Positions 1 to 64,000 of a DNA stretch of 64,000 nucleotides are shown in pieces. The DNA comes from Tetrahymena thermophila SB210 (taxonomy: Eukaryota > Ciliophora > Oligohymenophorea > Hymenostomatida > Tetrahymenidae): the NCBI RefSeq assembly GCF_000189635.1, contig NW_002476322.1, positions 650,277 to 714,276 of the forward strand. The letters are read 5' to 3'. Within the stretch, counting starts at the first letter, position 1; every line of letters starts with the position of its first letter. Position numbers and translations under genes: made by a program. A model generated the notes under the pieces. It ran no database searches. It saw nothing but the letters and a program-made list of their open reading frames with translations, and was not told the origin of the DNA.

Positions 1-3000
1 TATTGTTTTTTTAATAAATTTTATGCTAATTTTTAAACATACTAAATTATTCTTTATCGTTTTTAGATTTTAAAGAGCTGCCTTTTATATAATGCTATTA
101 ATTTTAAACATTGAAGAGATCCAAATTACCAGCTGTTCTGTACTTTTCAATCATAAACCTTAAGAAATCAGCATTAAAAGTGGAAAATAATTTCAAAATG
201 TTTTCATTTTTAAGTTAAATTATATAATATAAAGGAAGAATAATCAAAGAAGATAATAAGCAAGCTATTTCATAAATAATAAAACTTAGAATGATTAGGT
301 CTTTAGTATTTTACAGTTGATCATTAGCTAAGTTTCCTTGTACTTCTAGAATTCCTGTAAAAATGTCAATGAAAGATTAATAATTTGAATAAATGTAGGT
401 CCTTGAATCTATTGTTCCAAAATAAGTATATTGTCTCATATTTGAGGGGATGTTGAGTAATTAATACCTTTAAAATGAAATATAAATTATTTAAATAAAT
501 TATCATTGTTAATTATTTAAAAAATAAATATTTACAAACTAGTAAAAGTAACGTTATATATACTTTTTTCCATCATATTTTCTAAAATTATTTAACTGGA
601 TTTATTAATTAATTCATCTTCCAATCCATTATTAATTATATTTTATTCAAAGCTTCCAAGATCTGTTGTCATTTAACTTAGTTTGGATATGCTTTCATTT
701 TTGGCAAACATGAAATCTGATACGTTGTATTAAGAAGCTGGTAAAAAATGGTAAAGTTTATCTACTCCGATAATTGTTTATATTTCTGTTCCTCTCAATA
801 CTTATAGATAACATTCAAATAATTAAGGTCCTAAGCCAGAAAAAATAATATGAATGATTAAATAGTTTGATAAATTATATATTTACCTATCAGCAAGTTT
901 TAATAGTATTTAGTTTCTAAGTTAAAGTAATTATCCAATTTAAAGTATAAAAAGATTGTAACAAATAGAATAACTAGCAAAGATATAAAACCAATTGATT
1001 TAGCCAAAACTATTTCTTTAGATTTCTTACTTCTTAAAACCATATCAAATAGTGATCTCCTTTTAGAGAATATTTAGCTTTAAGTAGAATTTATTGAACA
1101 TGAGTCATCAATAACTTGCTTTTTTTGCTCCTTAGTTGAGCTCTCTTCAGAGCAGTCATCTTCCATTCCAAAATTTACAACCTAATCTGCATTAGAAACA
1201 TCTGAGACATTTTGATGTTCTTCATCATCTTCATCATCATCATTATCATCATCATCAAATTTTCGTTAATTATTTTAATTGTTTAGGAAATCAGCATTTT
1301 AATTAAAAGTGGTTTATTTTTCAACTTTGCTAAGACTCTACAATTATAATAATGACGATTTTTATTATGGATTAGTTTCATTAAAATTATCTAAGTATAT
1401 AGGCTCATAGAAAGCTACACAATTATCTTCTAAAATATGTATTTTTTTATTTTAACTTTTTATAATAAATTTATTAAATTAATTTTTAAAATTTATAAAT
1501 AATTTTTTCTTACAAAGCAGGAGATTCTAATTATGTCTAAGTAGGATGCAAAAGGTGTTGAAAACTGTAGCTTATATTTTATTTACTTAAGTTAATCTAT
1601 TGTTCACTTATTCTTTTCGTAGATTGTAAGTCTAAATAAGCTAAATTTGGATTTGAAAGATGCCTGTTAGAATTTATACTTTATTTAGTAAAGATTAAGT
1701 TAAGTATTAAAAATATATATTTATAATTATAAAATTTTAATTGATTTTTACTTATAAAAGTGATTGGCTCTGCTTTCGCTTTAAATGAGTAAATTTTCGA
1801 TATTGTTTTCATTCTGTAATTTATGCTGTTTATCATCAAGTTGCTTTATAGGGTTAAAAATTCTGATGAATAAAGTAAGTTTTTAACAGAAATTACATTC
1901 ATTTCCACTTGTGTTAGAAGGGAAGATAAGCCTTTTCTTTCTAATTCACTTTAAGTTGCCTTTGCGGATAATTCATTAAGCCCAATTTTTTAAAGATTTT
2001 ATCCCTACTTTTCTAAATCCATTTATGAATTTTATTAAAATTTTTATTCTAAATGTTAATTTTAACTTAGAATTGGTACTTTTAGGTTGTAAGTTGGAAA
2101 TTTATTTTGTAAATTAATCTGCAAAATTTATAATTGCTCGTTTAATTCTGATATCCTCTTAATTTATTTTATCTTTGTTACTTCAATAATTAATAGGTCA
2201 TTAAGTTAATTTTTTTAGTCTTTTATTTTATACAAAGAAAAAGTCACGACTGAAAAATTGTAACTAAATATATCTAATTCGTTTAGATATTTCTCAATGC
2301 TATATGGGTTACTATTATTATCAAATTTTTCTGAGCAGTTAAATTTTTCAACATCTTTTGGTAGCATTAATAAAGTTGTGTAAATTTGAGATTGTGAGTT
2401 TTATATTTTTCTTATTCCTATTTATTCTTCAAATTCATCCAATCCATTTACATCACTAATTTCGCTTTGCTTAAGCGCAAGCAAATATGGTATTAGGTGT
2501 CTTATGTCTTTATCCTTAAACAAATCTTTACATTTACACATAAAAAAAAATGATTAATAAAAACTTAAAAATTAAATTTACCTTATGATTCTCTTTTATC
2601 AAATATTTGTAAGCTTAGTTTAAGATTTTAAAATATAAAATTTTCATTATGATTTAAGATTTTATAAGATGAGTCACAAACAATGTATTTTTCGTAATTA
2701 TCTAATTTTTGTATGAACAGAGATAACCCTAGCTATTAATTAGAAATAATACACATTTAGGCCCTCAAGATTACTGGAAAAATATTTAATTTTAAATCAC
2801 GCATGAAAGTAAAATACTCTCCAAGCTTTACTAAATGCATATCTCCTTCATCTTAAAGTAAAGTAAGCATTTATTACATTTTATCTTAGATCCATTCTGG
2901 CTGGAGCATTGCTATTGGATTTCCAACTAAATCTAATAAATTTGAACACTTGAAAAATTTGCTAGTTGTATTTGTAATTCTCATTATTTTTTTCTAGTCG

Positions 3001-5069
3001 CTAAGAGAAATAAAAATTGAGCATGTATTTTTCATAAATAAATTAATTTTTGTATCATATTTCATTAACTTATTTTTGAGCTTTTGCTTAGATCTGCTGG
3101 CAAAATATCTAGCAGGTCTCTTTCTGAAGTCAAAAAATTCTTAAAATATTTCTGCTAAGGAGAGTGTACGCAAGTGAGAAGGGTGAATATCAAACATTTA
3201 AATCAATTTTGACTCTATGTCTCTCGAGTTCTGAAGACAAGAATTGCCTATTTTTTACAATGTTTGTAAGTGGAGTGAGTCTTAGTTCAAATACTCGTAA
3301 AATCTTTACTAACTTTGCAGCGAAGATTTAATAACTTTTTTAAGGTCATAATAAATTTACTCAAATTCAAACACTAAGTGAATGTTTAACCTTTAATTTT
3401 AATATTCGTTCGAATTGAAAAATCCACTAAAATCATGAAAAATTGAATTGATAAGCTAAGTTATTTAAAATTATGCCCAAAAAGAGTTATTTTATTTTTG
3501 CAGAATATTTTAAAGCTAAATTATCTAAGAATAGGCTTTAGACGGCGTCTTTGCAATTTCCATCTAGAAATAGGTGTAACAAGATTAAATTTCTATATCT
3601 TTGATATGTTTCATACTTCTAGAAGAATTGATGTTATCAAATAAATAATTGATGTAGCCAATCAAAAATTTTTTTCTATACTCTACCCCCATCATATCTT
3701 ATCTGGAAATCAAATCATAATCAATATTTCCATATTTCTCACAAAAGCAATACTTATCAAAATTGATAATCTAATTTTACTTATTTTGTTTCCTTGTCTA
3801 GCAGTTCTTTGTATGATTTGAAAATAATGACTCAAAGATAATTCCATTTCCTTATTGCATATAATCCTCTATAGCTAAATTGCAGTATGAATTCAAAGAA
3901 TAAATAAATTGCTAAATTGTTTGCATACTAACGTCATCAAACGTATTCTATTTTACTTTTAAGTCAACGTTCTCAACTGATGTAATCAAGTTAAGTATGT
4001 ATTTAATTTTGTATTAGCATATACTTTTTGCAATTTTATAAGTAATTGGTATGGTAATAAATGAAATTAATATGTAATCTACCTATTTTAAAGAATTTGC
4101 TCTATTTATTCCTAAAGCGCAAATAGTTACAGATTAAAACAAATAAAAAAGTATTTAATTTAGTATAATTAAATCCATGATTTTGTTTTAAAAGAAAGGT
4201 AGCTCAATTAAAAGGCATATGAATCTCAAAAGACTCACAAGAAAGTGCAATATTAAATAAAATTGTAGAGCATTGAATTATTTTACCATCAGAATTAATA
4301 TTTCAGTAATTAAGCATATATATTTATATTTATTTTTTCTTTGAGCTAATAAATCGCAGTTAACTTGAAACGAATGGTTTTTATCAAACATCCTGCTAAA
4401 AATCACAATCAAAATAGTCAAAATTGATGATAAAGTAGCAAAAACATAACTAGTTGTAATTGCTCCAAATTAATTAAAAACTATATAAAAGCATGAGTCA
4501 ATAAATGGTATCCAAAAGATGTATTAATATATTTTTAAAATAAAGCAAAAAACTAGGTTAAAATAGCTAAGAAATTAATAAGGCTTTCCTCGAGATCTGA
4601 TGATACTTTTGTTATTTTCTTGTACATAGTCTTAAAAGAACCCATGATTTTTGTAGTATATACAGTTGACAATAAATATTATTATTAGTGTTACATTAAT
4701 AGCAAAGGAGAAATAAATAGTAAATTTTATTTAAAAAGAAGTTGATGAATTGAGCAAAATAGAAGGAAATAACTAAAAATATTGAAGACAAGTACTAAGT
4801 AGTTTAATTACGGAGTAATTATAATACCCAATAAAGTTGTCAACTACTTTTTAGCAAAGTAGAATGCTCATATATTGTGCAAGATAAATAATAAATAAAA
4901 TATAGCTCATTACTTTACTCCTCGTGTAGCATTAAAGTAATCTATCAAATGTATTTGCAGCCAACTAAATAATGCTGATATCATCATTTTTGGCGTATTC
5001 CGACTATTTATTGCTTGAATTATTTGAGTCTTAATTTTTTTTGAGTACTTTTTTTTTGAGAGGAGCCAT
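1..5069 (-). CDS. TmcB/TmcC-like multi-pass PAS membrane protein A (3' end beyond window)
   Basis: Read on the minus strand with TAA/TAG as Gln. It starts MAPLKKKVLKK at 5069, followed by several hydrophobic segments (for example SYILFIIYLAQYMSILL and KFTIYFSFAINVTLIIIFIV). Then comes a soluble region with the family pattern GxGxxFE...H...C and a CFC cysteine pair (QQGNGIIFESLF; DKYCFCEKYGN), and TPR-like helices around KAYSQIIQLQNILQKQ. A PAS-like stretch follows around SKFFKCSNLLDLVGNPI. An Asp/Glu run, partly encoded by tcatca repeats at 1215-1258, precedes RSLFDMVLRSKKSKEIVLA and another membrane segment (KSIGFISLLVILFVTIFLY). The frame is still open at base 1, so about the last 150 residues present in its two relatives lie outside the window. 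Family assignment rests on the shared layout with the genes at 6512-13057 and 14739-21630. Members are thought to be signalling or sensor membrane proteins; the ligand is unknown. Not every intron was resolved. Confidence 0.75.
1215..1258 (-). repeat. TCATCA-type trinucleotide repeat encoding an acidic run
   Basis: Imperfect tcatca/tcttca repeats inside gene A. On the minus strand they read mainly as GAT/GAA codons, giving an Asp/Glu-rich cytoplasmic linker just before the C-terminal membrane block. The tract is likely to be length-variable between strains. Confidence 0.7.
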
Positions 5070-6511
5070 TCAAATTCTAAAATTTATTAATGAATTAATT
5101 TTGTTCGTTTTTTTTACTGCTACTTTTTTTTTTTAATTTATTATTTTTAATTTTCGAATTAATTTGCATAAAAATATACAATTACATCATACACATCATA
5201 AGTTACCATCAATTTAATAAGACTAAAATTTCTTTTCTAATAATATGATATATTTATGTTTTAAAAAAGAATAATATTCAATGATAGAATCTATTAAAAA
5301 AATAATAAGTATCGTCAGAATTTTGTTAATTTATCTTAACGCCAGCTGCAATTTCTAAAAATACATGTCAATAATACTTTGATCACAAAATTTACAGTAA
5401 AAACTATTCATAAAGTATTAAAAAAAAGATCTGAGTTTAATTTGAATAAAATTAATTGTTAACTAAAAGAAATATTTAGGTTACAGAATTTTATTAATTT
5501 AAATTACATCTTTTTCAAGTTAAAGAAAAATTCAATTATTCTTAGTAGACAAATAGAATTTTTTTACTCCTTAATATTTATAGATTAGAATTTTGAAAAT
5601 TAAAAAAAAGATCATGCTGATTAAATTTTAATTATTTGGAAAGTACATTCAATACTTACACATTTTTTAAATTTTTAATAATGTTAAAAATTATGATAAA
5701 AATTCAACTTCATTATCTTAACCAAAAACGAGTAAATACTTCCTTATAAGACTTTGATAGTTTTCAATTATTTTATTTAGGAGTCTTTAAAAGTAATTTA
5801 ACCTCATAAATTCTCATAATTTTAATTAATTTTAAAAAATTTTGGCTATAGTCTCTATATTACAATTATTTATTAATAAAAGACGCTCTTGTTTTAAAAG
5901 TAAATTTAGAAAGTTTATTTCTAATACTGGAAAGAAAGTAAAAATATAACATTATTTACTTTAATTTTTCTATTTAATATAAATTTTTTATAGGCAGGTT
6001 AATAAAAAATCTAAACAAAATAAATAAAAATCTCAAAAAACATTTAAAAATACACAAAATAAAATTTGGGATATTAAATAATGATTTATTTCGAGCTATC
6101 TTTTTTTATCAACTAATAATGTGATAAATTTTAATTAATTATTTTTAGAATTTAGTAAATAGAACCAACTTGGGTAATTTATTTAATAAAAGGAATAAAA
6201 TTTCAAGAACATTAATTAATTCTTGAGAAAATACTAGTCTGAGAAAGTAAATAGATTTAATTTACATAATTTGAATGAAGGTAAGATATATAAACATTTT
6301 CATGGAACTTTGTAGATAAATTTTATTATAAAGTAAGTAAATTAAGGCTTAGAATAAAAATAAATAAATAAAGAAATTTAGTTTTTAAATAATTAATAAA
6401 TTTACAAATTTATTAAATGATAAAATTTGATTGGCTTTTTTTTTAATTAGTGAGTTTTATTTCTTTTGATTGATTGATTTATTGATATATTTATTTTTTT
6501 AATATTTTCAT
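5070..6511. other. Intergenic, 1.4 kb, no gene seen
   Basis: AT-rich sequence between the start of gene A and the stop of gene B, both on the minus strand. It should hold the promoter and 5' leader of A and the 3' region of B. I see homopolymer runs and TGA in all frames, but no conserved motif, tRNA or protein-like ORF. Confidence 0.6.
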
Positions 6512-9500
6512 TCACTATCTATTTCTTATTGAATTTTTAACTTTATTGATGTATGAGACAATATAAGGGTTATCTAGAAGCTGCTCGACAGGGATCAGAC
6601 TGAGCAGATAAGTAGTTTCTTATATCTATTTGTTCATTTCTTATAGGAATCTAGTCCAAGCGAAAGCAAAAACTAGAAAGACTATAATAAGGTTGTAGAT
6701 GAAGAGCGCTTTTTAAACTCCCATTAAATAATCAAAATATTATTAACTCTCATAAATCAAGAAAGAACTTACAGAATCTAGAATAGCTCTTATATAATAA
6801 TATAAATAATCAAATTCTTTTAAGTTATTATCGTAATCCCATTATTTTAAGCTTCCAAAAAATTTAATTGGATTACCAGCTGTAAGTAAAAAGTTAGAAT
6901 AATAGTTTTAAACTTAGCTGAAAACCTGTTTAAATGTAAAAGTTAGTCCATTTCCTAAGACACCTTTTTGAATTTGATTGCATTTGGTTATGTTAATCAT
7001 AGTGTTATTATTTACGTATGGCTAGCCATATGTTGTATTAAGAATTGAACAGGCATCTGTTTTAATGACATCTAAAAAATATTACTAATATAAATCAGAG
7101 TTATATCTCTTATTTATGAAGCCATTATCTATGTTGTATAGAGCATTTATTCTTTATTAGTCATTTGGTAGAATAGTTTAATTGAAAAATTAGTAAATTA
7201 ATCCAATTGTAGTTGAATTAAATTTATATGCATACGAGTTTGTAAGCAAGTATAACCCAACATAATTCAAGTCTAAATAGCTCTTTGACTAAGCTATAAG
7301 CGATAATTCTTGGATATTATAAACAAAATAACTAAAGAAATCTTTGGTAAATAAGTAATTCAAAAGGGAATATAGTGATATCACAATAAAAATTGCAAGA
7401 GCTATCACTGATAATTTTATTGAATACTTAGGGAGAGGTTTAGTATGAGAAATTTGTCTTTTTTTATTTTTATTTTGCTTAGTTTATTTGGAAAATTCAA
7501 AAATTGAGATTTGATGTGTGGAAGAAGGTGCTTTTGTTTTTGTAGCATATCTTTCAAATTTTGAAAAGTTAGATACGCTTTCAGCGATACTTTTTTCATA
7601 TACAGCCGACCTATACTTATCTATTTATGATTATAAGAACTACATATCAAATGTCACTAAAAGACATAATATTTCTTCTCTCTTTTATTATATTATGTAA
7701 TAAACAGGAAAAACAATCAGAACTGTTAACACACAAACAATTTCTATAACTATAATACTCATATTTAGGAGACTTTAGGTCTAGTCTAGGGTAGTCTTTG
7801 ATTGTTCTGTAGACATATCCTGAATATTTTAAATTGTAGAAATAAAACTTGCATAATTATAATAAACAAATGCTCTTGCTTCCTCTGAGTTTTCTATCAA
7901 ATATTTTCTTAAATTTGAAGGGAGATTGAGCAAGGAATACCTTATTAATGATAAAATAAATAGATAAATTAATACATAAGAAAATTAAACTAATTACAAT
8001 CTTGAGAAGACAACAGAGTTTTATTTAGAAGTTACTGAATTAATGACTACTAGCTATGTAGAGTTATTTAGCATAAAATCTTCAAATCCATCATGAATAG
8101 TTGTACTCTAAAAAGACCCAATTTGTTGTGTTATATATTATAGTTTTTGCATGCTTTCGTTTTTGTATAAAAGCAAATCATAAGGTTTAAAACTAGAAAA
8201 TAAGTAGCCATATAATTAATTGACTTAAATAATAGTTGATAGTTCTTTTACTCTTAGTATCTAAGCAAATCCTTCTAATAAGTTAGGGCCTTTTTTTTCA
8301 TCAAATTAATATTTTCAAAAATAATTTTTGAATTTATTTTTTTTTACCTACTATTAAGTTTGTATAGCTTGTCCACTCTGCCTAAAAATTTTATTTGACT
8401 TAAAAGAATAAAACACAAGAAATTATTATTAGGATTAAAAATGCTGATAGCCCAATGAATTTAGAAATTTATATTTCTGTTGTGTCTCTTCTTGAAGAAA
8501 TCATTTCATATAAACTCTGCTTTTTTGAAAAAATTTAGCTTGAACCACTTCTTACTGATTACTAATCATCTAATATAGCTTTCTTTTTATTTGTTTTTAC
8601 GTTTTAGCTTTCTTCGTCCTAAAATTAGCCACTTTTTTAACTTTTTAGTTACCCTCTTTTTCCTTTTTTACTAGTTTACTTGCTCGGCATAATTGACAAT
8701 TAAATAACTCCATCTTCATCTTCTTCCTCATCTTCGTTTTCTTTTTTTTCACTACCTTAGGTAATTTACGACATTATTGCTTACTTTTTTTATTTGAGAG
8801 GTGATAACAAGTTCTGAGAAGCAACAGATTAGATTCTACTTTATGAAAAAAATTTACTTCTTGATTTCTAAAAATTCAACTCTCCCTGAGAATTAATGAA
8901 ATTTAATTGAGATGCATCATTAGTTATGCTTCCATCTTGTTTTGAATCTCTCTTTTTTTCATTTGCCGTTGAATCAGATTCTCTAATAAAATATAAAAAG
9001 ACATTTTTATTTTATAACTAATAAATATTATTTACTTTCTATTTGGAGCAGTAGACTACTTTTCATATAGATTCACAAAACTGTTAGTAGAATTTATAAT
9101 TGGAGAGCTAATAGGATTGAGATACAGGGCTTTATATATTTCTTCTTAGGATTAATATTAATTCTATACACAATCAAATGGTTATCTTGGTGAAATAAAA
9201 GACTATCTACTAGTAGTAGCTTATTGAGATTCATCAAATCTAGTACTTTTAGAATCTCTTACACCCTTTAGTAAAGTTTTATACCTTTACCCAATTTCAT
9301 TTTGAATTTCATTATTCATAGTGATTTCTTATTAGTAATCAGAGTTTCTCCTTAATTATTATAAAAAAATCATTTTATTAAATGTTTTTTTTTTGTTTAT
9401 TTTTTTAAATAAATTATTAAATTACGAGATTTAATTATAAAATTTGATTATTTCTCTTAACGCAAATTAATAAATTAAATTCTTCCAAATAAAATAATGA

Positions 9501-12500
9501 TTTAATTAGTTACTTTTATGGAGACATTCTTTCATAAATATAATTAATATATTCAGATACTTATTGTGGAGATTCTTGCTAAATAGGAGAGTCACCATCT
9601 ACAGAATTACCATGATCATAGTATCTTTGAATTATGTCATCATTATACATTTCAAATTAAATCTTATTTAATAATTAATATTATATTAACTTTGTAGTTT
9701 AGATCAAATTATATTATTTACTGAGTTATTATTTTTTTAGCTGTCTCCGTTACTTTTTTAAGACTATACACCATCTGTGTCTCTCTCATCATATTTTTCT
9801 TTTTGCTATAAAAAGTATTTCTTGTCCATTTAAAGGTTAAGGTGTGAAAGAGTTCCTGTTTCAGGCTAATTTGGTATTTTTGGGGAGTTTGTTTGGATAA
9901 TAGGCACATTAACTTCTTACTAAAAATAAGTTGTTAGTGTTTCCTTTAATCTTAAAAACTGGTCATTTATCTCTGTAGCAGCTTTTAATTTCCTGTAAGA
10001 TTAAAATTCAATCAATGTAATTGGCTATTAGGTTTCACTATATAATTTATAACTAAATGGTGAAAATGTAATTTCTAAGAATTCTAATTCCTATAGATTT
10101 AAGCTGCTAAAATAATTTTAAACATCTTTATGAGTGCTATTTGAAAAACTATTGAGATTTTTCAAACATTTAATATTTTTTGGTAGAATAAGTAGTGATT
10201 TGTACGTTGTGTAATTTTGTATTTTTTAATCTTTAAAACCAAACGTATCATTAAACCCTTCAAAGCTATTAAAATCTTGAGTAATCTTCGTAACACTAAA
10301 TAAAAGAGGTATTACTGCTTGAATATTCAATCCTTTAATCAAATCTAAGAATTAAATAAAAAGAATTATGAATGTAAATAAATAAATTAATCTGTAAGTA
10401 AATTATTACAAGATTAATTAAGTTAATTAATTTTTAACAAAATAAAAAAATTAACCTTGGCTTTTAGATTTTGTGGTGTTTTAGGTATCTAGAAATTTTA
10501 AAATCAAATTTTAAAATTCTTTAGTGAATGACATAATATTAAAATTTAAATCAGTAATAACACTAACCTTACAATTTTTAGCAGGCTAAATAAATATTGA
10601 CAAACCAAATTCACCATTTGTGAGGATATCAATCTTCATGCGCAAATAGATAGGATATAGAGTATTCGTGTTTGGAGTATTGAAGAAAGTCAAATATTCT
10701 CCTAATTTAATAACATCCATATTACCTTCTTCGAGTAGCACGTCTAAGTATTTATTAAAGCTGGGAATAATGAAGTCTGGTAAAAGTATTGAAAATTGTT
10801 TCCCTATTAAATCTGACCTCTAGCATTTAAAGAAGCTCTCAACTGAATTAGAGAGTTTTATGATTTACTTACTGTGGAGGGAAACAAATAAGCAGCAAGA
10901 AGCTTACTCGAATAAATTTATCTTCAAGTCAACTCGCTAAAGATTACGACTCATAATTTACTGAGATTTTTGAATAAAATGACGAACTCTCCTTTTACGG
11001 AAATCAAAAAATTCAATGTAAAGTTCAGAAATAGCAAGCAATCTGGGATGAGTTGGATGAACATCAAAAAGATTATTAATCTTATATTCTGCTTCTCTTT
11101 TTGTTGCCAAACAGCTATAACTTTCTATCAAAAGATCAGATAAATTAATATAATCAGAACATAAAAATTCATAATACTTTTGTCTACTTTATAGAGCTTT
11201 TTTAAAAGATGTAATAAAAGCTTTATACAAATAATCAAATTCATAGACATATGAAATGGCGAGTCTTTGATTTTGGTAAGTAGTGGAACAAATGTATTAG
11301 CTGAATAAAAGATTAATTTCATCAATAATTTCTTATATTAGGGCTTGAGTTTGAAAGGAAGATTATTTCATTTATTATTTGAGGAGTAAAATTTATTAGA
11401 AAGCCAATGCTGGAGTTTGGGCTACTTAACAAAGGAAATACATGTAAGTAGGTTTTATTTGTAATTAAGGATCTTAATAATTTTTGTTTGAAGATTTAAA
11501 GAACTTTTAAATAAGATTATTAGTGTATTTAATTAAAAAGGATTTTCTGTAATCTTCACCTATTACCCTTGAAATTGCCAAATTAACTTCATCTTTTGTG
11601 AAAGTCACTTACTGTTACTGCCTTTAATTTTTGCTTTAAAAATTTCTTTGACTGGAGAATTCTTAAAATTATTTGCAAAAACATAAATTTTCATCTTTCG
11701 TACTACTACTACCAATAGCATTCTTGGTTTACATACCTGAAGTTTGATCTACTTTGCAGCAGTTATCTAAATGATTTGAAAAAATAGTCTCGAATTTGAC
11801 TCCGCTTCCTTTAATCATGTAATCTTCATAGGATAGAGAAAATAAATTAATAATATTTCTGATATGTTTATCTAACTTATCAGCATTTATTTTATTTACT
11901 TCTTTTTCAATAAAAGGTTAATTAAATTAATTTTCTATAGCTAGTATTTTAAGTATCATAATTCCAGATTTTACGCAGAGAGGAATTCCACAACAAAATA
12001 GAAGCGAAAAGCTTACCAGGTTATTATCTTTACTTAGGCTAAGCAAGACGGTTAAAATTAATAGGAATAAATGAAATAGAGTGAATTGCATATAAATTTT
12101 ATTTGTCTTTCTAGAGTAAAATGGTTATCTGTAAACGCAGATTGCTAAACGAAGTAAGCATGTAATGCCATTGAACAATTCAACTATTGCTCTTGAGCTG
12201 CTTAAGAAAACTCCACTACAAATAAAGTCGATTGTGATCCTGAAATATACAAAATAATTTTTCGGTTAAGATAAATGATCTTTAATAATAATGGAATAAT
12301 CATATTCATTGTTAGAAATGATAGCTGAAATAAAAACAGTTTATATAAAATTTAATATGGAAACGAAAATAGTAAGTTTATGTAAAACTTTATTTTCATT
12401 TGGGTTTGGTTATTCTTGATAGTGATCAATTCCTATTTATAGCGATATTTAAGTAAAAGGTATTGCAAGAGTGTAAAGATAAATTCTAAAAAAGAAAGAA

Positions 12501-13057
12501 AACAAAATATCTCCTTTTAGTATTAAATAACTGTGATAGGTAGAATTTTTGGCTAGTTTTTCAGCAGAATCTTAACTTGACATTGAAATATCTGTAAAAT
12601 ATTGCCAAAATATATAGTGAATCATTCTAATTAGTATATAAGTTAATAATATTGCATTGAAAATACAAGAGATTATTAAAAACTAAGTCTGAGCATCTTC
12701 TTCATTCATATTTTAATTTTTTTATGCTAAAAATGAGTAAATTGGATAAAATTTTGTGTAGTCGAAATATATTCCCATATAATAAATAAATTATTTTGAA
12801 GACGGTGAGCTATTATAGAGACTTATTAAAACGTTTTCATTAAACAGATTGCTTATCACTTAAGAGAAATAAATTGCTATAAGTATTGCAGTTAAAATGG
12901 GTCCTCGCTTGAAGGATTTCAATATTTTATACATTTCACATACATAAAACTTATGTATGCGATCACGAATAGAAGTGTCCTCGCTGGATTATTTATCCAT
13001 TTCTTACATAGTATTAAGGAGTTTTTCAGATTAGTGCTTAGATTGTTTGCTTTTCAT
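6512..13057 (-). CDS. TmcB/TmcC-like multi-pass PAS membrane protein B
   Basis: Starts MKSKQSKHQSEKL at 13057. Membrane segments begin at RGPILTAILIAIYFSQVIS. The soluble part has the family signature MIKGSGVKFETIFSNH..NCC and a CFCK pair (about 11650-11830), then TPR/PAS-like sequence. An intron at 9328-9513 joins ERMSPQ to KITMNNEIQNEIGQ in phase; reading through it would meet a TGA. After an acidic, Ser-rich linker come MISSRRDTTEISKFIG and a membrane span (SAFLILIIISCVLFF). The C-terminal block ends KALFIYNLIIVFLVFAF...LLSLIPVEQLLDNPYIVSYINK and stops at TGA 6514-6512. This matches gene C (LTLIPIENLVENQYVISFINK), which fixes the 3' end. It is likely a plasma-membrane or endomembrane sensor. 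Some middle introns were not mapped, so intactness over the whole length is inferred. Confidence 0.78.
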
Positions 13058-14738
13058 TTGTAAATTTATACTCTATATATTTTACTTATTTATTTATTTA
13101 TGCTTATTTTTATTATGTTTTCTTAGCTTAGTATAATTAAAAATTGTTTTGCGTTTATAAGAATTACAACTAGATTATATTTTGATAACTTTATAAATCA
13201 TTTATTCCAATCCATTATTTATTCAGTTTTTACAAACAAATAGATTCCTAATATAAGAAAAAAATTTTTAGTATACTTTTTTATGGTGTCTTTCTAAACA
13301 ACATTTAGGTTAAAATTCATTCATATGAATTAATTTGAAAATAAATTAAATAAAAAGACATTGTCTTGATGAAGCTAGACCAAATTTTAATTTACTCAGA
13401 CATATATTAATTTTTACCAAAAAAAACAATTTCCTATTTAAAAATTAAACTCTTGCCAATATTCGCAAAATATCTAAAAATAAGGGCATTAAATTCCTAT
13501 ACATATTAATTTATTATTAATTATTTACAGACCATTTCTATTCTGCAGATTTATCAGTAAAGTTTTTGCTATAATTTTAAGAGTCTAATAAATTATCAAA
13601 TTAGCTCAATAAAAATTATTAGATTTCATTTTAGTGTCTTGTTATAGCCATTTGAAGCAAAAATATTCTAGTTTTTTTAATAAATATTTAGTTATAGTAA
13701 ATAACTGAAATATATTTTATATCTTTTATAAATTTTGTTGCAACGCTTTTGAAAATACTCATAAAAATATAATATATTATAATAGCTTTAAAAGTCCAAG
13801 GATCACCAAACAATTTAAAATAAGGGAAAACAATTTAGCTAAATGAAATCATAAATACTTAAGTGATGTAATATAATAATTAGATATTCATAAATAATCG
13901 ATTGATACAATAATTAATATTTTCTGTATTTAGAAAAAACAAAAATTAGTTTAAATACAAAAAGAAAGAATAAAAATTAATTTTGAGTAAGGAATATTAA
14001 TAAATATATATAATCGCCACGTCAATTTTCAATTATTTTAATTTCTTCTAATGTGCTTGCAAGTACTCTCAAAAAATACTTTCAAATAATAAACATAACT
14101 CGAATGTAACAATTTTTTTACTTGATTAAAAAAATTATAAAAAAAAAAATTATTTTAGCAATTTAAAGAGTGGGAATGAAAATATTTTAACAAAATTAAA
14201 CTAAAAATTTGTATAATTTTAAATCTAAAAATCGTTTTTAAAGTTTATTTTTTAAAATTATCTTGAAAATTAATATCTATAATATAATTTTTGAACAAAT
14301 TATTTTTAAGATTTAACATTTAAATCAAAGTATGAAAAAATCTTTTATTTTTCTTCTTTTTTAGTAATACATTTTTAAATTTTTAATATTTTATTTTTTT
14401 ATTTGATTTTTAATGATGAGATTGTAAGTTTTTTATAAATTAAATGCTCATTTATTCACTCATACATGTATATATATTTATATGTTTGTTTGTTATTTAA
14501 GAATTTAAAAATATTTATTTTCTTTTAATGAACTAATTTTATGATAAGATAACACCAAATCTTTTCAATCAAGACTAGTTTTTTTTAATAAAGAAAAAAA
14601 ATTTGAATTAATGCAAATATATTTTTTATTATTTTAACAAAATCAGCATTACTAGATATTTAATTGGTATAATTACACTTCAATAAAAGTTTTTAAATAA
14701 ATTTAGTGATTCTATCAAGTAACTATTATAGGATAACC
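13058..14738. other. Divergent intergenic region between genes B and C
   Basis: 1.7 kb between two head-to-head TmcB-like genes, so it must contain both promoters and 5' leaders. It is very AT-rich with A/T homopolymers. I could not recognise a specific regulatory motif or any coding potential. Confidence 0.6.
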
Positions 14739-17700
14739 ATGAATCAAAATCATTATAAAAAAAATGAATAAGTCATTCATCACTCAATTAAGATGGTAGA
14801 TGACAACATTAAAAAATCTAAACAAAGCTAAACATTCAAAGATTTATCTATTTTATTCTACACGTAGTAAATAGCTTAAATAATCAAGTCTTATTAAAGA
14901 AGCAATTTTATTGGCATTATGCTTCTAGTGATATATTATTCATAATTAGCTAGCATGCTTTTTGAAGAAAAGGTCATTTAAAATGTTACAATTTCTGACA
15001 TCAGTTAAAGAAATTCTCTATTTTAAGTATCTTAGTATATAAGATGCTCTAGGATCTACACAATACAAGAAGTTATAGCAGAGAGAAGTGAAAATCTTTA
15101 TAGTAGAAGTAATAATAATGAAAGTAGTAGTAATAGTGATGAAGTGGAAATAGCACAAAGTTAAATTAATTTTAGTATTTTTGGCATCAGCTATAACTTT
15201 TTTGTTATGGCATATATCATGATATAATATACTCTTTGGATTATGAGCCATAATTATCAAACAAGCAGTAAAAATGAATAGAGTATTCAAGAAGAATAAA
15301 TAAATAATGTAGTTAAAAAGAAATTTAATTTGTAAAACTATTCATTTATGAAAAAGTTCTTCAAACCTAATGGACCTTTAAATAAATTTGTATCGATAAT
15401 ATTTTAAACATACAGATATACTGTTACAATACCATTCAGTGTTGTAAGCTTAAGTATGATTTTCAACACAAATTCTAATTTAAATGATTAGCTTGCACAG
15501 GAATTTAGAATTCTGTTAGGTGTTTCATTATTTTTGTCTACTTTTATAATTAATTTACTAATCATTATAAATGACTTTGATTATTCAATACGTTATCGTG
15601 ATTTTTTTGGATCAAGAGTAAACAATTTTAGATGGGTCTACTTTTCCTTAGATCTGCTGGCTTCTTACTGTTGCACATAATTAGAAAACAACATGAATAT
15701 CAAGCTTTATCTATGGATTCACATACTATAATCTTTAGCAAGATTAACAATTTTAATATACGAATTTCCTTTTTTCTTTGAATTAGCTTAAAATTGTCAT
15801 TTCTGTGGCTCGTTTAGTTATCTGCTGATTTCAATTTTAGAAATATTTTCAATCTAAGTTGGCTATAAAACTTCATTTTCCTTTTTGCTGCTTTCGTTGT
15901 TACCTATCACTTTAAAGATTAGCAGCATGACTTTGAAGTGGAGAGAATCTTTCTACACTGCATTTATTAGTGAAAAAAATATTTAAAATATTTCTGCTTT
16001 CCACCTAGAGTACTACATGAGAAAGGTATTAATACCACTTTGCTAACTTGATATAGAGTAATATATTAGTAAGAAATTTGAGGGTTAAGGGATTAAATAT
16101 GAAACAATTTACACATAACACATTATTTACTGCTAAGCAAGAGGCGTGTAAGACTAAAATAGAAATTAAGATCAAATTAAAAATGCTAATGATAAATAAC
16201 AAAAACAAAACTCTGAAGAATTTTAATGTTTTTGCTAAAAATATTAATTATCTGAGCTAAACCTTAATAACATGAATGGACATCAATAAAGAAAATAATT
16301 TATTGTTGAATATATTTACTATTTGCTAAATTTATCTTTTAACAAAAATTTTCAAGGCTAGCATAACTACGAGCAAAGATTAACTAAAAAAAATTCTCCT
16401 CAAAGTGTATTATTTTTAAAAGAAATAAAACCTACCTACATATATTATCTGATCCAAGTAGCTTCTACTCCTGCAAAAGCCTATACTGAGGTATTCACTA
16501 TCAAATAAAAATACAATTAAATGACTATTCAAGAGTAGTATATGATAGAATTAACAATACAAGACTTAAATTATGAATTTTTGTCCTTCTTTGACCATTC
16601 AATATATCAAAACCAAAGACTTAAAATTGGTGATGTTTACTAATTTGATCATGCTTATAGAGATTCATTTAGTGAGTTGAGCAAAGGCTTAAAAATAAAG
16701 CAAGAATTCTTTTAATTCTTGAATCAAGATTCCATCATCTTAGAGAATTTAACTAATAAATCCTAAAAAACAGTAATTTAAATTCAAGTAATTGAAGATT
16801 CACTTATAAATTTATTAAAAATGAATCCTTTACATTAAAGGACACTGTAGCTTTCTTCCATCTTTTTAGATCACTTTGACTTCAAAAAAAGAACTTTAAC
16901 TTCATTAATTTTGCAGGCAACCTATTAAAATGAACTTGAAAACCCACATTAAATAAGAAACGAATTAGAAAAAAGTGATTTTAAAATAAATTTATTTCAT
17001 TAAAAATCAGCAGCAGCATTCTTTTTATCTCTATAAAATAAAACAATCTTAAGATCTTCTGATTCTTTTTCTTAGCTATTTGGTGTAAATAGTTCTGATA
17101 TTATTGGAAAGCCTATTTCCCTTTTATTCCCTGATTATTATTTTCCTCATATTAGCAGCTACATAGAGAGGCTTGTTGAAGAAGCAAACATAGATTTGAT
17201 TAAAATCGGTTTATATTATACATTTATCAGAACTGCAAAAGAAAGTTTGTATCCAGTAGTTATGAGAGTTAAGTTGGATTTTTTAAATGAGCAGACATTT
17301 GGGCTATCATGCTATATGCAAAGAATTGAGAATGACAAATTTTACATTATATGTGATTCGAATTTCAAATTTTTAGATGCTTCTAGCTAATTAAAAACCC
17401 TGCTTTTAAAAAATTTTCAACAAAACAAAAAACGCAAGAATACTTCAGGTATTTTATTAAAACTTTAAAAATCTTTAGAAATAAATTAATTAAGTTTTTA
17501 TTTTTTAAAATATTTTTTTTATTTTACAATAATAAAATTTATTAATTTAAAAAATATAAATAGATCTATTATAGAAAGTTAATGTCAGAAATTTTATTCC
17601 TATTCTTTATGGAATAGAAAAATTCTAAGAATTAAATTAGTTTGATGAGAAATCTAAATCTTATTAGAACTATGAAAGATAGACAAATTTTTAGTAATTT

Positions 17701-20700
17701 AACTCTATTCTTTTTTTACCAACAAATAAGCCTTAGTTGAGTATGCTCCAGAAATAAGTCAAATAAGAAATTTATGATGTAAGCTAATATTTCAAGGAGT
17801 TTAAACCTTCTGAGTTTGATTCTGTCTAAGTAACATTTTCTCCAATTGTTTAAAAATCATTCTGCGAAGTATAAAAATGTTTTAATATCATTTAAATTTC
17901 AAAAATAAAGAAATTTAAAAAAATTCATGAAATAAATGATCATTTAGATTAAATTAAAGAGAAGTTTTAGAAGTATTTTTCTCATCCAGTGGAAATCTAA
18001 GAATATGAAAACACTTCCAAGAATAACTCATTTATCAAGGAGATTTAGAATTACACAACTTAAGAAACTTACTTCAAGATTGATAACTAACCCTCTGAAG
18101 CAAAAGATAAAGAAGATTCATAAAATAATACTAAACCAGAGGTTAATACTTTACAAGAGATAGATTATTTTGAATCTAATTACCTTCATGAATCAAAAAA
18201 AAAAGATTAACTTATAGAAAATGATGTAATAAACAGTATCGAAAAATAATCCTCCAAATATTCAGAAAAACCTAATGTAAATTAAATTTGTTAATTAAAG
18301 TATAAAAACAATTTTAAAAATAGGAATTGAATAATGAAGACTTTTAATAGATCCAAAATTTATATCCAGATTAATTGCAGCAATATTATGAAAATTATTA
18401 AGCTGCTGCTTATTAAAATGAATATAGTCTTTGGCCAATAAGTTAAAAAGACATTCCTTATGGTTAAGAGAATTAAAACCAATCAGAACATCAAATAATG
18501 AGAGAAAAAGGAGAATACATAAATAATTTATAAAGTTACAATTAGCTTGGTTACTAAAATCACAATAATGAAGCTACTTAGTCAGATTTGATCAATAACT
18601 CTGATCAAAAAAATCATTAAAAATTTTAGAAAAAATTATAGAAGCTAATCATAAAATCTCCCAGAGCATCAAATATAAATGTTATTTCAATAGAAGATGA
18701 ACAAAAATATCAGCATTTTGCATCACCAAAATTTGGTTAAGAATTGGTTTCACCTTTGTCAACTCATAAAGATAATGAAGAATCATAGAGATATTTTGTT
18801 AAAAACTCACCAAACAAAGATAATTTCGTAATTTGATTAATTTTTTTACTTTTATATTTATCTTTAATTATTTTCGTTTACATTTAAATCATTTAATGTA
18901 TGGTTTGTTTCTCCTTTCCTCATAAATGATGCATTTAAAAATCTGTAAAGAATTATTTTTCAACCAAACCATTTTAATATAGTAAAATTCACAAAGCGCT
19001 TCCCATCTTATTAACGGTAGTCTTATTTCTCCAACAATTAAAGTTAATGAAATGTACTATGAATCGACGTATAAAAAATTGTTTCATACTATTTCGATAA
19101 ATTGTTTTTTATTTTTCATTTATAAATATTAGGATTGATGACAAATAATCTCAGAAAAATTAGATAATTCACCCATAGAGTTTTCATAATTCAAAAAACA
19201 ATGAGAAGTTACTTTAACTGTAGCCTATTTCCATAGATTAGTACTCAGTTAGTCATACTTCAATTGAACAAGAAATTAAAAACAATATACAGATTGGACA
19301 CAAATCCATACTATCAAAAAGCCAAACTAACAGATAGCTTAGCAGAAAGGAAATACAAACATTAGAAAGAAATGTCACTAAATTATATAATGCCTAAAAT
19401 ACAAAAAACTTTAAATATGATGGAGAAGATGATGAAAGAGGCGAAAGAAGAGATCAGTATTCATAGTTTAAAAAAATTTCAGATTTAGGGATTTAAGAGT
19501 CTGAACACAGTAAGAGACAAGAAAAAACTGGATTTTAGAATAATGCGATTTTAAAAAAAATGTTTGACTCTTAATTATTTTTTAAAAGACAGTTTTTGAG
19601 CGACATGGTTACAAAGCGATAGGAACTTATTCAGGTCAAGTATGCCAGAAATGTAGGACTCTTTTTTCTTGTCCTTTTAGTTGCAATCAGCACTGGACTC
19701 TATTTAACTTTAGTGAGTTATTTTAATAATGGATGGGATTATTTTAAAGATATGTTGATAGGTAAAAATATATTTATTTAAAAAATGCGTATTTCATTCG
19801 AATAAAATCAATAATAGGTTATGACATACTTGAGAGTTACTCTTAGGCGATTAGATAAAAAGAGTTATTACTCACTTTATAAATGTATGGCATACCTGGG
19901 TATAATTTACATAATCAGACATAAATATTATTGGAAACACAAGAAAGAGATTATCGTTAAATATAACTCAGATAACTCATCGATTATTTTATAGCTAATT
20001 GTGTTAATAAAGGATTTGAAAAGTATATGCTTGAAGAGGAAATTCAAGTCTCTTTTCTAACAAATTAAAATTAACCAATTAAGCATTTAAATTTCACAAG
20101 AATGTAATTTATTAGGTTTTCTTTTTCTCATTTTTTAAATTTTATTTTTAAAAAATAATCAGCTATTCATTGCTTAATATTCCTCTTTATTTATGGGACT
20201 ATACCTTAACGAATAACCAAGATTCTTAGACGTATATCCTCGAAAATTATTATAACATTATGGATATGATAGCTTACATAGTGAATATATCTAGCACGAC
20301 ATCATATAATAAAATAAAAAGCTCAGAAAATCTCTTATATTTGAGTATTACACTTATCGAATTGTTTTCTTTATTGCTGATCATGCTTGTTTTTCCTATT
20401 TATTATATTGTTTAAAGTAAAAGAGAAGAAATTCTCAAACTCTTAGCAACTTTTGATTCTAATTTTCTTGAAAAAATAATTTAAAAATGTAATCTCGAAC
20501 TCCTTGAAAATAAATAAAACTTTGGTTCTTCTAAAACTTTGAGATCAATCAAAACTAATAAAAACGTTAGTTCTAAAAACATTCTTTCCTAAACATAAAT
20601 AGGAAGCGGGTAGATTTTAGCTTCTTCCTAATTTAAGAGATTAAATAAAAAAAGAAAAGCCGTCTCTTAAACAAATAGTCTGCAAAAGTATTCTTTTTCT

Positions 20701-21630
20701 ATCATGGTTTACTCTTTACTAATGTTCATTATTTTATCAGTTTATTCTATAACTAACTATTTTCTAACGAGGAACTTCTTTCAAACATTCAATTACAATA
20801 TTCAAGAGGTAAGCTAAATTTACTAAATCAAAGCTTTGGTTAGCTTAGAAATGACTACTATTTAGCTATTTACAAATTCATTTATCTATTAGTTTACAGA
20901 AAGGGATATATCAGTACTTAAATAGTTCAAAGAAAAAATACTGGATTAATAGCTTTAAGAAAGAATAACTGACCTTTATAAAGTTGATGAAACCTTTTAA
21001 AAAGATAGAAGCTAAATGGATAAGTATAAGTAAGACTATTTGATGACTATTAAAGAGGATGCCTGCTAAATCCTCATTGATAACTACAATATCTAGTCTA
21101 TGGATTCAAAAGCTAATATGTAGAATCAAATAAACGAGACATTTGATCCAAAAGTAGATCCTAATAAATGTTCGAGCATCCTAAATGGGAAATTGAAGCA
21201 AGGATTAACTATAACCTTGAAAGAATTAATAAATGAAATCAATTAGTTATACCTAGTTTTTACATCTACAAATGATGAACAAGAGTATGTTTAATTATTT
21301 GAAAACTGGTGCAATCAGAATAATTATCAGGATTTATAATATTCCTACTATTATTTAAGATAAATTATTCGCCTGTTAAAACAAGAAAACTAAAACTCGA
21401 GTGATCAATAATTTTAAAGTGTTAAGAAAATTTAATTAGCACTTTTTATTTACATCATTTCTATTTGCGTCCTAATATTTATTATTTTATGGATAAAATT
21501 TATTAATAGACTAAATTTTATTATTTACGAAGCTAGGTTGTTCCTTACCCTCATTCCGATAGAGAATTTAGTAGAAAATTAATATGTTATTTCCTTCATT
21601 AATAAATAAATTCCTTATTAATCAAAGTGA
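14739..21630 (+). CDS. TmcB/TmcC-like multi-pass PAS membrane protein C
   Basis: Starts MNQNHYKKNEQVIHH and reads openly for about 900 codons. The N-terminal membrane block (about residues 60-420) includes SNFIGIMLLVIYYSQLASMLF and ILLGVSLFLSTFIINLLIII. It is followed by FEGQGIKYETIYTQH with the CFCQKY cysteine pair, TPR-like helices (YLIQVASTPAKAYTEVF), then a PAS-like domain at about residues 770-890 (LFGVNSSDIIGKPISLLFPDY). An intron follows near 17450-17570. The Ser/Asn-rich linker contains introns 18828-18982 and 19081-19132, both phase-consistent (NKDNF/QNSQSAS and YKKL/IDDKQSQ). The C-terminal block starts at QFLSDMVTKRQELIQVKYARNVG with at least four spans and ends IPYQSK, TGA 21628-21630. 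The gene is divergent from gene B. Its 3' half is the source of the two downstream pseudogene copies. Confidence 0.82.
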
Positions 21631-22015
21631 CTGTATTAATAACAATTTAAATCATGAATAATTGCTAAATTTTCAAGCTAAATTAAAGATATCATATACT
21701 AAAATAACTAAGTATTTATAAATTAATTTTTTTGTTCTTTACATATTTACTATATCAGTCTAAACAAATACATAAAATAAATTAATTGAGAGAATTCTCT
21801 GCTAAAAAAGTAATAATTAAGATAATTAATTATTAAATATATAATGTTTAATTTTATTTATACTTCTTTTAACCAACCCCAATATTCGATGAAAATTTTT
21901 CAATTAATATTCTGTCTATCACTAATAATTAATATTTTAATCTTTTCTGTTAAAAGAGTGCTTAAGGTACCAAAACTGAACTTAATAAATTTATATACCT
22001 CTTGAATATAAAACA
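21631..22015. repeat. Gene C 3' flank and eroded remnant of the propeller-gene tail
   Basis: No open gene. From about 21945 a short stretch (ctgttaaaagagtgcttaag) resembles the full-length propeller gene near 33418-33440. A second (aatataaaacaggagtaaat) resembles 33985-34005. These appear to be two pieces of a propeller gene joined by deletion. The same joined pieces, more decayed, recur at about 26690-26740 before the second pseudogene, so this remnant belongs to the duplicated unit. A 10-bp C-rich stretch ccaaccccaa sits at 21873-21882. Confidence 0.55.
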
Positions 22016-24380
22016 GGAGTAAATATAATATTTTTCATTTATAAGTAATAGTATTCATGACAAATAATCTTAGAAAACTTAATCCATAGAGCGCTCATAA
22101 TTGAAAAACAACAAAAAATATTTTTATTGTAACCACTTTCATTAGATTTATACCATTTTAACTATACTTCAATTAATTAAAAAATTAATAACAATATACA
22201 GATAATTTACAAATCCATATTATTAAAAAGTCAAACTATTAGATTACATATGAGAAAAGAAAATTCAAGTATTAGTAAGTAATATAAACAATAGCTAAAG
22301 AAAAAATATAAAATATTATATAGATGATGAAAGAGGCGAAAAAAGTGATAAGTATTTCTATTTTAAAAAGATATCAGATTTAGGGATTTCAGTCTGAACA
22401 TATTTAGAGAAATGAAAAAACTGGATTTTAGAATAATTCATTTTTAAATAAAATATTTAACTCTTAATTATTTTTTAAATGAACTTTTAGAGTAAAATGG
22501 TTAAAAAATGATAGGTGTTCATTCAAATAAAAAATGCAAAAAGTGTAGGACTGTCTTTTCATTTCCTATTAGTTACAATCTGCCCTGAAATCTATTTAAA
22601 TTTGATCTATTATTTTAGTAATGAATAGAATTACTTCAAAGATATTGCGGTAGGTTAAAAATACTTTATAAAAGTATGAGTTTTATTGAAATTAAATTAG
22701 CAAATGATTATAAAATATTAAAATTCACAGGTGATTAGATGAAAATAATTACTAGCCACAATATAAAAGCATGGAATATTTGGATATAATAGCAGTAACA
22801 AGACATTTATGTTTCTAGAAATGCAGGAATTATATTATCATTAAGTATATTTAAGATAACTCATTGTTTATTTTATAGCTAATATGTTAATAAATGATTT
22901 GAAAAATATACGCTTGAAGATGAAATTAAAGTCTTTTTTCTCAAAAATAAAAACTAACTTTATTAATTTTTCTTTATTTCATTTTTTTTAATTTTATTTA
23001 AACTAAAATAATCAACTATTCACTAATTAATATGGCTCATTTATTATGGCATTAAGCCTAAACAAATAACTAAAATTCTTTGACATATATCCTCAAAAAC
23101 TACTATAAAATGGTGTAAAATTTGAATAATTATCTTAGTTTGACATCTTATTAATAAAATATAAGGCTTAGAAAATTTTATATTTAAGAATTATAATTTA
23201 TTGAATTATTTTGTTTATTGATTATCATGCTCTTTTTCCTATTTATTATATTGTAATGAGTAAAAGAGAAGCGAAACTCAAACTGTCAATTTTTGATTCT
23301 AACTTTTTATATTATTTATTAATAATAAAAAAAATTTTTGTTTTTCTAAAACTTTGAGATAGAAGTGGGTAGCTTTTGGCTTCATCTTAATTTAAATTTT
23401 ATTTAAAAAAAGAAAACCTATTTCCCAAACAAACATTCTCCAAAAATACTCTTTTTCTATAATAATTTATCCTTTATTTATTCTCATAATTTGAAATATT
23501 TACTCTATCGCACCAAAGAACTTCTTTCAAATATTTAATTTGAATATTTAAGAGATAAACTAAATTTATTAAATTAAGGCTTATTTAGCTTAAAATTATC
23601 TACAATTTAAATGTTTGTAAATTCTTTTATAAATCAATTAACAAGTTGGAATATATCAGTACTTAAAAAATTCAAAGATTAAAATACTGGGTCAATAACT
23701 TTAGTAAAGGATAGCTAGACCTAAGATTTATATATTTAGTTCATTCGAATTTTTAAAAGATAGAAATGAAACTCAAGAGTAAAATAAGTCTATTTGATAA
23801 CTATTAAAAAGAATACATACTAATTTCTACTTGATAAAAATTGTAGCTAGCATTTGGATTAGAAAGCTAATTGGAAAGGTGGAAATGAATGAGAGGTTTA
23901 ATCTTAAAGTAGTTCCTAATAAATGTGAGAACATTTTGGATGGGAAGCTGAAGAAAGTAAGTATTGATTTTAATATTAAACGAATTAATGAATAAATTTA
24001 ATTATTAATACCTAGTTTTTACATCCACAAAAGATGAATAAGAATACATTTAGTTATTTGATTTATCCTGCATTTAGTATAGTTATCATATCTAATGATA
24101 CTCTTCCTATTATTTAACAACAATTATTTGAGAAGAAAATAAAAATTAAAGAAAAAATCAATTTCAATGCATTAAGCAAATTTAATTAGGACTCTTATGT
24201 ATATAATTTCACTTTTTGTCTTAATCTTTATTATTTTATGGAAAAAATTTATTAATAAAGCTAAATTTTATAATTTACTAAATTAGACTCTCCCTTACCC
24301 TTACCCTGATTCTTAATTAAAATTTAATAGAAAATAAATACATAATTTCCTTTATAAATAAATTGATTATTTATCTAAAT
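22016..24380 (+). pseudogene. TmcB-like 3'-half pseudogene, copy 1
   Basis: Degenerate copy of the C-terminal half of gene C (about 19110-21640). It keeps the order of landmarks: the intron tail atttttcatttataa, the DDERGE.. linker, the SDMVTKR-like segment, membrane spans and the LIPIENL-like end. It is disrupted: where gene C reads GATTTAGGGATTTAAGAGTCTGAA, this copy lacks two bases and runs into TGA at about 22390-22400. Many other indels follow. There is no start and no N-terminal half. It is almost certainly non-coding. It begins inside what was an intron of the parent, so it arose by DNA-level tandem duplication rather than retrocopying. Confidence 0.8.
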
Positions 24381-24843
24381 TTTTTAATTTACAAATATCT
24401 AAGATATATATAGAGAAATATAAGCAATAGGCCAGTTTAAAAAAAAAAATTCCATGTCTTTTGTCTAACAATCAAAATAAAATTTTTACAAAATAATTAC
24501 TGTTTTATTAAATATATTATTTGAAGATTTAAGCTATATCATATGATTATTGAATTTTTTATAAATTTTCTTAATTAACTTTATTTTATTAGCTTATATT
24601 TTCTTTCTCTTTCTTTCATTATTATTTTGGTTTAATTATCTAATATATTGAAATACTTTCTAATTATAGAGTATCATTAACAAATTATTATTATTGTATG
24701 GTATTTGAGTAACTATAATTATCTTAATTTATTTTTAATAAATTAGATTCCTTAAATAAATAAATAATAATAATAATAATTAATTAACAAAAAAAATATA
24801 ATCTTTGTCCTGAAAAGTAAATTAAAAAATCAATTATTTATCA
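24381..24843. promoter_or_regulatory. Upstream region of the short propeller gene (duplicated)
   Basis: 463 bp of AT-rich leader containing aaataaataataataat repeats. It is recognisably homologous to 29136-29637 upstream of the full-length copy (shared blocks such as attgtatggt, taattatcttaatttattttta and aaaaaaaatataatct). Both copies thus retained their own promoter and leader. No specific motif is assigned. Confidence 0.5.
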
Positions 24844-26388
24844 ATGTTTGTTTTAATTTATGCTCTATTTATTACTAACATTTTAGGAGAATCGAAAGCT
24901 CAAAATCCCAAAATAAATTTATTATACTCTCCATTTTATGTAAATTACTATACTCTCTCACCAAATGAAGGAACTTCTTAAATAGTAAAAGTACCCAAAA
25001 ATGTTTAGGCAGTCTATTTTTCGTCAGGTTTTGGAGGTCTAATAGTATTAGATTAATAAGGAGGTACTAAGCTTTTATAGTAAAGTTTTTAATAACAGTT
25101 TATAAGCTAATTTGATGTTAGCGCAAATGGAAATATTCTAGTCTTAGGATTTAACTCAACATTATCAGTATTTGCATATCCAGGAGCTTCTATCACTTTA
25201 GAAAACATGTAAAACTATTAATTTGCTTCAAGCGCGCCATTTAAATCAGAGATTATTGAAATAGTATATTTTGAAACATAAAATCTAATCTTTGTATCTG
25301 GTCTACTCTGATATATTGCAGTGTATGATTCAAGCGATATATACAATTTAAGAATTCTAGATATATACAATACTTAATCTGTTCAGATAACTTCGATATA
25401 GGTTTCGAGTGATGCTTAATGGGTGTATCTTAGTTGTGATATTGAAGGTATTGTAGTTTTGAGGTTAAATTTTATTTCTAATTCTTAACCAAGATAAGCA
25501 AATTTCACAAAAGCAGCTTATGGTAATGGATATAGAAAAACATGGTCATTAGTTGTAACCAATGACAACAGATATATTTATGAAATTGAAAATTGGTTTG
25601 GTATTTTTTATGCTGATAACTCTTAAACACTAGCTGCAAATTCTTCTAATTATCCAATTCAATTAACTTTTAAAGCTTACTGGCCATTTTAATACATAAA
25701 TCCTGTTTGTACGATAATATTTATTTCTAATGACAATAACTTTATCTTTGTAGGAATTAGATCAATAGGAATTCTCATATTTGATATCAGCCAAAGAGAA
25801 AATATTTAGTTTTTTTAACAGATCTCAATTGATGGTCTTTCAAATTCAGCTGCTTTATCTGGTGATGAAAAATTTTTATATTATGCTAATTCTTTGAGTT
25901 TACAAACATTCAAAAATTTAAGCGAATAATAAATTGCGCAAAGCATTATTAAAAATAATAAATAATTTTTTTTTAGTGAAAATAGATAAAAAAACGCAAC
26001 TTTTAATATATTTTCTATAAATAACTAAAATTTAGATATACAAAAATAGGTTTTAAATTAATTTAATAATATAAAAGATGAGAGTAAAAACTAACAAAAA
26101 TTAAATTTATTTAATTCCATTTAAAGATATAGTTTTTCATCTTAAACTAATAGCAAAAATATTAGCCCAAAAAGCTTCAAATTGCTAGATTAAAATACAA
26201 TTTTTACAACAATAGATGAAGAATATTAATAATAAGAAATAAATTAATAAGATAATAAAATATCATCATTAATTTCAGATTAATCTGTGAATTTAAAAAA
26301 AAAATACAAAAAAAATTTATTAAGCAAAATGAACAATGTAGATATATAAAAATTAAATACTCAAAGCGATTTCATAATAGAAGATTGA
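24844..26388 (+). CDS. Shortened LVIVP/beta-propeller surface protein (internally deleted paralogue)
   Basis: Uninterrupted 514-codon ORF, starting MFVLIYALFITNILGESKAQN (signal-peptide-like, followed by NPKINLLYSPFYVNYYT) and stopping at TGA 26386-26388. Residues about 30-360 are beta-propeller repeats of the LVIVP type, with recurring strands such as VYFSSGFGGLIVLD, ILVLGFNSTLSVFAYPG and NFIFVGIRSIGILIFDIS. The stretch is near-identical to the start of the gene at 29638. At about 25920 the sequence jumps to the region corresponding to 34450 of that gene, losing about 3.7 kb that encodes the remaining propeller, stalk and membrane span. The frame is kept, so the last 160 residues are the Ser/Asn/Gln-rich tail that should be cytoplasmic in the full-length protein. 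It may be a secreted or non-functional product; expression cannot be judged. Confidence 0.72.
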
Positions 26389-26740
26389 AATAATTATCTT
26401 TTTGTTTAAATTAAATTAAATTCCATTTTTAATTGTTTTATATATAAATCATAATTACTTTTTTAATAACATAGAAAATTAAAATTCTTTGTAAATTTAT
26501 GTTTAGGATAAAATTAATAAAATTAAAATACAATATACATTCTCATTAATAAAAGCTTTTGAAATAATTCTTTTCCCTTGTTTTAATAATTTTTTTTTTA
26601 AAATCTAAAATTAAAAAATTCAATAGAAATTGAATGTATTTATTAATATTTACATGTTATAAAAAAAATTATTAAAAATAAAGGCATTTATTTATCTATA
26701 CCAAAAATTGAACATAATAAAATACTTCTTGAATTTAAAA
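26389..26740. other. 3' flank of the short propeller gene and unit junction
   Basis: The first ~200 bp match the 3' flank of the full-length copy (34931-35075; for example ttcattttta, attaataaaatta and attctcattaat). From about 26690 the sequence matches the remnant before pseudogene 1. This marks the junction between adjacent duplicated units of about 4.7 kb. Confidence 0.55.
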
Positions 26741-29135
26741 CAGCAGTATTTTTCATTTATAAATAATAGGATTCTTGACAAATAATCTTAGAAAGCTTAG
26801 ATAGTTAATCCATAGCATTCATAATTCAAAAAAAAAAAAAATTATTTTTATTGTAACCACTTTAAATAAACTGACTCTGTTAGCTATACTTTAATTTAAC
26901 AACAAATTAATAACAATATAGAGATAATTTACAAATCCATTTTATTAAAAATTCAAACTAACAAATAGCTTAATAGAAAAAAAATTCAAAAATGAGAAAG
27001 TATTATAAATAATAGCTAAAACAAAAATATAAAATATGATAAAGATGGTGAAAGAGGTTAAAGAAAAAATAGGTATTTTTATTGAAAAATATATCAGGTT
27101 TAGGGATTTCAGAGTCTGAACACATTAAGAGAGATGAAAAACTGAATTTTAGAATAAGTTATTTATTAAAAGAAAACTTTTGAGTGAAAAGGTTACAAAA
27201 TGATTGTAGTTCGTCCAAATCAAGTATGCTAAATGTTTAGAACTCTCTTTAGATCTCCTTTTAGTTGCAATTTACGTTGATCTCTATTTAAATTTGTTAT
27301 ATTATTTTAAAAATGAATTGTACTACTTCAAAGATATTGCGATAGGTAAAAAAATTTTTTTTTAAAGTATGAGCGATATTGAAATTATATGAACAAAGGT
27401 TATGAAATACTAACATTCACAGGTGATTAGATAAAAATAATAAGTACTCATTTTATAAATGCATGGAATACCTAATATACACTAATAATAAGACATTAAT
27501 GTTTCGAGAAACATAGGAAGGAGATTATAGCTATATATAACTTAGTTAATTTATCACTTATTTTATTGATAATATGCTAAAAAATGATTTGAAAAATGTA
27601 TGCTTAAAGAGGAAATTAAAGTATTTTTTTCTAAAAAATAAAAATTTACTTTATTAGTTTTTCTTTATTACTTTTTTTTAAATTTTATTTAAACTAAAAT
27701 AATCAGCTATTCACTAATTAACGCCGCTCTTTAATTATGGTAATAAACCTTAACAAATAATTAAAATTCTTAGACATTTCTCCTTGAATACTACTTTAAC
27801 ATGATGGTAATGATAGCTTACAAATTGAAAAATTATCTAGCACTACTTCATATTAATAAATAAAAAGCTCATAAAATTTTATATTTAAGTATAATAATTA
27901 TGGAATTATTTTATTTATTGATGATATTGCTATTTTTTCCTATTTATTATTTTGTTATGAGTAAAAGAGAAGATAAATTCAAATTGTTAACTTTTGATTC
28001 TAACTTTTATTATATATTTTATTTAAAATAAATCAAATTTTGGTTTTTCTAAAACTTTGAGATAAATAAAAGCTAATAGATAGTTTAGTTTTAATACAAT
28101 TCTTTCTTAAAAAAAATACGAATTGGGTAGTTTTTAGCTTCATCCTAATTTAAGATTTCAAAAAAAAAAGAAAGCGGTTTCTCAAACAAATATTCTCAAA
28201 AATACTCTTTTTCTATAATGATTTTTACTTTATTTATGCTCATAATTTGATATTTTTACTCTATCACTAACTACTTTCTAAAAAGGAGCTTCTTTCAAAT
28301 ATTTAATTACAATATTTAAGAAACAAACTAAATTTACTAAATTAAGGTTTTAGTTAGTTAGCTTTGAATTATCTACAATTTAATAATTTACAAATTCTTT
28401 TATGTATTAATTCACAGATTGGTATATATCAGTACTTAAAAAATTCAAAGATTGAATACTGGGTCAATAATTAGTAAAGTATAGCTAGCCTTTAAAATTT
28501 AAATATTGAGTAGATTCGAATTTTAAAACAATACAAATGAAACTCAAGCAATTTCATAACTATTAAAAATGATACATACTAATTTCTCTTGATAAGTATA
28601 ACACCTAGTGTTTGGATTAGAAAGCTAATGTGAATAGTGGAAATAAAATGAGACATTTAATTCTAAAGTAGATCCCTAATAAATGTGAGATCATTTTGGA
28701 TGGGAAGCTGAAGAAAGTAATTAAATTTAACATTAAAGGAATTAATAAATAAATTTAATTAGCTATCCTAGTTTTTACATCTACTAAAGATGAATAAGAA
28801 TATATTTAGTTATATGATATTTTATGCATTCAGTAAGTAGTGTTATCATAAATAATAATACTCCTCCTATTATTTAACAAAAATTATTTGTTAAGAAAAT
28901 TAAAATTCAAGAAAAATCAATTTTAAGGTGTTAAGCAAATTTAATTAGGACTTTTTATTTATACAATTACATTCTGTGTCTTAATCTTTATTAATTTATG
29001 GCTAAAATTTATTAATTAACTAAATTTTTTAATTTACTAAGCTAGGCTATCCCCTACCCATGTCCTTAATTCCAATTTAACAGAAATTAAATGTATGTTT
29101 TAATTCATAAATAAATTCATTATTAATCTAAATTA
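26741..29135 (+). pseudogene. TmcB-like 3'-half pseudogene, copy 2
   Basis: Second decayed copy of the C-terminal half of gene C, collinear with copy 1 and gene C. It keeps the opening block tttttcatttataaataataggattcttgac, the GGGATTTCAGAGTCTGAACACA linker and the end corresponding to FINKQIPY. Frameshifts and TGAs are frequent: gene C's linker reads on into DMVTKR, but here single-base losses near 27130-27220 break the frame. It lacks the 5' half and any start. Copies 1 and 2 share indels absent from gene C, suggesting copy 2 and copy 1 come from duplication of an already damaged unit. Confidence 0.8.
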
Positions 29136-29637
29136 TTATGTTTACAAATATTTAAGATATAGTGAAACAGGAACCCTTACCCAGTTAAAAAAAAACAAAA
29201 AATATATTACACATCCTGACCCTACAATAAAAAATCCCTAAAAGTAAAAATTTCTGTTTAATGAGTAAGTATTCCCATCATTATTTATTGTTTTCATTAA
29301 TTAAGTTAACCTCATAGTTTGAAGGTTTATGCTATATAGTATGAATGTTGAAGTTTTTATATATTTTCACTTTTAACTTTATTTTAGTCAATCTTATAAT
29401 TTATATTTCCTTTTTCTTTCTTTCTTTATTCTTTTAGTTTAATTACCCAATATTGAAAAATTTCTAAGAATAGAGTACTATTAATCAATTATAATTATTG
29501 TATGGTTTTTGGGTAAATATAATTATCTTAATTTATTTTTAAAATAATAGTTTGTTTAAATAAATAATAATTATAAATTAACAAAAAAAATATAATCTCT
29601 TTTCTGAAAAGTAAATTAAAAAATCAGTTATTTACTA
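29136..29637. promoter_or_regulatory. Upstream region of the full-length propeller gene (duplicated)
   Basis: AT-rich leader homologous to 24381-24843 but more diverged than the coding sequence that follows. It ends in an A-rich context before the ATG. No other gene seen. Confidence 0.5.
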
Positions 29638-32600
29638 ATGTTTTTTTAAATTTATGCTATATTTATTGCTAACGTTTTAGGATAATTGAATGCTCAAAGC
29701 ACCAAGATAAATATACTCTACTCTCCATTTTATGTAAATCACTATACTCTCTCTCCTAATGAAGGAACTTCTTAAATAGTCAAAGTACCCAGAGATGTTT
29801 AAGCAGTCTATTTTTCGTCAGGTTTCGGAGGTTTAATAGTATTAGATAAAGAAGGAGGTACTAAACTTTTATAATAAAATTTTTAATAATAATTTGTAAG
29901 CTAATTTGATGTTAGCAGAAATGGAAAAATTCTAGTCTTAGGATTTAACTCAATATTATCAGTTTTTGCATATCCAGGAGCTTCTATCCCTCTAGATAAA
30001 ATGTAAAATTACTAATTTGTTTCGAGCGCGCCATTTAAATCAGAGATTATTGAAATAGTATACTTTGAAACATAAAATCTTATCTTCGTATCAGGTCTAC
30101 TTGGATATATTGCAGTGTATGATTCAAGCGATATATACAATTTAAGAATTCTGGATATTTACTAGACTTAATCTGTTCAGATAACTGCAATATGGGTTTC
30201 GAGTGATGCTTAATGGGTGTATCTTAGTTGTGATATTGAAGGTATTGTAGTTTTGAGGTTAAATTTTATTTCTAATTCTTAACCAAGATAAGCACATTTC
30301 ATAAAAGCTGCTTATGGTAATGGATATAGAAAAACATGGTCATTAGTTGTAACCAACGACAACAGATATATTTATGAAATTGAAAATTGGTTTGGTATTT
30401 TTTATGCTGATAACTCTTAAACACTAGCTGCAAATTCTTCTAATTATCCAATTCAATTAACTTTTAAAGCTTACTGGCCATTTTAATACATAAATCCTGT
30501 TTGTACGATAATACTTATTTCTAATGACAATAACTTTATCTTTGTAGGAGTTAGATCAATAGGAATTCTCATATTTGATATCAGCCAAAGAGAAAATATT
30601 TAGTTTTTTTAACAGATCTCAATTGATGGTCTTTCAAACTCAGCTGTTTTATCTGGTGATGAAAAATTTTTATATTATGCTAATTCTTTGAGTTTACAAA
30701 CATTTAAATAATCGATTCCCAATTTAAATAATAATTTTCCCAACATATTTAATACTCACCAAGCTTTACAAAAATAAATGGAAGGAATTTATAAATGGAG
30801 ATGCTACACTGATCCAACTAATTAATATTTGATGGGCTCTTTCGATTACAGCGGGACATATATGATACCATTTTACAACAATCCTCTAAATCTTTAAATT
30901 TAGTATGCAACTCACTTAGATATAGAATCTGATTCGATGAGTTTTGATGCAAAAAATAACTTATTATTTATTCCTTCCCTCTACTCTAAAAAGCTAATAA
31001 CAGTATTTTCTATAGCACCAACAGCTAATGATCCAGATATATCTTTAACTAATCCTAAGGAGGTTTCTTCTTTCTCTGTTGATACATTTAATATGGCAGA
31101 ACAGTTTATTTTTAGCAAAGACAGATCATATGCTATTCAAACCTATCAAATTGGAATAATGCTCTTCAATATGACAAACCCGTTTAATATATCCTTAGTC
31201 TATTATTATTAAAGTCCTGACTTTATGTAAGGTGAAACTGGAGGTGGTGCTATAACTGATGACAATAACTATATAATTGCTTGCTGTAGAAATTATGGAA
31301 TATATATTTTGGATTGCACTAATAAATAAAATATTTATTTATCTGATTATCTTGAGACTTTAGGAGCTGAGAGTATAGTTCTATCTAAGACTTCGTCTAA
31401 ATATGGCTACTTAATGGATGGAATGAGAGGGTTCGCAATTTTAGATTTGACTACCTTGCCTAAAATACAAATTTTATCAAGGATAAAACTCTCAGGATGG
31501 ACTTAATTAGGTATTCCAATTAAGGAAGATAAATATATTCTTATAGGATCTTAGGATATTGGAATGCTCACTTTGGTGGATATTTAAGATAAAACAAATC
31601 CAACTTTAATAGCTACTTATTTGAGAGATAAGTAATTTTCTGTTGCTATTTGTACAACTTCAGATGAAAATTATGTTTTTATAACAAACTCTTAAGGAAT
31701 TATAACATTACCATTGTAAAGCTAGGTCTATATCCACACTGAATTTAACATTGTTAACATAGATTAGCTTACAGGAAATCAATCTATTTCTCAGTATAAA
31801 ATGCAAGAAGGGCAGTCGAATTATGTTTTTTAAGTTGGTCAATAGGTATAATTAAATTTTGTGATACTCTACCCTCAAAATGAAGATGAGCGTATTGTTT
31901 AGGTATTTCAGTACTTAAATGGTTAAGTTGCTCCTTTACCATTTTATATGTAATACGATTTGAATTCCTAAACTCTAACAATGAATATTGATAAATCAGC
32001 TCTTGGTAGTATCAGATAAGGGATCAATTAAAATATGCTATTAATTAAAACAGTTATACCACTTTAAATAACTCAATTTTAATATAATCTACAAGACATG
32101 AAGGATATTGTTTCTACAGATGAAGCATAAGCAAATTTAATTCTAAATTATTTAGTTGATCAAAATTACCTTGATTCAAAATTAAGTATAACAGATTTCT
32201 TTGACTCCACCAAACCCTTTAAATTTAGCAACGATTTTATTAATAGTTTTGAGAGACTTCAATCAAGTAGCAGTATTTAAAATTTAACATTATTCATTGA
32301 ATAGTTAGAACAAAAAGTACTGTAAACATTAATACTTTCCTATTATATCAATCCTATTGTTTACTTTGTAGAACCTTCACTTTCTCTTAACTTTACAAAT
32401 AGAAGTAATTATGTTTAGAGTCTATCCACTTCTTTGTTAAGTTGTTATTTACAGGTAGATTAAAAAATTGGTAAATTTGTGACTATGAACTACCCAGGTG
32501 TGATCACATCATTTTCTTAAAGTGGAGATTAAATTAAATTAGAAGGTTCTCTCTCAAATATAAATGGAGTTCTCCAAAAATAAATTATATTTGCAAATAC

Positions 32601-34930
32601 CACTGTGATGATGCCTGAAATGAAAGTGCAATTGTAACTAATAGATAATTATAACTATCCTTATGTTTTAGAAGTAAACATTTCAGAATGCCCCTTAATT
32701 GTGCTTAAATAATAAATTTAAGTTTAGAACCCTTTATAGTAATAAGTAGAAAAGTAGTACACAGATTCTATTGTTGATATTTAGTCTTAAATAACACTAA
32801 TATTTGCATAAAACACCTTTGTAGTTAATGATACTTAGCAAATAATTTACAAAATATAACTTTTAAACCCCTCCTCTAATACTTACCAAGACTTATCTCC
32901 AGAGTTTTGGCTTCAGTCTTAAGGCGACACAAGATTAAGCTACTTTGGAACTATTCCATCAAAAGATTTTAATTCAATTTTTAGATTTAAAATAATTGCT
33001 AATGATAGTTACACAGCCATTGAAGATTATTTTGTATTAAAGGCATATGGAATTCCATTTCTTTACATTTTTAATTTTGTAGTTTAAATATTAGGTCCTA
33101 TAATAGCCATCTTAGGTATTTATAATAAGAGAGCAAAAATATGGAACATTATATACAAAAATAAAACTCGTTTTGAAGATGAAAATGCTTATATTGGATA
33201 GCAATTTAAAATGAAAATAATTTTGATGGGAGATATTTTGAAAGACTCGATCTTAATTGTTGACAAACTCTTCAAAAAAGTCAATCAAAATGAAAAAAAT
33301 TAGAATTTAAATAATTTAAAATCAGAATTTGTGCTTGATGACTAAACCCAAACTTAGTCTTCAGAAACAGATAGATCATTAAATAAATTAATTTTCCAAA
33401 CCAATGTTTAAATGAATTCTGTTAAAAGAGTACTTAAAGTATCTAAATTAATACCAAAGGCTGATCTCGATAAAATGATAAGAGTATTATCATCATTTCC
33501 GAATCACATACCAAGTCAAATCATAGAAAAAAAATATTTGAAAAAATATGGAAGTGTCTGTATGGAATAAGTTATTCAAGACATTTTAGATTATAATTTA
33601 ATTTCCTTATTTACAAATAACCATAAAAAAGAAGAAGAAGCTATTAAGGAACTAAAAGATTGGCATTCTAGAATACATAAAGCAATAAAATCGAATATAT
33701 CTAGGCGTTTGTTGTAATTAGATAAGAGGTCTCTAAAAATTTATGAAACCATTAAGGAATGTGCAATAAAATATTTCAGTAAATAAAAAAAATATTGGTA
33801 TAGAGCATTTATAGATTTTGACTCTTCCACTTACTACTAAGAATCCAAAAGCTAAGAAATATTTTCTAACTTAAACATTAAAGTAGAAGAATTAATTGAT
33901 TTGTTTGTAATTCTTAAAATTCTTCCTCCATCTGCACATAAAGAAGTAAAGGATTTTGATTCACTTGTTTTATCTCTTATTAAATATAAAACAGGAGTAA
34001 ATATGTATTTAATAAAAGATTGCTTATTTTCAGATGCTTATGGTCTAACTTCTAAACTTCCTAGTATATTTTATTTGGCATAAGGTGAGTCAATTCATGC
34101 ATTAGCATTAAATTAAATAAATTTAGGCATTCAAAAAACAAAATGCTCCAAGCTTATTTAATAAATTTTGTTCTCTATTTAACTTGGAATATAAGATTTA
34201 TGGAGTCGGTAAAAATATTCGTCTTCCTACTTGGATTAACCTTGACTAAAAGTATGGAGTTATTTTGATAGAGGGTACTCCAAGCGTAGAAGATATGGAA
34301 GAGGTTTTAATCAGAATTTATGATTATACAGGTTATGTTGTAAAATCTTTTATTTTAAAAGTTACATATAATCCGAACGAAAAATCTGTTATAGAATAAA
34401 GTATTCCAGAAGAAAGTTAATAATTTATTGATATTTAACATTTTCATAATTTAAGCTAATAATGCATTCCTTAAAGCATTTAAAAAAAAAGAAAATCATA
34501 TTTTTTTAATTAAAATAGATAAAAAAACGCAACTTTTAATATATTTTCTATAAATAACTAAAATTCAGACCTATAAAAGTTTATTTCAAATTAATTTTAT
34601 AATACAAAAGATGATAGTAAAAATTTAGAAAGTAAAAAAAAATAAAATTTATCTAATTCTATTTAAAGCTATAGTTTTTCATCTTAAGCTAATAGCAAAA
34701 ACGTTTCCCCAAAAAATTTCAAATTGCTAGAATAAAATACAATTTATTCTACAGTAAATGAAGAAGATTAGAAATAAGAAATCATTTCATCAGATAATTA
34801 AACGATATCATCAAATCCAGACTAATCTATGAATTTAAAATAAATATACAAAAAAAGTATATTAAGTAAAATGAACAGTTTAGATATATAAAGATTAAAT
34901 ACTCAAAGTGATTTCATATTAGAAGATTGA
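29638..34930 (+). CDS. LVIVP/beta-propeller transmembrane surface protein (full length, frame disruption near 3' end)
   Basis: Long gene of about 1760 codons. A signal-peptide-like start (MFFQIYAIFIANVLG) is followed by LVIVP-type propeller repeats to about residue 700 (for example YIIACCRNYGIYILDCTN and YLMDGMRGFAILDLT). An extracellular beta-rich stalk comes next, then a membrane span at about 33045-33120 (FLYIFNFVVQILGPIIAILGIY), a basic cytoplasmic domain (KRAKIWNIIYKNKTRFEDE...) and a Ser/Asn/Gln-rich tail ending SDFILEDstop. A cadherin-like segment (IRLPTWINLDQKYGVILIEGTP) is read only after a +1 shift between about 34127 and 34165. The gene length is 3n+1, so either one base is extra, an intron was missed, or the copy is damaged. 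A GTGAGT..TTTAG intron candidate at 34085-34126 is 42 nt (3n) and does not repair the frame. It is likely a plasma-membrane protein; its function is unknown. Confidence 0.75.
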
Positions 34931-35385
34931 AATAACTATGTCTGTGTTTAAATTAAATTAAATTTCATTTTTAGTTGTATTGTATGTAAATCATCATTTC
35001 TTTATTTAAATTTATGATTAGGTTGAAATTAATAAAATTATAGATACAATATATATTCTCATTAATTAACATTTTTATAAAATGTTCAAAAAAATTTTTA
35101 CAAAATTTTAGGGCTAAATAATTAAAATATTTTGAAAATATTTTTACTTACTTATAAATAAAATTTTATGATAGATAGTTAGTTAGTTAGTTATCTAAAA
35201 ATATCTGCAGTTTATTTATATATAAACTCTCATAAGACCATCACATATAAATAAAGAAATAAAATTAGTTATAATCTAAATATTATGTCTCATTTTTTAA
35301 TCAGTTTTATCAATCAATTAAAATAAATTGTTTCCATATTTATTTAATATAAAATTAAATCATTTTTTATTGCTGTGATTTTTCA
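34931..35385. other. Convergent intergenic region
   Basis: 3' flanks of the propeller gene (plus) and the carrier gene (minus). The part up to about 35075 is shared with 26389-26590. A short ttag repeat with flanking agata/tatct lies at 35172-35196. No gene seen. Confidence 0.55.
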
Positions 35386-36393
35386 TCAATCCCTAACATT
35401 TTTTCTTCCACCTGTCATTTCATAATTATGATGAGAATCAGATTTCATTAACTTTTCTTCATATTTACGACTATAATAATTATATAAAGCTTCATGTCTT
35501 CTTACAGTTGTGAAGTAATTCCAAAGAGAAAAGGTAGTTAGAGTAAAAATAGAGTTTCTTATTAGAGAAGGTACAATACCTTTGTAGAGAGTAAATATAC
35601 CCATATCTTCTTTTATAAGTTATTGTATGTATTTATTTATAGAAGGTATTTCTGAAGCTTATAGAGCTCTTATACAGTATCTGTGATAAATAAAATCAAG
35701 AGGATGAGTGACAGAAGTTGTAATTAAACTTGTTAATAATGCACTTGTGCATACCTTAAACCCATCGCTTTTAATTTCAGTTTCTTCGTAGAAGTATCTT
35801 AAAAATTTAAAAAATATAAATATTTCTGATACTGCTATGCTATTTTAGAGAATCAATCCACTTCTGATTCCAGTTCCCATAAAAATGGTAGATTTTCCCT
35901 TGTGATACTAACTTATTTTGCGATATTTTTCTTAATAACTTTCATATTTAGTATAATCTACACCTAAAGGTTCACATTAAATTTTAATTTTTAGAATATT
36001 AGAAGGTTGCTATATTAAAAAACTCATAGATTAAGCTGCTATAGCAGACACGTAGAGCTAGAAATCACTTATTTGCGAGTAAGGTTAAAGAGGACGACCG
36101 ACTAAAAAATCAAACACAAAAAATCTAACTAAATTTTAAGAAAGAATCCTATCAATACCAGCTCTTAATCCGTAAAATACACCAAATGATTTTTCTGCTT
36201 TCAAGATATCTTCATAAATAACTTTAGTTTCTTTGAAAATAGATTTAGTTGTAAATGTTTAGCGAGCTATTTCTCTAACCTTCAATCTATCGAAAGGATA
36301 GGCTAAAGCTTCTCCTACAGCTGAAGCAAATGCAATTATACCTACCCTTCTAATAATTCCTTTTTCAGATAAGTCAAAGTGGCTATAATTCAT
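35386..36393 (-). CDS. Mitochondrial carrier family (SLC25-type) protein
   Basis: Single-exon ORF, 335 residues, start MNYSHFDLSEKG at 36393, stop TGA 35388-35386. Three carrier repeats are visible. Repeat 1 carries the signature YPFDRLKVR (P-x-D-x-x-K). Repeat 2 has QPSNILKIK, with Asn where Asp/Glu is usual. Repeat 3 has HPLDFIYHR. Each repeat is followed by an amphipathic segment and a hydrophobic helix, giving the usual six spans; length fits the family (about 300). It is expected in the inner mitochondrial membrane as a solute exchanger, but the substrate cannot be read from the sequence. The weak second signature suggests a divergent subfamily. In-frame TAA and TAG codons (for example EIARQTF) confirm the ciliate code. 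Confidence 0.88.
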
Positions 36394-36876
36394 ATCCTTA
36401 TATCTTAATACACAAATAGAAAGAAATTATTAAATAAGAATAAATTAAGTGATAATTAATAATAAACTAATTTCTAATAAACATAAAGATTTCATTTAAG
36501 CAAAAGAAATTTCTATTTTAAATTATTTTTAACAACTATAAACTAAAATAACAAAAAAATATTTATAATTCTTTAATAAATTCTCATTAAGTACTGATTG
36601 CTATTATTTTTATTACAGACTCTTCGAATATTTACTGAAATTAATTGAAAAAAATAAAATACTTCAACATCAAAAAAATCAGAAAATGAGTTTTATTTTT
36701 AAAATTTTTTTAGACTTATTTTTTAAATAATGTCATATTATTTTAATTTAATTAGGACTATTAACTAACTCAACAAATATTTTTTTCTGAATTTATAATT
36801 TAAAAGTTTTCTAAAAAACTGAATACTTTTTTAATGCAAATATAATTTTTACAAAGAATAAAAATAAATCTAATTC
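36394..36876. other. Intergenic, nothing seen
   Basis: AT-rich stretch between the 5' end of the carrier gene and the 3' end of the COMM-domain gene, both minus strand. It presumably holds the carrier promoter. No ORF or RNA recognised. Confidence 0.6.
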
Positions 36877-37536
36877 TCATTGCTAAATATCTAAATTAAA
36901 TATATCATTTTTTAGTTTATTTAATTTTTTCAAAAATGCCTCTAATTCTTCTTTAGAGAACTCTAGATTAACTCTTTATTCCTTTTCACTACCATATCTC
37001 TTTAGAATGAGTTGGAGTACTAGTAAAGGAATTTAAGTTCTTGATAGGTTATCTGCTGCAATGCTTACCTATTTAAATAAAAGAAATCATTTATAAAAAA
37101 TTATTTAGTTGTTATATTTTACATTTATATTCCAATTAAAATCAACTAACACAAGCTAGTTTAAGGCTATTTATCTTTATATTGACTACTTTTGAATTGA
37201 TTATATATTATAATATAATATTTCTGCTAAAATGTTCACTCTTTATTCAGTAATTCCTAAATCGCATTTTAAAATCAACTTTTTAAGCTATTTTTTTAAT
37301 ATTCAAAAACATTTTAATCAAAATAATTTGCATAACAACTTAAAAAATTCATAATTTCAGATTATTTATCTAAATGTTTTGTTAAATGTCTATTAATCAA
37401 TTACATTTTTAGCTGAATTAATTGTATTATCTATAATAACATTTCCTAAATCTTATAAAAACTTGTGTGTTTCTAGCACTTGAGAATAATTTTGTATTTC
37501 TTCATACTTAAGAACTAATGGTTTTTTCTTATCCAT
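36877..37536 (-). CDS. COMM domain-containing protein
   Basis: Three exons, all joined in phase 0: 37405-37536, 37123-37287 and 36877-37068, giving 162 residues. Intron 2 (37069-37122, GTAAAA..AAATAG) interrupts exactly after FNWNIN. The C-terminal half is a COMM domain with the diagnostic LVDFNWNINVSIAADNLSR, continuing TQIPLLVLQLIL and ending in the family pattern VNLEFSKEELEAFLKKLNKL. COMMD proteins assemble as a ring in the Commander complex, which works with the retriever/CCC endosomal recycling machinery. The N-terminal HN-like part is short but plausible. Which COMMD orthologue it is cannot be decided here. An upstream in-frame Met (MISEFVM) would add only a few residues. Confidence 0.85.
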
Positions 37537-37974
37537 TACAAACTCACTTATGATATCTTAAACAAACTAAAATTATTAAAATTAAAACAAATAAATATGA
37601 CTACTAACTAAAGCTAAAAAGCAATAGTGTAAATAACAACAATTAATGAATACACTAAAATTCAATTAATAAATTATTTACTTGCTAAAACTTATCATCA
37701 CTTTCAAATAAAGTGAAAATGGTTGGTTTAATAATATTCATGCTTAAAATCTTTACACCTTACTTTAATATCAAAAACTATTTAATTAATTATAAAGCAA
37801 ATTATATCTTTGATCATAAGAAATAAAACATGATACTTGGATATTCTTTTACATATTATGCTTAATTCGCTAATCAATCAATCAAAAAAAAAAATTTCTA
37901 ATTTGTTAACAATTCTAATTTCATATCTAATTTGATAAAAAACTTTTTCTCAAATTCATATAATGGTAAAAAAA
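37537..37974. other. Intergenic, nothing seen
   Basis: Between the COMM-domain gene start and the first tRNA. AT-rich; presumed promoter of the COMM gene. A T-run on the minus strand just 3' of the tRNA could be its Pol III terminator. Confidence 0.55.
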
Positions 37975-38047
37975 CTCCCCCACCGGGACTTGAACCCGGG
38001 TCTCAAGGGTGAGAACCTTGTATCCTAACCAGCTAGACTATGAGGGA
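37975..38047 (-). tRNA. tRNA-Glu (CTC), copy 1
   Basis: Minus-strand cloverleaf, 73 nt with discriminator G. Acceptor arms are TCCCTCA/TGGGGGA, the D-arm contains TAGCTGGTTAGGA, the anticodon stem is CAAGG/CCTTG around loop TTCTCAC (anticodon CTC), and the T-arm is CCCGGGTTCAAGTCCCGG. There is no intron. A T-run follows on the transcribed strand as terminator. It decodes GAG. Confidence 0.95.
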
Positions 38048-38131
38048 TTACATTTAAATTTGAGTTATTTGAAAATTAATTTTAAATAAATTATTTTTGA
38101 TTGATATTTATTAAAAGATAATTATAAAAAA

Positions 38132-38204
38132 CTCCCCCACCGGGACTTGAACCCGGGTCTCAAGGGTGAGAACCTTGTATCCTAACCAGCTAGACTATGA
38201 GGGA
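38132..38204 (-). tRNA. tRNA-Glu (CTC), copy 2
   Basis: Identical in all 73 positions to copy 1, same strand, 84 bp further. The 5' flank (on the minus strand, ATTGTAAATC directly before the mature end) is shared with copies 3 and 4 but not copy 1. Confidence 0.95.
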
Positions 38205-38547
38205 TTTACAATAGCTTTAAGAGAAATAATCTAGGAAATTTATAAATAAATAAATAAATTTATTTTCTTACTACTTATCAATAAGCAATTTACTTATCTT
38301 TATTTAAAATAAAATTAAAAACACAATAGCTTAAAAATTCCATCTTTCTTCTTAAAAAAATAATTTATATCTCCATATTCTCAACTAAAATATATTTTAG
38401 GTTTATTTATATATATATATTCAACGTTAGATAAATGCTCAAATCTGATTTTATTTAAAAATTAATTAATTATAATATATATAAGCAAGCAAATATTATT
38501 AAATTGATAAAATATCTTTATTATTATTTTCTGAATATAAAAAATAA
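38205..38547. other. Spacer between tRNA copies 2 and 3
   Basis: AT-rich, with ta dinucleotide runs near 38408-38420. Contains the shared 5' flank of copy 2 (tttacaata..). No gene. Confidence 0.6.
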
Positions 38548-38620
38548 CTCCCCCACCGGGACTTGAACCCGGGTCTCAAGGGTGAGAACCTTGTATCCTA
38601 ACCAGCTAGACTATGAGGGA
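38548..38620 (-). tRNA. tRNA-Glu (CTC), copy 3
   Basis: Identical to the other three copies. It has the same upstream ATTGTAAATC block, and the similarity to copy 2 continues further upstream (aggaaatttataa). Confidence 0.95.
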
Positions 38621-38950
38621 TTTACAATAAGTTTAGAACCTATTATACAGGAAATTTATAATTTAATAAATTTTAATAACAAACATCAATTTACAAAATG
38701 AATTCATCTTTATGAATTATAAAATAATTAACCAAATAAATGTGTATTATGTTAGATATTTAATGTTCATAATAAAATAATGGGTGTGTTTAACTATTGT
38801 AAAATTTAGTAAAAAAGAATAAAATTAATCAAATGTAAATTAAATCAATTTATTATCGATTAAAAAGTTGAATAAAATTATTCTGATAATTTAAAAAAAT
38901 TAATCAAATTATAGTTTATTTTTGGTTAATTTTAGGATTTAAAAAAATAA
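38621..38950. other. Spacer between tRNA copies 3 and 4
   Basis: AT-rich, no ORF or RNA recognised apart from the 5' flank of copy 3. Confidence 0.6.
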
Positions 38951-39023
38951 CTCCCCCACCGGGACTTGAACCCGGGTCTCAAGGGTGAGAACCTTGTATC
39001 CTAACCAGCTAGACTATGAGGGA
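38951..39023 (-). tRNA. tRNA-Glu (CTC), copy 4
   Basis: Identical 73-nt tRNA-Glu(CTC), completing a four-gene same-strand array spread over about 1.05 kb. Confidence 0.95.
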
Positions 39024-39263
39024 TTTACAATAAACTTTAGCAATATCCTAATTTAAATAAAATTATTTGTAAGTTTTGTTCAAATTTTTTTAAACCAATA
39101 TATAAATTATAATTTTATTAATTAATTCTATTTCACATGTAATCTACAGCTTTAAGTAAAGATATTTCTTAGCATCATGTTGTATTAGATTATAAACAAT
39201 TATAATAAGATTCCTAAAATAAAATAAAACTAAAATATAAATTATTTATTTATTTATTTTATT

Positions 39264-40285
39264 TCATTTAATGTGCTATAATTTTAAGAAAAAATATTCG
39301 TGAGTATCTTAGTTGTATTCAGAACTATTTTTACATTTTGAACTTATATTTTTATATGTTTCGTCTTCAAACTAAAATTATTCAACATTAAGTTAACCTT
39401 AACATTTCTAAATGAATTCTTATAAAGTTCCACCTCTTGAAGGTGCAATAATTATGCAATATCCATCACTTTTAGACATATTATTTAAAAGTGTCTTAAT
39501 TAAAGCCTGATGAAAATTTCTAAAGAACAAGCAATCTGCTATTATAATACAATCAAATTTATCTTTTTCTTCTAATTCAATTCCGTTTTCATCCCAAATA
39601 TATTATCTTGAGCTAATAAACTCTGTTTTATGCAAAAAACTTTATTAGCAAAGATAGATATAATTTTTTAAATAATTTTATGAATTAACAATTGTAATTT
39701 TATTAAAATTATTAAATATTTATGCTTACTTAAAGGCTAACTAAAATCTTTAACGGGATAATTTAATTCGATATTTTTTTAGAGTAAAAAAGCACATTCT
39801 TCGTTACCATCAGAAATATCAATGTAAAAATTTGAATCATCTTATGTGTTTTATAACAAATATTTTGATAAGGCTAATCCTGCTAATCCAGAATATCCTG
39901 CGCCATATTCAGCTATTCTTTTCATATTCTTAAATTGCTCAAAATTCCTAATGCAATAATATGCTAATAATTCTTCTGCAGGCCAAAGTGAAACTCCAGT
40001 ACTGTCAACTTTAGCTTCATTATACTTTTTTATTTATTCTAAGCTTATGGCAGCTCTTTGCTTTTAAATAAAAACCTATAGATTATCTTTTCCCAAATTA
40101 TATTATATTATATCGTTTTCTAAAAGCAGTTGAGGAAAGATGTTGAGGTAAAGCTGCTCTTTTAGGTTAAACTCATCTTTCTTTAAAAGAAAATTTTTAA
40201 GCTTACCCCATAGTTTTTTTGTTTTAGGTTAGGATTGCTATATGGTTGTTTGTTCTACTTTATCTTAAATATTCATGATATTCAT
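39264..40285 (-). CDS. Calmodulin-lysine N-methyltransferase-like protein
   Basis: Two exons, 39730-40285 and 39264-39622, joined in phase across a 107-nt GTAAGC..AAACAG intron; 304 residues. Key features are the family motif STGVSLWPAEELLAYYC before the SAM site, a glycine motif AEYGAGYSGLAGLALS, the acidic post-motif ISDGNEECAFLLQKNIELN, IIIADCLFFRNFHQAL, and IIAPSRGGTLQEF. The order and spacing match seven-beta-strand methyltransferases of the CAMKMT group, including WPAEE and the ADCLF motif. It would methylate a lysine on calmodulin or a related protein, in cytosol or nucleus. A Lys/Gln-rich N-terminal extension of about 100 residues contains a basic KKLWGKLKNFLLKK segment. It starts 208 bp downstream of the giant gene, same strand. 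Confidence 0.8.
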
Positions 40286-40492
40286 AAAAATATTAAATTA
40301 AAATTATTGAAAAAAAAATAATTGAAAATTGTTATTTTTTTAAAGTGAAAATTAACATGTAAACTTTTTAAATATATTTGACTCATAAAACTGAAGCGTA
40401 AATTACATTTTTAATATCTATATTTAAACATGAAGCATCTAAGAAGGGATTATAAATTTTAACTCACAGTCATTTATATAAAAATTAATGAA

Positions 40493-43400
40493 TCAGATAA
40501 ATATTATAAGAAATACTAATAAGGTTAAGCATATTTCTAAATATGATCCTTTCTATATAGTATAAATGTTAAGAGGAACTATTTTAAAAATTATATTTAG
40601 ATCAATATTATTCGTATTTAAAAATAAAAAGTTTTACTTTTGTTTTTTAGCGTTTTGATGGAGAGTTTAACAACAGAATTATCGTTTAACAAGTAATTAA
40701 ACTATGGGAAGTCATTTATAGTAGATAAGTAAAAATCATACACAGTTCTATCAGAAAGGTTAGAAAAGGTTATATTAAATGGGGAGTTGATTTAATTAAT
40801 ATAGCTTTATATAAATAAGTTTTAGTTCACAGGTAAATTAGTCATATTTAGACCTTGTGAAATTTCATAAGAAGTGGGGTATATTACTCCTGGTGCCTCT
40901 TAACTTAGAAGGGAAGTTGTATTTGTAATAGTACTATTTTCACTATTTAGTCTAGGAATACCAACAGCTATGAGTGTACCACAATAACTAAACCCAACGT
41001 TAATTGTTACTGAATTAATTGTTTTGTTTGCCATGTATGGAGCAATCTAATCAAATTGAATTATAAAAAAAATTAAATAATTGTAAAAAAATTATAGTGA
41101 CGATACTTAGAATTAAGGGATATTCAAGGACAAGTTTGACATTATAAAGGGTGTATTTACGTCAAGACGAGGAATAAATTGCTAAATTGCTTAAATTCTG
41201 TTATTCAATTAGGCAACAATATTAATAGGAGTTGTTAAGTAATCTTCGTTTGTAGGATCAGGGAGCAATAGGAGATTCCAATACATCACATTTGCTGAAT
41301 TTGATCCATCCAAATTAATGCTGAGACACTTAGTTTACCTTTCAATTATTCTAGACAACATAAAATTGAAATTAGATGATGTCTATTTTATAAAAACTTA
41401 CCTCGAAGGACTAATTGATACAAGACTTGCCATCTTTGTGATATACTCCTATTTAACATCACTTAAGATACTGCTCTGAGTTATTTTCATTGTAAAAGCA
41501 GCTATGTTTTAAGGTTCTATTTATTTAATTAACAAATAAGTTAATAAATTTTAAAAAAATCTTTTTAAATTCATACATAATGTGCTGAAAGCAAGTTTGT
41601 AATAATTTGCATTGTTTACCAAATTCATATTCATTATATATATGTAGATTTCATAATCTATGCCAGCATTCAAGTTAGTTATTGTAAATTATGTTTGAAG
41701 GTTTGTCTTTCTGATATAATTAACTCCATAAATAGGATTACTAAATGATAAAGTGTAGTTGCTACTAGGTTGCGATGTAGATATAAATGTAGGAGTAGGA
41801 ATTCTTTTATTAGCAACAACATAAAATAAGAAGCCTTTTTAATCTGCCTATATAGAAAGAGTTACAGAAGTTCTAGTTATCATAGGCTACAATACTCCTC
41901 CTACAGTTTGTTATTGTATATTAACATTTATAAAATTAGGAGCAACATAATTTGCAGCAATTTTATTAATTGTTTAACCAACAAGAGGGTCATATGGTAT
42001 ATCAGCACTAATTTGATCATTATCTACATCATAAATGAATAATTAGTAGGATGCCATATCAACTCCTGAAAGTTAATAATAGATAGGTACACTGCTTACA
42101 GTCAAATTTTTTCTAAAAAAGACAGTATAGGCCATGGTATTTGTTTGGATATTGAAATTAACATTTGTTGTATTCACTGAAGCTTCAAAATTTTGAAAAT
42201 CTTGCTTGCCTGAGAAAAGATTGTCAAAACAAATTTGAACAGTCAACCCTGTATAAGGTGGATTTGGTACACGTAGATATAATGGATAACTTTCACCATC
42301 TTAAGGAATATAAGGAATATTTTCAATTCTTACACTTCTTAATAGAGTACCTGAGACCATATTTATTTGTGTCCTCCTATGTTATTAGATTAGATATAAA
42401 TATATAGATAATATTATAAATAATTTATTTACCTCAGGTCAGCATAAGTGGGAGGGAAGGTATCACCAGTTTTAGACCATGTTATATAAAATGTCTTTAG
42501 CAAAATTGATCTTGGTGCTGCTATCTTAAATGTTACACTAGTAGATTTGTACTGAAGAACTACAGGGAAAGGTTAGATAATTATTGATGGGTCTAAAACA
42601 TTAGGTGTAAGAGTTATAGTTGTTTCTGCAGAGTAATTCACTATATTAACATTAAATGCTATAGTGATAGTGTCAGAGAAAGAACCAACTTCTAAATTAT
42701 ATGGTTGATCATTGTTCACAGTAATAAGCTTACCTTAATAAGAAAATGAAAGGGAAGCAATAAATAAATTTGGATATGATCTTCCTAAAACTACTTAATT
42801 AATACTATCATAATTATAAGCTATGAAATTATTTGTTGGACCACTAGAATCAGGAGTCCTTATAAGACTTATTGTTGCTGAAATGTATCCATTGACAGAA
42901 GAATCCCATTGTGGATTGATCGTTTGGTAGTAGAATCTCAAATTTTCATCATTCATATAGCAATTAGAAAAAAATGAAAAGCTTTAATTTATGCTACATG
43001 TTCCTCCATATGAATCGACAATGAAATCTTAAGGAAAATCAAAATATATTTATCCTCCATTTTATGAAGAAAGCACTTTTTAGAGTGGATCAATGACAAA
43101 TGTAAAATTTCCTGTTTATCTCGCATACTGGTTTGTTGATGCAATTGAAACAAAATTAATTCCTCCAGGGGTAAGCTAAGGAGATATGTTTGGTATAGTT
43201 TAATAAGCTGCTTCAATTAAGTTATATCCATGCAAAGCTTTAGGTAGACTTACATCTAGTAAACCTATGCCAAACAATTCACTCACATAAACTTAATTAG
43301 TCGTCCTATTTGGATTTACTATACCAAAAATTTTAATTGTAATAGGCTATGTTATTGTCATACTGTAAAATCCGTAAATTACTAACTATCTTCTATATTA

Positions 43401-46400
43401 CTTTTGCATAATATATATTTTTAAAATAGTTAATGTATTTTCAAAATCTTACTTTGTACTTAAGAGCACCTTAAAGCTATTCTGAAGTAATTATGAGTTT
43501 ATATGGGCCTAGGTTGTTATCATAGTTTAAAGGAAAGTAAACTAAGATTGATTAAGTAGAAGAAATTGCTGTTACTGTACTAAATTAAATTGTAAATTCG
43601 TAATAAGCTCTTTCTCCTTCATTTTGTGGGTAGTAGTTTAAAGAACTAGAAGCTAAAGGAAGAGCCTTAGTTGATATTGTAGGACTAACTGATGTTCCAG
43701 TGCTAAATACTAGTGTACTTTTATAGTTAATTTGTAAGTTAAAGTTCGATGACAGTGATGATGGATTTCTTTTAAATAATTTAATATTGTTAATATTGAA
43801 ATATAATTCAATAGAAATTAATTTACAAAGCTAGACCATAGTATTCTAATATGACATTTAATGCAGGATTTGAGTCTGCATAGGTTGTCATCTAAATTTA
43901 GTTAGCACCTGTTACAATAGCACAGTTTGACATGTAAATTATACTGTTTCTCTCAGAGCATTGAATGAAAGATTGCTACTTTTGATACAATAAAGTATAA
44001 TCACTAGGAAATGTTATTGTAATGACTGAACCCTTAGGTATTAAAAGAGTTGTTTGGAACTGAAATATATATATTCCAGAATTTCCAATATTATTAGGAA
44101 GAGCGTTTATTGAATTAGGAAGAAAATTTATCACTTCTGGAGTAAAGGCTGCTCCAGATATAACAGCATTTACTTTTGTTTATCTTATAGCATATAATAA
44201 TCCTGCACCATTGGCATATCTTTGAGTAACAGTTATTTAATAAGCTATTTTAAAAATTTAAATATTTTTTTAACACTAAATTAGAAATTTTTTATACTGC
44301 CTGCTGCTGGATTTGCTATGGCTGTCAATGTGATAGATACTTTTTAATTAGGGTCTATGACAGTAAACTAACTAATCTAAACTAAATTAGCGCTAGGAGT
44401 TGAAACTAATATTTGCTTATTCACGCTTTGATTTTGGATATTAACTAAATTAATCACTTATAAGTATGCATCATTTAGAGCTATTTAGTATGAAGCTGGA
44501 AAACTAAACTCTAATATATTTACATTTGGCATATTGACTGTAAATTTAAAAGTATATTTTGCCCACAGAATTTAAGGAGTTGCATAATCAATTGATAGAG
44601 CAAGAGTAGAATCCGTTAAAACTTAAGTGTTAAATACTACACTGTAAACAGCTACGTATTAAGAATTTGTACTCACATAAAGATTATTTACATTAGTTGC
44701 ATATGAATAATTTGGTGAGATAATGTTTTATATTATAATATTGACATTTCCTATAAAAAAATAATTTTTAATTTCACATAATTGTATAAAAAATAAATTA
44801 TATTTAATCAATTAATAAATGTATGAATTAATACCTGATGGAAGTGCTGATTTTGTAATGATCAAAATATAATTCATTCTTGATAAATAAAAGAAATCTG
44901 TCAAATAAGTGTATGATACTCCACTTACAGAGATTTATTATTGTGTAACATCAAACACATAACCTGGTGCTAGTTAAAAGAATATACCATTGTAAGTTCC
45001 AATAGCCTATCCTGGAAATCCAGTAAGTGGAACTTAGCTTTAATAAGATTATTACATATCTGGAGGATTTGGTGTAGTTGTGATGGATGTTGCTGCAGGT
45101 AGACTACTTCCTGTAGGTACAGGTGTTATATTTGTAAGTGGTAGGCTTTAATATAATCTTACTATCTTATTTGTAGATATGTATATTTAAATTTTATATT
45201 GAGGAGTATCACTACTAGCTGCTTAAGTTACAGGTACACCAATTTTAATTTTTCTATTCTATGATGTTTAGATAGATTAAAGTTAATCATAATTTTATAC
45301 TCTTATCACAATACTTCCAGGATATAAATTTTAAAAAATTGAGCATTAAATCTAATAACCAGGAGCATTAGTAAGACCCTATGCATCTGTACCTGTTTAT
45401 GGAAGAGAAATACAATCAATAATGCTAAGATCAGGGATAGAACTTAGACCATAAGCTAATTGTTAAAAAATGATTAATAAACTTGCCTTTTTTTAATAAT
45501 TTATTTACAATTGCTAGTTCCACTGACAATAATATCTATATAAGAAAATTATGTAAAGGGATCTGCAAGAGTCTTTACACCTGATGGTAATGAGCTCTTA
45601 AAGGCAAAAACAAAAAATAGCATTGAACTTTATAGTTACTATGTGGATAAGGTATATGTAGCAGGGCTACTTAAAGGAGGAGAAATAATTGCAAAGACTT
45701 GATTTAAGGTATAAATGTATTATAAACCAGTTGTATCACTAAAGTAAATATTAGCTCTGATGTTGTAGTTATCAGGTATACTAGGATTAGCTAAATTTGA
45801 AATAGTCAATGTTTAAACTGTAGCTACGTTGAGAGTATAACCAGTAACTGCTACTTTAATTAATCCTCCTTATAAGGAACATTAATAATTAGTACCGCCA
45901 ACTTTTATTTATTATTTATATTAAATATTTTTATTTTACTGTTTTTTTTTCTATAATTTTTACATTAACATGCTGGAATTCCTGAGAAATCTTCTGGTAT
46001 TTCGATATAAAATGTAGCAGGACAAGAAGTAGCACCAGATGGTAAGTTTGTTTTTTATATACTCACTGTCAATGTTACACTTTGAGTGCTAGTTTATAGG
46101 TTGCTTAATGTTATCGGAGTAGCAGGTAAAACAACAGATAAACCTGTTGTAGGAGCTTTTTTTAGTTATTAATTTGAAAATTGAAATTATTATTCAAAAT
46201 TAAATAAATGAATGAATGATGTCAAATTTAAATAAATATTGAAGAAACAATATTTTCTAAAAAATTTAAAGCTTTCTCTATTTAAATATTAATTTTAAAT
46301 TAGTTACGAGCCTAAGTTATTGCTAATTATGTACTGGCTGTGCTATTATCTTAATCTACCAAAGTAAGCATATTTTAATCCAAGAATGTAGATATAGATA

Positions 46401-48023
46401 CAGGTTATGTTGAAAGAATATCTAATTTTTTTAAATATTAATATTTTATTTTCTGAATTTTTTAAAATATACTTTACTTGTTGTAGTGACTGGATAAGAT
46501 TTGATTTGAGCAACAAATTATACTTGAACAAACTCATTTCCAAACTAACTCCTTACATACGACTAAAAGTTAGATAGCAACATGATGTTGGCATATGGAG
46601 TACAGATAGAATTAGAGTTTAAAGATGTATCTAGTAATCCTGATGTTATTTAGCAAGATGTTATAAGTTGAAAATCGGTGACTATACGTGCAGCAATAAA
46701 AGGATTTGTAGGTTTAAATTGCAAGACAAATGTTCTAGTAAATCCTGTAAACATTTGATATCTTTATTTTTGTAAAAAATTTAATTTAAACTAATAAAAT
46801 AAGTTGCTAAAATATTTTTTTTTACAGTGGGTAGTAAAGTTGCAAGTTTATATTTGTGATAATTCCTGGTTAAATATAGAGACCTAAAACGTTTGAAGCA
46901 ACTTCAAGTGTAGAGTTTGTTGATGCTAATAAAATTTCAAATTTAAACAAATCTGTAATTGCAGAAACTTAAGGATTTTAAACTTGGAATAATGCAAGTG
47001 CTACCTAAGTACCTATATAAATTTTTATAATAATTAATTGATTAAATATCCATCTATGTATGTATACATGCATATATAAATGCAAAAATTCTAAGTTTAT
47101 TTTTAATGTTATAATTATCAGTTCTACTAATTTTATTTATTTACTATGCAAAATATTGTTTATTATAGTTTACCTTTTATAATTGGACTTCCGTTTCCTT
47201 TTATTGTGAGAACATTGGGTGATGTAGATAACACTTAGCAATAAAATCCTCCTTTAAGAATTAATCCAGCACTATTAGCAACACTGCCACACTAAGAAGG
47301 AATAACATATGTCAAAGAATAAATCGAAGGAAATGTTATACGAAAATCAACATTATAAGGAAGATCAGAACTAGGCACCATATAAAAATTGTAGATACTT
47401 ATCTAGCCTGCTTACTGACTAGAAGAGGAATTGAAATTTACGCTGGCGGAAATCAAATTTGTAGAAGGCTTGGATAACCCTACAACAGTGAAATGTTTTG
47501 ATTGATCTAATACAGTTCCTGGTACAATTGGATTAGATACAAAATCGTAAGATGCCAGGGTAGAAATTTAAAACTGCCCTGTACCACCTTCTTTACTTGG
47601 GTTGTAAACCCCTGAAACCATAATTTGAATAGGTGTATTAGCTGGCCAATTTGGAAGACCTATAATAACACTCCATAAGTTAACTTTTGAAAATGATGCG
47701 ACATTAGGATAAGGAGCATATATAACAGGTTTTGCAGGAGTCAATCCTATTTGATATTAATTCTAAGGAAATAGAATTTCAACATATCCAGTGGATGGCA
47801 AAGCAGTATCAAATGTCATAGAAAAGTAGTAATCTGCTATTGTATTAGGGTTAGTACTTGAAAGTACAATAAATTAGGATCCATAAGGTGAAACTCTTCC
47901 TCCAGTAACATAATTAATCCAAATAATGTACAAACATATAAATTTCAAAAAAATCAAATTGATGGATTTGTTATACTAATTGATAGAATCTAGCATAGAA
48001 ATAAATGTTTTACTTATTTTCAT
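40493..48023 (-). CDS. Giant modular secreted/surface protein with hydrophobic C-tail
   Basis: Starts MKISKTFISMLDS at 48023, with a hydrophobic stretch (LIFLKFICLYIIWINYVTG) as signal. It is followed by many beta-rich modules of about 130-160 residues, full of Ser/Thr/Pro/Asn and strand-like V/I/T/S alternation. Most modules sit on their own exon; AT-rich introns are visible near 42390, 43400, 43800, 44260, 44790, 45490, 45930, 46240, 46450, 46790 and 47100. Two sample modules are ITVNNDQPYNLEVGSFSDTI and VPVTQAASSDTPQYKIQIYI. The last large exon contains SYCGTLIAVGIPRL and EAPGVIYPTSYEISQG. A final exon (acceptor near 40588) adds YLEICLTLLVFLIIFI and stops at TGA 40495-40493, a membrane or GPI-type tail. 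It is expected at the cell surface as an adhesion or coat protein; the fold (Ig-like or Calx-beta-like) is inferred only from pattern. Confidence 0.68.
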
Positions 48024-48787
48024 TATATTTATTGTATGATTTATTATAAATTGGAATTAGTCTTTTTGAATTTGTAACTCAATCGAGGTGTTGAAAGACT
48101 AACTTAAAAATACTTTTTCTACCTATTTTCAAATTAGATATGATTTTAGTTTATTCCAAATATGCTCTTTTATTAGAGGTTAATAATTAGATTATATTGA
48201 TTTGAAAACTGCAAGTAAATATATAAACAAAGTCTATGTCTCATGGTTGGATATATATTTTTTTTACAAAAAAATTATAATATTAAGATTTGTTAACTCA
48301 TTTTTTACCTGAATTTTAGATTTATCTTTCTTAAACTTTATATGATTTAAACAATAGAATAACTATCTTATTACATTAGAAAGATTTTAATAAATAGAAT
48401 GCAAAAATTTTAATTTTCTTTTAACATTAAATATTAAAATCATGTTGAATAAAAATGTATCTTATTTTTTAAACAATAATTATTACATATTATATTTTAT
48501 TATAAATATTTAACAGTAAAAAAAACTTAGTAGGAAGTTTATGTTTGAAAACCACAAAATTTTATTATTAAATTTTTAAATTCCTATTAATTTCAAATAT
48601 TCAAGGTAAACTAACTCTTAAAATTTGAAAAAAAACCAAATTATATTCTGAATTCCAGAGTGTTAAATTTAAAAAAATGAGTTTAAATTAAAAGAAAATT
48701 TAATATATAAGAATTGATTTGTTTTCAATTAAATAATTAATAATTTTTAAACATAGGAAATATTTTTTGAAAACATTTATCATATTT
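48024..48787. other. Upstream region of the giant gene, nothing seen
   Basis: About 760 bp of AT-rich sequence with homopolymer runs. It probably contains the giant gene's promoter and the 3' region of the next minus-strand gene. No protein-like frame stands out. Confidence 0.5.
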
Positions 48788-50015
48788 TCAAATACTTAAA
48801 TTATGCTTGTTCTAAAATTTAATAGCTTAGTTCGATATTTATTGCATAAGTAAAACTATTTTAGAAAAAATATCTTTTAAAAAAATAAATATTGAATAAA
48901 TTGAATTTTATGGTTTGATTTCAAAAGGTGATTGCTATAGTTTGTTAAAACTACAATACACAGATTATTTATTTGCAATGATTATTTCTTAGTAGTTCAA
49001 ATAAAATTTACTATTTTATATAACCATGCTTTAATTCAAACTGTTTGTTTTAATATCATAGATTGCTTCAATTTTTAGCAACATCACTTCCCTTAAACAT
49101 ACTAACGAAACCATCTAACTTATGTTCGTTATGTTCTCTGTGAAGGATCTATTTGTTAAGTTTCTTTTCAACTCCATTAATATTGCTATCTATTAACTTA
49201 ATTTATTAGTATTTTAGTAAATATTTAACATAATTAAAGGATCTATTTCATTATAAATCCCTTTTTTTTATTAATTTACATCATATTTAGGAGGTTGACT
49301 CATGTGACCAAACTATTTGTTTAAAAGTTTTATCAGAAAATGCGATACAAAAAAATATATTATAAAATAAATTATTCCTTAAGCAAAAATAGCTAAATAA
49401 ATAATTACTGTTTCATGGAAGTAAGAAGGTTCAAGATAGATACAGAAGGCAATACCAACAACACCAAAAGTAAAAATAGCTCTACCAAGTCTCAAATCAA
49501 CATTAGAAATCCAACCTAAGTGAGAATAAGTTTCACCTTCTAAATTATTAAAATAAATCAGATTTAATTTATAATAAATCAAAAATATATATATTAAAAT
49601 AAATTGATTTTTAAATAGACTGCATTTATTAATTTTAGAATTATTTTTTCAAATCTATTTAGGTCAATTTTACAAAAACGCAATCAAATTTAGAACACAA
49701 GCTCATCCCTTATTAAAAAACAATAATGCATATTATGTTAAAAGAAATATATTTAATTCTAAGTTTCTGTTTTGTTCTTAAACATTTTTGTTAATGAATA
49801 TTATCTTATTTTTCCCATTTTTAATATGCGAATAATCATCACATTTAATCAATATTGCTTTATTCATTTATCGATGCTTATAATAGATAATTTAATTTAA
49901 AAAATCATCATCATTTTAATTCCATACGTGCAGCAGTAAGATTTTGGTATTTTGCATCATTGAAAGCTTTCTTGAATTATCTAGAAAAAATAGAGGTTCC
50001 CTTTCTTAAACTCAT
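48788..50015 (-). CDS. Small membrane protein, unrecognised; 3' end uncertain
   Basis: First exon at 50015 reads MSLRKGTSIFSRQFKKAFND...NLTAA (a basic, amphipathic start like a mitochondrial presequence). It can be joined across a long intron (donor GTATGG near 49930, acceptor TTTAG near 49545) to QGETYSHLGWISNVDLRLGRA. Two hydrophobic spans follow (IFTFGVVGIAFCIYL; VIIYLAIFAQGIIYFIIYFFV), then LNKQFGHMSQPPKYDVNQ. Beyond this the frame stays open to TGA at 48788, but the last 500 bp look less protein-like and may include an intron or UTR. Size and layout resemble small subunits of mitochondrial inner-membrane complexes; this is inference only. Confidence 0.4.
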
Positions 50016-50509
50016 TTTTATTTTATCTTTTCCTATTAATTATGTTTTGAATACTTTATATTTGATTAATTTCAAAGCTTTTTATTCTTCTTTTTCTAAA
50101 TTGTTTTGATAATTAGCTATATCTTTTATTTCCTTACCAATATACAGGAAATAAAAGCTTAAAGAAAGTATATAAAATCTTCATTATTATATGAAAGTAT
50201 TAATTTTAGTTAATATTTATATTATTTTATAATTTTATTTATTCTATTTTATTTATTATTTTTTGAAAATACATAAGTTCTCATGAAAACTCAATAAATT
50301 GACTGAAAAAAAATTTTTTTTACTAAAATATTATTTTTAATTCTATTTTCAATCTATTAATATATTAACTTATTTTAATGATTTGATATTTTTCTGTGAT
50401 ACTTACTGATAGTTAGTTATATAAAGTAATTGAAATTAATTATATTAAATCTTTCATAGATTTTAGTATTTATTTTAATACTGTACTGATTGTTACAAAA
50501 ATATTCTTG
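50016..50509. other. Divergent intergenic region
   Basis: About 490 bp between divergent genes (minus 50015, plus 50510), so both promoters lie here. Long A/T runs; no motif assigned. Confidence 0.55.
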
Positions 50510-52850
50510 ATGGATAGATCAAATTACAATATTAATAGGATTTAACAAAATAAGAGCTAAACAAATGGCCTTTAAGATAATTCTATAAGGAAGAGCTAAG
50601 AGTCTTTGATTTCTAGATATAATTTTAGAGAAGCTGTAAACTAAGGATTAGAGATTTCGCAATAGTATTTAAGCTAGCCTTTAAAATATGATTCTGGATT
50701 TTTAGGAAAATTTATGAACGAAATTGAATAACAAATAAAATAAGGTCCAGAATATAAAACTTTGGAACTATCTTTTAAAAGAGCTGTTTCACGTTTTGCT
50801 AAAGAAGCAGAGTATCTACCCATTTTTATTTGTATATTTTTTGAATTGAATTTATTCAAGGCTGAATGATAAATAAAACAATTTAATAATTTAAATAAAT
50901 AGAGGAAATCTTTTGAAAGACCTTACTCCAGAATAGATTTAATCTGTTTACAGAGATGTAAAAATGCTACTTTTTTTTACTTATTTTGAATAAATTTATA
51001 ATATATATGTATTTTTGTCTGAGCTAATGAATAATAACAATAATTAGATTGGAAGAATATTTGACAAAGAAGAAGAAGGAGAAGATCTTAAAGCGAAGAT
51101 AAGATAAGTTATGAATCTTCGTCTTGAAGATATGAGGAGATAAATTGTAATTATGAAGCATCAGTAACAATAAAACAATTTTTTTTAATAAAAAAGAAAG
51201 ATAATAAGTGGAGCATAATTTTAAGTATGCTATAAAACCTGATTATCAGAAATAAAGGCAATAGAGATTGTTTTGATTTATTAGCATATAGACTTCTACC
51301 TAACGATTTGAGATAAATTATATGGAAATTCTGTTTGGTAATTTAGATTTATAAGATTATTTAAAATAAATATTGCAAATGAAAAATAATTTTTATGAAA
51401 AATAAAGGAAAATCAAAAGGAATCAAATGAATATTCCTAAAAACTGAATGAAAATAGACTGCTAACAATATCTAGATTTGATGTTGCAATCATTAAAGAT
51501 ACTGAAGATTTTGTTGGCTAAATGAGTACTCCACAAGAATTTGATGGAGGAATGATTTATTGCATGAAAACTATACTTTCTTATTATGAAATTAAGAAGG
51601 ACAGAATCTTATCTGATTACCTTTACCTATTATGTATTCCTTTAATGGTAAATGATATAAATTAATTATGATAAATTTTAAATAAATTATGCTTTATAAT
51701 TAAAATTTTTTTGTTAAAGATTGTTTATCGTGATGCTTAACATATGCATAAGATTCCTGTTGATTTGATAGGTTACTATTTCTCTATCCAAAGTATTGTA
51801 GCGTTTTTTGACCCTCTTGTAGACTTACTTGTTAAACATGATGAGAAGTACGATGCAGAAATGACTGATGCAATAATGAACACTTTAGCTATAGTGGATG
51901 AAGACCTTGCTAATAAAATCAACAGTGTACTCAATTTAGAGCTGCCTTAATCTAGAAATTTTTTAGTGCTTATAGTTAAAAGATTTGTCCACTCTTTAGG
52001 TTTTGCTTTTCTACCCTTACAAGTGACACTTTACATTTGGGATTAAATTTTTATGAAAATTCACAAAAATAGAATGGAAATATTTGTAGATATGGCAATT
52101 ATGTTAAAATGTTTGAAAGATTAAATTATAGACTAAGACACTTGGGATCATATTGTTGATGTTATTTACTAAGAAAGCAAAAATATATCTTTTGAAGAAT
52201 ATTTTACTGAGCACAGGTAAGTATATAAACTCTATTTTAATAAAACGTAAATTTTATTTTATTATAAAAGACTAATTATGAAAAATTCAAGATTTTATTA
52301 ATCTCCTTACAACGTAGACCCTGCCATAGTAAATAGAGGGAAATAAATTTTTGATAATCCTCTCCAGTAACTTATAGATCAACAGTAAAAGAGAGATAGA
52401 TTAGCCTACAAATAGAAATGGCTAGATGTATACATTTTTAAATTTTTAATTATTAATAGATTTAGTTATTTCATGACTTAAATTTTGGAACTTTAACTTA
52501 ATGTAAAAATTATCAAGGAATAAGAAAAGAATCAACTCAATAAGATGAAAAAGTAGAAAAATTTCCTTGATTCTGAATCTGAAGATGAAGAACCAGATGA
52601 AAATGATGCTGATGCAAGACGAATATAACTTTAAAAAATGAAAGCAGAAGATATAATGAAGTAAATGAAAACTAAGTAGCAAGCACCAGAAGCAATGGGA
52701 ATGGTTCCAATGATAAACTAAAATGACAGTGAGGAATACGAAGATTAGTAGCAGCATCCTTTCAAGCAATAAAGTAATGCTATTCAGAATAATTAAGAAA
52801 ACGATGAAGATGATGATGAAAATTTTGATGTTTTAAGTGGGATGAATTGA
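50510..52850 (+). CDS. TBC-domain (Rab GTPase-activating) protein
   Basis: Seven exons with consistent phases: 50510-50811, 50903-50957, 51048-51146, 51209-51337, 51408-51647, 51720-52216 and 52271-52850, giving 633 residues. The N-terminus is Gln/Ser-rich. The TBC region spans about residues 185-480: LAYRLLPNDLRQIIWKFCL (the R..W of TBC motif 1), ISRFDVAIIKDTEDF, GGMIYCMKTILSYYE...DYLYLLCIPLM (the QGM-like helix), and FVHSLGFAFLPLQVTLYIWDQIFM (matching the late TBC 'LP...WD.F' motif). The usual arginine and glutamine fingers (IxxDxxR, YxQ) are not clearly conserved, so catalytic activity is doubtful. The C-tail is highly charged with acidic runs (DSESEDEEPDENDAD; ENDEDDDENFD). It would act on Rab proteins in membrane traffic. 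Confidence 0.75.
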
Positions 52851-53257
52851 TAATTTAAATCTAAGAAATTTAATTTTCACAATTAAAATCAAAGATAAAA
52901 TGAAAAATATTAATTTATATTTAAGCGGTTTTTATTACTAAATTTGAATATTGGTAAAACATCTAAATGTAAACCGATTCTTTTAGAACATTTTAATTAA
53001 TTAAATATTGTTATAGTTATGTAAAATCTGATATAATACACCTTGCATATCACAATTTATTTTATTGTAATAAGAAGAAAGTAAATTATTTAGTTCTAAT
53101 ATATTCATTAATTATCTATAAATTATTTTAAACATTTTTCTACCTAAACTTTGTTTTATTTAGATAGACTATGTATTTATATTAATATGTAAGCTGCATT
53201 TAAATTATTCTTTTAACATTCTATGCTTAATTAATCATCAGAAAATTAGAAAAGGAT
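52851..53257. other. Intergenic, nothing firm
   Basis: 3' region of the TBC gene. The frame leading into the 93-codon ORF at 53258 is open for some distance upstream, so a spliced 5' exon in this stretch is possible but not shown. Confidence 0.45.
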
Positions 53258-53539
53258 ATGAGAAATTACATATTTTATTTATTAGAAAGCACAACCTAAT
53301 TAGAAGAACAAATTTAAACATTAAATAAAACATAATAGTTTAATCTAAAAAATAATAGATATAAGTCTAAAATAGCAAAAATTTTTCATGATCACAATTT
53401 AACAAATATTATTAAAAGCAAAAAAACAAATAAAATTGATCCCCCACAAAAAATTAAATTTACTTAGAAGTTAGGTTAATTCTGGAAGAAATATATATCA
53501 GGCAAATTACATTTCATTTAGATTTTCTTAATGTTTTGA
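53258..53539 (+). CDS. Possible small basic coiled-coil protein, 93 residues
   Basis: ORF MRNYIFYLLESTTQLEEQIQ... then a Lys/Asn-rich body (NNRYKSKIAKIFHD) and TQKLGQFWKKYISGK, stop TGA 53537-53539. The first half could form a short coiled coil. It lies 114 bp upstream of the HD-domain gene on the same strand. In such AT-rich DNA with one stop codon a frame of this length can arise by chance, but the GC-richer patch around gatcccccac and the protein-like C-terminus make it worth keeping. Unrecognised. Confidence 0.3.
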
Positions 53540-53652
53540 TAGGAGTATAAATAGGTAAATTAAATTTTGAATAATTTAATAATTTTATCAACAAAAATAA
53601 ATAAATAAATAAATAAATTCTTAATTCAATAATTCTACCTTTAAAATATAAA

Positions 53653-54318
53653 ATGAACTAAAGAGAAATAAATATCATCGAAGAATGCAAGAAATTTGTT
53701 GCTGAGAAATTAAAAGATGCTGAAAAGGGTCATGGTTACGATCACATTTAAAGAGTTCATAATTTAGCAATAGAAATAAGCAAAGCTGAAAAAACTCCTA
53801 ATAACCAATTTATTGTTGAATTAGGTGCTCTTCTTCATGATATTGCTGATTGGAAATTTACTGGAGGTGATGAAGAAGTTGCTCCTCGTCTTGCATCTGA
53901 ATGGTTAAAACAATAAGGAGCTACTGATGAAGAAATTGATGCAGTAGTTCATATTATTAGAAATATATCCTATAAGGGAGCTAAGGTTGAAAATAAATTA
54001 AAGACTATTGAAGGATTTATTGTCTAAGATGCTGATAGATTAGATGCTCTTGGTGCTATTGGTATTGCAAGATGTTTTGCTTATGGAGGTTATAAAAATA
54101 GAGCCCTTTATGATCCTGAAATTCCCCCTGTCTTGCATGAAACTGCTGAATAATACAAAAATAACAATTCCCCAAGTTTAAATCATTTCTATGAAAAGTT
54201 ATTCCTCTTAAAAGATAAAATGAACACAGAAGCTGGCAAAAATTTTGCTTAAAAGCGTCATGATTTTATGTAATAATTTGTTGACACATTCTTAAGTGAA
54301 TGGAGTGGAAAACCTTGA
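53653..54318 (+). CDS. HD-domain metal-dependent phosphohydrolase (YedJ-like)
   Basis: Single exon, 221 residues, start [11 protein letters not shown], stop TGA 54316-54318. The HD-domain metal ligands are all visible: first His in GHGYDHIQRVHNLA (residues about 33-46), the HD pair in [14 protein letters not shown], and the distal Asp in [16 protein letters not shown]. The loop [15 protein letters not shown] and the C-terminal [19 protein letters not shown] are typical of small bacterial HD hydrolases such as E. coli YedJ. It is predicted to cleave a phosphate ester or nucleotide in the cytosol; the substrate is unknown. The gene has no introns and its protein looks more bacterial than its neighbours, so acquisition from bacteria is possible. 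In-frame TAA sits next to the catalytic DADRLD, confirming the code. Confidence 0.88.
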
Positions 54319-55255
54319 TAAAACATTAATAAATATTTTAAAATCTTATTTTTTTATGTGATAACTAACTAAATGTAACAGTGTATCTTACTTATAAAAA
54401 TTAGATTTATTTTTACATTTATAAAATTAGTTTAATATAAATTAATAGAATTTTTAATCTTCATCTAATACTATATCTTTGAAGTATACTTACTATTTTT
54501 CAATGATACCCTTTTTTTAAAATATAATTTTCTTATTAGGCTATTTAAAACCTAATAAAAACAAAATAGTTTAAAATTTAGTTGGTTTTTTAAAACCAAA
54601 TATTTTAATTAATATGCCTTTTAAAAAAGGGTATCTGAATCAGTGTAAAAAAATACAGCTTTAAATAAAATTAAAAAGAAAAAGTAAATGATTTTTTAAC
54701 TAAACAAAATTAAAAGTATTTGAGATAATTTATTTAAGTAAAATACAACTTAAAAAGTTATTTTTTTTTTTGAAAATCAAATTAATGAGTATTTAGTTAT
54801 ATTTAATATTTATATATGAACTAATCCAGTTCCATTTATATGTTTTTGAAATGACTTGAATGGTTATTATTATTTCCTTTATATATTTATTTAAAAAGTT
54901 ATTTTAATATTATTTTTTTAAACTTTCTATTATTTTTTAAAGCCATAGTAATCTTCTAAGCATTTTTAAAGGTACACTTTTTTTCTTACAGAAATATTTT
55001 TTATGCTTTTCTTTTTTGTTTTGATATATTAAAATTTTTTGTTTATATTTATTAGTATGTAATATGAAAATTAAAGAATTTATTAAAATAGTTTAAAATT
55101 AATATTTTTTTATTTATTTTTAAATTTTTTAAGAAGATATTTTTCATTTTATAAAAAAGTTTGTCTATCATTAGATCTGATAAGATAGATATAAAAAATT
55201 AAATTAAAAATTAATATTTGTATATTTATCCAAATAAATCAGTTAATAAGTTAGA
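54319..55255. other. Intergenic with a structured inverted repeat
   Basis: About 940 bp without an ORF. Apart from the inverted repeat at 54505-54635 it is plain AT-rich sequence with long T and A runs; presumed promoter of the next gene. Confidence 0.6.
54505..54635. repeat. Nested inverted repeat able to fold as a three-way junction
   Basis: The outer arms are GATACCCTTTTTTTAAAA (54505-54522) and TTTTAAAAAAGGGTATC (54619-54635), complementary except for one A/T. Inside lie two more hairpins: TTATTAGG/CCTAATAA (54533-54540 and 54551-54558) and TTGGTTTT/AAAACCAA (54582-54589 and 54592-54599). The element is 131 bp, between two genes on the same strand. It could be a MITE-like relic, a structured RNA or a 3'-end processing/terminator element. 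Confidence 0.6.
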
Positions 55256-56443
55256 ATGTCTAACACATTACTTATAAAAAGAGATGAGCACGGCGAAAAT
55301 AGATTTCTGAAACTTTCAAAATTCTATTAAGTATGCAACTAAAAATTTGAAGATGGATTTGAAGAATTTAAAGAGAATATAAAATAATCAAAGAATCAAA
55401 CATTAATAAAAAGACAAAGTGAGTATATGGGTTACTTAAAATTAACAGGATCTACATTAACATAGATGGTAGAATAATGTGAAAAACTCGCTGCTTTATT
55501 GTAAACATCTAAGTATGAAGGTGAAAAGGCAAATTTTGAAATGTATTTTTATCATAGCTTTTAAATTTTGGACTACTTTAGGAATAACTACATTAAGAAA
55601 GAAGATTAAAATGATAATAGAGCTAAAAAAAATGTTTTGCGTCAAGTGATTAATGTTCTATTTTTAAAAAACTAAGGACATTTATTAGTTTATGATCTAT
55701 TTATAGGATGGACTACATATTACAGTTAGATATTTGATGGATCTGCTGAAAATTAGGATAAAAAAGTACCACTACTTGAATTTTCTGGTAAAAGTAGAAT
55801 CCTTTATGATTAAACTTTCATGAAAACCTCTTTTGCATTATGTGGATTGATATGCATAAATCCAATTAATTTAATCTAATTTGTTAGAGATTCTAGAAAA
55901 TAAGAATTGCACTATTAAAAGCTAAAAAATTCATATAAAAATATTATAAATTTAGATATAGAGTAACAAGATTATTACTGGCACTTTATAGATACATTTT
56001 GTCACCATGCAAAATAACAAAAGCTATACAATCATATTAATATTCAAGCTTTATTATCTTTCATAGAATTATCATATATTTAAATGAAAGCAGCTTCTGA
56101 TAGTTTTTCTACATCAAGTGAATTACATTAACTTACCCTCTGTGCAAATAAAAATGAATATAAATAACTATTTTAATTCATATAAGAAATAATTATTCCT
56201 TACTTAAAAGATCAGTTAGAAAAGTTAAAAAAACCAGAAAATTAAGACTATATCTTCAAATAGATCGATTTAAATACAATAAATAATTTAGAAAATTCAT
56301 TTAGAATAATTAGAGAGAAAATGAGTAACTATAATAATAAGAGATTATTTTAAAATGAAGTAATTGGCGATGACGTTGAAGATTAAGAAGAAAAAGGAAT
56401 TAAAACTGTAATAAATAATCCTTTTTACTTTTTATAAATATGA
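55256..56443 (+). CDS. Unrecognised 395-residue protein
   Basis: Single uninterrupted exon, start MSNTLLIKRDEHGENRF, stop TGA 56441-56443. It is a helical, soluble protein rich in Lys, Gln and aromatic residues, with blocks such as YFYHSFQILDYFRNNYI, DLFIGWTTYYSQIFDGSAEN, and FALCGLICINPINLIQFVRD. A His-rich middle (YYWHFIDTFCHHAKQ) is followed by SFIELSYIQMKAASDSF. The C-terminus is acidic (GDDVEDQEEKG). No signal peptide or membrane span is obvious, and I do not recognise a domain. The long clean frame and mixed codon choice argue that it is a real gene. Confidence 0.7.
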
Positions 56444-57802
56444 TTTTTAAAATAAATTACTAATTTAAAATATGTTTTCTATTTATTTTTTATATATTGT
56501 ATTCAACAATTAACACATCATTTACAAACAAATTAATTTTTTTATTATTAAGATAATAATTCATTTTTTTATTTTTCTGTAAAATTTTTTAAAAGTCTAC
56601 AACATTAATACATTATCAATACATAAAATATAATGATAAAAAATTTATTGAGATTAAATATTGATATCTTTAAAATAAATTTAAGCTTAATTAATCATTT
56701 ATTTGATAATTTTTTAGAAAATATTTGAATTAGTCAACTAATTATTCTATTAAAAATTACTGATGAACTATTTAAATCAATTTAAATATTTTTTAGTTGG
56801 TTGGACACTATTTAATATTAATTATTTTAATTAGTAAAATAAAATCATAATAATTGATCTGATTGTTTAAATATGATTGTGTTTAACATTGGAAGTAAAT
56901 AAATTCAACCAAATATCAAAACTTAAAGTTTTATATATTTTTATCATCATTTATATCTTAAGTATATTTAGGATTTTTAGATTAGAAGGGAGAATAGAGA
57001 ATAAAAAATATTTATTAATTAAGTAAATTATTTTATTTATTTTGAATAATTAATAATGAAAAACTTAAATTGTATAGCTTATGATATTATTTAGATGCTA
57101 ATCAAGTCTATTTTTTATTTAAAATATTTCTCTTAAAAATGATATTTTCTTGATAAAGCATACATTTTTGTTTAAATTAAATAAATTTTATATTATTCAA
57201 TCTTAAATATTTTTACTAATTTAAAACATAAAATATTATATTTTATCCATTAATTCTATGCATATTTGTCCATCCATATTTTTGAAGATATTTTTGCAAA
57301 TAAATTAAATAAATGGTAATTATTAATTTATTTATGTGGGGAGTTTAAATGAATTTGTAAACAATTTAAAGAAGGGAGTTATGAATTAATGGTATAAATT
57401 TATTATGAATAAAATATATTGAATTATAAACCACACTTACTTCAATTTAATTAATTAAATAATAAAGCTATTGAGTGGATATATATATATTTATGATGAT
57501 TAATTATGTTTTGGGTTATTCGTAATATTTAGAGTTATACTGATATTATAAATAAAAATTTATGGATAAGATGAACCGATAAAGAAACTTTAAATTTTAT
57601 TATCAACACGAAACAAAGATTTTGCAAACATAATTTTTACGAATTTATAAAACTAAATTTGCTCCAAAGAATTTTAAGCAAGCAACTTAAATTAAAGCTT
57701 ATAAATATTTTAACAGTAGCAAAAAACATAAAAATTTATTTTAAAAATTTTTCATAAAAATATTCTCTAATACAGGCAGACATCAAGTAAGTAGATCCCA
57801 TA
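56444..57802. other. Large intergenic region, nothing seen
   Basis: 1.36 kb of very AT-rich DNA between two plus-strand genes. Several short ORFs exist but none looks protein-like. I see no tRNA or clear hairpin; there is a ta-rich tract near 57480. Confidence 0.55.
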
Positions 57803-59651
57803 ATGAATAGGTAAAATTAGGAATCTCCTTTGAGGAAATCTTTAGAAAAAATAGACTCTATGCTTTCATTAGCTAAGAATTCTTCTTCTGTTTATACTCC
57901 TAAAAAACAAACTTCAAATATATAATCACGTCCTATATCAGCTTAGCGCTACTCTTCTAAATAAGTCTAATAATCTTTGGTCTCAAACGGCTTTTCCACT
58001 CCTCTTAGAAATGGAACTTCTACAAATCTCAAAAGTAGCAGCAACTCCAAGCAAATGAGTAAATTTTATATTTATAATAATTTTATGATTTCCAATTATG
58101 AAACTAACTTACTTTTAATATTGCTTTGATAATTAATAACTTAAATATAAAATGGACTACAGAAATTAAATTTTATAATAAATCTATTTAAAAAAAGGAG
58201 GATCTAGTTTACATAGCAGTTAAGCTAAGCAGTTGTAATAGAGTAAGAAAAGTAGCACAAATTTAAATAATAGCAGTAATGGATTTTAAAATTATAGTAG
58301 TCTAATTGAAATGAGTCCTTCAAAAAGAGGAGTATAGCATACTACTTAATCAGTATTATTTCACACAAATATTAGTGGAACTCATGTTAAATATACTGAA
58401 AATGCTGCTGACAAGACTTCTATCACTAAATTAGGTTTGAAACTCCAACCTATTTGCATCAAAGAAGGTCATGATAGAAGTAAAATTTCTTATGTCTGTA
58501 CAGATATTCATTGCTAAAATCAGCAGAAATTTGGATGCGCTCATTGTTTCTTAGAAGATCATGGCGAACATGCTATAAGAAAACTAAGAATTGAAGATTT
58601 TATAAATAGCATAGAATTTAAATACCAATAATATATGGATAGTGTGTGCAACTTAGCAAATTTAGCTAATATGATGCATAACCCTGCTTTTTTAAAGGGT
58701 ATTCTTATCTAGTTAGATAAGCTTAAAGAAGAATTTATATAGAGAGTAGACATCATCAAAGAAAAGGTTTAAAGTATAATTTAAGAAGAAATAAGCCAAG
58801 ATAATTTTATCATTGAAAATGAAGTCGATAAGCAACAAACTTATCTTTAACAACTTAAAAAAGCAATGCAAAAAAATATTTTTGAAATGAGTGATGATGA
58901 ATTTGGGTATGCCTTAAACATCCACCATGATACCTTTGCTACCGATCTATTGAAAAGAACTAAAGTGATCTAAGATAGGTATAACGATCTTGAGAATAAA
59001 TACAATTAAAATTTTAACTTGATGCATGAGAAGCTAAATGAAGAACTTGATAAAATTCTTACAACTTTTACAGAATTAGATATAAATGATGAAAATTTGA
59101 ATAACTTCTAATTTAACTCATAAATCTTTATAAACAATAACTCACCCATAAATATTCAAAGAGCCTCTAGCTAAATAGATTATTCAACTCAAATCAATAC
59201 TGATAATGAAGAAAGATAAAAGCATGCTAAAAAGTAAGACAAATCTGAATAGCTTGAAAGGAAGGAAGGAGACTCTTAACATCTAACTTAGCTATTAGCC
59301 AAGAAAGAAAGCCATGAAAATATATTAAAAAACAATGTCAAATTAATAGAAGAGTTGCAAACAATTTAGAGAGACATCAACTTTTAAACAATTAAAAACA
59401 AATTCCCTTACAAAGTCTATTAAGACTGTTGTCCTCATTCAATTAAATGCAACACAGTCCCTATTTTTGAATGCTGTAAGCAAGCTTATTAATGTACAAT
59501 ATGCCATGATTAGTAATCAAATCATAGACACCTAATGACTAATCCATCAAAAAGATATTGTCTGAAATGTTTTAAAGTATTTAATGTCAAATATTATACA
59601 AACATAGCAATTAACTGCAAAGATTGCCTCACAGTAAAAATCAAAAAGTGA
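57803..59651 (+). CDS. TRIM-like B-box/coiled-coil protein with C-terminal CHY zinc finger
   Basis: Two exons, 57803-58058 and 58198-59651, joined in phase 1; 569 residues. The Ser/Gln-rich N-terminus (MNRQNQESPLRKSLEKI) has S-P motifs. A B-box-like zinc site lies at about residues 173-212 (CIKEGHD...CTDIHCQ...CAHCFLEDHGEH). A long coiled coil (about 215-480) contains runs such as QLDKLKEEFIQRVDIIKEK and HAKKQDKSEQLERKEGD. The C-terminus from about residue 495 carries a CHY-type zinc finger: CPHSIKCNTVPIFECCKQAYQ, then CTICHDQQSNHRHL, then CLKCF and CKDC. CHY fingers are known from Pirh2-type ubiquitin ligases, but I see no RING, so ligase activity is not supported. It is probably a zinc-dependent scaffold in cytosol or cytoskeleton. 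Confidence 0.75.
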
Positions 59652-60196
59652 TTAAAAAAACAAAATCATGTTAAAACAAATAATTTTTTTATTTTATATT
59701 TTTGATGAAACAATTGAAAAGAATATATCTATCTACCTACCTCCAACTTTTCTGTAAATTACTACAAAATAATTTATATAAAAAATTATATAAAATAGAG
59801 TTCAATATTAATAAATAAATATCTTTTGATTGTAAAAATTATATATTTTATATCTATCACAATTATCATTTATGAAGTATTATTCTAACTTTATTTCTTT
59901 GATTATTAAAAAAATTAATTATTTTTTTAGTTATTTTTGTTTAATCGTTAATTAAATGAGTAAAATTTTTTTAAAGTATTTTAATATAAAAAAACTTTAT
60001 TATTTTATTGTTTAAAAAAGCACTATTTATTAACTTTTTTTGTCATTTTTTATTCAGCTTTTTATTAAATTAATAACTAGATTTAAGTTTGTTTGTATCA
60101 TTAAGTTAAGCTTTTAATTATTTTTTTTTGTTGTAATTAATAGCCTGATTAACAAAGTAGAAGTTATTAAGATTTATAAAAAATAGAGTTTTAAGA
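59652..60196. other. Intergenic, nothing seen
   Basis: 545 bp of AT-rich DNA with long T runs, between same-strand genes. Presumed 3' region and promoter only. Confidence 0.6.
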
Positions 60197-63100
60197 ATGG
60201 ATAGAAATTTTAAATCTTGTGATAATATTCAAATTTCAAAGAAAAAAAATGCTGTAATCTTTTAAGATTCCTTAGATGCAAGAAATTCTTTTTCTAGAAA
60301 TGCTAGCGAAGATTTAAAACAATTCCATAGGAGTTGCTATGTTTTAATGCCATAAATGAAAATAAGGAAAAATAAAAAATCTGGTGAAATAGAAATAGAA
60401 AAAAAGAATGGAAAATCAATTGAAAAGTTTGAGAATTTGTATGGAGAGGAATTTAATGAGCAGGCTTATTAAAATAATGAAAAATTATGTGTAAATAGTT
60501 TAAAAAATTGGTACCAAGAGAAAAGTAAAATAATATTAATATTATTTGAAAGATTAATCTTATCAATTTAAATAAGAAATTATGGGAGACTGCAAATAAA
60601 AAGACTAAATAAATCATGTTTTATTTGATAGATATAAAAAGGAAATACAAGTGATACAGAGAAATTAATCTAATTCATCATCTATAAAATAGTAAGTTGT
60701 AAATGATCCTGAGTTAAGATTAGATATCATCAATTCAATAGATTAAGTTAACTTTTCTTAGGAATAAAGATAGTCTTAAGAATAATAATTGCAAGGTAAA
60801 TTTTAAAAATTTTAAGATTAATTAAATTTAAAAAAAAAAATTTCTAAAGAAAGCTTTAGGGGAAGTTTATATGAGAAGTAGTTTTTCAATAGATGGAGTT
60901 AAGAAGCGATTAGAAATGAACTTAACCATAAAATAATCAACGATATAGTATTTAACAAAATGAAAAAATTACTAAATAGCCCAAAATTTTAATCTGAAAG
61001 AGATAAATAACAGGAAAAAACTAAAGAATAATCTTTATTATTAGGTATTAGTTAAATGAATTAAGAAAGTATTGAATCTAAGTAAAATAACAATCCTAAT
61101 AAAACTGCTATAAATGCTTCTTTATTAAAAAAAGAAAATTAAAATGTTATAAATACAAAATTTAAATCAAAGAGCTTACATGCTTCTTCTCCATAAATAA
61201 AAAATGAAGTGGATGATTAGCCAAAAATAGAATTCTTACCTCTAAACTTATCCATAAGCAAAAAACAAAGTAAGATAATAAACATGTATATTGTTTTAAA
61301 TATTGATTTTAAAATTTATTAAGGTATTGAAGATCAAGAAGAATAATTCTCTAATTTCATAAAGTTTAAAAATAAAGAAGACCTTTATTATGGGCTTAAT
61401 AGCTTTAAATGTATTGCTTAGAAATATAAATCTGTAAACCATCATATTGATTACCAAAGTATATAAAAAAAAATGAGAGAAAATATTACGAAAAAAGAAA
61501 CTTTGTTTGATCTCGATTAAGATAGAGAATAGCTTTAAAAAAAAGTTCTCACATTAAAGTTTGTTGAAGAAACTATCTTAAAAAAATATTAAAAAATAAG
61601 AATCATAATAAATAATAAAAAGGAAATTATTACTAATTTAATATTTAACTTAAATGACTTCTTTAAATAGATTTCTTAGAATTAGCAAACAGTAATTAAT
61701 TATTTTAAATAATTAAATTTATTTATTAATTTTAATATTAAATTTAATAAAATTAATTTTTATTTTTAAAATATTTATTTTAAGCTGTAAACTATGCAGT
61801 AAGATTTAGAAAATAAGATAAAGTAGGAAATAGCTAAAAGGGTTTAATATATTCATTTTAGTTTAGGTAGGAGAAATGTTATATTTCAAAGAACAGATTA
61901 AGAAGATAAATTTTAAGTAATTTCATTTTAATATTTTAGATATATTTTTTAGATAATTTTGTTTCTATAAATGAATAGAAAATTAGAAAACAAAACTAAA
62001 TAAAAGAGGAATAAATACAAAAAGAAATATCTATTTTAAAAATGAAAGTCAAGGAAATTTAAGAGCAGATAGATTCTTTAGAGAAGAGTGTTTCTTCTTT
62101 AAAGTTGTAAAAAAAGTAAATAAAACTCCATGCAAAAGAATTTTACCTGAATATTATTTCAGAAGGCATTGAAAAATACGAACATAATGAAAACGCTTCT
62201 TATTTAGTTTAAATGTTTTGGAAGATGAAAGAAAATTTTGATATTGAAATGCTACCAAACACTCTTGATACTGAATCGAAAATATATGTTTTTAAAGTAA
62301 AAATGTTTCATTTTATTAACTTATTTTTTTTTTATTAAATTATTTTATTTTTAGTTGGCAAATCTTTAGCAGAGTTTGAAAGAAAAGTAAGATGAAAAAA
62401 AAAGATATCTTGAATAATTGGAAATTAAAAATAGTTAGTTAAATGATGTCAGTGGAAGAAGTTCAGGTGATTAATCCACGCTTTAAAGGTCGATTGATGA
62501 ATTTAATAACTAGATTGAAGAGTAAAAATAAGTAAAGAATGTAGCTTAAGATAATGTTTAAAAATTAAAAGTTAAAATAAAAAGTATGATTGGTAGTTGT
62601 TTAAATCCTTATAATAAAGAGAAATAAATTAATGTGAGAAAAAAATCTATAACCTCTTATAGAAGTTCATATAATTTTTAATTGTAAGATTAAATAGTTA
62701 CAGAATAGATAATCCCTAATAATTAACCAAATTAAACAAGCTTTATGCAAAATATAAATGCTAGAATTGACAAATCTGCTATAAAATCTTTAGATTCTTA
62801 AATAAAATTATTAGAAAGTTAGGTAGATGACCTAACTAAATAAGAAATTAACAGATTGCAGTAAAATTTTATTTCAGATAGCAACAATCATAATGAAAAA
62901 ATGTTGAAATCGAGATTGTGTTTTTTATTAGGGTTTTAGAAGGGTTTAAATGCTTTTTAAAAAATTATTAAGGAATAATAAAAATAAGTTAAAAATTAAA
63001 AAATAGGTTAGGAAAAAAGAGATATTCCTACTTTAAAACTATCAGCAGATTTCATTAACAAATAGTAGATTATTTTAAATGTAAATAATTAATAAGATCA

Positions 63101-63419
63101 TAAAACTTTAATAAAAAAACAAATAAATTAGAATGAATCTTTAGTAGCTAGTAGCAGAAGTTAAATAAATTTATTTAGCCCTATATACTAAGCTAATTTG
63201 TCAAACAGCACCTTTAAGAAATAGTAAAAACTTAATTAAAACCAAAGCGGATAAATTTTTTTTAACCCTGACAAATTAAAAAATGTAAGCATATAATTTG
63301 GAATACCAAATAAAGATTTAAGTAGCTATGTAAATAGTGGTAAATCTTAGAATAAACTTAAATCTAATTAAATTAAATTTTAATCATTCAACTAAGATAA
63401 GAACAATATACAAGCTTGA
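60197..63419 (+). CDS. Q/N/K-rich coiled-coil protein, telomere-proximal
   Basis: Multi-exon gene, start MDRNFKSCDNIQISKKKN, stop TGA at 63417-63419 (end frame ..SFNQDKNNIQA). Several short introns are evident (for example near 60570-60650, 60795-60840, 61270-61320, 61690-61790, 61915-61970 and 62297-62354). I mapped them only roughly, so some exon junctions are uncertain. Exons encode low-complexity Lys/Gln/Asn-rich stretches and heptad-like segments (VKEIQEQIDSLEKSVSSLKL; KRYLEQLEIKNSQLNDV). One more ordered block, SYLVQMFWKMKENFDIEMLPNTLDTESKIYVF, interrupts the coils and resembles a block I associate with ciliate coiled-coil proteins. It is likely cytoskeletal or basal-body/cortex related, by analogy only. 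It is the last gene, ending 553 bp before the telomere. Confidence 0.6.
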
Positions 63420-63972
63420 GAAGTAAAATCCAAAGAAAACTTATGAAAGGCTGAAAAGAACTATTGAATTTTTAGATTTATTTGTTATTTTTTTTGAGTA
63501 ATAATCTAAACAATAAAATCTATTAAAAGTTTTTATTAAGTTTCAATTGTAAAAATTAACATTAAAAATCACATTTATCAATAATTTTATGTTTATAATT
63601 TTATTTGAAGAGAAAAATTTTGAATAAATTGTAAAATTAAAATAAACTATTTTTAGCAAGAAAAATTCTTTTGAATTGAAAAAAAAGTCATTTAATTAAA
63701 ATCACCTAATAGCTTTTATTAAAGCTGATTAAAAAAATAAAACTTTAATGATTTGAAGATACTTTAAGAATTTTTCAATTATTGAAAAATAGTAAATAAT
63801 CCAAAATTTATCTTATCCAAAATAAAACAATATGTTTTTTTTACTTTTTAAAAAGATTTTTATCTAAATTCGAATATAAATTTACAAGTTCCTAAAAATA
63901 AAAATATTTTTTTATTTGAGGAAATAAGTTTATTAATGAATATTTTTAATAGTTTATTATAGATTAGTTTCA
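63420..63972. other. Subtelomeric non-coding spacer
   Basis: 553 bp between the last stop codon and the first telomere repeat. Plain AT-rich, with no ORF and no subtelomeric satellite or degenerate telomere repeat. The short simple spacer is typical of ciliate macronuclear chromosome ends. Confidence 0.7.
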
Positions 63973-64000
63973 GGGGTTGGGGTTGGGGTTGGGGGGTTGG
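63973..64000 (+). repeat. Telomere, G4T2 repeats
   Basis: Three regular GGGGTT units follow the unique sequence agattagtttca, then a GGGGGGTT variant and GG at the window end. The G-rich strand runs 5' to 3' off the right edge, so this is the right chromosome end. G4T2 is the telomere repeat of Tetrahymena and close relatives. Confidence 0.95.

Follow-up and report, generated by a model that had tools for sequence, protein, structure and literature searches.

Probable nested tandem duplications with a late repair scar at a Tetrahymena thermophila locus

Introduction

Interlocus gene conversion between tandem paralogues leaves a short tract in which synonymous divergence is low, flanked on both sides by sequence in which it is high. 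Head-to-tail tandem duplicates are frequent in the genus Tetrahymena, judging from extracts of a published account (PMC6564038), and in mammalian cells the joining of ends by microhomology after a non-canonical ending of recombination has been described, again according to extracts (PMC5104497). At the level of titles and abstract openings, the literature retrieved on tandem duplication and pseudogenes held nothing on the locus considered here.

This locus lies in a window of 64,000 nucleotides, the whole stretch of T. thermophila DNA that was analysed, which occupies positions 650277-714276 of contig C209 and ends, with the contig, in GGGGTT telomere repeats. It carries a complete gene and, after it, two decayed copies of that gene's 3' half, with a copy of a second gene downstream of each, and taken as a whole it very probably records nested tandem duplications with a late repair scar.

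The locus and its repeat layout

The reading frames of the window fit the ciliate code, in which TGA is the sole stop, and genome searches covered 101.0 Mb in 445 contigs. A telomerase fragment encoded in this genome aligns over 102 residues with the T. thermophila structure PDB 2r4g and matches it at every residue but the first. Rfam at gathering thresholds gave no match in 14000-36000, and a chromosome-breakage-like pattern matched once with 2 mismatches, at least one match being obtained in 30 of 100 shuffles. Gene C (14739..21630, plus strand) appears to be a multi-exon, PAS/TmcB-like gene on the grounds of ciliate-code frames, exon phases, a sub-threshold PAS_9 match and paralogy to two neighbouring genes; two minus-strand genes nearby match its 3' half at their ends, with identities of 34% and 31%. 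PAS_9, below its own cut-off, is the only Pfam family matched by gene C, and no TPR_TmcB match was found in it when it was searched in 4 pieces and then 2 more; the same domain in neighbouring gene A scores 26.3 bits against a cut-off of 27. The TmcB label that an earlier sequence-only reading had attached to gene C therefore stands on paralogy, without a TPR_TmcB domain above cut-off in gene C, and a literature search for TmcB in Tetrahymena found nothing.

The 3' exons of gene C are modelled, from ciliate-code frames and exon phases, at 19133-19761, 19818-20103 and 20163-21630 (plus strand), and the predicted intron in front of them (19069..19132, plus strand; donor GTATAA, acceptor TAG) contains the first duplication breakpoint, at 19110. 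Codon scores indicate that frame 2 is coding across 18983-19068 (28 codons) and none of the frames in 19069-19132; the donor was placed by these scores, and tblastn against the paralogues gave no decision. The breakpoint had previously been put in a 52-nt intron (19081-19132) with the acceptor kept. It is indeed intronic with either donor, and the AG is kept in both copies, but the predicted donor at 19069, which makes a 64-nt intron, is more likely than 19081. That the breakpoint is intronic seems nothing special, the half-copy being without a start and decayed.

Self-BLAST showed the parallel diagonals for which a dot-plot had been proposed as a check, all at E <= 3e-147, and together with a three-way alignment it bears out the claim that two decayed copies of the C-terminal half come after gene C, each with a copy of gene P downstream. 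Gene C aligns at 19110-21650 with 26747-29155 (73%), and at 19110-20545 and 20603-21626 with 22029-23360 and 23362-24378, respectively (71-72%); further downstream, 21968-25914 aligns with 26699-30708 (80.6%) and 25915-26553 with 34448-35069 (80%). The first base of homology with gene C, the same for both copies, is 19110 (TATTTTTCATTTATAA), and a genome search with the 501 bases 19133-19633 hit three places, all in this locus. A duplicate, haplotype or collapse artefact of the assembly was considered and is disfavoured by divergences of 17-28% of the pseudogenes from each other and from gene C, and by 8 scattered differences within the most similar tract of the two P copies. The unit of about 4.7 kb given by the sequence-only reading is correct as the present spacing, but the unit of the second duplication would be about 8.4 kb or more, because the first P copy lacks 3.74 kb present in the second; the present spacing reflects this later deletion.

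The two copies of gene P differ accordingly in length. P1 (24844..26388, plus strand) has its middle deleted, with a frame that is open across the deletion except for a TGA at 25309-25311, and P2 (29638..34930, plus strand) has an open frame over 29638-34242, then a coding frame to a TGA at 34928-34930. The consensus for ciliate introns has a GTA-type donor and a TAG end. None of the 12 best-scoring candidates for an intron joining the P2 frames near 34.2 kb combines the two, and the frame may be damaged there, in P2 itself or through an assembly error. A whole-genome search with gene P yielded at least 33 matches including P2 and P1 themselves, a lower bound for the family as the best candidates only were scored; the other matches, at least 31, are 29-38% identical to P2, with 27 of them near full length, and the best full-length paralogue outside the locus among the 33 is 38% identical. 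Two or more matches occur on each of contigs C60, C94, C13, C17, C135, C142, C182 and C335. The description of gene P as a propeller gene relies on a sub-threshold Pfam match to LVIVD (E about 0.009, 15.8 bits against a cut-off of 20.2) and is plausible; a search of the PDB found no relatives at E 0.1.

Common descent of the two pseudogenes

Relative to gene C, pseudogene 1 (psi1; 22029..24378, plus strand) has 25 frameshifting indels and 7 in-register TGAs, and pseudogene 2 (psi2; 26747..29155, plus strand) has 32 and 5. Both are collinear with the parent, introns included, and carry disabling lesions, as is characteristic of duplicated (unprocessed) pseudogenes. An origin as processed (retro)pseudogenes was rejected, given that intron-homologous sequence and the first acceptor, of introns that are predicted, are kept in both copies.

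The three-way alignment gives an identity of 83.5% between psi1 and psi2, and of 75.9% and 77.4% between these copies and C. Among ungapped columns, 1594 are alike, and the odd one out is C in 310, psi1 in 176 and psi2 in 138; in 64 all three differ. The two copies have in common 10 frameshifting exonic indels, 3 in-register TGAs and, among 31 gap events in psi1 and 37 in psi2, 12 that are exactly the same. These figures point to the tree ((psi1,psi2),C), and since the lesions are common to both copies, the half-copy was already a pseudogene before it was copied a second time. The order of the two duplications is thereby secure, and the path proposed by the sequence-only reading, i.e. duplication of the C 3' half with P, deletion, then duplication of the damaged unit, is corroborated by the common frameshifts, stops and gaps and by a remnant junction that aligns between the units.

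Third-position distances (Jukes-Cantor, by hand from counts) are about 0.35-0.37 between C and the pseudogenes and about 0.19 between psi1 and psi2. Private substitutions at codon positions 1, 2, 3 and in introns amount to 0.077, 0.080, 0.074 and 0.079 in psi1 and to 0.052, 0.070, 0.062 and 0.046 in psi2; they are even over positions and therefore look neutral. Sites at which C is unlike both pseudogenes are biased by codon position (0.142, 0.081, 0.180 and 0.159).

The junctions between the units

Upstream of psi1 lies a candidate remnant of a third P copy, P0 (21945..22026, plus strand), recognised by pattern searches as two blocks of P 3' coding sequence with about 0.5 kb between them gone. 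In the window each block pattern is matched exactly twice, once in the remnant and once in P2 (33417-33441 and 33983-34004), with chance means of 0.00 and 0.01 for patterns that were written from these same sequences. When 21651-22045 was aligned locally to P2 the second block came up, but its score of 47.0 did not exceed the maximum of 47.5 in 200 shuffles; the case for a remnant lies in how the two blocks are ordered and oriented. Where the P block ends, homology to the gene C intron sets in, which is what a head-to-tail duplication would leave. Read by eye, both parents have TATTT at this join; a match of 5 nt would be found at about 2% for one random join and is mildly unusual in DNA this AT-rich. 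Between gene C and the remnant sits a 294-nt spacer (21651..21944) with one place in a genome search that skips very common words, and with no similarity to P and the P leaders above 200 shuffles. The proposed path offers no explanation for this spacer, which was counted against it.

At the start of the homology of unit 2, a partial remnant (26698..26746, plus strand) is supported by a local alignment score of 61 against a shuffle maximum of 46. The same joined P-tail remnant had been claimed before both pseudogenes; both blocks are present at pseudogene 1 only, while at pseudogene 2 the remnant runs from about 26698 on. Units 1 and 2 align with each other across the remnant junction, and since the second remnant is present only from about 26698, the second duplication probably began inside the remnant.

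The junction of unit 1 and unit 2 is occupied by an imperfect palindrome resembling a dispersed repeat (26581..26689, no strand assigned; inverted repeat I1, matches elsewhere and a profile match). Its arms of 38 nt (in 26581-26677) are 82% complementary, and it ends about 9 nt before the homology of unit 2 starts. The interval 26500-26760 is matched on 8 further contigs, mainly over the palindromic stretch, and a longer relative on C81 yields another 40 matches; with a profile built from 20 loci, 26592-26689 was the only match in the window past the nhmmer inclusion threshold (E 1.7e-4, score 15.3, bias 50.9). The palindromic stretch may be an element, possibly a MITE-like one, that had a part in, or landed at, the second junction, a suggestion for which the AT-rich composition urges caution. 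A comparison of 26554-26690 with the sequence downstream of P2 gave nothing above 200 shuffles and did not reveal where the second duplication ended on the right.

A deletion and a near-identical patch in P1

The 3.74 kb of P2 that P1 is without are missing at one junction in P1 (25902..25915, plus strand), whose two P2 equivalents (about 30703 and about 34446) each carry AACATT; 6 nt at the deletion join correspond to 0.9% for one random join, again mildly unusual in DNA this AT-rich. Immediately to the left, P1 is nearly identical to P2 over 25401..25910 (plus strand; P2 30195-30704), a patch that ends at the deletion junction. Identity of P1 and P2 is 90% up to 25400, 98% from the change point at 25401 to the junction and 78-89% in the tail, with 58 mismatches in 557 coding positions left of 25401 and 8 in 508 in 25401-25908, a contrast reached by 0 of 5000 permutations. 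Synonymous divergence (Ks) is 0.228 in each half of the left flank (24844-25137 and 25138-25425), 0.039 in the patch (split at 25425/25426) and 0.237 and 0.198 in two blocks beyond the junction; synonymous differences number 26 at 132 sites in the flank against 4 at 104 in the patch (Fisher P = 1e-4). The boundary for the Ks and Fisher figures was picked after the profile had been seen, for which the permutation test alone allows. Identity per 100 nt already goes up from 0.83 to 0.94 on the way to the left border, and the step is clean at synonymous sites only.

The deletion and the patch can thus be read directly from the letters. The divergence of the pseudogenes, about 0.19, is close to the flank Ks, so the flanks appear to date to the second duplication, and the patch would be about one sixth as old. 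A bounded tract (25401-25910) with synonymous divergence below that of its flanks is what interlocus gene conversion leaves, and recombination as the cause of the patch is a well-supported inference. A literature search for conversion tracts that adjoin deletions found nothing, which says little. The loss of the P1 middle, the patch ending at the deletion, the larger unit sizes and the repeat-like stretch at the second junction were all absent from the sequence-only reading.

Probable selection on P1

Outside the patch P1 has no frameshift relative to P2 in 962 coding nt (557 + 405, leaving aside 66 nt beside the join and with one 9-nt in-frame gap uncounted), where the private rates of the pseudogenes predict 6.2 or 8.9 (P = 0.002 and 0.0001). 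P1 kept its frame where a neutral copy should have 6-9 frameshifts and therefore probably worked until recently, a well-supported inference. In 24844-25425 there are 31 nonsynonymous differences from P2 against 44 expected (P = 0.025), the latter number being expected even with P2 wholly unchanged and P1 neutral. At the 34 amino-acid differences, P2 is closer to the paralogues at 13 and P1 at 11, with 10 ties, in a comparison with 11 of the at least 31 paralogues outside the locus, at most 10 of which align in the columns printed. The differences lie mostly at positions that vary in the family, and P1 is not clearly the more deviant copy; its TGA at 25309, counted among the 13, replaces a glycine in 10 of 10 aligned paralogues. 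The coding frame of the tail is backed by codon scores, and its Ka/Ks is high (0.45 and 0.84), so the tail is weakly constrained and the selection argument relies on the 5' part and the kept frame.

Proposed history and alternatives

The series would have begun with a head-to-tail duplication from the gene C intron (19110) to a point inside P (the equivalent of 34004), of about 7.3-7.4 kb by present sizes (some 2.5 kb of C, 0.5 kb of leader and 4.4 kb of P), which would have created an extra C half without a start, a pseudogene from birth, and truncated the upstream P. The upstream P would then have shrunk to a remnant of about 80 nt while the C half-copy gathered stops and frameshifts, before the remnant, the pseudogene and a long P were duplicated together as a unit of about 8.4 kb or more to yield P1 and P2. 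Both pseudogenes would have drifted neutrally from then on, with P1 keeping its reading frame, until recently the P1 middle was deleted with a 6-nt microhomology at the join and about 0.5 kb left of it was exchanged between P1 and P2, either during the deleting repair or afterwards. The duplications and the common lesions are plain in the alignments.

The patch and the deletion may have arisen in one event, in which a break in P1 was repaired by copying about 0.5 kb of P2, synthesis stopped where the two ends share no sequence, and microhomology then served to attach the freshly made end to the P1 tail, at the cost of 3.74 kb. Such a reaction would account for a patch that stops at the deletion junction between two old flanks and for AACATT at both parental ends, and it has the mammalian precedent of microhomology joining cited above; the kept frame of P1, which implies that the deletion is recent too, adds weak support. 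A conversion tract formed after the deletion would, however, stop at the same point, homology ending there, and we put the single event at nearly an even chance. Alternatively, P1 lost its middle first and a later gene conversion with P2, in either direction, ran rightwards to the end of homology. This draws on the same facts about patch and junction, and conversion between paralogous LRR exons is named as a possibility in Tetrahymena in the extracts of PMC6564038, but it needs a second recent event, and P1, with its frame kept, can hardly have been dead for long when the conversion took place; as an account of the scar it is a tentative one, a little below an even chance. The joint proposition that a single repair reaction in P1 (0.5 kb copied, a microhomology join, 3.7 kb deleted) followed an earlier duplication whose unit junction the palindromic stretch marks, and maybe caused, is slightly less likely again.

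It is very unlikely that recombination played no part and that 25401-25910 is merely more constrained: the segment is coding and overall identity climbs gradually before it, but synonymous differences fall as well and return to a Ks of 0.20-0.24 past the junction. Retention of the half-copies as spare cassettes or as sequence donors to gene C, on the model of programmed gene assembly, might be suggested by partial copies in the same orientation beside a complete gene, and is extremely improbable in view of the frameshifts, stops and even codon-position substitutions of both copies, which amount to neutral decay, and of an alignment in which, viewed informally, no block of unusually high identity to gene C stood out. 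That the C 3' half was duplicated from gene C twice independently, as the common first base could suggest, can be dismissed on the 10 frameshifts, 3 TGAs, 12 gaps and remnant junction that both copies have in common.

Comparison with known systems

The nested duplications and the late exchange belong to a kind of event that is already known from ordinary germline evolution, and they do not make a new system. The instructive part is the scar that combines patch and deletion, rather than the duplication itself. The locus would also amount to a timed series, with a first duplication at about 0.35-0.37, a second at about 0.19 (P1/P2 Ks 0.20-0.24) and an exchange at 0.04. The dead half-gene provides a neutral control for the P copied along with it, so that no outgroup is needed to gauge selection on P1 or to date its loss. 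As assemblies of 22 T. thermophila (PMC10868616) and of 10 Tetrahymena species (PMC6564038) have been described, going by extracts of both papers, the order of events is checkable.

Like the tandem duplicates of Tetrahymena in the extracts of PMC6564038, the copies here are head-to-tail, and gene P belongs to a family of many members, several of them clustered; unlike those duplicates, the unit here cuts two genes, one of which was copied in part and recopied after decay. The copied tract ending in a microhomology join resembles the non-canonical ending of recombination in the mammalian reporter, as far as extracts of PMC5104497 describe it, whereas the tract of about 0.5 kb at this locus is deduced from an old natural locus and the reaction was not observed. 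With interlocus gene conversion the locus has in common the short patch of low synonymous divergence at P1/P2, and it differs in that the border of the P1 patch coincides with a deletion junction.

Relatives, flanking repeats and chromosomal setting of the duplicated locus

The 3' half of gene C, the PAS/TmcB-like gene at 14739..21630, forms a small local family with two relatives that lie on the minus strand, opposite to gene C itself, at 1-502 (31% identical) and 6542-7984 (34% identical). A spacer of 294 nt (21651-21944) separates gene C from the remnant of its neighbour, gene P; a genome search found this spacer in one place, and comparisons with gene P and its leaders found no source for it.

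The long downstream copy of gene P (P2, 29638..34930) changes frame at 34170-34300, where there is no clearly typical intron; the cause is an intron of unusual type or else a lesion of the frame, in P2 itself or in the assembly.

Beyond P2, a 155-nt repeat is present in four same-orientation copies (37944-39074), of which three match the reference copy at 70-85% identity. GGGGTT telomere repeats at 63973-64000 end both window and contig, placing the duplication locus about 29-45 kb from the macronuclear chromosome end.

The segment at 26581-26689, at the junction between the two duplicated units, appears to belong to a family of short, AT-rich, dispersed repeats with hairpins, with further copies at, for example, loci L037-L056. 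In a search of the macronuclear genome, the copy on contig C81 gave 41 matches, itself included. This family is putatively MITE-like.
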